DNA of 37,239 bases, from assembly GCA_027489895.1 (NCBI GenBank), contig JAIXZD010000327.1, positions 1 through 37,239 on the forward strand, written 5' to 3'. This document shows, piece after piece, positions 1-37,239 of the stretch. Both the position numbers and the translations under genes were made by a program. Under the pieces are notes generated by a model that saw nothing but the letters and a program-made list of their open reading frames with translations, had not been told where the DNA came from and made no database searches. This stretch comes from Planctomycetaceae bacterium. GTDB taxonomy: Bacteria > Planctomycetota > Planctomycetia > Planctomycetales > Planctomycetaceae. The first letter of the stretch is position 1. Every line of letters starts with the position of its first letter.

Positions 1-254
1 ACGCCCGCTGCATCTGCGGTCACGAAGCCGAACGCCGTTACCTGCAGCCGCGCTTCCGCATGCTCTTCAAACACCAGCAGGTCGTGCTCCGCTGCACCTA
101 CTGCGACCACGAACTGACCCCCGCCTGGATCGGTCACCTCTCGACGCAGACCTGCTCCGTAAACAGCCACCTCCCGCAAACCCCCGCCGCCGACTGCCTC
201 GTCTTCCCCGACGAAGCCACCGCCCGCGCCGCCGGGTTCACTCCGCAAACGTAG
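1..254 (+). CDS. C-terminal fragment of a zinc-binding hypothetical protein (5' end outside window)
   Basis: The reading frame is open from the window edge (first full codon at base 3) to a TAG at 252-254, so only the last 83 residues are visible. It has a CxC pair (CICGHE) followed about 30 residues later by CTYCDHE, the spacing of a zinc-ribbon or treble-clef site, and two more cysteines further on. The end, LVFPDEATARAAGFTP, resembles the tail of small metal-binding modules such as the Ada N-terminal zinc domain, where an acidic-aromatic strand is followed by an EA.AAGF helix; this is a resemblance only. An ATG at 60 would split the first cysteine pair from the second, so I treat the gene as running in from upstream. 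The stop codon lies inside a dispersed palindromic repeat (251-300). Function is not known. Confidence 0.6.
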   Translation, partial: ARCICGHEAERRYLQPRFRMLFKHQQVVLRCTYCDHELTPAWIGHLSTQTCSVNSHLPQTPAADCLVFPDEATARAAGFTPQT

Positions 255-300
255 GGTGGGCACTGCCCACCAGCGCTCACCAGCATCAACCACCAAATGA
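251..300 (-). repeat. Dispersed palindromic repeat, family E (copy 1, reverse orientation)
   Basis: The core GGTGGGCACTGCCCACC (255-271) is a perfect palindrome with 8-base arms around one central base. The flank (gctcaccagcatcaaccacc) reads, in reverse complement, as the same composite found at 22240-22308 and 26566-26637. The first bases include the TAG stop of the preceding gene, so the element abuts or was incorporated into the gene end. A hairpin here could act as a 3' end stabiliser or terminator, but no T-run follows. Confidence 0.7.
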
Positions 301-385
301 CCGCGGGATCGCCAACCAACCTTCCAACTCGTTCAAGACGCTCCGCCCCAGAAACATCTCACGTCACCCCCACGGAACGGATTCC

Positions 386-1738
386 ATGCCGCAGCGCATC
401 CTCAGCATCTCAGGTCTCCGGGGCGTCATCGGCGATGGTCTCGACCCCGCCTATCTCGTCGAGTTCGCCGCCGCCCTCGGCACGCTCGCCCAAGGCGGCG
501 CTGTGGTCATCTCCCGCGACGGACGCAGCACCGGCCCGCTCCTCAAGCAGGCCTCCCTCGCCGGCCTCATCGGCACCGGCTGCCGCGTCCTCGATGCCGA
601 CATCGCCTCCACCCCCACCTGCGGAGTGCTCGTCGCCCACCTTCACGCCGCCGCCGGATTGCAGCTCACCGCCAGTCACAATCCCGTCGAATGGAACGGC
701 ATGAAGCCGTTCAGTCCGCTCGGGGGCGTCCTCAACAAACTGGAAGGGGAAGCCCTCGTCGACCTGCTCACGCGCAAGGCGTTCCACTACCGCCGCTGGA
801 ACGAACTCGGCTCGGTCGAGACGCTCCCCGACCCCTCCCAGATCCACCTCGACAAGGTGCTCGCCGAAGTCGACGTCGCCGCGATCCGCCGCCGCAAGTT
901 CAAAGTCGTGCTCGACTGCAACCACGGCTCCGGCGCCATCCTCGGCCCCCGTCTCCTCGAGAAGCTCGGCTGCCAGGTGACCGTTCTCGGTGGCGTCGCC
1001 GACGGTGCCTTCGAGCATGTCCCCGAACCGACCGAGCAAAACCTCGGTGGCCTCTGCACCGCGGTCCAGCAGGCCGGCGCCGACGTCGGCTTCGCCCAGG
1101 ACCCCGACGCCGACCGCCTCGCCATCGTCGACAACACCGGTCGTTACATCGGCGAAGAGCTGACCCTCGCCCTCTGTGCCGATGTGCTCCTGCCCAAACG
1201 GCTCGGGCCGATCGTGGTGAACGGGTCGACCAGTCGCGTCTCCGCCGATATCGCCGCCCGCTACGGCTGCGCCTTCCACCGCTCGCACGTGGGCGAAGCG
1301 AACGTCGTCACCCGGATGCGCGAAGTCGGGGCCGTCCTCGGCGGAGAAGGCAACGGCGGCCTGATTGACCCCCGCATCGGCTTCGTCCGCGACAGCTTCG
1401 CCTCCATGGCCTACGTCCTCGACGGTCTCGTCCAGAAAGCCACCCCGCTCAATCTCTGGGTCGACTCGCTCCCCCGCTACGCCATCGTCAAGGACAAGCT
1501 GACCTGTCCCGCCACCGCTGTCGCCCCGGCCTGCGCCGCCCTGAAAGACCGCTTCCGCGACGCCACCATCACCGAAGGCGACGGCCTGAGGCTCGACTGG
1601 TCCGACCGCTGGGTCCAGGTCCGCGCCAGCAACACCGAGCCGATCGTCCGGGTCATCAGCGAAGCGCCCGACGAACCCACCGCCCGCGCCCTCTGCGCCG
1701 AAGCCCTCGCCCTCGTCGCCGCCGTCGCCCAGCGTTAG
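386..1738 (+). CDS. glmM: Phosphoglucosamine mutase / phosphomannomutase family protein
   Basis: A 450-residue member of the alpha-D-phosphohexomutase superfamily, which interconverts hexose 1- and 6-phosphates in the cytosol; GlmM makes glucosamine-1-phosphate for UDP-GlcNAc. All four active-site signatures are present: the phosphoserine loop TASHNP (95-100, Ser97), the Mg-binding loop DPDADR (239-244), the sugar-binding loop GGEGNGG (319-325) and the phosphate-binding loop RASNTEP (413-419). The N-terminus (SISGLRGVIGDGL) is the usual start of domain 1 and length is normal. The start ATG at 386 has no strong Shine-Dalgarno sequence. The specific GlmM assignment over phosphomannomutase/phosphoglucomutase is inferred from overall form and cannot be settled by motifs alone. 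The gene stands alone and ends in a probable intrinsic terminator that overlaps its stop codon. Confidence 0.88.
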   Translation: MPQRILSISGLRGVIGDGLDPAYLVEFAAALGTLAQGGAVVISRDGRSTGPLLKQASLAGLIGTGCRVLDADIASTPTCGVLVAHLHAAAGLQLTASHNPVEWNGMKPFSPLGGVLNKLEGEALVDLLTRKAFHYRRWNELGSVETLPDPSQIHLDKVLAEVDVAAIRRRKFKVVLDCNHGSGAILGPRLLEKLGCQVTVLGGVADGAFEHVPEPTEQNLGGLCTAVQQAGADVGFAQDPDADRLAIVDNTGRYIGEELTLALCADVLLPKRLGPIVVNGSTSRVSADIAARYGCAFHRSHVGEANVVTRMREVGAVLGGEGNGGLIDPRIGFVRDSFASMAYVLDGLVQKATPLNLWVDSLPRYAIVKDKLTCPATAVAPACAALKDRFRDATITEGDGLRLDWSDRWVQVRASNTEPIVRVISEAPDEPTARALCAEALALVAAVAQR

Positions 1739-1751
1739 GGCGGAGTTTTTT
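1725..1751 (+). terminator. Probable intrinsic terminator overlapping the mutase stop codon
   Basis: CGCCC (1726-1730) pairs with GGGCG (1738-1742) across a 7-base loop, with an extra T-G wobble pair outside, followed three bases later by six Ts (1746-1751). The stop codon TAG (1736-1738) sits in the loop and first stem base, so translation and termination signals overlap. The stem is short but all GC. Confidence 0.5.
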
Positions 1752-2288
1752 ATTCACCACCAAGTCACCAAGGTCACCAAGGAAAGACAGGTGGAAGGGC
1801 CGCTGCTATTGAACACACGGTTTGGACCATCGGTGGGTTTCGTGGGATAGGCTTTCAGCCGGTCATTTCTCTCTCCGAAGAGATTCCCTCTCCGAAAACC
1901 CCGGAAGCTCGACAAGCTGGATGCCTATCCCACGGGTGTTTTCCCCAGCCTCGAAGTCGTTCCATTCACGACGAGTTCATCCAAACCCAAAGAAAACGCC
2001 GATGGTCCCAACCGCACGGCCGACAGCAAAGCCCCTTCCACCTGCCTTTCCTTGGTGCCCTTGGTGTCTTGGTGGTCAATCGAGCCAAAACATCTCGACG
2101 CAGCGAGTCGCCGTCTCGCACCCCGTGCCGTGACAGTGCCCTCGCCAAGTTCATCTCTCGCCCACCCTCCCCGTCTTTGACACCGCCGCGTCCCTTCCCC
2201 TAACCTCCGTCCCTCGGACTGGCACGGCCCTCCGCACACCCAGTCCGACCAGTCTCTACCGCCTCCAAAATCCGCGAGTTCCCCGTCG
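1739..2288. other. 550-base intergenic region dominated by a long nested inverted repeat
   Basis: No supported gene lies here; both strands have only short frames without recognisable protein character. The region holds a nested imperfect inverted repeat (1755-2080), whose outer arms are family A CACCAAGG repeats. From about 2081 to 2288 I see only C-rich leader sequence before the next gene and no clear promoter. Confidence 0.6.
1755..2080. repeat. Nested imperfect inverted repeat with family A arms
   Basis: The left arm 1755-1799 (caccaccaagtcaccaagg and onward) matches the reverse complement of 2032-2080. Moving inward, ggaccatcgg (1824-1833) pairs with ccgatggtcc (1999-2008), tgggttt (1834-1840) matches aaaccca (1983-1989), and cgtgggataggc (1841-1852) pairs perfectly with gcctatcccacg (1923-1934). 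The outer gaps are equal (24 and 23 bases), so the arms are co-linear; the inner right side carries about 50 extra bases. This is the form of a fold-back or MITE-like element, or of a structured RNA. Confidence 0.7.
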
Positions 2289-3392
2289 ATGTCCACTCCC
2301 GTCCGCTACGCCATCATCGGTGCCGGTGCCGTCTCCGATTACCACCACGTCCCCGGGATCAAGCTCGATTCTCGCGCCAAACTCGTCGCCTACTGCGACC
2401 CCAACGAGGCCCTCCTCCAGAAGCGGCTCTCCGACTGGGGCCCCGCCAAAATCACCACCAAATTCGAAGAGATCGCCGCCGATCCCGACATCGACGCCGT
2501 CGTCATCGCTACCCCCAACGACAGCCATCGCCCCATCGCCCTCGCCTGCGTTCGCGCCGGCAAGCATGTCATGTGCGAAAAACCGCTGGGCCTCAACTTC
2601 TCCGAAGCCCGCGAGATGTTCCTCGAAGCGAAGCGGAACAACGTCCGCCACATGACCGCCTTCACCTACCGCTTCGCCCCCTCGATGCGCTACCTCCGGC
2701 ATCTCGTCTACTCCGGCGCACTCGGAGTGCCCCGTCACTTCCGCAGCCAGCGCTTCCTCGACTGGCCCGAAACCAGTTGGGGCTGGCGACAGCTCAAGGC
2801 CCGCGCCGGCGCTGGTGACCTGTTCGACATGACGATCCACCGCATCGACTACGGCCTCGACCTCATGGGCGACATCACCGCCCTCACCGGAGCCGTCGCC
2901 CAGTACTGCCCCCGCGACAAATTCCCCGATGGCAGCCCCTCCCCCAAAAGCGAGGTCGACGACTGGTCCGCCCTCATCTGCCTCTTCTCCCGCGGCGGAG
3001 TCGGCGTCCTCGAAGGCACCACCGTCGCCAAGGGCTACCACTTTGAAGGCTTCGGACACGACTGGGCCGAGATCAACGGCAGCGAAGGTTCCGCCGTCTA
3101 CCAGCTCAAGGAACCCAACACGATCCTCCTCGGCAAGCAGGGCCAATCCCTGCAGAAGGTCGAAGTGCCCAAGGAATTCCTCGTCTGGCCCGGCAGCCCG
3201 CGCGATCCCTCTCAAGGCGTCCCCAGCACGGTCTTCCGCTACGACCTCGTCTACGAACTGACCAGCGCCATCGTCGAAGGCCGCGACGCCACGCCCGGTT
3301 TCGACGCCGGGGCCAAGTCTCAGGCCGTCGCCGATGCGGTCCTCGAATCGTTCGAGAAGCGCACCTGGGTCACCCCCCAAATGACCATGTAG
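2289..3392 (+). CDS. Gfo/Idh/MocA family NAD(P)-dependent oxidoreductase (cytosolic)
   Basis: A 367-residue protein with the two-domain layout of this family: an N-terminal Rossmann fold ([13 protein letters not shown], about residues 8-20; acidic strand end YCDP at 35-38) and a C-terminal alpha/beta dimerisation/substrate domain. The signature EKP is at 97-99 and the conserved His/Asp pair lies in [13 protein letters not shown] (His184, Asp187). Such enzymes oxidise or reduce sugars, inositols or their derivatives with NAD(P); the substrate cannot be read from sequence. No signal peptide is present, unlike the second family member at 34157-35443. The ATG at 2289 gives a natural start just before the Rossmann strand. 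It stands alone between repeat-bearing spacers. Confidence 0.85.
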
Positions 3393-3431
3393 CCCGTTGA
3401 TCCTGCCCACCTGCGGGCGACTGTCGTGATC

Positions 3432-3468
3432 GTGGGAGCCGGAAGCGTTCGCGCCCGGAGGACGAGCG
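3432..3468 (+). repeat. Dispersed repeat, family F (copy 1)
   Basis: The sequence gtgggagccggaagcgttcg plus cgcccggagg belongs to the GGGAGCCGGAAGCGTTAGCGCCCGGAGG-like family seen again at 27511-27541 and 29156-29189 (reverse) and 33967-33992 (forward). It is partly self-complementary. It lies in the 164-base gap between the oxidoreductase and the helicase. Confidence 0.6.
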
Positions 3469-3556
3469 ATTCCCGCTCGCCACCCACTCCAGACACAATC
3501 AACAACGACAGTCGCCGCAGACAGCGTGCCTTCAGACTCTCGCAGGACACCTCTCG

Positions 3557-6304
3557 ATGACTGTCACCCCGTCCTCTAAAGTCCCGCCTGCCAACACTCC
3601 TGGCCCGTCCGTCAAACCCAACGTCCACCGCTCCCTGCGCGACATTCTCTCCCATTTCTCCTTCGACGACGCCGCCCGCATTCTCGGCGGCGCCGATGCC
3701 CGCAAGCTGCTCACCAGTTCGGGCGGCTGGCCCATCGACATCAAACGCGACGTCTACTTCCGCGGCGACCTTCTCCGCGTCAACTACCCCAGCCAGAAGC
3801 CCTCCGAGCCGATCGTCGTCACGATCACGCTCGATCCCAACCAGCCCGGCCGTCTCCGCACCAACTGCACGCTGGCCGATTCCGCGCGCGAGTTTCTCGC
3901 CGGCACGCTCCGCTTCGTTCTCGACCGCAAAACCGCGCTTGGACTCGCCGCTCCACCCCCGGAAGTCGAACCGGTCAAACCGTCCGCCTCCGATGCCGAC
4001 CTCCGCGCCAAAGCCCTCGCCGAACGCCGCGAACGCGCCAAAACCGAGCGGATGAAGTTCACCCCCGCCGATCCCGATTCCCCCTGGACCGACTACGAAG
4101 TGACCAGCCTCGGCAGCGGCAAGACCTACCGCGCCGCACTCCGTGGCTTCGCCATCGGCGAGCGCTACTGCAGTTGCCCCGACTTCCGCACCAACACCCT
4201 CGCCACCTGCAAGCACCTCATCAAGCTCGAAGCCTGGGTCCGCGGCCGGTTCGATGCGGGGACCCTCCGCAAGCCGTTCAAGCTCTCCCAGGTCGAAATC
4301 TATGTCGACTACCAGACCGAGCTCTCCCTCCGACTCGCCCTGCCGCCCCGCGTCGATCCGGCCACCAAAGACCTTCTCGCCCGCCATCTCGACCAGCCCA
4401 TTACCGATGTCCCCGGCCTCATCACCGATCTTCAGGAGTTGACCCAACGCGGCATCGCCTATCAGGTCTTTCCCGATGCCGAAGAGTTCATCGACCAGTT
4501 GCTCTACGCTCGCCGCGTCGCCCGCAGCGTCGCCGCCATGCGGCAAGACCCCGCCGGCCACCCACTCCGCACCTCGCTCCTCAAGGTCCCGCTCCTTCCC
4601 TACCAGCTCGATGGCATCGCCTTCGCCGTCGGCGCCGGGCGGGCAGTTCTGGCCGATGAGATGGGCCTCGGCAAAACCATCCAGGCGATCGGCACCGCCG
4701 AACTGTTCGCCCGCGAAGCAAACATCGAGCGTGTGCTCGTCGTCTGTCCCGCCTCGCTCAAGTCGCAATGGCAGGACGAAATCCACAAGTTCTGCGACCG
4801 CACCACCCGCATCGTCGAAGGCCCCGCCTCAGAGCGCGAACGCCAATACCACGGCGACGCCTTCTTCACCATCTGCAATTACGAGCAGGTCCTCAAAGAC
4901 CTCCGCTTCATCGCCGACGCCCGCTGGGACCTCATCATCCTCGACGAAGGCCAGCGGATCAAAAACTGGGAAACCAAAACCACCCGCACCATCAAGTCCC
5001 TTAAGTCCCGGTTCGCCCTCGTCCTCTCCGGCACCCCCCTCGAAAACCGGCTCGACGACCTCTACTCCGTCGTTCAGTTTGTCGACGACCGCCGCCTGGG
5101 CCCCGGCTTCCGCTTCTTCCACCACCACGCCCTCCTCGACGAAGCCGGCAAGCTCAAAGGCTACCGCAACCTCGACGAGCTCCGCGAAAAGCTGAAGCCC
5201 GTATTGCTCCGCCGGACCCGCGATTCCGTCCGCCTCGAGCTGCCCGAACGGACCGAACAGATCGTCCGCGTCCCCCCCACGGCCGAGCAGAAGCAACTCC
5301 ACGACCAGTGGATGCAGGTCGTCGCCGGCATCATCCGCAAAAAGTTCCTCACCGAGATGGACCTCATGCGGCTGCGCATGGCCCTCCTCATGTGCCGCAT
5401 GGCCGCCGATGGTTCGTACCTCGTCAACAAGACGAAACCGAATCACTCGACCAAGCTCGACCGCCTCGGCGAACTCTTCGCCGAAATCGCCGATGCCCCC
5501 GACCGCAAGGTCGTCCTCTTCTCCGAGTGGACCACCATGCTCGATCTGATCCAGCCGCTGCTGGAACAGCTCGCCCTCCGCTACGTGAGGCTCGATGGCT
5601 CCGTCCCTCAGAAAGATCGTGCGGCACTCGTCAACGAGTTTCAGACCGATCCCGGCTGCCGCTTCTTCCTCACGACGAACGCCGGCAGCACAGGCCTCAA
5701 CCTGCAGGCCGCCAACACCGTCATCAACGTCGATCTCCCGTGGAACCCCGCGATTCTCGACCAGCGAATCGCCCGCGCGCACCGCATGGGCCAGAAGAAC
5801 CCCGTGCATGTCTACAAGTTCGTCACCGAACAGACGATCGAAGAGAACCTGCTCGCCACGCTCTCGGTCAAGAAAGACCTCGCCCTCGCCGCCCTCGACA
5901 CCGAATCGACCGTCGACACCGTCGAACTGATCCGCGGGTCCGACGCGCTAAAAGCCCGGCTCGAAGTCCTGCTCGGAGCCAAGCCCGAAGCCCCGCTCGA
6001 GACGCCCAAGGCCGATCCCGTCCGCCGCGACCGCGTCGCCGCCGCGGGGGGGGAAATGCTCGGCGCGGTGTTCCACTTCCTGGGCGAACTCGTCGCCACG
6101 GGCAGCAAAGACACGCCCGCCGCCGAAACGATCGCCACCGTCCGTCACAGTCTCGACCAATGCGTCTCGACCGACGCTGCCGGCCGCCCCCGCCTCACCT
6201 TCACTCTCCCCGACGCCGCTGCCATCGACACCCTCGCCCGCACCCTCGCCCGCCTAGTCGCCATGTCCCCCGGCGACGGCGACCCCCCCAGCCGCACCCT
6301 CTAA
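3557..6304 (+). CDS. SWIM zinc finger plus SNF2-family helicase/ATPase
   Basis: A 915-residue superfamily 2 DNA translocase. The N-terminal third carries a SWIM zinc finger, CSC (205-207) then C218 and H220. The SNF2 ATPase follows: motif I DEMGLGKT (367-374), motif Ia VVCPASLKSQW, motif II as DEGQ (463-466, the bacterial variant of DEAH), and motif III SGTP (491-494). The helicase C lobe has FSEWTTMLD, STGLNLQ (711-717, motif V) and DQRIARAHRMGQ (735-746, motif VI). Proteins of this type remodel DNA-protein or RNA polymerase-DNA complexes (RapA/HepA-like), using ATP to translocate on duplex DNA. All ATPase motifs look intact. A tail of about 110 residues after the helicase core shows no domain I recognise. 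No nuclease or methylase partner is adjacent, so there is no sign of a DISARM-like or restriction operon. Confidence 0.92.
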   Translation: MTVTPSSKVPPANTPGPSVKPNVHRSLRDILSHFSFDDAARILGGADARKLLTSSGGWPIDIKRDVYFRGDLLRVNYPSQKPSEPIVVTITLDPNQPGRLRTNCTLADSAREFLAGTLRFVLDRKTALGLAAPPPEVEPVKPSASDADLRAKALAERRERAKTERMKFTPADPDSPWTDYEVTSLGSGKTYRAALRGFAIGERYCSCPDFRTNTLATCKHLIKLEAWVRGRFDAGTLRKPFKLSQVEIYVDYQTELSLRLALPPRVDPATKDLLARHLDQPITDVPGLITDLQELTQRGIAYQVFPDAEEFIDQLLYARRVARSVAAMRQDPAGHPLRTSLLKVPLLPYQLDGIAFAVGAGRAVLADEMGLGKTIQAIGTAELFAREANIERVLVVCPASLKSQWQDEIHKFCDRTTRIVEGPASERERQYHGDAFFTICNYEQVLKDLRFIADARWDLIILDEGQRIKNWETKTTRTIKSLKSRFALVLSGTPLENRLDDLYSVVQFVDDRRLGPGFRFFHHHALLDEAGKLKGYRNLDELREKLKPVLLRRTRDSVRLELPERTEQIVRVPPTAEQKQLHDQWMQVVAGIIRKKFLTEMDLMRLRMALLMCRMAADGSYLVNKTKPNHSTKLDRLGELFAEIADAPDRKVVLFSEWTTMLDLIQPLLEQLALRYVRLDGSVPQKDRAALVNEFQTDPGCRFFLTTNAGSTGLNLQAANTVINVDLPWNPAILDQRIARAHRMGQKNPVHVYKFVTEQTIEENLLATLSVKKDLALAALDTESTVDTVELIRGSDALKARLEVLLGAKPEAPLETPKADPVRRDRVAAAGGEMLGAVFHFLGELVATGSKDTPAAETIATVRHSLDQCVSTDAAGRPRLTFTLPDAAAIDTLARTLARLVAMSPGDGDPPSRTL

Positions 6305-6314
6305 GAAAGAAGTC

Positions 6315-6369
6315 GTAGCAAAAGCCGTGAGTCTTCCCATTCTCGTAGCGGAAGCCGTGAGGCTTCCCC
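6315..6369 (+). repeat. Two tandem family B hairpin repeats
   Basis: gtagcaaaagccgtgagtct (6315 onward, slightly decayed) and gtagcggaagccgtgaggct (6345 onward) are forward copies of a small palindrome in which GGAAGCC pairs with GGCTTCC around GTGA. They sit 10 bases after the helicase stop and could serve as its 3' hairpins. Confidence 0.7.
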
Positions 6370-6412
6370 CGGCCCGCGCCCACTCTCACCACCCCCCAAC
6401 CACGCCTGCGTC

Positions 6413-6447
6413 ACTTTTGACTTTTGCCTTTTGACTTTTGCCTTGCG
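6413..6447 (-). repeat. Family D 14-base tandem repeat (two units, reverse orientation)
   Basis: cttttgacttttgc is repeated twice just before the amidase; on the other strand it reads gcaaaagtcaaaag. The same unit occurs at 15168-15200, 22345-22390 and 25815-25850. Here it provides an in-frame TTG (6424) that could be mistaken for the amidase start. Confidence 0.75.
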
Positions 6448-6456
6448 CAGCCCCCC

Positions 6457-7860
6457 ATGCCCCTCCCCGCGCAACTCGCCTTCACCCCCCTCGACCAACT
6501 CGCCCGGAAGCTCCGCGCCGGCGAGTTCACCTCCCTCGAACTGACGCAGTTCTTCCTCGAGCGGCTCACCCGCCTCGGCCCACGCTGCGGAGCCGTCGCC
6601 ACCCTCTGTACCGATCTCGCCCTCGCCGACGCCCGCCGCGCCGACGAAGACCTCAAAGCCGGCCGCGACCGAGGCCCGCTCCACGGCCTGCCCCTCGGCG
6701 TCAAAGACCTCCTCGCTGTCCCGGGCTATCCCACGACCTGGGGCGCCGCTCCCTTTCGCGATACCGTTCGCGACGGGGAAGCGACCGTTGTCCGCAAGCT
6801 GCGCGAAGCCGGGGCGATCCTCGTCGCCAAGCTCGCCATGATCGAGCTCGCCGGCGGCCTCGGCTATCGCCAGGGCAACGCCTCCTGGACAGGCCCCGCC
6901 AAAAACCCGTGGGACGAATCCACCTGGGCCGGTGGCTCCTCCAGCGGGTCCGGCGCCGCCGTCGCGGCCGGGCTCGTCCCCGCCGCCATTGGCTCGGAAA
7001 CCTGGGGATCGATCCTCACCCCCGCCAGCTACTGCGGCGTCGTGGGCTATCGCCCGACTTATGGCCTCGTCAGCAAGGCCGGGGCGATGGCGCTCTCCTG
7101 GTCGATGGACAAGCTCGGCCCGCTCACCCGCACCGCAGCCGATGCGACCACGCTCGTCGCCGCGATCGCCGGAGTCGATCCTGCCGACGACAGCACCGTC
7201 GACCGCCCCTTCCAGCCGCTAAAGGGTCCGTTCGATGGCCCCTATCGCGTCGGCATCCTGCGCGACCCCAGAGAGCAGGTGCAGCCCGCCATCGCCCAGA
7301 GCTTCGCCAAGTCACTCGACATCCTCGCCACCTGCGCCGAACTCGAGCCGGTCTCCCTCCCCGAACTCCCCTACGCCACTGTCGCCGGGACGCTCATCGC
7401 CTGCGAAATGTCGGCCGCGTTCGAGCCGCTCGTCACCTCCGGGGCCGTCTGGGAGTTGACCGCGCCCGAAGACCGTCCCGGTGCTCATGCGGCCCAGTTC
7501 ATCCCCGCCCGCGACTACATCCACGCCCTGCGGATTCGCGCGAAGATGGTCCACGCCCTCGACGAGCTGTTCCAGAAGTTCGATGCGATCGTCGCCCCGG
7601 CAACCGCGACGACTGCGGTCTCACTCGACCGCGACTTCGGCGAATCTCAGGTCGGGTTCCGCGCCAGCCAGCTCGGGGCCGCCAGCAACGTCTGCGGGCT
7701 GCCGGGCCTGTTCCTGCCCAACGGCTTCGACGACCGCCACCGCCCCACCTCGATCCAACTGGTCGGCCGCGCCTTCACCGACGCCCGCCTGCTCGCCCTG
7801 GGCCAAGCCCTCCAAGCCCGCACCCCCTGGCACGAACAACACCCCAAAGGCTGGGACTAA
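6457..7860 (+). CDS. Amidase signature family hydrolase
   Basis: A 467-residue cytosolic hydrolase of the amidase signature family, which cleaves or transfers amide nitrogen with a Ser-cisSer-Lys triad. The triad is visible: Lys83 in GVKDLLAVPG, the cis-Ser at about 161 in the GGSSSGSG loop (159-166), and nucleophile Ser185 in GSETWGSILTPAS. Spacing (Lys to cis-Ser 78, cis-Ser to Ser 24) matches the family. I start at ATG 6457 because the earlier TTG in the same frame (6424) lies inside a dispersed repeat. There is no gatB or gatC next to it, so it is more likely a stand-alone amidase than the GatA subunit of the tRNA amidotransferase, though GatA is the closest well-known relative. Substrate unknown. 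Confidence 0.87.
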   Translation: MPLPAQLAFTPLDQLARKLRAGEFTSLELTQFFLERLTRLGPRCGAVATLCTDLALADARRADEDLKAGRDRGPLHGLPLGVKDLLAVPGYPTTWGAAPFRDTVRDGEATVVRKLREAGAILVAKLAMIELAGGLGYRQGNASWTGPAKNPWDESTWAGGSSSGSGAAVAAGLVPAAIGSETWGSILTPASYCGVVGYRPTYGLVSKAGAMALSWSMDKLGPLTRTAADATTLVAAIAGVDPADDSTVDRPFQPLKGPFDGPYRVGILRDPREQVQPAIAQSFAKSLDILATCAELEPVSLPELPYATVAGTLIACEMSAAFEPLVTSGAVWELTAPEDRPGAHAAQFIPARDYIHALRIRAKMVHALDELFQKFDAIVAPATATTAVSLDRDFGESQVGFRASQLGAASNVCGLPGLFLPNGFDDRHRPTSIQLVGRAFTDARLLALGQALQARTPWHEQHPKGWD

Positions 7861-7875
7861 CCGCCCCTCCAGCCT

Positions 7876-7898
7876 GTAGCGGAACGCGTGAGCGTTCC
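7876..7898 (+). repeat. Family B hairpin repeat
   Basis: gtagcggaacgcgtgagcgt then tcc: GGAACGC pairs with GCGTTCC around GTGA. It lies between the convergent amidase (+) and PAS-GAF-receiver (-) genes, where a hairpin could serve both 3' ends. Confidence 0.7.
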
Positions 7899-7935
7899 AA
7901 CCCAACCCGTCGCCCTCCCGAGCCCCCAAGCAGCC

Positions 7936-9690
7936 TCAAACCGCGCTCGCCGTCCCCGACCCGCTCGCCGGGTCCGTCGGAGACACCGCCACCGCCTGAG
8001 CCGGCCGGGCCAGCGCCTTCTCCAGCTCATCCAGCAGTTGATGCGCCCGGAACGGCTTGTACAGCACCGCCTGCAGCCCCTTCTGCCGTGCCTTCACAAT
8101 CGAGTGACCGGGGTCGTAGCCAAACCCCGTCATGAAGATCACCGGCACGTTCGGCCGGTACTCGAGGATCCGCACAAAGCACTCGTAGCCGCTCATGTCC
8201 GGCAGCCGGATATCGGCCAGCACCACGTCGTACTGATACCGCCGCACCATGAGCAGCGCCTCTTCGCCGTGATGCGCCGTCTCGACCTGGCAGCCGTACC
8301 GCCCCAAGAGCTCATGCGCCGCCTGACGCACCGACTCGTCATCATCCGCCACGAGAATCCGCTTGCCCCGCAGCTTCGGCCGCTGTGGCTTGCTGATCGG
8401 CGGATTGGCCATCTTCGGCGAGATCGATTCGCCCACCCGGTGAATCAGCAGCTTCACCTCGCGGACATGCTCGATGATCGCCTGAAGCCGCTTCGTCACT
8501 TCTTCGTCGTGGCCGATGTACCGCTCCAGAATCCACGTCGCGTCATTGAGCACTTCATCCGTCGGCGACGCCACCTCCCGCAGCACGCGCTCGGTACTCT
8601 CCGTCACCGTACTCATCTTCTCGGCGACGAGCAGCTCCAGCGTATTGAGCGCAACCGCCACCTCGCGGCTGAACAGTTCCAGAAACTGCAGGTCCTGTTC
8701 GTTGAACGCGCTCGCCCGCTGGCTTTCGACGTTGAACGTCCCCAGCACCTGCTCGTTCCGCATCAGCGGCACCGTCAGCGAACTCCGCGCCTGGTACGCC
8801 CCGGGGAGGTAGAGCGGGTCGGTCGTCGTGTCTTCGCACAGGTAACTTTTCCCGGACGCCGCGACAAACCCCGTCACCCCGTTTCCATCCGGCTGCGCGA
8901 ACAGCTCCCGCTGCTCCGCCTCGGGCTGCATCCCGAACGACAACAGCGGTTCCAGTTTTTTGGTCGACGGATCGAGCAGCCGAATCTCGACCGTCTCGAA
9001 CTCCAGGAGCGCCTTCGTGTAGTGGATGATCTTCGACTTGAGCAGGTCGACGCGGTCCTGCACCGACATGTGCTGCAGATCGCAGGGAGCAATCTCGCCC
9101 AGTTCCAGCCCGGCGTGATAGATCGCGTTCAGCTTCTTCTGCTGCAGAATCTCCGTGGAGATATCCCTCACGGTGACAATGAGGAGCGCGGTCGTCGGGT
9201 CATGTTCTTCCCGGTGCGGGGTCGCCTGCACATCGAGAAACGTCTTCTCTCCCAGCCGCAGCGTGCTGCGAATCGGCCCGTCGGAGGAAATGGCCGACTG
9301 AAACGGACTGATGTCCGCAGCGCACAGCGTCCCAAACCCGAACGCCTCGCTGAACGTCCGCCCGCGACAGCTCACCTGGCCGCCCGCCAGCTCATCGAAC
9401 CGGCGGTTGCTCCAGAGAATTCGCTGATGGGCGTCCATCACCGCCACGCCATCGGGCAGATGGGCCATCAGCCCCGCCGCCTGCGGAATGAGGCACGAGG
9501 CCCGCAGCGCATCGATCGAAGGCTGCAGCACGAGAATCCCGCGCACATCCGCCTCGTTGAGATGCTCCAGCGCATCGGCCAGGACCGTGGCGCGGACGGG
9601 GACATACACCTCAGACAGTGTCTTTGAGGCGATCTCCCACTGTTCCGCGGTGCCCCCGAATACGAGGACTTTGGTCCGCTCGCTCGTCAT
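7936..9690 (-). CDS. PAS-GAF-receiver hybrid signalling protein without kinase domain
   Basis: A 584-residue cytosolic protein. Residues 1-60 look like a degenerate receiver-like fold (KVLVFGG start, no aspartate cluster). A PAS domain follows at about 75-180 (LPDGVAVMDAHQRILWSN is a typical PAS start), then a GAF domain at about 185-355 (GVTGFVAASGKSYLCED and TVPLMRNEQVLGTFNVES), a probable coiled linker, and a C-terminal receiver at about 443-555. The receiver is complete: acidic residues Asp449-451, phospho-acceptor Asp493 in LADIRLPDMSG, Thr521 and Lys545 in YKPF. There is no histidine kinase dimerisation or ATPase domain and no DNA-binding or cyclase output, so it must receive phosphate from, or signal to, an unlinked partner. 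The Ala/Ser/Pro-rich tail after 555 looks disordered. Confidence 0.85.
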   Translation of the reverse strand: MTSERTKVLVFGGTAEQWEIASKTLSEVYVPVRATVLADALEHLNEADVRGILVLQPSIDALRASCLIPQAAGLMAHLPDGVAVMDAHQRILWSNRRFDELAGGQVSCRGRTFSEAFGFGTLCAADISPFQSAISSDGPIRSTLRLGEKTFLDVQATPHREEHDPTTALLIVTVRDISTEILQQKKLNAIYHAGLELGEIAPCDLQHMSVQDRVDLLKSKIIHYTKALLEFETVEIRLLDPSTKKLEPLLSFGMQPEAEQRELFAQPDGNGVTGFVAASGKSYLCEDTTTDPLYLPGAYQARSSLTVPLMRNEQVLGTFNVESQRASAFNEQDLQFLELFSREVAVALNTLELLVAEKMSTVTESTERVLREVASPTDEVLNDATWILERYIGHDEEVTKRLQAIIEHVREVKLLIHRVGESISPKMANPPISKPQRPKLRGKRILVADDDESVRQAAHELLGRYGCQVETAHHGEEALLMVRRYQYDVVLADIRLPDMSGYECFVRILEYRPNVPVIFMTGFGYDPGHSIVKARQKGLQAVLYKPFRAHQLLDELEKALARPAQAVAVSPTDPASGSGTASAV

Positions 9691-9930
9691 GCGTCGTTCT
9701 CTCCGAGCCCTGCTTCTCGCGCTGTGAGAACTTCCCCACTAAGTTTAGGCGATGCGTCCGACTCCGCCAATTCTGCCCCACCAGGAGCAATCCTCCACGG
9801 GTTCTTCACATTCCCGTCTCTCCCAGGCAGGAATTCCCCACCCTTGCCCGTTAGCATCGACTTTCGGACGCTTCCCCATGGACCCACGGTGAAAAGCCTC
9901 GGCCCATCCTCTCGGGATGTCGGCGGAAAT

Positions 9931-11664
9931 ATGCCTCGTTGGCGAATTCTACTCAAGTTGGCCATCGCCGGTGCGATTTTCCTGTCGCCCTCGCACGCCA
10001 TGGCCCAGCCATCGGTAGCGCCATCTCCACCGCCGCAGTCCCAGACAACCCCCCCCACGCCCGTCTGGAGCGCCATCCGCCACAATGGGACCGTCGAGCC
10101 AGTCACGTTGCAGTGGACCGACCGCGGCCCCGTCCTGCTGCGCGCTCAGTCGCGCCTCGCAGATCTCCCCCTCGCCGACGTTCAACTCATCCGCCCACCC
10201 CGCCTCTCGAGGCCCGGCCCCCCACCGCTCGCCCCCCTCCTCATCCTCGCCAACGGCGATCGTTTGACCGGCTGGCCAACCCTCGGCGACGCACGTCGCG
10301 TTGCGGGAACCGCCGCCTCGTCATCGACCAGGAACACGACGGGCTGGAACATCGACACCCCCCTGTTTGCACGCGACCTCCGCACGCGGCAACCCCTCAC
10401 CCTCCCCCGGTCGGCCATCCATCGGCTCGAATTCGCAGCCGCCGCTGCTCTCTTCGCCTGGCCCAACGCACCGGAACCCACCGCTCCGCCGGAACTCCTG
10501 CACATCACCCAACCCCAGCCCGGAGACAACGGCCTCTCCTCACGTTCCGCCTCACCCCCAACGCGCATCGAGTTCCAGGTTCTTCCTGCTCCATCCCCAG
10601 CCGAGTGGTCCATCTTGTCGGGCGACCAGCCCCACGCCGCCCTCTCCTTCGGCAAGCAGGGTGACAACACAGTTCATCTCTCAGGAACAGCCTTTCGCCG
10701 ACCAGAGCCGATCGGCCCAAACCATCCCACCGAATCAACAACCGTCGTCTGGGAGCAGGGGGCCTTCGGCTGGCGACTCTGGCTCAACACTCGGCTCATC
10801 GCCGAACAGACCCCGCCACCCCCCGCACCACTCGCCTTCCAGTGGCGGCACCGTCCCGCCGCAGACTCTCCCTGGCAGCAAGTCCGCGTCTGGCAGCCCT
10901 ATGAACGGCCTCTGACCCCCAGGCCTGTTCCCCAGACCGACTTCGACAGCCTCGAACGCACGACGGGCGACCTGCTCTATGGAGAGGTCACCTCCCTCAC
11001 GGCCAACACAGTCCAGTTCAACTCGGTCGGTCACCGCACAGACCTCGCCCTCAGCGATCTCGCCGCCCTCCAGTTCGCACACCAACAACCGCCAATCCAC
11101 CCCTGCCAAGGCTGGATCGGCGACCTGACCCTCGTCACCCAAACTGCCCCATGGCGCGTAGCCGTGAGCGATATCACCCCCGAAGCGTGGACAATCCAGC
11201 ATCCGCTGCTCGGCGAACAGAGCCTGCCGGTGGAGTCGATCGCATCCTTTGCCCCGAGGTCTCGCGGCGAATACCACCTGCTCGCCGCCGGGTCGATTCA
11301 TCTAGGCGACGAAACCCGCCCCGACCTCACCCCGCCCGTTCCCCTGGGACTGGTCTGGTCGACCATGGTCCGGCCGCCCACCCCCGGCCAACGTGTTCTG
11401 TTTTCCGCCGACGTCCGCGATCTGGCCCCCACGGCCCCGGTCGGAAACTCGCAGATCCTCGTTGCGGGCCGACCTGTCGCCACCTTGAACGCGGCACCGC
11501 GCGACGGTGCCTCGCGACACATCATGCTCGAGCTGCCCGCCAACCGGTTCACTCGGCCCCAGACCCGTCTGGAAGTCCGCGTGGACCGACCGACCGGCGA
11601 GACGGGGGCGGCGGACGACTGGGAACTGGTTAACCCGTCCGTCCTGTTTGTCGAACCGGACTGA
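9931..11664 (+). CDS. Exported hypothetical protein with repeated beta-rich GD.L.G modules
   Basis: I start at ATG 9931 because the next residues (MPRWRILLKLAIAGAIFLSP, then SHAMA) form a classical signal peptide with cleavage likely after AMA; the frame is open further upstream from a GTG at 9724 but those residues look non-coding. The mature part of the 577-residue product is proline-rich. It shows at least two, perhaps three, similar units in which a GD.L.G motif leads after about 30-40 residues to a 'lp.s.i..l.f' strand: LANGDRLTGWPTL to SAIHRLEF, GDLLYGEVTSL to LSDLAALQF, and GDLTLVTQ to VESIASFAP. I do not recognise a named family; the style is common in planctomycete exported proteins. 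Codon use is strikingly C-ending, in keeping with the left half of the window. Function unknown. Confidence 0.7.
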   Translation: MPRWRILLKLAIAGAIFLSPSHAMAQPSVAPSPPPQSQTTPPTPVWSAIRHNGTVEPVTLQWTDRGPVLLRAQSRLADLPLADVQLIRPPRLSRPGPPPLAPLLILANGDRLTGWPTLGDARRVAGTAASSSTRNTTGWNIDTPLFARDLRTRQPLTLPRSAIHRLEFAAAAALFAWPNAPEPTAPPELLHITQPQPGDNGLSSRSASPPTRIEFQVLPAPSPAEWSILSGDQPHAALSFGKQGDNTVHLSGTAFRRPEPIGPNHPTESTTVVWEQGAFGWRLWLNTRLIAEQTPPPPAPLAFQWRHRPAADSPWQQVRVWQPYERPLTPRPVPQTDFDSLERTTGDLLYGEVTSLTANTVQFNSVGHRTDLALSDLAALQFAHQQPPIHPCQGWIGDLTLVTQTAPWRVAVSDITPEAWTIQHPLLGEQSLPVESIASFAPRSRGEYHLLAAGSIHLGDETRPDLTPPVPLGLVWSTMVRPPTPGQRVLFSADVRDLAPTAPVGNSQILVAGRPVATLNAAPRDGASRHIMLELPANRFTRPQTRLEVRVDRPTGETGAADDWELVNPSVLFVEPD

Positions 11665-11745
11665 ATCGGGAAGCGCGAGTTGACCAGGATCGAGGCGTGA
11701 CAGAGGGCGGATTTTGAATTCCGTCCAAAAAATACACAACATGAC

Positions 11746-11777
11746 CTATTGACATGACGATAGATCATGCGTAATTT
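11746..11777 (+). promoter_or_regulatory. Sigma-70-type promoter with overlapping palindromic operator for the MarR gene
   Basis: TTGACA (11749-11754) and TAATTT (11772-11777) are separated by 17 bases, an excellent -35 and a fair -10. Two inverted repeats overlap: CTATTG-N6-CGATAG (11746-11763, one mismatch) across the -35, and CATGA-N7-TCATG (11753-11769) filling the spacer. MarR regulators commonly repress their own promoter by binding such palindromes, so autoregulation is likely but inferred. Confidence 0.6.
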
Positions 11778-11798
11778 AATATCGAGGGGGACGGAACC

Positions 11799-12308
11799 AT
11801 GTCGCAGCCAATCCATGTCGAACTGAAAAAGAGGCAGCCATTCGAATCGCTCGAGCAGGCGGCCGTCATCAACCTGATGCGGACGAATGACCGGCTGATG
11901 AACCGCATCGGACGGCTGTTCCGGGAGTTCGGTATCACCGCCTCGCAGTACAACGTGCTGCGAATTTTGAGGGGGGAAGGGCAGCCCTTGCCGTGCCTGG
12001 AAATCGCGGACCGGATGATCCAGGTCGTCCCCGCGATGACCGGACTGCTCGACCGGCTGGAAAAACAGGGGCTGATCGTTCGCAAGCGGTGTACGGAAGA
12101 CCGGCGGGTGATTTTCGTCGATCTCACCGAGAACGCGCTACTCCTGCTGGCCCGGCTCGACCAACCCGTGCTCGACATGCACAAGTCGCTCGTGGGACAT
12201 CTGACCCCTGACGAGTTGACGGAACTGAGTCGGCTGCTCGAAAAAGCGCGGGCCAAGGTCACGGACGATTCGGCCCCAACAGCAGAACGAACGGAAGCAG
12301 CCGACTGA
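11799..12308 (+). CDS. MarR family transcriptional regulator
   Basis: A 169-residue winged helix-turn-helix regulator. Residues 20-50 form the N-terminal dimerisation helix (LMRTNDRLMNRIGRLFREFG), followed by ITASQYNVLRIL, the DNA-recognition region around 66-92 (IADRMIQVVPAMTGLLDRLE) and the beta wing RKRCTEDRRVIFVDLTE (95-111) with the conserved D-R pair. C-terminal helices complete the dimer interface. The ATG is preceded by GAGGGGGA at a spacing of 7 bases, one of the best ribosome binding sites in the window. MarR proteins repress nearby genes and release DNA on binding phenolic or other small ligands or on oxidation; the SDR that follows 150 bases downstream in the same direction is the likeliest target besides the gene itself. 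Confidence 0.9.
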   Translation: MSQPIHVELKKRQPFESLEQAAVINLMRTNDRLMNRIGRLFREFGITASQYNVLRILRGEGQPLPCLEIADRMIQVVPAMTGLLDRLEKQGLIVRKRCTEDRRVIFVDLTENALLLLARLDQPVLDMHKSLVGHLTPDELTELSRLLEKARAKVTDDSAPTAERTEAAD

Positions 12309-12457
12309 CCGCAGGCCGATCAAAGTCCGGTTGCCGTTCGGCCAAAAACATCACAAATCAATTAGTGACTGACAATGTAGTTTCCAGTGGCGCGTCGGTA
12401 GCACCGGCGGCTGTTTCCGAATTTCCAAAGTGTTTCGTTTGTTACGGGAGTCGAATC

Positions 12458-13201
12458 ATGGCGTGGGATCCCAAAGGCAAAGTGGCGTTGGTGACCGGAG
12501 CGAATCGCGGGATTGGCCGCTCGATCGTCGAGGCGCTGCTCGCCGCCGGGGCGAGTAAGGTGTATGCCGCCGTTCGCGACCCGAAGTCGGCGCAGGAACT
12601 GGTGACCGCATCCGCCGGGCGGGTCGTGGCGATCCCGCTCGATGTCCGCAACGACCAGCAGGTGCGTGAGGCGGCCCGGCTGGCGAGCGATGTCCAGATC
12701 GTGATCAACAACGCCGGCGTGCTGAAGGCGGCCAGTCCCCTGGATGCCAGCGCGTTCGACGCCCTCGACTTCGAGATCGATGTCAATGTGAAGGGGCTGT
12801 TGCGAGTCGCCCAGGCGTTCGTGCCGGTCCTCAAGGCCAACGGCGGCGGTGCCCTGGTCCAGTTGAACTCCGTGGCCTCTCTCAAGAACTTCGCGGACTT
12901 CGCGACCTACTCGGCGTCCAAGGCGGCGTCGTACTCGTTGACGCAGGGGCTGCGGGAGAAGCTGCTCCCCGAAGGGATCACCGTCATCAGCGTCCACCCC
13001 GGACCGATCTCCACCGATATGGCGCACGACGCCGGGTTGGCGGCGATCGCCGAACCGGCCACGGTCGTGGCGGATGGGATTGTCGCGGCGCTGCGATCGG
13101 GCGCGTTCCACGTCTTTCCCGACACGATGGCGCGAAGCTTCTGGGCGGGCTACGAAGGGTTCGCCCGCGCGTTCGTCGAGACGGTGGCCAGCGAAGGGTA
13201 A
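12458..13201 (+). CDS. Short-chain dehydrogenase/reductase (SDR)
   Basis: A 247-residue classical SDR. It has the NAD(P)-binding TGANRGIG (13-20), the NNAG stabilising motif (84-87), catalytic Ser138 in QLNSVAS and the YSASK motif with Tyr151 and Lys155, all at canonical spacing. Substrate cannot be read from sequence. I start at ATG 12458, preceded by ACGGGAG at suitable spacing, rather than the GTG at 12365, whose extra 31 residues are not SDR-like. It follows the MarR gene in the same direction after about 150 bases. An oxidoreductase beside a MarR regulator suggests a response to an aldehyde, quinone or similar compound, which is inference. Confidence 0.88.
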   Translation: MAWDPKGKVALVTGANRGIGRSIVEALLAAGASKVYAAVRDPKSAQELVTASAGRVVAIPLDVRNDQQVREAARLASDVQIVINNAGVLKAASPLDASAFDALDFEIDVNVKGLLRVAQAFVPVLKANGGGALVQLNSVASLKNFADFATYSASKAASYSLTQGLREKLLPEGITVISVHPGPISTDMAHDAGLAAIAEPATVVADGIVAALRSGAFHVFPDTMARSFWAGYEGFARAFVETVASEG

Positions 13202-13215
13202 GGCTCCGTCAGTCG

Positions 13216-13291
13216 ATCGGTGTTCGGTCGCGTGAGAACGGAGCAAGTCAAAAGTGATGGTGTCAGGCGAGCCAACCCTGTGAGGGGTCGG
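13216..13291 (+). repeat. Composite of family D and family C repeats
   Basis: The stretch from cggtgttcggtcgcgtgaga through gagcaagtcaaaagtgatgg matches the family D composite at 22328-22395 with the tandem units reduced to one. It runs directly into ggcgagccaaccctgtgagg (13266-13285), a family C copy. The junction shows that the modules combine. Confidence 0.65.
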
Positions 13292-13355
13292 TGGCGTGAT
13301 TCGCTGTCGACGGCGGAAGAGTTTTATTGCGCGTGATTTAAGCGTGTGAGCCGAC

Positions 13356-13401
13356 CCGCTGGTCAGCGGTTTTCACCGACCCCTGACAGGGTCGGCTCGC
13401 C
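13356..13401. repeat. Hairpins between convergent genes, including a family C repeat
   Basis: CCGCT (13356-13360) pairs with AGCGG (13365-13369) around GGTC, followed by TTTT (13370-13373), a weak terminator shape for the + strand SDR transcript. Next, CCGACCC (13376-13382) pairs perfectly with GGGTCGG (13389-13395) around CTGACA and continues into ctcgcc; this is a reverse family C copy lying 16 bases beyond the 3' end of the minus-strand TIM-barrel gene. The pair could separate the two converging transcripts. Confidence 0.5.
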
Positions 13402-13410
13402 GGTTGGAAC

Positions 13411-14283
13411 TTACAACGGCGTCGCGCTGTCTTCGTAGCAGGCCCGTGCGAACTCGACGGCGCGGGTGACCGCGGCGAGACACTGGTCATCGGGCAGCGT
13501 TTTCATTTCCAGCGACAGCCACCCGGAGTACCCCGAGTCGCGGACCGCCGCGGCATAGCGGGTGTGACGGGTGGTTTCTTCATTGGGGAGCCCCGCCAGT
13601 GTCGCGGGGTCCGACAAATCTTCCCCGCCAATCGCGGCGAGGTTTGGCTCGCTGATGTGGACGTGCCGCCACCAGGCTCCAGCCTGCGCGAGTGGTTCGA
13701 GGGATTCCCCGGTCAGGGTGAAGCCGCCGGTGTCGAGATGCAGCCCGAACCCCGGCTGATTGACGGCGCGGACGAGGTCGAGCGCTTCGGCGGCCGTGGT
13801 GACGAAATCGGCTCCGTAGACCGTGGGGTTGTGCTCGATGCAGAGCCAGACGCCCTCGCTGGCGTCCACGCGGCCGAGGTCACCAAAAAAGTCGATTGCG
13901 ATCGACTGGGCCTGGTCGAGGGGCAGCTCGCCCCGCTGGCGATTCTTGGGCGATCCAAACACGAGAGACCGCGCGCCGAGCCGTCCTGCGAACCGGCAGA
14001 TCCCCGCGAGATAGTCGCGCATTGCCTTGCGGCTGTCTGCCTCGCGAAAGAGGTGCAGGTCGTTCTGGCCGAACAGCAGCGCCTGCATGCCGACGACTTC
14101 AATCCCCCGTGCCGCCCAGAATTCGCGGTAGCGGTCAAGTTCCGAATCGGTGGCCGCGAGCGGAGTGGGATGCACTTTCGAGGGAGCAATCTCGACGCCC
14201 GTCACCCCCAGTTCGGCGAGTCGATCGGCAACCTGCGGCTCGAGGGCCGTGTTCCACGCGATGTTCGAAATCGCCAGCTTCAT
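13411..14283 (-). CDS. Sugar phosphate isomerase/epimerase-like TIM-barrel protein (xylose isomerase-like fold)
   Basis: A 290-residue AP-endonuclease-2/xylose-isomerase-like TIM barrel. The visible divalent-metal site is typical: Glu150 in CIEHNP, Asp184 in LHLDTGGF, His209 in RHVHISEPN and Glu259 in LSLEM. The start MKLAISNIAWN at 14283 is the usual first barrel strand and overlaps the stop of the preceding gene by four bases (ATGA), so the two are translationally coupled. Relatives isomerise or epimerise sugars, inosose or hydroxypyruvate; which one applies here is unknown. The pairing with a nucleotide-sugar epimerase-like protein suggests a small carbohydrate pathway. Confidence 0.82.
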   Translation of the reverse strand: MKLAISNIAWNTALEPQVADRLAELGVTGVEIAPSKVHPTPLAATDSELDRYREFWAARGIEVVGMQALLFGQNDLHLFREADSRKAMRDYLAGICRFAGRLGARSLVFGSPKNRQRGELPLDQAQSIAIDFFGDLGRVDASEGVWLCIEHNPTVYGADFVTTAAEALDLVRAVNQPGFGLHLDTGGFTLTGESLEPLAQAGAWWRHVHISEPNLAAIGGEDLSDPATLAGLPNEETTRHTRYAAAVRDSGYSGWLSLEMKTLPDDQCLAAVTRAVEFARACYEDSATPL

Positions 14284-15053
14284 GCCGCGGCCTTCGTGCG
14301 GGTGGTCCCCACAAACGCCCGCAATCGTTCCCACAATTCTTGCTCGGAATGGATGTAGCCAGCCGGTCCCTGGAACAGGTCGGCGTGACGCGTCTGGAAG
14401 TCGTAGCGGGCGGGCGACGTGCTCGGGCGGTTCGTGAAGTCGAAGCCAAACGCCTCGCGTGCGACCTGGGCGACGCTCACCGGCGGGGTCGCCAGGTGGA
14501 CGAGCGGCAGGTCGTACCGACGCATGAGGGAGATGTCGGACCAGAGCCGATTGAGATCGTAGAACTGGAAGACCGAATCGGCGTGGACCTTGTCGACCTG
14601 ATTGTTGTGCAGGAAGTCGAACAGGATGTTCTTCTTCAGGCCTGGGCCAAACAGGCCAGGCAGGCGGACGATGCGGGTGGGAAAGCGTTCGGTGCAGAAC
14701 CGTTCGAGTTCGTAGCGGTGGAGGCCGTACGGGCCGAGGCCGAGGGTGTCGACGGCGGTCGATTCATCGACATCGATGGGGCTGCGGAAGACGTCGACGG
14801 TGGAGATGAGGATCAGCTCGCGGGTCTCGATGGTGCCGAGCACATCGGTGAGGGCGGCGAGGTGAGCGCGATCGGTTTGGGGGTCGGCGTTGGCCTTCCA
14901 CTTCTCGGCCCGGGCGCCGGAGCAGACGACGAGGTCGAACGCTTGCCCGGTCATTTCACGGATCGTGCGGGAGCTGAAACAGTCGGTGAAGGTGGCCTGG
15001 GCGAGCAGGTTGCCGCCGACGAATCCCGTGTGACCAATGAGTGCGGTGCGCAT
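14280..15053 (-). CDS. NAD-dependent epimerase/dehydratase-like protein with YxxxR in place of YxxxK
   Basis: A 257-residue extended-SDR-like protein. It opens with ALIGHTGFVGGNL, the GxxGxxG nucleotide-binding loop (residues 7-13), and has the ISTVDVF strand (83-89) supplying the catalytic Ser/Thr. The expected YxxxK is YGLHR (Tyr109, Arg113), so arginine replaces the usual catalytic lysine. The rest, FPTRIVRLPGLFGPGLKKN and a C-terminal substrate region, fits the NAD-epimerase family, although the protein is shorter than the usual 300-340 residues. It is the first gene of a reverse two-gene operon and overlaps the TIM-barrel gene by ATGA. It may be a true enzyme with a swapped base or a family with altered chemistry. 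Confidence 0.78.
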   Translation of the reverse strand: MRTALIGHTGFVGGNLLAQATFTDCFSSRTIREMTGQAFDLVVCSGARAEKWKANADPQTDRAHLAALTDVLGTIETRELILISTVDVFRSPIDVDESTAVDTLGLGPYGLHRYELERFCTERFPTRIVRLPGLFGPGLKKNILFDFLHNNQVDKVHADSVFQFYDLNRLWSDISLMRRYDLPLVHLATPPVSVAQVAREAFGFDFTNRPSTSPARYDFQTRHADLFQGPAGYIHSEQELWERLRAFVGTTRTKAAA

Positions 15054-15167
15054 CGAGCCTGATCCAGAAAGGCAAACCGCCCGGAGAAGCCGTGACGGAG
15101 GTGGGGACGTGTACCGCAGGGACTCATTTCGTGCCAGAGCAGTTGGATAGCGGGCAGCTCGCCCGCA

Positions 15168-15200
15168 AAGTCAAAAGGCAAAAGTCAAAAGGCAAAAGTG
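15168..15200 (+). repeat. Family D 14-base tandem repeat
   Basis: The unit gtcaaaaggcaaaa occurs twice in perfect tandem here and is followed by gtg. The same unit appears before the amidase and in the composite repeats at 22.3 and 25.8 kb. Confidence 0.75.
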
Positions 15201-15321
15201 GTCGCTCGTGGGGAGCGGTTTTTCCACAGGATGTACCGCTCCCGCGTGGTTCTCACAGGATTTGCCCACGGCTCGCTAACGTAGTCGGCACTTACGCTCG
15301 CGAGTCGGACTCACGACATGG

Positions 15322-15365
15322 GGCTTGCCTGCCTTTCCTTGGTGTCTTTGTGCCTTGGTGGTTAG
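15322..15365 (-). repeat. Family A CACCAAGG repeat (reverse)
   Basis: gcctgcctttccttggtgtc then tttgtgccttggtggttag is the reverse complement of the aaccaccaaggcac...caccaaggaaaggcagg element seen at 1755, 21438 and, inverted, at 2032 and 34083. Confidence 0.7.
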
Positions 15366-15578
15366 TGAAAAACCTTTCTTGCGGCGGTTCGGGGCTCGTG
15401 GTCTGGACTGTTGGACGGTGGCCTGTGGGTCGTGCGGGAATCCGTCTGTCCGTGGATTCTGGTTTTCGCTATTCCACGGGCTCTATAAGGAAAAACCCCG
15501 TTCCGGGGTGGTGAGGCGCGGGGCGTTTCGTCGGTTCGGATCAGTTCGCGGGGTGGGGATCGCAGCGGGATTGCACAC

Positions 15579-17027
15579 ATGGATGTCGTGCTTTGGGATA
15601 CACGTCACGGCGGGGCCTACAAAGACTTCGCGGGCGGGTTTGGCGTCGGGACGTTTCGCGGCCAAAGCTGGCGGGCGAAGATCATCGAAGCCCAATACCG
15701 CGGCGATTACCGCTCGCCGCCACTCGCGTTTGGGTACCTGGCCGCGCAGTTGCGGGCGAAGGGGCATGACGTCCGCTACGCGCTGGATGAGTTCCCGCAG
15801 GCCGATGTCTACATCTTCAACCCCGCCCTGATGACGCTGCCTTACGAACGGCAGCAGATGCGGGTGATTGCCGAACGGTTCCCTCAAGCCCGGCTGCTGG
15901 TGGTGGGCCAGGTCGCCAGCACGATGCCTGAAGAGTTCGACGGCGTGCCGGTGACGGTGCTCAACGGCGAGCCGGAACAACTGGGCGTGCTCTGGGAGAC
16001 GGTGCTCGAGACGCCGCTGGAACGGCAGGTGATCGGCACGGTCAAGACGCTGGATGATCTACCATTCCCCGACTGGGCGCCGTTTCCGCATGCGAAGTTC
16101 CGTGTCACGTACGACTTCTGGAAGTTCCCGACGGGGTACATCCAGTCGAGCCGGGGCTGTGCGCTGTCGTGCAGCTACTGCCCGTACATCATTCTGGAAA
16201 ACAAGGTGCGTGCCCGCAGTCCCGAGAGCGTGGGGGCCGAGCTTCGGCAGCAGATCGAACGGTTCGGGTTTCAGTCGTTCAAATTCCGTGACCCGCTGTT
16301 TGGCACCAAGAAAAAGCAGATCGAGGGGATCGTCGACGAGATTGGTCGGCTGCCGCGCAAGATTCAGTTCTCGGTGGAAAGCCGGATCGAGATTCTGACG
16401 TACGACGTGGTGAAGATGCTGAGTGAAGTCGGGCTGACGAGCGTGACGGTGGGGATTGAAACGCCGAGCGTCGACACGCTGAAGAAGTACAAACGGGCTC
16501 CGATTAAAGACGACAAGCAGAATGCGTTTGTCGACATGTGCCGGGGCTTGGGGGTGCGGGTGGTGTCGGGCTTTATGATCGGGTTTCCGGAAGACACTCG
16601 CGAGACGGTCCGGCAGGTGCTGCGGTATGCGAAACAGGTCAACCCGTTCGCGGCGAACTTCAACATCTGCACGCCTTACCCGGGAACGCACTGGATGACC
16701 GAGGTGAGTGACCAGGTCGCGAGTCGGGACTGGAGCCGGTACGACGTCTACACGCCGAACATGAAGTACCAGCACCTGACGACGGACGAGGTGACGGCGC
16801 TGCATGAGAAATGCTTCACGCAGTACTACTTCCGTTGGGATTATTTGAAGGCGAACTGGCGGTTCCTGCTGCCGGGGGTTTCGGCGTTGTTCCCGGCGAA
16901 GGCGGCGCCTGAGGCGGTTGTGGGTGCGGAGACGAAGGCGAAGATACCGGCCCCGCACTTGGGGGCGATGCTGCCTGTGATCACCAATGAGAGTGCGGCG
17001 GGTGCGAGCTGCTCGAACCACGAGTAG
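15579..17027 (+). CDS. B12-binding-like domain plus radical SAM enzyme
   Basis: A 482-residue protein. The N-terminal 145 residues form a Rossmann-like region of the cobalamin-binding type (PPLAFGYLAAQLRAKGHDV, VYIFNPAL, LLVVGQVAS), but there is no DxHxxG motif, so cobalamin would bind base-off without the histidine or not at all. The radical SAM core follows at about 182-400 with the iron-sulfur motif SRGCALSCSYC (Cys194, Cys198, Cys201), then FKFRDPLFG, SVTVGIETPS and SGFMIGFPEDT, which are the usual later strands. This layout is that of the BchE/hopanoid-modifying class (methyltransferases, cyclases). The final 60 residues are low complexity. No partner genes are adjacent, so the substrate is unknown. 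It has its own divergent promoter region and is followed by a long repeat-containing gap. Confidence 0.87.
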   Translation: MDVVLWDTRHGGAYKDFAGGFGVGTFRGQSWRAKIIEAQYRGDYRSPPLAFGYLAAQLRAKGHDVRYALDEFPQADVYIFNPALMTLPYERQQMRVIAERFPQARLLVVGQVASTMPEEFDGVPVTVLNGEPEQLGVLWETVLETPLERQVIGTVKTLDDLPFPDWAPFPHAKFRVTYDFWKFPTGYIQSSRGCALSCSYCPYIILENKVRARSPESVGAELRQQIERFGFQSFKFRDPLFGTKKKQIEGIVDEIGRLPRKIQFSVESRIEILTYDVVKMLSEVGLTSVTVGIETPSVDTLKKYKRAPIKDDKQNAFVDMCRGLGVRVVSGFMIGFPEDTRETVRQVLRYAKQVNPFAANFNICTPYPGTHWMTEVSDQVASRDWSRYDVYTPNMKYQHLTTDEVTALHEKCFTQYYFRWDYLKANWRFLLPGVSALFPAKAAPEAVVGAETKAKIPAPHLGAMLPVITNESAAGASCSNHE

Positions 17028-17410
17028 GGCTTTGTCACCGCAAATCAACCGGGGTAGCGGACGTCGAGAGACTTCCGGGAAGGCGGGTTCACGTTCGGCG
17101 GAAATCTTACGATTTCCGCTACACCGCTTCATCGACGCAACGCCCGTTTTCGAGGCGTGTCGCACCACTCGTGCCGGGGACGAGTTTGTGTGGCTTTGTC
17201 TAACGCGACGGACTCAGGATTCTGCCAGGCGAGCTCGTGAAGGGGGGGCGAGGGGCGGCTGCCTTTGGCGAATCGCTGTTGGCGTGGGGTTTTTGGCCCG
17301 CGTACACTGTCTGGACGTCGCCTGTCCGGGCTGACCGGGTGACCGGTCGTGATGGGCGTCACGCGGGGCCGAGTGGTGCCGTGGCGAATGGTTTCGGGGA
17401 GTGAGTCGAC
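17028..17410. other. 383-base intergenic region with inverted family B repeats
   Basis: A forward, decayed family B repeat (gtagcggacgtcgagagact, 17054 onward) and a reverse copy (cggaaatcttacgatttccg, 17099 onward, ending ctac at 17122) flank about 20 bases. The remainder, up to GGGGAG (17395-17400) before the next ATG, has no recognised promoter or gene. Confidence 0.5.
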
Positions 17411-19408
17411 ATGGCTGCGTTCGAGGTTCCGTGTCCCCAATGCGGGATGAAACTGAAGGTTCCCGATCGCAGCTATCTGGGCAAGAAAGCCAAGTGCGGC
17501 GGCTGCGAGCATCGGTTCATCATCGAAGAGCAGACGGTCGCGGACGAAGTCGACTTCCAGTTGGCGCAACCCGCCGGCGAGGGAAGCTCGACAATGGTGG
17601 GTGTGTTCGCACGCTATGTCGCCGACGATGCCCCCGCGACGCCACACCCCTCTTCCGTGCGCGCGGGGAAACCGGTCGCGCGGCCGCCAGTTCAGCCGAT
17701 CACTCCAGCTCCCACGGCTCCTGTGCAAGGGGTTTTGCCCGCGGGTGACAACGGGTTGGGGTTTGACCCGGGACTCGGTTTTCCGATCGGCGGCCCGGTC
17801 GCTTCCACGGGTGCCACGACGTACCGCCGCAAGAAACGCGGGTCGGGACTGTGGGTGACGATGCTGGTTGTACTGGCGATCGCGGGTGGGGCAGGGTATT
17901 GGGCGCTGAACCAGCCGGCCCCGGTCAAGGGAACCGGAGCTGGGAAAGAGGCGGGCAAGGGCGCGGGCAAGACGGCGAAGAAGGCGAAGTCGGACAAATC
18001 GAAATCGGCGGTGGCGGATGGGTCGGAGAAGGCGGGGTCGGAACCCGACGTGGCTGCCGGAGAATTTGAGCAGGCGGCGGGCGGCAAGCCGATCGATCTG
18101 ATTCTCGTCCCGAGTGGTGCGTATGCGGTGATCCATGTGCGGCCGGCGGAGCTGTGGGCGAAGGGCGGGACGGCGGAGGAGGTGCAGGCCTGTCTGGGTC
18201 CGCTTGGGAAATGGGCGGCGACCGAGATTGAGCGGGTCTGTTTTCTGCCGCCCGCGGAGATCGAAGAGGCGGTGATTGCCTTCATCCCGACGACGAAGGG
18301 GCAGGCTCCGGAGCTGTGCGTCGTTGTGCGGGCGAAGAAGGAGCTGAAACGTTCGGCTCTGCTTGACCAGTTCAATGGCGAGCAGATGGATGACCTCGGG
18401 CGGCCGTACATCAAGGGGGACAAGCTCGCCTACCTCATTCTGGATGGCAAGACGTTCGCGGCCTGTCCGGCGACGCTGGCGGCCGAGATGGTGGAAGCGG
18501 CCGACAAGCCGGCCATCATTCAGGATTCGATGCAGGAACTGCTCTACAAGACCGATCGCGCTCAGCATGTGACGCTGGTGTTCATGCCGGCGGCCGTTCG
18601 CGAGGATGTGCCGTTTCTGGCGCCGGTCGCGACGTCGCTTCTCAATCATCTGCTGGACTGGTTCGGCGATGATGTCGAGGGGGTGGCGTGGAGTGCGAAT
18701 CTGGGCGAGAAGTTTGAGAGCCGGTTGCTGCTGCGGAATGCGGTCGTGACGACGACGAAATCGCTGGCCTCGTCGGTTGCGGGGAAGCTGAAGCAGACGC
18801 CGCATGATCTGCTGGAGGTGGTTCAGAAATCGCATCCCCGGCAGTTGGGGCGACGGAAGGTGATCGGCCGGTTCCCGGCGATGACGCAGGTGTTTGCGAA
18901 GTCGACGCGGCTCACCATGGGGCCGCGACTGGTGGCACTGGAGACGACGCTGCCCGAGCGGGCGGGGCCGAATTTGGCGCTGGCGTCGCTGTTAACGTGG
19001 GATGCCGTCCAACAGCCGGACTATGGGGTCGAGCGGGCGCAGCCTGCGGAGCCGAGTGCGGCGCCGTCGGCCGCGCCGGCGGGGACGATTCCGGAACGGC
19101 TGGCGAAGGTGATTTCGGTCGACTTCCGCGACGAGTTTTTGTACTCGGCCCTCGACTTCATCGGGGAAGAGACCGGGACAAAGTTCAAGCTGGAAGGGAA
19201 CGACCTCAAGCTGGCGGGGATCACCCAGAACGAACGGCAGACGTTCAAGATGGACAACCAGCCGGGGACGGCGGTCCTGTTCTCGATGCTGGACAAGAAG
19301 GGGATGTGCATCGTCATCGACGAGAAAGCGAAGCTGGTGATCGTGACGACGAAGGTGTCGGCGAAGGAGAAGGGGCTGACGACGTTTGCGCTGGAGCCGC
19401 CGAAGTAG
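17411..19408 (+). CDS. Membrane protein with N-terminal zinc ribbon and C-terminal STN/secretin-N-like domain
   Basis: A 665-residue protein with unusual architecture. Residues 6-36 are an MJ0042-type zinc ribbon (Cys8, Cys11, Cys29, Cys32). A Pro-rich linker leads to basic RRKKR (139-143) and one transmembrane segment (about 146-166, LWVTMLVVLAIAGGAGYWAL), which by the positive-inside rule puts the zinc ribbon in the cytoplasm and the remainder outside. A Lys/Gly/Ala-rich spacer (173-203) is followed by a large alpha/beta region that I do not recognise. The last 100 residues (560-665) resemble the secretin/TonB short N-terminal (STN) domain: ISVDFRDEFLYSALDFIGEE, QTFKMDNQPGTAVLFSML, KGMCIVIDEKAKLVIV. 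GGGGAG precedes the ATG by 10 bases. A role in envelope sensing or assembly is inference; no secretin channel is adjacent. Confidence 0.75.
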   Translation: MAAFEVPCPQCGMKLKVPDRSYLGKKAKCGGCEHRFIIEEQTVADEVDFQLAQPAGEGSSTMVGVFARYVADDAPATPHPSSVRAGKPVARPPVQPITPAPTAPVQGVLPAGDNGLGFDPGLGFPIGGPVASTGATTYRRKKRGSGLWVTMLVVLAIAGGAGYWALNQPAPVKGTGAGKEAGKGAGKTAKKAKSDKSKSAVADGSEKAGSEPDVAAGEFEQAAGGKPIDLILVPSGAYAVIHVRPAELWAKGGTAEEVQACLGPLGKWAATEIERVCFLPPAEIEEAVIAFIPTTKGQAPELCVVVRAKKELKRSALLDQFNGEQMDDLGRPYIKGDKLAYLILDGKTFAACPATLAAEMVEAADKPAIIQDSMQELLYKTDRAQHVTLVFMPAAVREDVPFLAPVATSLLNHLLDWFGDDVEGVAWSANLGEKFESRLLLRNAVVTTTKSLASSVAGKLKQTPHDLLEVVQKSHPRQLGRRKVIGRFPAMTQVFAKSTRLTMGPRLVALETTLPERAGPNLALASLLTWDAVQQPDYGVERAQPAEPSAAPSAAPAGTIPERLAKVISVDFRDEFLYSALDFIGEETGTKFKLEGNDLKLAGITQNERQTFKMDNQPGTAVLFSMLDKKGMCIVIDEKAKLVIVTTKVSAKEKGLTTFALEPPK

Positions 19409-19735
19409 TCGGTTTTGGAGGGGGGGCCGCTGCGCGGGGGGAAGCCTCACGGTTTCCGCTACCATAAGGTGAGGGACGCGGATGCCGTTTTGGCAGGCGG
19501 GGCGGCGGGTGCGGCGATTTCACCCTGGCAGCTCGTGTCTGTAACGTGAATCAGTTCAATCAGTTACGATTGTCACTGCGATTCGCCTGGGCTCGCAAAC
19601 GTCCCGGTACACCATTTGCCTCTCAATGAGGCGTCTGTGCCGCGCGTGTGACAAACTCATGCTGTGGCGAGGTGCGGGCGGGCCGGGCGGGATTGAGCGC
19701 GAAGTTGGGGGCGAATCCGAAGAGGCGGCGGCAAC
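19409..19735. other. 327-base region upstream of the heat-shock protein genes
   Basis: It contains a reverse family B hairpin (19438-19462), an operator-like site at 19541-19567 and a small hairpin GCCTC-N5-GAGGC (19617-19631). I find no CIRCE element and no clear sigma-32-type promoter. GAAGAGG lies about 10 bases before the ATG at 19736. Confidence 0.5.
19541..19567. promoter_or_regulatory. Candidate operator upstream of the sHsp genes
   Basis: GTAAC (19541-19545) and GTTAC (19563-19567) form an inverted repeat. Between them AATCAGTT occurs twice as a direct repeat with a 9-base period (19549-19556, 19558-19565), and TGAATCAGTTCA is itself an imperfect palindrome. The symmetry and relative AT-richness in a GC-rich setting suggest a protein-binding site about 170 bases before the first sHsp start. 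Confidence 0.4.
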
Positions 19736-20290
19736 ATGGCGTTGTTTCAGTGGGGACAGGGCTGGGAGCCATTTGGCGACCTGGAGCGGCACGTCGAGCA
19801 GATGCTGGCGACGATGCGTCAGTCTTTGCCCACGCTGCGCGTCCAGCGGGCCTATCCACCGCTCAATCTGGCGGAACTGGAGCAGGAGTACCTGCTGACG
19901 GCCAAGGTGCCGGGGATGTCGCCGGCGCAACTGGACCTGACAGTGAGCGAGGGGATGCTCACGCTGCGGGGGGAACGGGGTCGTCCGGAGGGAGTTCGGG
20001 ACGACGAGTTCCGCCGCCACGAGCGATACTGGGGCCGCTGGGAGCGGTCGGTCGCGCTGCCGGAACGAGTCGTCTTGGACCGGATCAGTGCGGAAGTAAG
20101 CGACGGGCTGCTGGTGGTGCATTTGCCGAAGGCGATTGAAGGTCGGGCGCGGCAGATTGTGATCTCGACGGGAGAACCGCTCGGGGACGAGTCGCGAACG
20201 TTGTCGGCGGCATTGGCCGCTGTGGAGTCGGACGCTGGTGGACTGGCGACGGGTCGAGCGACGTTCGGCGCGGGAGGCGTGGAATCATGA
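19736..20290 (+). CDS. Small heat-shock protein (Hsp20/alpha-crystallin), first of three
   Basis: A 184-residue sHsp, an ATP-independent holdase that keeps unfolding proteins soluble. The alpha-crystallin domain spans about 42-131: PPLNLAELEQEYLLTAKVPG, then LDLTVSEGMLTLRGER, an RWERSVALPE strand, and the signature VSDGLLVVHLPK (121-132), which is the A.x.x.nGvL motif. A short IVI (141-143) after the domain fits the C-terminal IxI that docks in oligomers, followed by an unusually long tail of about 40 residues. The stop overlaps the next sHsp start by four bases (ATGA), so the first two are coupled. Genes of this sort are normally heat- or envelope-stress induced; the region upstream carries an operator-like site. 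Confidence 0.9.
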   Translation: MALFQWGQGWEPFGDLERHVEQMLATMRQSLPTLRVQRAYPPLNLAELEQEYLLTAKVPGMSPAQLDLTVSEGMLTLRGERGRPEGVRDDEFRRHERYWGRWERSVALPERVVLDRISAEVSDGLLVVHLPKAIEGRARQIVISTGEPLGDESRTLSAALAAVESDAGGLATGRATFGAGGVES

Positions 20291-20775
20291 CGCAGTGGCC
20301 TTCCGACGATGCTGTGACTCCCGCGGCCACGCCACTTGGTGGCTCGGAGGGTGTGGTGCCGGGCGATTCGGCGGGGCGGGCGGAACCGGTTCCCGTGCGG
20401 TCGATTCCGGCCTCAGGCGAGGCACCGCCCCCGCCTCTGTCTCGCTCGGCCGTGATGCCGCCGATCGACATCTACGAGACGGACGAAGGTCTCGTGCTGA
20501 TTGCCGATCTGCCGGGCGTGTCTCCGCCCACGCTGGAACTGCAGGTCCAGGACAACCGGCTGACGCTCTTGGGGCGGGTCGAGAAGTATCCGGGGGAAGA
20601 GGGCCTGCTGCGGCATGAGGAGTTCGAACAGGCCGACTATCTGAGGTCGTTCATTCTGTCGGAGGAAGTCGACCACGAGCGGATCAGTGCGAAGCTGGTG
20701 AATGGCGTGCTGGAGGTACGGCTGCCGCGGATGCCGAAAGCACCGCCCCGACGGATTCAGGTGACGGCCCAGTAG
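20287..20775 (+). CDS. Small heat-shock protein (Hsp20/alpha-crystallin), second of three
   Basis: A 162-residue sHsp that begins within the last codon of the previous gene (ATGA overlap). The first 55 residues are Pro/Gly/Ala-rich and likely disordered; the alpha-crystallin domain runs about 58-148 with MPPIDIYETDEGLVLIADLP, LELQVQDNRLTLLGR, YLRSFILSEEVD and the signature LVNGVLEVRLPR (137-148). The C-terminus has IQV (157-159), a candidate IxI anchor. Sequence is clearly different from its neighbours, so this is not a recent duplication. Coupling with the first gene suggests co-assembly of hetero-oligomers, as in bacteria with paired sHsps; this is inferred. Confidence 0.9.
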   Translation: MTQWPSDDAVTPAATPLGGSEGVVPGDSAGRAEPVPVRSIPASGEAPPPPLSRSAVMPPIDIYETDEGLVLIADLPGVSPPTLELQVQDNRLTLLGRVEKYPGEEGLLRHEEFEQADYLRSFILSEEVDHERISAKLVNGVLEVRLPRMPKAPPRRIQVTAQ

Positions 20776-20807
20776 AGCTGTGGGATTGTTCGCGAGGCGG
20801 CGGAGGT

Positions 20808-20884
20808 GTAGCGGAAGCCGTGAGGCTTCCCCGTGGTGGCTTCCCTGGTGGCAACGTCTTGGGAAGCCTCACGGCTTCCGCTAC
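20808..20884. repeat. Inverted pair of family B hairpin repeats
   Basis: gtagcggaagccgtgaggct (20808 onward) and its reverse copy gggaagcctcacggcttccg (20861 onward, ending ctac at 20884) face each other across about 28 bases. Each copy folds alone, and the two can pair with each other over about 24 bases. The structure lies between the second and third sHsp genes and could attenuate or stabilise the message there. Confidence 0.75.
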
Positions 20885-20969
20885 CACCTGCTCTTGGCGG
20901 CGCGTATCGGGCAGGACGAACGGCGGGATGTGGGGTTGAGGCGCGAGACCTTTTTCAAGGGAGACCGAC

Positions 20970-21425
20970 ATGACCGAGTCCAGCAGTTCGCCGATTGACC
21001 GGTTGCGGGGCGAGTTGAATCGGGTGGTGGACGCCGTGCGGTTGCAGGGCGAGAAGGCGCTCGATGCGCTGAATCTCAATCCGATGCGGGGTCCGTGGCA
21101 TCCCGCGGTCGACATTCTGGAGAAGACCGATCAGGTGCAGGTGGTGGTTGACCTGCCGGGCGTTGACCCGACGACGGTCGAGGTGCTGCTCGTCGCGAAC
21201 ATGCTGACGATTCGCGGCAGCCGGGCGGTGGGGGCAAGCCAGGGGACGGAAGTACGGGCGGAGCGTCCCGCGGGCTCGTTCGAGCGGGCGATTCCGCTGC
21301 CCTCGGCCGTGGAATCGGATGAAGTCGACGCCCAGGCGAAATGGGGCGTGCTGACGATCACGCTGCAGAAGCGGAAAGAGTCGCCACCGCTGAGCGTGCG
21401 GGTGGCGGTGCAGAACCGGGAGTGA
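20970..21425 (+). CDS. Small heat-shock protein (Hsp20/alpha-crystallin), third of three
   Basis: A 151-residue sHsp. After a short amphipathic N-terminal helix (LRGELNRVVDAVRLQGEKAL), the alpha-crystallin domain spans about 43-133: WHPAVDILEKTDQVQVVVDL, TVEVLLVANMLTIRGSR, SFERAIPLPSAVE and the signature AKWGVLTITLQK (123-134), in which Trp-Gly replaces the usual Asn-Gly. VRV and VAV near the end (143-147) could serve as the IxI anchor. The ATG has GGGAG 7 bases upstream. It is separated from the second sHsp by 194 bases containing an inverted pair of hairpin repeats, so it may be read through or have its own promoter. The three sHsps are diverged. Confidence 0.88.
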   Translation: MTESSSSPIDRLRGELNRVVDAVRLQGEKALDALNLNPMRGPWHPAVDILEKTDQVQVVVDLPGVDPTTVEVLLVANMLTIRGSRAVGASQGTEVRAERPAGSFERAIPLPSAVESDEVDAQAKWGVLTITLQKRKESPPLSVRVAVQNRE

Positions 21426-21437
21426 GTGGTTTTGGGG

Positions 21438-21506
21438 AACCACCAAGGCACGAAGGCACCAAGGAGAGGCAGGTTAAGGCAGGCGAGCAGACCCAGTGAG
21501 GGGCGG
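21438..21506 (+). repeat. Family A repeat fused to family C repeat
   Basis: aaccaccaaggcacgaaggc then accaaggagaggcaggttaa is family A; it runs directly into ggcgagcagacccagtgagg, a decayed family C copy. It lies between the convergent third sHsp gene and the pspA-like gene. Confidence 0.65.
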
Positions 21507-21578
21507 TGGGAGTTGGCACCAGGTGATTTTTGCTGGGTGGTGCTGACGGGGGATTGAGATCTGAAGTTGGGCGTCTTT

Positions 21579-21601
21579 GGAACGCTCACGCGTTCCGCTA
21601 C
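21579..21601 (-). repeat. Family B hairpin repeat (reverse)
   Basis: ggaacgctcacgcgttccgc then tac: GGAACGC pairs with GCGTTCC around TCAC. It sits 34 bases beyond the 3' end of the minus-strand pspA-like gene. Confidence 0.7.
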
Positions 21602-21634
21602 GGATTTACGCCACCGGGATTTCGAACGCTCGCG

Positions 21635-22186
21635 TTAGCTGAGTTGTTGTTTCAGGGCGGCGAGTTCGGCTTCGATTTCGTCGCGTTTGCTGCTGTCGAC
21701 GGCGTGCCAGGGGTCGGTCGCGATGTGCTGTTCGGCGAGGAGAATGTCGGGCGTAGCGCGACCGGCGGCGATTTCATCGCGAAGACGGATCGCTTCGGCG
21801 TAGCGGGCTTCGATCGCGCGCAGCACGGTCTGCAGGTGGTCGCGGGTTTTGAGGGCCGCGGCGAGCTGCTGCTTCAGCCCGGCGGTGAGGTCGGTCAGTT
21901 CGCGTTTGCGGAGGAGGGCGAGGCGGGCCTGGTCTTCGCTGCCGGCCGCGAGCGCGGTTTTGGCGCGGGCGCCCCAGGTTTCGATCTCGGTGTGGTTGGC
22001 CGCGAGATCGGCTTCGAGACGGGTGAGCTGCAGGCTGGCGGCGGTGGCGCTGCGGCGTGCCCCGGCGACGCCCTGCTCGACCTCGCCCACGATGGCCTGG
22101 ATCGTTTCGAAGCGGTTGTCTGTTTCATGCAGGAGCGAAGAGAGGCTGCAGGAAATGATGTCGCTGAGGCGAGAGAAGTAGGGCAT
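21635..22186 (-). CDS. PspA/IM30-family coiled-coil protein
   Basis: A 183-residue protein that is nearly all helix after the start. The N-terminus MPYFSRLSDIISCSLSSLLH is the amphipathic helix a typical of PspA/IM30/Vipp1, which binds stressed inner membrane; the long heptad-rich hairpin follows, including ARLALLRKRELTDL, equivalent to the conserved 'AR.ALLRK.EL' patch. It is shorter than E. coli PspA (about 222 residues), lacking some of the later helices. The family protects membrane integrity by forming rod- or ring-like polymers related to ESCRT-III. Its position next to three sHsps and downstream of an ECF sigma factor fits an envelope/protein stress role, which is inferred. Confidence 0.75.
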   Translation of the reverse strand: MPYFSRLSDIISCSLSSLLHETDNRFETIQAIVGEVEQGVAGARRSATAASLQLTRLEADLAANHTEIETWGARAKTALAAGSEDQARLALLRKRELTDLTAGLKQQLAAALKTRDHLQTVLRAIEARYAEAIRLRDEIAAGRATPDILLAEQHIATDPWHAVDSSKRDEIEAELAALKQQLS

Positions 22187-22239
22187 GGGGTCTCAGGTCG
22201 GCGAAAGGGGGCCGGGGGATTGGAGGATGTGGGCTAGGT

Positions 22240-22308
22240 CGGTTGAAGCCGGGGACGAGCGGGATGGTGGTTGCGGGCTGGTGAGCAGTGGTGGGCAGTG
22301 CCCAACCT
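22240..22308 (+). repeat. Dispersed palindromic repeat, family E (copy 2)
   Basis: ggttgaagccggggacgagc through gtggtgggcagtgcccaacc is collinear with 26566-26637 and with the reverse complement of 251-300. The palindromic core TGGGCAGTGCCCA is intact; the outermost arm bases have decayed. Confidence 0.7.
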
Positions 22309-22327
22309 GGTGCTCTATCCATCGATT

Positions 22328-22450
22328 GGTGTCAGGTCGCGTCAGAACGGAGCAAGTCAAAAGTCAAAAGGAAAAAGTCAAAAGTGATGGTGTCGGGCAG
22401 GCCCGACCTGTTTTTTGCATGACTTGGATCGACAGACGGACGACCGCGCC
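22328..22450 (+). repeat. Long composite family D repeat (copy at 22.3 kb)
   Basis: The stretch tggtgtcaggtcgcgtcaga, tandem gtcaaaagg-type units, gtgatggtgtcgggcaggcc, and ttggatcgacagacggacga is collinear over about 120 bases with 25789-25910, differing by scattered substitutions and small indels. A shorter version lies at 13216. It contains a terminator-like hairpin. No terminal repeats or target duplications were seen. Confidence 0.75.
22392..22416 (+). terminator. Terminator-like hairpin carried by the family D repeat
   Basis: GTCGGG (22392-22397) and CCCGAC (22402-22407) form a perfect 6-base stem with a 4-base loop, followed by CTG and six Ts (22411-22416). It is oriented for the + strand although both neighbours are minus-strand genes, so it probably blocks antisense transcription or is simply part of the repeat. 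The second copy (25853-25878) has one stem mismatch and an interrupted T-run. Confidence 0.45.
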
Positions 22451-22535
22451 TGCGGAGTGAGTCGCGCTGTAGCGGGGGAACGCTGGTTGGGGGCTGTCGG
22501 TTCATGGAAAATGGGTGTTGGAGCGGATGTCGAGG

Positions 22536-23135
22536 TCAGTCGTCGTGGTGGTTTTCGGGGAGAGCGCCCTGGATTCCGAGGTCGGCGAGTCGCTCGCGGA
22601 GCTTTTCGCGGGCGAGCCTCAGGCGGCTTTTGGTGGTCGAGGTGCTGGTTTCGAGCACATGGGCCACTTCGGGCAGCGGCATCTCGGAGAAATGATGCAG
22701 GGTGAAGGTGAGCCGTTGCTCCTCGGGCAGTTCCGCGAGCAGCTTGTCGACGATGCGGGACAGTTCGTGTTGATCGGCTTCGTCTTCGGGAGATTCGACG
22801 CCGGAGACAACCGAGGCGAGCGGGTCGTCGTCTTCACTGTCAGGCCCCACGGCGCGGATCAGGGCGTCGCGCCGCTGGCGACGGATCGTGTCGATGAGGT
22901 GATTGCGGGCGAGGCGAAACAGCCACCCGCGAAACCGGCCGGAGGGGAGGTAATCCCACGCCTGGTCGTAGACTTTGAGCAGCGTATCCTGGGTGAGATC
23001 TTCGGCGAGCTGGCGGTCGCGGGTGTTGGCGTAGAAGAAGCCGAACAGCGCTCCCTGGTAACGCTGAACAAGGGCGTTGAAGGCCCAGGTCTGCATTTCC
23101 TGGACCTTGACCATCAGCTCGTCGTCGTCAATCAT
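22536..23135 (-). CDS. ECF-type RNA polymerase sigma-70 family factor
   Basis: From the ATG at 23135 the product is 199 residues, the usual ECF length. Sigma region 2 spans about 18-88 (AFNALVQRYQGALFGFFYAN, DLTQDTLLKVY at 46-56, FRGWLFRLARNHLIDTIRRQ) and region 4 about 125-182 (LLAELPEEQRLTFTLHHFSE, PLPEVAHVLETSTSTTKSRL, RLAREKLRERL). Region 3 is absent, as expected. A TTG at 23237 in the same frame would add 34 residues of low-complexity sequence; neither start has a clear Shine-Dalgarno, so the N-terminus is uncertain. No anti-sigma gene with a zinc-binding or membrane anti-sigma domain is adjacent. The pspA-like gene follows on the same strand and is a natural candidate target. Confidence 0.9.
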   Translation of the reverse strand: MIDDDELMVKVQEMQTWAFNALVQRYQGALFGFFYANTRDRQLAEDLTQDTLLKVYDQAWDYLPSGRFRGWLFRLARNHLIDTIRRQRRDALIRAVGPDSEDDDPLASVVSGVESPEDEADQHELSRIVDKLLAELPEEQRLTFTLHHFSEMPLPEVAHVLETSTSTTKSRLRLAREKLRERLADLGIQGALPENHHDD

Positions 23136-23592
23136 TCGATCGTCGCCAGACGGATCGGCGGAGGGGTTGGTCGACTGTTTGACCAGCGGACTGACCGGTG
23201 TCGCTCTGTCGGGCGGCGAGATCAAGCGAACACTCAAACCAAGAGGTGGGTGGGCGGAAGCGGTTGGCAGGGGAGTGAGTGCGAGGAGAACTGGGGCCGG
23301 TTCAGGTGCTCCAGGCTCGGAAGGTTTGACCGATTCTCACCTGAAGCACTCAATTTATCCGGCAACCGGCAGCCCGAACAGTGCGCGGATGTGGTGCAGT
23401 CGGGGTCTGATGCGGTAAGACGGTGCCAGAAGTCTGATGTGTCAGGACGGTGTGGTGTCCGGGCGGTGTGATTTCAGAATGGTGTTGCTTCCGGAATGTG
23501 GGGCGACGATGACCCGAAGTGTGTGGCGAAACAGGTGACCGGAACGTCCGTGGCTGCGGTCCTTCCGGGGTCTCAAGCGGTGGACGAACGGC
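23136..23592. other. 457-base divergent intergenic region between ECF sigma and LarA-like genes
   Basis: The part next to the sigma gene may encode an N-terminal extension (up to 23237). A degenerate array with 16-base period lies at 23448-23505. No clear -35/-10 pair was found for either gene. Confidence 0.45.
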
Positions 23593-24861
23593 ATGACCGA
23601 GCGGGTGCGACTGGTATACGGGACTCAGGGCCTGTTTGAGATGGACTGTCCGCGCGAGCGGCTGGCCCTGCTGCAGTCTGCCCCGGCCCCGTGCCAGAAT
23701 CTGGCGGAACAACTGCTCGACCGGCTGCAGATGCCGCTGGAACTGCCGCCTCTGGTCCATTTCTTCACGCCGGGCGACCGGGCGGTGTTTGCACTCGACC
23801 GCCATACCCCCGAAGCGGCCACACTGATTGCCACGCTCTGGAATTCGCTGGCTCCTTCGGGACTCCAGCCCTCGGACCTCGTCATTCTGCAACCGGCAGG
23901 GCTGGATGGCCGTCCGCAGGCCGACCCACGCACGCAACTGCCGGAAGACATCCGTTCGCAGATCGTCTGGAAGACACATGATGCGACCGACGAGACGGCC
24001 CGGGCCTATCTCGCCTCGAGTTCGCGTGGGGACCGCATTTACCTCGCGCGGGAACTCGTCGAATCGGATGTGGTCGTGTCGATTGGCACGATCGCGTATG
24101 ACGCGGTGATCGGCTATCGCGGCACGTCGAGCGTGTTTTACCCCAGCCTGTCGTCGGTCGAGGCGATTCAGAAGCTGCATGGACAGGGGCATAGCGAACT
24201 GGGTCCCGAAGATGATCGGCCGCTGCGGCAGGAGATGGACGAGGTTGCCTGGCTGCTGGGCAACATGTTCACGGTGCAGGTGATTCCATCGCGTTCGAAG
24301 GGCGTCGTCGAGGTGCTGGCGGGGGCGAGCGATGCGGTGCTGACGCATGGCAAGGAGCTGCTGGCCCAGGAATGGCGGGTGTCGCTCGATCGGCGGGTGC
24401 CGCTGGTCGTGGTGGCGATCGAAGAAGACGACGCGGGTCATGGGTGGGCGCAGGTGGGGGCGGCGCTGGAGACGGCGCGGAACCTGGTGACGAAGGGCGG
24501 CCGGATCGTCGTGCTGACGGAACTGACGGCCCCGCTGACGCCTGGTCTCGACCTGCTAAGGGCCTCGCGCGATGCGCGGAGCGCGCTGCAGCCGCTGCGG
24601 AAGCGGCAGCCGCCCGACATGGTCTCGGCGATTCAGATTGCGCAGGCGGCGGACTGGGCACGGGTGTCGCTCTTGAGTCGGCTCGATCCGTCGATCGCCG
24701 AGGAGCTGTTTCTGTTTTCGCTGGAATCCGAACGGGAGGTGGTGCGGCTGCTGGAAGATGGCGGACCGTGTGCGTTCATTGAATCGGCCCAGCATACGTA
24801 TGGTGAGATCGTGGCGCGGGAACGTCGGCGGGCCGGGACGGGGGCGAATCGCGAGTCGTAG
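23593..24861 (+). CDS. LarA-like (lactate racemase domain) protein lacking the nickel-cofactor lysine
   Basis: A 422-residue protein with the overall pattern of the LarA/DUF2088 family: VFALDRHTPEAATLIATL (65-82), LQPSDLVILQPAG (91-103), a KTHDATDE segment, ELVESDVVVSIGTI (154-167), then HGQGHSELGPEDDRPLRQEM and EVAWLLGNMFTVQVI. In true LarA, the stretch after the 'IG..epH' motif is GFSGGxK, whose lysine carries the nickel-pincer cofactor. Here it reads GYRGTSS (174-180), with no lysine; the preceding His (EPH) is Tyr-Asp (AYD), and the earlier active-site His of the GLHR type is absent (GLDGR). Lar maturation genes (larB, larC, larE) are not nearby. The protein probably keeps the fold but not nickel-dependent racemase chemistry. 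No strong Shine-Dalgarno is visible. Confidence 0.75.
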   Translation: MTERVRLVYGTQGLFEMDCPRERLALLQSAPAPCQNLAEQLLDRLQMPLELPPLVHFFTPGDRAVFALDRHTPEAATLIATLWNSLAPSGLQPSDLVILQPAGLDGRPQADPRTQLPEDIRSQIVWKTHDATDETARAYLASSSRGDRIYLARELVESDVVVSIGTIAYDAVIGYRGTSSVFYPSLSSVEAIQKLHGQGHSELGPEDDRPLRQEMDEVAWLLGNMFTVQVIPSRSKGVVEVLAGASDAVLTHGKELLAQEWRVSLDRRVPLVVVAIEEDDAGHGWAQVGAALETARNLVTKGGRIVVLTELTAPLTPGLDLLRASRDARSALQPLRKRQPPDMVSAIQIAQAADWARVSLLSRLDPSIAEELFLFSLESEREVVRLLEDGGPCAFIESAQHTYGEIVARERRRAGTGANRES

Positions 24862-24917
24862 CCGGGATGCGTTCTCTTCAGGCGTCCTGTGGAACAATCG
24901 CTCCAGAGTGAAGACCT

Positions 24918-24986
24918 GTGTTCCACTGGCTTTTCCAGTCCGCGTCTTTCGCGAGAGAACTCGCACTGGCAAAGCCAGTGGCACAC
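24918..24986. repeat. Imperfect inverted repeat between LarA-like and pirin genes
   Basis: gtgttccactggcttttcca (24918 onward, to 24939) is matched by the reverse complement of actggcaaagccagtggcac (24965 onward, to 24986) with two mismatches in 22 positions, around a 25-base loop. Each arm also contains its own short palindrome (ACTGGCAAAGCCAGT in the right arm). A strong stem-loop in RNA and a possible 3' end for the LarA-like transcript. Confidence 0.7.
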
Positions 24987-25039
24987 TTGGACTTGTCGTT
25001 CAGAACATCATCAACAGGCTGCCAGAAAGTGATCGCATC

Positions 25040-25771
25040 ATGCTGATTCGCCGTTCCGAGGCTCGGGGTCAGACGCAGATTGACTGGCTGTCGAGCCGGC
25101 ATACGTTCTCGTTTGGCGAGTACTTTGATCGGGCGCATCGGGGGTTCCGGTCGCTGCGGGTGATTAATGATGATCGCGTGGCGGCGGGGCGGGGATTTGG
25201 GGCGCATCCGCATCGGGACATGGAGATCCTGACGTGGGTGCTGTCGGGGCAACTGGCCCATCGCGACAGCCTGGGGACGGGGTCGGTGATTCATCCCAAC
25301 GATCTGCAGCGGATGTCGGCCGGGCGGGGAATCACGCATAGCGAGATGAATCCGTCGCAGGCGCAGCCGGTTCATTTTCTGCAGATCTGGATTGTGCCGG
25401 AGAAGACGGGACTCGCCCCGGAGTACGAGCAGAAATCGTTCGACCCGGCGGACCGCAAGAATGTGTGGCAGGTGCTGGCCACGCATGCCGCCACGCGGGC
25501 GGCGAAGGCACCGCAGGCGGTGGCCGTGCATCAGGATGTGACGCTGTATGCCTCGCACGTGGTGCAGGGACAGACGCAGGCGCTGCCCGTTGTGGCGGCG
25601 GGTCGGGGCGTCTGGCTGCAGGTGGTGTCGGGGCTGGTCGATGTGGCCGGGCATACGCTGCATGAGGGGGACGCGCTGGCGTTCGAGCTGGACGCGGGCC
25701 ACCCGGTGACGGCTCCCCATGAGTTGAGAGCGGAGACCGATGCGGAGCTGCTGCTGTTCGATCTGGCGTAA
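25040..25771 (+). CDS. Pirin family protein
   Basis: A 243-residue bicupin. The N-terminus (SSRHTFSFGEYFD) is the pirin signature and the metal site is complete: His56 and His58 in GFGAHPHRDMEILTWVLSG, His100 and Glu102 in GRGITHSEMN, numbering almost identical to human pirin. Bacterial relatives (YhhW-like) bind iron or other metal, and some have quercetin 2,3-dioxygenase activity; others act as redox-linked regulators. I begin at ATG 25040 because the frame upstream crosses the inverted repeat at 24918-24986 and is not pirin-like. It follows the LarA-like gene by 178 bases; the hairpin between them suggests separate transcripts. Confidence 0.92.
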   Translation: MLIRRSEARGQTQIDWLSSRHTFSFGEYFDRAHRGFRSLRVINDDRVAAGRGFGAHPHRDMEILTWVLSGQLAHRDSLGTGSVIHPNDLQRMSAGRGITHSEMNPSQAQPVHFLQIWIVPEKTGLAPEYEQKSFDPADRKNVWQVLATHAATRAAKAPQAVAVHQDVTLYASHVVQGQTQALPVVAAGRGVWLQVVSGLVDVAGHTLHEGDALAFELDAGHPVTAPHELRAETDAELLLFDLA

Positions 25772-25788
25772 GGCTCCGTTTATCTCCT

Positions 25789-25910
25789 GGTGTCAGGACG
25801 TGGCAGCCCGGAGCAAGGCAAAAGTCAAAAGGCAAAAGTCAAAAGTGATGGTGTCGGGCAGGCGCGACCTGTTCTTTTGGCATAACATGGATCGATAGAC
25901 GGACAAGTAG
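25789..25910 (+). repeat. Long composite family D repeat (copy at 25.8 kb)
   Basis: Collinear with 22328-22450: tggtgtcaggacgtggcagc, tandem gtcaaaaggcaaaa units, gtgatggtgtcgggcaggcg, and atggatcgatagacggacaa. It lies 17 bases after the pirin stop, and its hairpin plus interrupted T-run (25853-25878) could end that transcript. Confidence 0.75.
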
Positions 25911-25987
25911 GCCGGTCAGTCGCTGCGAAAGATGTGTCATCGGGGTGATGGCGCGGGAGTGGTTTTGACGACAGGGCGGTTCGTCCG

Positions 25988-26003
25988 ATGTCGACGAGGA
26001 CAT
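25988..26003. promoter_or_regulatory. Candidate activator-binding palindrome upstream of the sigma-54-type promoter
   Basis: ATGTC (25988-25992) and GACAT (25999-26003) form an inverted repeat around six bases, centred about 55 bases upstream of the -24 element. This is a usual place for an enhancer-binding protein site. Only the symmetry and position support it; chance is not excluded. Confidence 0.3.
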
Positions 26004-26049
26004 GAGGTTTTCTCGGCGTTTTTTGCACAATCTCCCGGATAAAACCATT

Positions 26050-26064
26050 TGGCACAGCGGTTGC
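26050..26064 (+). promoter_or_regulatory. Sigma-54 (-24/-12) promoter candidate
   Basis: TGGCAC (26050-26055) and TTGC (26061-26064) are spaced exactly as in the sigma-54 consensus TGGCACG-N4-TTGCW, with the invariant GG and GC 12 bases apart. Only the seventh base (A for G) and the last (C for A/T) differ. Transcription would start near 26076, giving a leader of about 74 bases before the ATG at 26150. Sigma-54 promoters need an ATP-driven enhancer-binding protein, so tight regulation is predicted. Confidence 0.6.
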
Positions 26065-26149
26065 CTCACTGGTGTGTCAGGTTCGAGAGCCGGAGTGAGC
26101 CGGTGGCCTGCGAACCGTTTGTGGAAATGCCCAACCAGGGAGAGCGAGC

Positions 26150-26479
26150 ATGTCCCGAATCGTGAAGGTGGCGTTGGTGTTGGCAGGGTTTGGTCTGGTG
26201 AGCGTCGGGTCGGCCTCGGCCCACGACCATTGGCGCGGCGGCTATGGGGGCGGCTACGGCCGCGCGTATCATGGCGGCTGGGGCGGCGGCTATTCGGGGG
26301 GGTGGGGAAGCGGGTACGGGGGTGGGTTCAGCGGGCAGCAGTTCTACTACGGTGGCCCGGTCTACCACGACACCAGCCATCTGCACTACTACGGCCCGTC
26401 GTATCAGCGGCATGGAAACCATTTCCACTACGTGCCCCCGCACACCCATATTCACCGCAGCGGCCACTGGCACCGGTAA
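26150..26479 (+). CDS. Small exported Gly/Tyr- and His-rich protein
   Basis: A 109-residue product with a clean signal peptide (MSRIVKVALVLAGFGLVSVG, then SASA) and likely cleavage before His-Asp-His. The mature chain has two parts: a low-complexity GGYGGGYGRAYHGGWGGGY region (about 30-62) and a Tyr/His-rich C-terminus with about 15 histidines, ending HTHIHRSGHWHR. Such composition suggests binding of transition metals or adhesion in the envelope or outside the cell; this is inference, as no family is recognised. GGGAGAG lies 6 bases before the ATG. A sigma-54-type promoter at 26050-26064 is directly upstream, which implies control by an enhancer-binding protein located elsewhere. Confidence 0.75.
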   Translation: MSRIVKVALVLAGFGLVSVGSASAHDHWRGGYGGGYGRAYHGGWGGGYSGGWGSGYGGGFSGQQFYYGGPVYHDTSHLHYYGPSYQRHGNHFHYVPPHTHIHRSGHWHR

Positions 26480-26565
26480 CGCGGTGCGAGGAGTGACGAG
26501 TCACAGGGAACCGCGCTCGAGGGTGGCCAGGCCAAACGGTCTGGTTACCCTTGTGTTTCAGGGTC

Positions 26566-26637
26566 GGTTGAAGCCGGGGGTGTATGGAATGGTGGGTGGG
26601 AGTTGGTGAGCGATGGTGGGCAGTGCCCACCCTACGG
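26566..26637 (+). repeat. Dispersed palindromic repeat, family E (copy 3)
   Basis: ggttgaagccgggggtgtat through cagtgcccaccctacgg is the best-preserved forward copy, with palindrome GGTGGGCAGTGCCCACC. It lies between the convergent His-rich protein gene and the reverse SDR, 15 bases from the SDR stop. Confidence 0.75.
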
Positions 26638-26651
26638 CTGGATAGAGAGCG

Positions 26652-27425
26652 CTACCTGAGGAAGCGGCCGCCGTTGAGGTCGAGGAGGGCGCCGGTCATG
26701 AAGGACGAGGCGTCACTGGCGAGGAACAGAATGCTGCCGCCGATTTCTTCGGCGGTGCTGTTGCGGCCGAGTGGGGTCTGGCGGCGGTAGTCGGCCATTT
26801 TCTCCGGGGTGCTGAACCGCTCGTGGTGCAAGGTCTCGACGACGCCGGGCATGATGCAGTTGGCACGCACCTCGGGGGCCAGTTCGCGGGAGAGCGTTCG
26901 CGTGAAGACGAGCAGGGCGCCCTTGGCGGCCGCGTAGGGTCCGGCCCCGCCCGAGCCGCCCGTCTGCACCGAGAGCGAGAGGTTGTTGATGATGCTCCCG
27001 TGGCCACTCGCGCGGAGGTGAGGAATCGCCGCGCGGGTCACCTCGAACGCCGAATGGAGGTTCACGTCGAACGCCTGCCGCCAGAGTTCGGGGGGGCAGT
27101 TCTCGATGCTGGAGCGGGCGAGGGGTGCCCCGGCGTTGTTGAATAGGATGTCGAGCCGGCCCCAGCGGGCGATGGTTTCGGCGACGAGTCGCGCGCCGGT
27201 GTCTGGCTCGGCGAGGTCGCCCTGAATGACCAGGCCTTCGCCCCCGGCTGAAGTGATTTCGGCCAGCAGGGCGTCGGCGTCGCTCCGGCTGGAGTGGCAG
27301 TGAATGGCGACCCGAGCACCGGCGCGGGAGAGGATTCTCACTCCGGCGGCGCCGATGCCCACGCCACCACCGGTGATGAGGGCGACTCGGCCGGTAAGAT
27401 CAAACGGTGTCTGGGTGTAGGGCAT
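26652..27425 (-). CDS. Short-chain dehydrogenase/reductase (SDR)
   Basis: A 257-residue classical SDR. It has ALITGGGVGIG (15-25), the GDLAEP loop (69-74), FNNAG (95-99), the catalytic serine in INNLSLS (Ser150 or Ser152) and YAAAK (Tyr164, Lys168). The C-terminus, TGALLDLNGGRFLR, is the usual last strand of FabG-like enzymes. It shows only moderate similarity to the SDR at 12458-13201. A hydroxyl at C45-C46 after the HCHSSR stretch could bind the NADP phosphate, which would suggest NADP use; this is tentative. It is transcribed alone, against the His-rich protein gene. Confidence 0.88.
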   Translation of the reverse strand: MPYTQTPFDLTGRVALITGGGVGIGAAGVRILSRAGARVAIHCHSSRSDADALLAEITSAGGEGLVIQGDLAEPDTGARLVAETIARWGRLDILFNNAGAPLARSSIENCPPELWRQAFDVNLHSAFEVTRAAIPHLRASGHGSIINNLSLSVQTGGSGGAGPYAAAKGALLVFTRTLSRELAPEVRANCIMPGVVETLHHERFSTPEKMADYRRQTPLGRNSTAEEIGGSILFLASDASSFMTGALLDLNGGRFLR

Positions 27426-27510
27426 GAGAGGGCGTTGCGAAGAGGTGCGGGAGCGATGCGGGGGACTGGCGGCGGGTGTGACGGTCTCTATGGGATTGGG
27501 ATTCGAGGCG

Positions 27511-27541
27511 CCTCCGGGCGCTGACGCTTCCGGCTCCCACT
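27511..27541 (-). repeat. Dispersed repeat, family F (copy 2)
   Basis: cctccgggcgctgacgcttc then cggctcccact is the reverse complement of the family F element at 3432-3468. It lies upstream of the minus-strand SDR and beyond the 3' end of the next minus-strand gene. Confidence 0.65.
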
Positions 27542-27609
27542 GATCTTGAGCGAAGCGGGCGATGGTGTGCAGTGATCAACCTACGGCTCGGGGCACTCGA
27601 TGATCGTGG

Positions 27610-28371
27610 CTATTCTGGCTCGGCGGGTTTGGGGGTGATGACGATGCCGGCGAGGAAGTCTTCGATCTGCTGCTCGAGCTTCTCGAAGTGCTTCTGCTGG
27701 ACGATCAGAAACACCTGCACCGAGCCGAACGGTCCGCTGGCGTAGTAGCCGCAAAAGATCATCTCGGATTTGCCCAGATGGCCGACGGCGCGCAGGGCGA
27801 TCATCTCCTGGCCGTTGACGATCCGTCGTTCCCGGAGGAGCAGTTCGACATCCTTCAAGCCGCCTTCCATGTTTTCGATCGCGATATCGGCCAGTTCGTC
27901 GAGGCCGAATTCGATGTCTTCGTGAATGATGATGGCCGCGACATCGTTGCCAATCGCCTGAAACTGGACTTCAGCCGATTCGTTGCCTGATTTCGCCAGT
28001 TTTTTCCACTTGCGCGGTTCAAGCCAGAGCGTGAGGGTGCCGAGTTTTCCCTTGTAGGTTTCGACCGCTTTCTCGGGCTTGGTGATCTTCGGGGCGTCTT
28101 CGGGAGCGGTGGTGGGGTCGGCCGCAGCGGGTTTGGTGACGAACTCCCAAGTGCCGTCCTCTTTGAGCACGACTTCGCGCCCATCCCGCGTGCGGGCCTT
28201 CAACTCTTCGGCGCAGACCGATTGAGACTCGGCCGTGATCCAGGTCAGACCGAGAAGCAGCAGCGCGGCGATGCGACTCCTCCCGGTGGGGAAGATACCC
28301 CGAGTGGACTGGACTGGGATTCGGCGGTTGAGCTCTGGGGGACGCGTCGATTGGAGCGAGACGGCGGTCAT
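27610..28371 (-). CDS. Small exported hypothetical protein
   Basis: A 253-residue protein with a long basic n-region and a hydrophobic segment (RIAALLLLGLTWITA, about 33-47) ending in SVCA before Glu-Glu, so a signal peptide with cleavage after residue 54 is likely. The mature start, KARTRDGREVVLKEDGTWEF (58-77), matches a small recurring motif of exported proteins (a 'DGr.V.L..DGtW.f' hairpin). The rest is alpha/beta with a charged C-terminal helix (HFEKLEQQIEDFL) and ends in KPAEPE. The start at ATG 28371 could be later, since the signal-peptide n-region is unusually long. It is divergent from tspO. Function unknown. Confidence 0.7.
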   Translation of the reverse strand: MTAVSLQSTRPPELNRRIPVQSTRGIFPTGRSRIAALLLLGLTWITAESQSVCAEELKARTRDGREVVLKEDGTWEFVTKPAAADPTTAPEDAPKITKPEKAVETYKGKLGTLTLWLEPRKWKKLAKSGNESAEVQFQAIGNDVAAIIIHEDIEFGLDELADIAIENMEGGLKDVELLLRERRIVNGQEMIALRAVGHLGKSEMIFCGYYASGPFGSVQVFLIVQQKHFEKLEQQIEDFLAGIVITPKPAEPE

Positions 28372-28589
28372 GAGCGCGACTCCAGAGGTTGGGGCGAGAT
28401 TGGGCGCTGTGTCACCAAAAGACTACGGGACGTCGTGGTCGACTACAATTGAGGTCGGCGAACGCGGACTGGTTCGGCGAGCGGGTGGGGCAGGGGGCGG
28501 CGGGGGAGTGTGCCGAACCGTCGCCGCAGATTCCTCCGGCTCGACCCTCCTGCAACCAGACGCGGTCACCCAGAGGCAGGAGCGAACCG

Positions 28590-29129
28590 ATGGCCAGTGA
28601 CGAAACGATCTCGGAAGAGGAATCGGTCGATGCGATGCGTGGTGAGTATGGGTCGCTGGCGCGGTCGGGCTGGCGGCTGTTTGTCTGTTTCGGGCTCTGC
28701 TTTGCCGCGGCGGCGTTCGGGGCGAGCTTCCCGCCGGGGGCGTGGTATGCGGAGTTGGTCAAACCACCGTACACGCCACCGAACTGGGTGTTCGCGCCGG
28801 TCTGGACGATGCTGTACATCCTGATCGCGATCGCCGCGTATCGGGTCTGGCAGGCGGCGGGAAGTCTGGGGGCAGGGCGGTCCCAGGCGGTGTGGTTTGT
28901 CGCCCAGCTCGTGCTCAACGCGGCGTGGTCGGCTCTGTTTTTTGGACTGCATCTGAAGGGGCTGGCCCTGGCGGAGATCGTGATCTTGTGGCTGACGATC
29001 GCGACGACGATCGGGCTGTTCGCGAAAAAGTCGTGGAGTGCCGCTGCGCTGCTGTTGCCGTATCTGGCGTGGGTGAGCGTGGCGACGTATCTCAATGCGG
29101 GATTGTGGTGGCTGAACCGGGCGGGGTGA
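28590..29129 (+). CDS. tspO: TspO/MBR (translocator protein) family membrane protein
   Basis: A 179-residue protein with five predicted membrane helices and the Trp/Pro-rich signature of TspO/PBR: GAWYAELVKPPYTPPNWVFA (50-69), PVWTMLYILIAIAAYRVW (70-87), LVLNAAWSALFFGL (107-120) and YLAWVSVATYLNAGLWWLN (158-176). Family members bind tetrapyrroles and sterols; in bacteria they act in porphyrin export or breakdown and in stress signalling. I start at ATG 28590, preceded by AGGAG at a spacing of 8 bases; an earlier in-frame start (28389) adds sequence without membrane-protein character. An N-terminal cytoplasmic extension of about 25 acidic residues precedes the first helix, slightly longer than in the Rhodobacter protein. 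Confidence 0.9.
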   Translation: MASDETISEEESVDAMRGEYGSLARSGWRLFVCFGLCFAAAAFGASFPPGAWYAELVKPPYTPPNWVFAPVWTMLYILIAIAAYRVWQAAGSLGAGRSQAVWFVAQLVLNAAWSALFFGLHLKGLALAEIVILWLTIATTIGLFAKKSWSAAALLLPYLAWVSVATYLNAGLWWLNRAG

Positions 29130-29155
29130 GTTCCGGAGAGGGGAGTGAGTCGGCG

Positions 29156-29189
29156 GGCCCCCGGGCGCTGACGCCTCCGGCTCCCAGAG
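29156..29189 (-). repeat. Dispersed repeat, family F (copy 3)
   Basis: ggcccccgggcgctgacgcc then tccggctcccagag matches the reverse complement of the family F element. It lies 27 bases after the tspO stop. Confidence 0.6.
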
Positions 29190-29396
29190 ACGTCGGGGAG
29201 GCGTGGAGAGAGTCTGGCGCAGGGATCGGATGGGAACGGCCGACCGAATTGCGTCGGTGGAGCGGGTCCACTAGATTCGGGGCGTGTGTGCGGGAGGGCG
29301 GGCTGAGGGCCGCCCCGGTGGCGTTGAGGGCGGAATCCGCCCCAGCCGGTCTCACCCCGACCGGTTCTTCGTGTTGGACTGGATGGCTTCTCGGCG

Positions 29397-31541
<2,145 letters not shown>

Positions 31542-31560
31542 TGCGGTGGGGGCATTGAGT

Positions 31561-31645
31561 GGCGAGCCGACCCTGTGAGGGGTCGCCTGGGGAACGGTCA
31601 CCCGTTCCGCTACCAATACGAGGGAACGATTACCCGTTCCGCTAC
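31561..31645. repeat. Family C repeat followed by two family B hairpins
   Basis: ggcgagccgaccctgtgagg (31561 onward) is family C. Then ggggaacggtcacccgttcc (31589 onward) and gggaacgattacccgttccg (31622 onward) are two reverse family B copies in tandem. The cluster separates the converging debranching-enzyme and PPC-protein genes. Confidence 0.75.
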
Positions 31646-31658
31646 ATCAATGGGGGCG

Positions 31659-33797
31659 TTACTTGGGCTGGACGGTGATGGTGAGCGGGTCGCCGCAGAA
31701 GGCGTGCTTCATCACGAAGTTGATCGAGACGTGAACCATGATCGGCACGAGCTGGTTCTCGACCGGCGGAGCGTCGGCGGCCGCGACAAGCACGATCGAG
31801 CCTTTCGTTTCGCCGGCCGTCAGCAGCGTCTTGCTCTTGGCACTGTCGACTTTCACGCCCTTGGGCAGACTGACCGCGTGCGGCTGCTCCAGGTGCTGGA
31901 AGATGCAGTCGAGCGTGACGTTCCCCTTGTAGTCGTCGGCCCGCACGATCTCGACTTCGATCTTCTGTGATTCGCCTGGCTTGAGCGTCACGGCCGTCTG
32001 GCTCAGCTTGATCGACCGCACATCCATCGGGTCGGCCACGGAGACCGTATGCGGCATGTCGACCGGGTGATGGTGTCGGCCTCCCCCCGGCATGTAGATC
32101 TCCTGCATCGAATAGGCCTCGGCCCGCAACGCGATCGGCTCGCCGCCCATCACCGGTTGGGTCCCCGTCCCCAGCACCTTGATGTTGCCCACTCCGACCG
32201 GCGCATTCGCATCGGCCTTGAAGACAATCAGCCCATCGGTCCCATCGGCCAGAATCTTCCCGCAGGTCGCGGTGACTCCCGGCGGCAAGTTTTCGACCTT
32301 GAGATCGACCGGCCCGGCAAAGCCGTTCTTACGCAGCACCCGCACAAACAGCGGCGACGAGATGCCCGGAGCGAGCAGCGATTTGTCGAGGTCCATCTCC
32401 AGCTCAAAGTATGGCTCGGCCTTTTCGGCGAGGACGAGGTACGAGTGAGCCGCGCTGCCGGCCGAGTGGAGATCGCGCACTTCGAGGAAGAACTTGCCAT
32501 CGGCCGGGGCGACCCAGCCCTCGATCCGCGAGTCGCGAATCGTCTGGCGACGCAGGTAGTAGTCGTCGTTTTCAATGTACGGGCTGCTCTTGTCGGTCAC
32601 GATGCGGACAATCGGGTCCATCGGCGAGCCAATCCGCCGGCAGAGGACATCAAACGTGAAACGGTCGCCCTTCTTGGCCTCGAACGCGAAGAGGTCGACA
32701 TCCATCGGGGCGTCGATCTTGCCGTTGAGGGCTGAGGGAATGGCGAGAGCGGCGGCGGTCATCGGGCTGTTGTTGTCGCCCTCGGCTTCGAGGACCACGG
32801 GGGCCGTGGTGGGAACGATCAGGGCCGAGTTGGTGGCTTGGCCAGCCAGTGCCGGTGAGACGAGCAGAGGTTCGCGGCGCATATCGGCGGGCAACGTCAG
32901 TTTGACCGTTGCGTCCATCGGGATGTTCTTGCCGAGGGCCGTGACGCTCGCTTCGACCCCGGGAGCGACGCTCGCGGGGTAGTAGTGCGTGACGAACGGG
33001 CGGGCACTCATCTCAATCGCGTAGACCCAGTCGACATTTCCCTGGTAGCGGACATCGCGAATGTCCAGGACGTACTCACCGGGCGCGTCAAACGTGTGGA
33101 CCAGCAGTGGGTCGCCGGCGAACACGTTGTCGGCGGTCGCGAGGGTGTTGCCCGTCGCGGTTCGCAACGTGATGATCGGGTCGAGATGGGCCTGCAGGTC
33201 GTGAATGCGGTTTTCCAGGCGCTGTGCCCAGACGTGGAACACGACGGTGGCTGGGGCGTCGAGCTTGAACTTGAAACAGTCGACATCCTCGGCCTTTTCG
33301 ATCGTGCCGCAGTAGGTGGCCGGGAAGGCGATCGCTTCGGCTTTGTCGAGCGTGTTGTTCTCGGCCGCTTCGGCGACGACGGGGTCGCGCACGATGACGA
33401 TCTGACCGATCGTGCTGGCGCCCTGGGGCGTGGCAACGCGGAAATCGCGGACGCCGGGGACCGCATCGGCCGCAGCGGTGAATCGCAGCTTGGCTTTCGG
33501 CACGACCGGCTTGGGCATGCCGGGCTTGATCTCGGGTGGTTTTTCCGGCGGGACGACGTCACCAATCAGCCCTTCTCCCGTGACGAGCACCCGCGACGCA
33601 CCGAGCAGGTTGTAGCGCGCGGTCAGTTCGACTTCGACCGTCTGTCCCGCCTGAACGGCGACGGGCTTGATGCTCATCAGCATCGGGTAGGAGTTCTGCG
33701 TCTGAGCCTGAGCCAACGAGACAAAACCGGTCAGCGCGAGCGCAACCATCCCGGAATGGATCACGGAGAGGGCAAGGCCAGGCGAGGAGCGGTGCAT
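31659..33797 (-). CDS. Exported protein with two PPC (pre-peptidase C-terminal) domains
   Basis: A 712-residue exported protein. The signal peptide ends in SLAQA before QT (about residue 31). An IPT/TIG-like beta domain follows (SIKPVAVQAGQTVEVELTA, 42-60), then the first PPC domain at about 163-262 (GTIEKAEDVDCFKFKLDAPA, YVLDIRDVRYQG) and a second at about 357-465 (GKIDAPMDVDLFAFEAKKGD, FFLEVRDLHSAG). Late in the chain are a His-rich MPGGGRHHHPVDMPH loop and a beta-rich end. PPC domains are beta-sandwich modules usually attached to exported hydrolases; here there is no catalytic domain, so a structural, surface or binding role is likely. GGAG lies 9 bases before the ATG. Planctomycete genomes commonly encode relatives near DUF1501/DUF1549 genes, but those are absent here. 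Confidence 0.82.
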   Translation of the reverse strand: MHRSSPGLALSVIHSGMVALALTGFVSLAQAQTQNSYPMLMSIKPVAVQAGQTVEVELTARYNLLGASRVLVTGEGLIGDVVPPEKPPEIKPGMPKPVVPKAKLRFTAAADAVPGVRDFRVATPQGASTIGQIVIVRDPVVAEAAENNTLDKAEAIAFPATYCGTIEKAEDVDCFKFKLDAPATVVFHVWAQRLENRIHDLQAHLDPIITLRTATGNTLATADNVFAGDPLLVHTFDAPGEYVLDIRDVRYQGNVDWVYAIEMSARPFVTHYYPASVAPGVEASVTALGKNIPMDATVKLTLPADMRREPLLVSPALAGQATNSALIVPTTAPVVLEAEGDNNSPMTAAALAIPSALNGKIDAPMDVDLFAFEAKKGDRFTFDVLCRRIGSPMDPIVRIVTDKSSPYIENDDYYLRRQTIRDSRIEGWVAPADGKFFLEVRDLHSAGSAAHSYLVLAEKAEPYFELEMDLDKSLLAPGISSPLFVRVLRKNGFAGPVDLKVENLPPGVTATCGKILADGTDGLIVFKADANAPVGVGNIKVLGTGTQPVMGGEPIALRAEAYSMQEIYMPGGGRHHHPVDMPHTVSVADPMDVRSIKLSQTAVTLKPGESQKIEVEIVRADDYKGNVTLDCIFQHLEQPHAVSLPKGVKVDSAKSKTLLTAGETKGSIVLVAAADAPPVENQLVPIMVHVSINFVMKHAFCGDPLTITVQPK

Positions 33798-33966
33798 GCG
33801 AAAAGACTCCGGAGAGGAGATGTCGGGGCGGGGCGGGGGTACAGGCGGGATTCGCAGGGCGAACGTTCAAAAAAGGAACTGGAACGCTGCGAACATCGGT
33901 GGTTGTTGATACTATCGAAAGGGATCGACCGCGAGCAAGGTAAACGTCGGTCCCCTGGAGACCCGA

Positions 33967-33992
33967 GTGCTGGAAGCGTTAGCGCCCGGAGG
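33967..33992 (+). repeat. Dispersed repeat, family F (copy 4)
   Basis: gtgctggaagcgttagcgcc then cggagg; close to the family consensus except for the first bases. Confidence 0.6.
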
Positions 33993-34030
33993 GGTCAGCG
34001 ATTCCAATCGCGTCGTCGAAAAACCACCGC

Positions 34031-34052
34031 CCCCTGACAGGGTCGGCTCGCC
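34031..34052 (-). repeat. Family C repeat (reverse)
   Basis: cccctgacagggtcggctcg then cc; same as 13381-13401 in the intergenic region after the first SDR. Confidence 0.65.
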
Positions 34053-34082
34053 AAGTCGTCAATCACAGTTCAAATTCTGTCT

Positions 34083-34115
34083 TCACCTTGGTGCCTTTGT
34101 GCCTTGGTGGTTCCT
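34083..34115 (-). repeat. Family A CACCAAGG repeat (reverse)
   Basis: tcaccttggtgcctttgtgc then cttggtggttcc; the reverse complement matches the aaccaccaaggcacgaaggc element at 21438. It lies 42 bases before the oxidoreductase start codon and so may fall in its leader. Confidence 0.7.
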
Positions 34116-34156
34116 CCCCTTCACTCTCAGTTCATACCGCCTGTCGAGGGTATCCC

Positions 34157-35443
34157 ATGCCATCTGAACCGAATGATCTGTCCCGTCGCTCGTTCCTCTC
34201 CACGTCGGCTGCACTGGGTGTGGCCGCTGGGGTGATTGGCCAGACGGCCCAAAGTTATGGCCGAGTGATCGGTGCCAACGACCGGATTGGCGTCGGGTTT
34301 ATCGGCGTCGGCGGGATGGGCAGCGGCCACGTCGGGGCCTGCAAGGGGCTCAAAGAGAAAGACAACCTCGCGTTTTACGGGGTGGCCGATTGCTGGGAGA
34401 CGCGGGCCAAAGCGGCCGCCACGACGCTCGAGACCGAAGCGTTCACCGACTTCCGCAAGGTGCTCGACATCAAGGAGATCGACTACGTCACGATCGCCAC
34501 GCCCGAGCACTGGCACAGCGACATGACGATCGCCGCGATGGACGCCGGGAAGGCCGTCTACTGCGAAAAGCCGATGACCCACACGATTCCCGAGGCGCAG
34601 GCCGTCTGGAAGAAAGCCAAGGAAACGGGTCGCCCGCTGCAGGTTGGCGTCCAGGCGATGTCCGACAACAGCTACACGACCGCGGCCGAGGCGATCAAGA
34701 AGGGCGTCATCGGCAAGGTCGTTCAGGCGCAGATCGAGTATGTCCGCCGGTACGACAAGCAAGGCCCCTGGCGCGATCCCGACCTCAAGGACGATGCACC
34801 GAAACCGGCCGACCTCAACTGGAAAGACTGGCTGGGGCATGCCCCCAGCATCGACTGGAACCCGCACCACTACTTCGAATGGCGCAACTACGGGCGGTAT
34901 TCGGGCGGCATCGCCACCGACCTGTTCATTCACCGCATCACGCGGATCATGAAGGCCTGCGACCTGCTCTATCCGCGACGAGTCGTCGGGATGGGCGGCA
35001 TCTGGCAGTGGCCGGACGGACGCGACCTGCCCGACAATTTCGAAATGATCTGCGAATACCCGCGCGGGATGACGGTCTACGTCCTCGGGACGATGAGCAA
35101 CCGGGTCGGCGTCGATCACCTGATTCGCGGCTATCGCGGCACGCTGTACTTCACCGGCTCGGGTTGGGTCGCGAAGGACAAGGACGGCAAGGTCCTTGAG
35201 CAGCACCAGAAGACCGGCGGTGAGGATATCACCCTCCACCACACGAACCTGCACAACCACCTGCGCAACGGCGAGGCACTCAACTGCCCGCCGGAGCTGG
35301 GGATGGCCGGCGTCGTCGCGGTGAACATGGCGAACGAATCGTGGCGCACCAGCCAGGTCATGGGCTGGGACAAGAAGGCAGAAAAGATGGTCCCCGCCCA
35401 CACGCTCGACCTGGGCCACGAACCGGAAGAAGCGGTGTCGTAG
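34157..35443 (+). CDS. Tat-exported Gfo/Idh/MocA family oxidoreductase
   Basis: A 428-residue protein beginning with a twin-arginine signal (SRRSFL at 9-14, then STSAALGVAAGVIG), so it is exported folded, presumably with bound NAD(P). The Rossmann domain follows: IGVGFIGVGGMGSGH (44-58), an acidic position in VADCWE, ATPEHWHSD and the family EKP at 137-139. The substrate domain has NWKDWLGHAP, HYFEWRNYGRYSGG and DLFIHRITRIM with His259. Length and layout match the large planctomycete family of secreted Gfo/Idh/MocA proteins, thought to act on sugars outside the cytoplasm. I start at ATG 34157, with CGAGGG 6 bases upstream; an earlier GTG would move the RR signal far from the N-terminus. It differs from the cytosolic member at 2289-3392. 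Confidence 0.9.
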   Translation: MPSEPNDLSRRSFLSTSAALGVAAGVIGQTAQSYGRVIGANDRIGVGFIGVGGMGSGHVGACKGLKEKDNLAFYGVADCWETRAKAAATTLETEAFTDFRKVLDIKEIDYVTIATPEHWHSDMTIAAMDAGKAVYCEKPMTHTIPEAQAVWKKAKETGRPLQVGVQAMSDNSYTTAAEAIKKGVIGKVVQAQIEYVRRYDKQGPWRDPDLKDDAPKPADLNWKDWLGHAPSIDWNPHHYFEWRNYGRYSGGIATDLFIHRITRIMKACDLLYPRRVVGMGGIWQWPDGRDLPDNFEMICEYPRGMTVYVLGTMSNRVGVDHLIRGYRGTLYFTGSGWVAKDKDGKVLEQHQKTGGEDITLHHTNLHNHLRNGEALNCPPELGMAGVVAVNMANESWRTSQVMGWDKKAEKMVPAHTLDLGHEPEEAVS

Positions 35444-35642
35444 CGGGTGCTTTAAACGCCTCATCCTGGGGTGTTCACGGCCTGATCCGAAGCTCGCGGC
35501 TCGGACGTTCTTGTGCGACACTGGTTCCGCCCGTGAGGGCTTGATCCGGTTTGCGCGAGAGGTCCGAGTTCCGGGTCGGTCTACGGCTCGGGACGCTCAC
35601 AGGTCCAGCGGTGCGCGGCGATCGAGTCCGACCGAGGCTTGA

Positions 35643-37196
35643 ATGCCAGCATTCGCGCTCAGCGAGGATCACGCAGTGACTTGCCGATTTCCGATTATCC
35701 AACTGGCGTGCGCGATCCTGTTTGGAATCGCGGCGACCGTTGAGGCCCAGGTTCACTACCACGACAACGACAGCCCGTGGGGGCAGCGGGCGGAGACAGG
35801 TCCCGACTCCGACGTGCCCGGTTGGTTCTACAACCTCGGCATCACGGGGTTGCGCGCGCAACTGATGGCGGACGAACCGAAGGCCCTGCTGATTCAATAC
35901 GTCTTTCCCGGTTCCCCGGCCGACAAGATCGTGGCGCGAGGGGATTGGATCGTCGGTGCCGGTGGGCGGATGTTTCAGCATGAGCATCGCAACGGCTACG
36001 GCATGAGCGTGTTTGGGGCCGACGGTCCGATCGCGGAGTTTGCGGAAGCTCTCGAACGAGCACAGGGAGCTGACGGTCTGGGAAAACTGAGTCTCTCTGT
36101 CCGACGAGGGGATGTAACGCGCGAACTCGTGCTGGATGTCGGGCAGCGATACGGCAACTGGTCCGACAGCTATCCCGCGAACTGTGGCAAAACCGACAAG
36201 ATTCTGGCGGAGCTTGGGCCATATCTGCTGAAACACCAGACGGAAGATGGCTCGTTTGGCGACGCCGTGGACAACACATTCGCGCCGCTAGCGCTGCTGG
36301 CCAGTGGCAAGGCACAATACCTGGACGCAGTGCGCCGCAATGTGAGGTACCTGGCCCGCGAAACCCGGCCGAACGACGATCGCCGGGATATGCTCATGAA
36401 CTGGACGTACATGACCGCGGCGATCGTGATGAGCGAGTATTACCTGGCCACGCACGAAAAGTGGGTCCTGCCCGAGCTTCAGGAAGTCCACGACCATCTG
36501 GCGAAAGCCCAGTATCTGCATATGTCGCAGATCAATCCCAAAGCGAAGAAGTCGCACCCGGACTCCTTTCCGAAGGGGCCCAAGGATTCGCATGGTGGCT
36601 GGGGGCACAATCCCGGTTTCGAGGGTTACGGCCCCATCGCCATGCTCACCGGTCAGGGGGCCTTGGCCTACTCGTTGATGCATCGATGTGGGATCCAGAT
36701 CGACCGCAAACGCCATGACGCGGCCTATGCGTTTCTGATCAAGGGAACGGGGCAAAACGGGTACGTCTGGTACGGCGACCAGATTGGCGGTCCTCAGGAT
36801 GGGTGGGCGGACATGGGCCGAACCGGGGCCGCCGGTATCGCCAGTCATCTCAGCCCCTATGCCGAACCGGTCTATCGCGAACGGGCCTTGTCGCATGCCC
36901 GGGTGATCGGAGAGCATCCCCAGAGTTTTCCCGATACGCACGGGTCACCGCCGATGGGCATGGCCTATACGGCGTTGGCGGCGAACATCGATCCCGACAG
37001 CTTTCGCAAGTTGATGGATGCCAATCGCTGGTGGTTCACGATGGCTCATTGCACCGATGGCAGCTTCTACTACCAGCCGAACCGCGATAACGCCGGTTAC
37101 GGCTCCGAAGCTCGCATGACGGCGTCGTCGGTGGTGGCGTTTATCCTGACGATCCCCAGGCACAGCCTGGTGATCACCGGCAAGAAAGCAGAGTAG
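35643..37196 (+). CDS. Exported PDZ plus alpha/alpha-toroid protein (DUF6288-like)
   Basis: A 517-residue exported protein. The signal peptide (PIIQLACAILFGIAATVEA, cleavage about residue 35) leads to a PDZ-like domain at about 64-165 (GWFYNLGITGLRAQLMADEP, then VFPGSPADKIVARGDWIVGA). Residues 175-510 are a repeat-containing helical toroid like those of prenyltransferase/squalene-cyclase-type proteins: ILAELGPYLLKHQTEDGSFG, LALLASGKAQYLDAVRRNVR, HGGWGHNPGFEGYGP, GRTGAAGIASHLS, GSFYYQPNRDNAGYG. The catalytic DCTAE or QxxDGSW-type cyclase motifs are only partly echoed (QTEDGSFG, CTDGSFYY), so enzyme activity is doubtful. A GTG at 35676, preceded by GAGGA, is an alternative start that shortens the n-region. 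Function unknown; the final 43 bases of the window hold no further gene. Confidence 0.78.
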   Translation: MPAFALSEDHAVTCRFPIIQLACAILFGIAATVEAQVHYHDNDSPWGQRAETGPDSDVPGWFYNLGITGLRAQLMADEPKALLIQYVFPGSPADKIVARGDWIVGAGGRMFQHEHRNGYGMSVFGADGPIAEFAEALERAQGADGLGKLSLSVRRGDVTRELVLDVGQRYGNWSDSYPANCGKTDKILAELGPYLLKHQTEDGSFGDAVDNTFAPLALLASGKAQYLDAVRRNVRYLARETRPNDDRRDMLMNWTYMTAAIVMSEYYLATHEKWVLPELQEVHDHLAKAQYLHMSQINPKAKKSHPDSFPKGPKDSHGGWGHNPGFEGYGPIAMLTGQGALAYSLMHRCGIQIDRKRHDAAYAFLIKGTGQNGYVWYGDQIGGPQDGWADMGRTGAAGIASHLSPYAEPVYRERALSHARVIGEHPQSFPDTHGSPPMGMAYTALAANIDPDSFRKLMDANRWWFTMAHCTDGSFYYQPNRDNAGYGSEARMTASSVVAFILTIPRHSLVITGKKAE

Positions 37197-37239
37197 CCCC
37201 GTGTTTTGCCGCATCCCTCCCGGAAACATCCCCGGATAG

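Follow-up and report, generated by a model that had tools for sequence, protein, structure and literature searches.

A putative sigma-54 promoter and a conserved upstream palindrome precede a family of exported glycine-, tyrosine- and histidine-rich proteins of planctomycetes

The gene for a 109 amino acid glycine-, tyrosine- and histidine-rich protein in the window (the whole 37,239 nucleotide stretch of DNA analysed here) belongs, on the grounds of comparative sequence analysis, to a family of secreted proteins which is real, conserved and activator-gated. The reading which we prefer, and which we hold to be somewhat probable, is that of an activator-gated sigma-54 unit exporting a metal-binding, zinc-type envelope protein which is ZraP-like in its manner of action. 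The claim is carried by conservation in relatives, since the promoter match of the window alone is modest evidence: sites with at least 10/12 consensus positions in the region -200 to -40 are found in 2/218 and 5/471 control ORFs, and thus about 1% of control ORFs score equally. The features are collected in Table 1.

Table 1. Features of the sigma-54-type unit in the window and of its product.
Feature	Position	Strand	Basis
Probable activator (enhancer-binding protein) site TGTCATCGGGGTGATGGCGC	25935-25954	+	Palindrome match, score 8.3, -118 from promoter
Second activator-motif match GAGTGGTTTTGACGACAG	25957-25974	+	Highest-scoring 18-base match upstream of this gene, 9.1 at -93
Palindrome of the original prediction, ATGTC-N6-GACAT	25988-26003	.	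Present, shorter spacing than family motif
Sigma-54 promoter element (-24/-12) TGGCACAGCGGTTGCC	26050-26065	+	10/12 consensus positions, conserved in family
Ribosome-binding site AGGGAGAG	26137-26144	+	Precedes ATG 26150
Gene, 109-aa exported Gly/Tyr/His-rich protein	26150-26479	+	ORF
Sec-type signal peptide, residues 1-24 (..SASA)	26150-26221	+	Judged by eye
Conserved C-terminal His module, residues 70-109	26357-26476	+	pLDDT 92-97 per 10-residue block, His conservation
16-bp hairpin after stop codon, possible transcription end	26518-26553	+	RNA fold z -3.0, no long T run

The promoter element of the window has its GG at 26051-26052 and its GC at 26063-26064, separated by ten bases, and corresponds with its flanks to the sigma-54 consensus GG-N10-GC. 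A terminator scan of 25770-26640 called no terminator, the hairpin behind the gene included, and an Rfam search of 20000-32000 gave no match over the gathering score. The source genome (5.9 Mb in 575 contigs, 93% complete) carries rpoN (PF04552, E 2.3e-64) and has 13 strong and five weaker PF00158 matches for enhancer-binding proteins. Perfect sigma-54 consensus sites are three in this genome, and one of them (L002, G000:C282) is followed at about 200 nt by an ORF which by eye reads as GroEL; chaperones are among the other planctomycete sigma-54 targets named in the available part of PMC12316311.

Elsewhere in the window, by eye, three consecutive small ORFs resemble Hsp20 proteins (19736-21425) and an ORF on the minus strand reads as an ECF-type sigma factor (22536-23237). 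Two dispersed repeats, one of 105 nt with 85% identity (22312-22416 and 25773-25877) and one of 72 nt with 82% (22237-22308 and 26562-26633), flank the gene on either side, and a further copy of each is located near 22.3 kb, where the two are adjacent.

For the family as a whole the region -200 to -40 was scanned before 53 distinct genes, the window gene included; start codons of the relatives were assigned by a simple scripted rule and some may be wrong. The best GG-N10-GC site reaches at least 9/12 in 42/53 family genes versus 10/218 control ORFs, while the same threshold is reached by 2.6% of dinucleotide shuffles, by none in the reverse-complement control and by 1/53 in the reversed-sequence control. 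Forty of the 42 sites lie at -130 to -60 from the start. Counted by genus, such a site is present in 20/27 genera, one genus supplying 13 of the 53 genes. Further genes from later loci carry the site in 22/28 cases versus 15/471 control ORFs (Fisher p 2e-23; p-values overstate independence here because some of these genes are close to ones that had been counted before). Two of the later loci were excluded because their upstream sequence was too short. The original prediction of a sigma-54-type promoter with exact spacing, which had been made dependent on the conservation of GG, GC and spacing upstream of orthologues, is therefore upheld: all three are kept before most orthologues and the same pair of promoter and protein recurs in related genomes. 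The good ribosome-binding site claimed before the ORF is likewise present. It is very improbable that the match in the window is a relic or a chance occurrence and that the gene uses another promoter. Such a reading could draw on the control ORFs matching equally well and on the family members devoid of a site, but the element stands at a similar distance before most family genes with a shared palindrome upstream, no second place in the 37 kb window combines palindrome and promoter at the thresholds used, and no sigma-70-type promoter was found in 25770-26640.

The family genes without a site of at least 9 are 11 out of 53, and two of them have another apparent export signal. In these two (L016 in G023 and L041 in G246) the sigma-54 site is absent and the N-terminus resembles by eye a double-glycine leader, not a Sec signal; the same module is apparently exported there by another route.

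The second conserved element is a palindrome upstream of the promoter. A motif search in 36 deduplicated upstream regions, including that of the window, yielded the palindrome TGTCATcatgATGACA with a log-likelihood of 128.7, while six shuffled sets gave at most 29.0; near-duplicates, short regions and sites below 8 had been left out beforehand, as had L074 and L060 by hand. The family-wide form is TGTCATnnnnATGACA, with the core TGTC-N8-GACA. In most cases it is located 90-140 bp upstream of the promoter, and two copies are often recognisable by eye. Some members match it poorly (e.g. L065 and L069). Of the later loci 14/25 reach a palindrome score of at least 7, compared with 1.9% of shuffles and 5.1% of the 471 control upstream regions. 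Its conservation suggests that the palindrome is probably the activator site. A TGTC...GACA palindrome for a sigma-54 activator is also known from GlrR (QseF), where, in the available source text, the halves are ten bases apart (TGTC-N10-GACA) and not eight as in the family. The window has two matches, the second of which includes a clear half-site, TTTTGACGACA, at 25963-25973. The activator site originally proposed at 25988-26003 is a real palindrome (TGTC-N6-GACA at -62), but it is off the conserved activator position, the conserved motif being further upstream (25935-25954 and about 25963-25973). Two further 5+5 inverted repeats are found no more than 25 bp away. The proposed palindrome may be incidental, or else a weak third site. 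Activator control as such gains support from the conserved upstream palindrome.

A loose pattern of palindrome and promoter gave 31 listed matches in 29 out of 297 genomes versus 9 control matches, and the matches listed for the source genome consist of the window alone. A Gimesia-type tandem pattern, searched in 13 g39 genomes and G000, was found in 9/14 genomes, each time at the family gene; it matched one further place and the control pattern likewise had one match, so no second target of the regulon is shown. In 17 stretches of the source genome one other place (L110) was above both thresholds, without an ORF of at least 60 aa close behind.

As to the activator itself, activator trees and recognition helices were compared in 12 genomes, eight of them family-positive (G000, G003, G004, G299, G302, G243, G181 and G011) and four family-negative (G048, G059, G150 and G274), in which incomplete assemblies could hide further activators. 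The clade of L113, to which this comparison pointed at first, was considered as sole activator and dropped: G243 and G181 show neither this clade nor its sister and their family genes carry the palindrome, so that L113 is not the sole candidate. A DNA pattern for the L113 helix GISRVGLYK was found in 29/297 genomes, 17 of which are among the 48 family-positive ones. Each of the eight family-positive genomes has a member of every one of the clades of L104, L105, L106, L107, L108, L110 and L111, and seven have one of the L115 clade, which was not seen in G299 (92% complete). Since all eight candidate clades are also represented in family-negative genomes, the clade profile singles out no activator. 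In loci L004-L013 and L015-L084 no activator was found beside the family gene, and the window has a weak activator match on the minus strand about 17 kb from the gene (26 bits).

Searches of Pfam and NCBIfam with the 109 amino acid protein gave no significant match (best E 0.65 and 0.79, respectively). A single-sequence search matched 8/40 genomes, its own included; the matches in G019 and G037 look like glycine-rich chance matches. With a profile of the C-terminal module the family is found in 48/297 Planctomycetia genomes, including the source genome (one place), and is patchy in its distribution; the four weakest module matches (two in G039, G298:C5 and G224) were left out of the locus set. 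When one genome per species of bacteria and archaea was scanned, 40 loci were obtained, all labelled as planctomycetes; the pattern was strict and does not imply absence elsewhere. These include Gimesia, Rhodopirellula maiorica, Bythopirellula, Aeoliella, Laterigemmans, Mariniblastus and many MAGs. Pfam matches of 43 members are scattered and weak: YxzE in two (best E 4.9e-5), Foot protein 3, WXXGXW and Strep_his_triad in one each, and others. The available part of the literature on planctomycete sigma-54 together with activators, histidine-rich proteins or metal contains no description of the family, and a word search of PMC3162934 returned no mention of planctomycetes. One locus (L144) has two tandem family genes (2572-2940 and 3276-3578), the upstream one being divergent with tandem PGH-type repeats.

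The predicted layout of the product consists of the signal peptide, a glycine- and tyrosine-rich stretch and the C-terminal module. The small exported product of the original prediction is consistent with the 109 residues and the Sec-type signal recognised by eye, where the structure model has a helix (residues 3-17, moderate to low confidence). All 14 histidines of the window protein follow residue 24, and the family chains after residue 25 contain on average 19.5% Gly, 15.8% His, 14.0% Tyr, 0.2% Glu and 0.1% Lys. AlphaFold2, run with 43 rows, models residues 71-109 as six short strands (71-74, 77-81, 84-88, 91-95, 98-102 and 105-108) at the confidence given in Table 1, whereas the stretch before the module is of low confidence and the overall pTM is 0.34. 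The dense histidine cluster noted earlier at the C-terminus proves to be a conserved module: in an alignment of 86 rows from 83 distinct proteins, histidine is kept at module positions 10, 21, 24 and 35 (H77, H88, H91 and H102 of the window protein) in 84, 82, 85 and 84 rows, respectively. HxxHxH is complete in 56/86 rows and HxxHx[HD] in 82/86, the third position of the triad being Asp in 27/86. Given the seven-residue period with two-residue turns, the four histidines would be aligned on one face if the strands pair in order; in such a model the histidine row would have Asp or His beside it, and the tyrosines would be on the other face. Foldseek against the PDB gave no match at E<=0.001, which does not imply a novel fold, the best VIA-align Z was 2.8, and a sequence-profile search of the PDB gave no match. 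By Pfam, profile and fold searches no solved fold or domain family directly supports metal binding. The conserved histidine pattern and the heavy-metal genes near some relatives make metal binding by the protein plausible.

Two known families are similar to the module. Streptococcal Pht proteins (PF04270) have HxxHxH in short three-strand beta units which bind zinc, as described in the available part of PMC3842936. One of the 43 members matches PF04270 at E 0.056 with 13.8 bits, below the cut-off of 27, and in distinction to Pht the third histidine of the family is often Asp and there is no Glu ligand. The WXXGXW repeat (PF12779) has similar PGH(Y/W)-type repeated strands, but the family has His or Tyr where PF12779 has Trp; one member matches at E 0.003, while the other 42, the window protein among them, have no match at E<=1.

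It is possible, but rather unlikely, that the product of the same switch is an extracellular material with a structural or adhesive role (matrix, holdfast or wall coat) which self-assembles via its Gly/Tyr/His-rich segments, with the histidines serving for crosslinking or a pH response and not for the buffering of metal. Mature chains rich in Gly, His and Tyr and almost without Lys or Glu would suit such a material, as would the low confidence of the N-terminal half of the model, and the PEP-CTERM regulon is a precedent for sigma-54-controlled exported proteins (available part of PMC1569441). The strictly kept part is, however, the histidine module and not the Gly/Tyr stretch, and heavy-metal genes are found near some relatives.

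Heavy-metal transport genes are present within flanks of about 10 kb in 5/40 named family loci: a P1B ATPase in L122 and L129, a CusA/CzcA-type pump in L128, L129 and L151, and a CDF transporter in L151 and, by 32% identity, in L130. L128 has in addition a CopZ-type metallochaperone and a MerR-like regulator, the latter scoring below the curated cut-offs. In another, overlapping set of 40 loci there are close pump matches in L074 and L048 and a weak one in L084, and L067 is L129 again. Control loci, being stretches with an activator, rpoN or a sigma-54 site, have one metal match in 108, a weak P-type (p 0.006), and the contrast is smaller per base because the control loci are shorter (522 kb in total vs 585 kb for the 40). 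No metal-transport match is found in the window. Metal is the best lead to the function, not proof of it.

In eight distinct loci (L122, L126, L128, L129, L140, L151, L159 and L055) the family gene is followed, in the same orientation, by a gene for a second exported histidine-rich protein (positions 9530-10471 in L151 and 10339-11157 in L128). When five of these proteins (L122, L128, L129, L140 and L151) were scanned with Pfam, four had no match and one had a GYF_2 domain; most of the length of this second protein falls outside any curated family. A profile of the C-terminal part of about 118 residues matched 12/24 family-positive vs 3/24 family-negative genomes at E<=1e-15 (p 0.011) and 14/24 vs 6/24 at E<=0.001 (p 0.039), both sets of 24 having been chosen from one family; the genome of the window had no match. 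In L126, L128, L129 and L151 a MacB/FtsX-type permease and a thioredoxin-like protein are found a few kb from the family gene; an ABC ATPase accompanies them in L126, L129 and L151 and is not listed for L128. More tentatively, though as a serious possibility, Planctomycetia may have a dedicated sigma-54 metal or envelope response with an activator palindrome of its own, the output of which would be a new class of secreted mini beta-sheet proteins, with a metal-binding histidine face and a tyrosine face, acting as an extracellular metal sponge together with the second histidine-rich exported protein and, in some lineages, with P1B, RND or CDF pumps.

Among known systems the ZraSR/ZraP system of enterobacteria shares with that of the window the sigma-54 promoter, the activator control and the small exported protein, which in ZraP binds zinc (available part of PMC4987338). 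The window protein scores 10 bits with the ZraP model NF008584, whose cut-off is 200, and has a beta module in place of the ZraP domain, so that the best reading by analogy is a protein which may work most like ZraP without being one. According to the same part of PMC4987338 ZraP is a periplasmic chaperone which depends on zinc and is connected with envelope stress. This would favour a chaperone or signal protein of the envelope-stress response under sigma-54 control, in which the metal site has no more than a structural role and the inducing signal is misfolding or wall damage, not metal. This we consider improbable, as no chaperone domain was found by Pfam and NCBIfam and the chain is very small and of low complexity. 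The arrangement also resembles the PEP-CTERM/PrsK-PrsR regulon (Haft et al. 2006, PMC1569441), which in the available part of that paper comprises exported proteins, mostly of single-gene operons, in front of which an activator motif is followed, after a spacer, by a -24/-12 element some 70 nt from the start. Motif 1 of that regulon ends in TTTACA and is reported only for Proteobacteria, while the palindrome here is TGTCATnnnnATGACA. The window protein has no Pfam or NCBIfam match to a PEP-CTERM sorting signal and ends in the histidine module. Ten of the 13 activators of the source genome were compared with NCBIfam; among the best 25 matches listed for each no model reaches its cut-off, and that of TIGR02915 (PrsR-type, 502.6 bits) is reached by none of the ten.

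In the preferred reading, that of a metal-binding envelope protein, the window would hold a single-gene unit driven in vivo by sigma-54 RNA polymerase. An enhancer-binding protein would recognise TGTCAT-N4-ATGACA-like sites about 80-120 bp upstream (25935-25974) and remodel the holoenzyme waiting at 26050-26065, thereby switching on the Sec-exported Gly/Tyr/His-rich protein. The C-terminal module of about 40 residues is predicted to fold as a small beta-sheet of seven-residue units of strand and turn, with the four conserved histidines in one row if the strands pair in order, and would bind a divalent metal, which is most likely of the zinc type, either in the periplasm or on the cell surface, where it may buffer or trap the metal during metal or envelope stress. 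The manner of action would be like that of ZraP or of the Pht histidine-triad proteins, with no detected relationship to either.

For planctomycetes these data outline a specific and testable regulon, in which a conserved promoter is combined with an activator palindrome and with a family for which no curated model was found; the conserved candidate clades form a short list in which to look for its activator. Metal binding by the module, if real, would make it a small metal-binding fold of unusual His/Tyr design, of use in the study of metal stress and perhaps as a compact tag for capturing metal.
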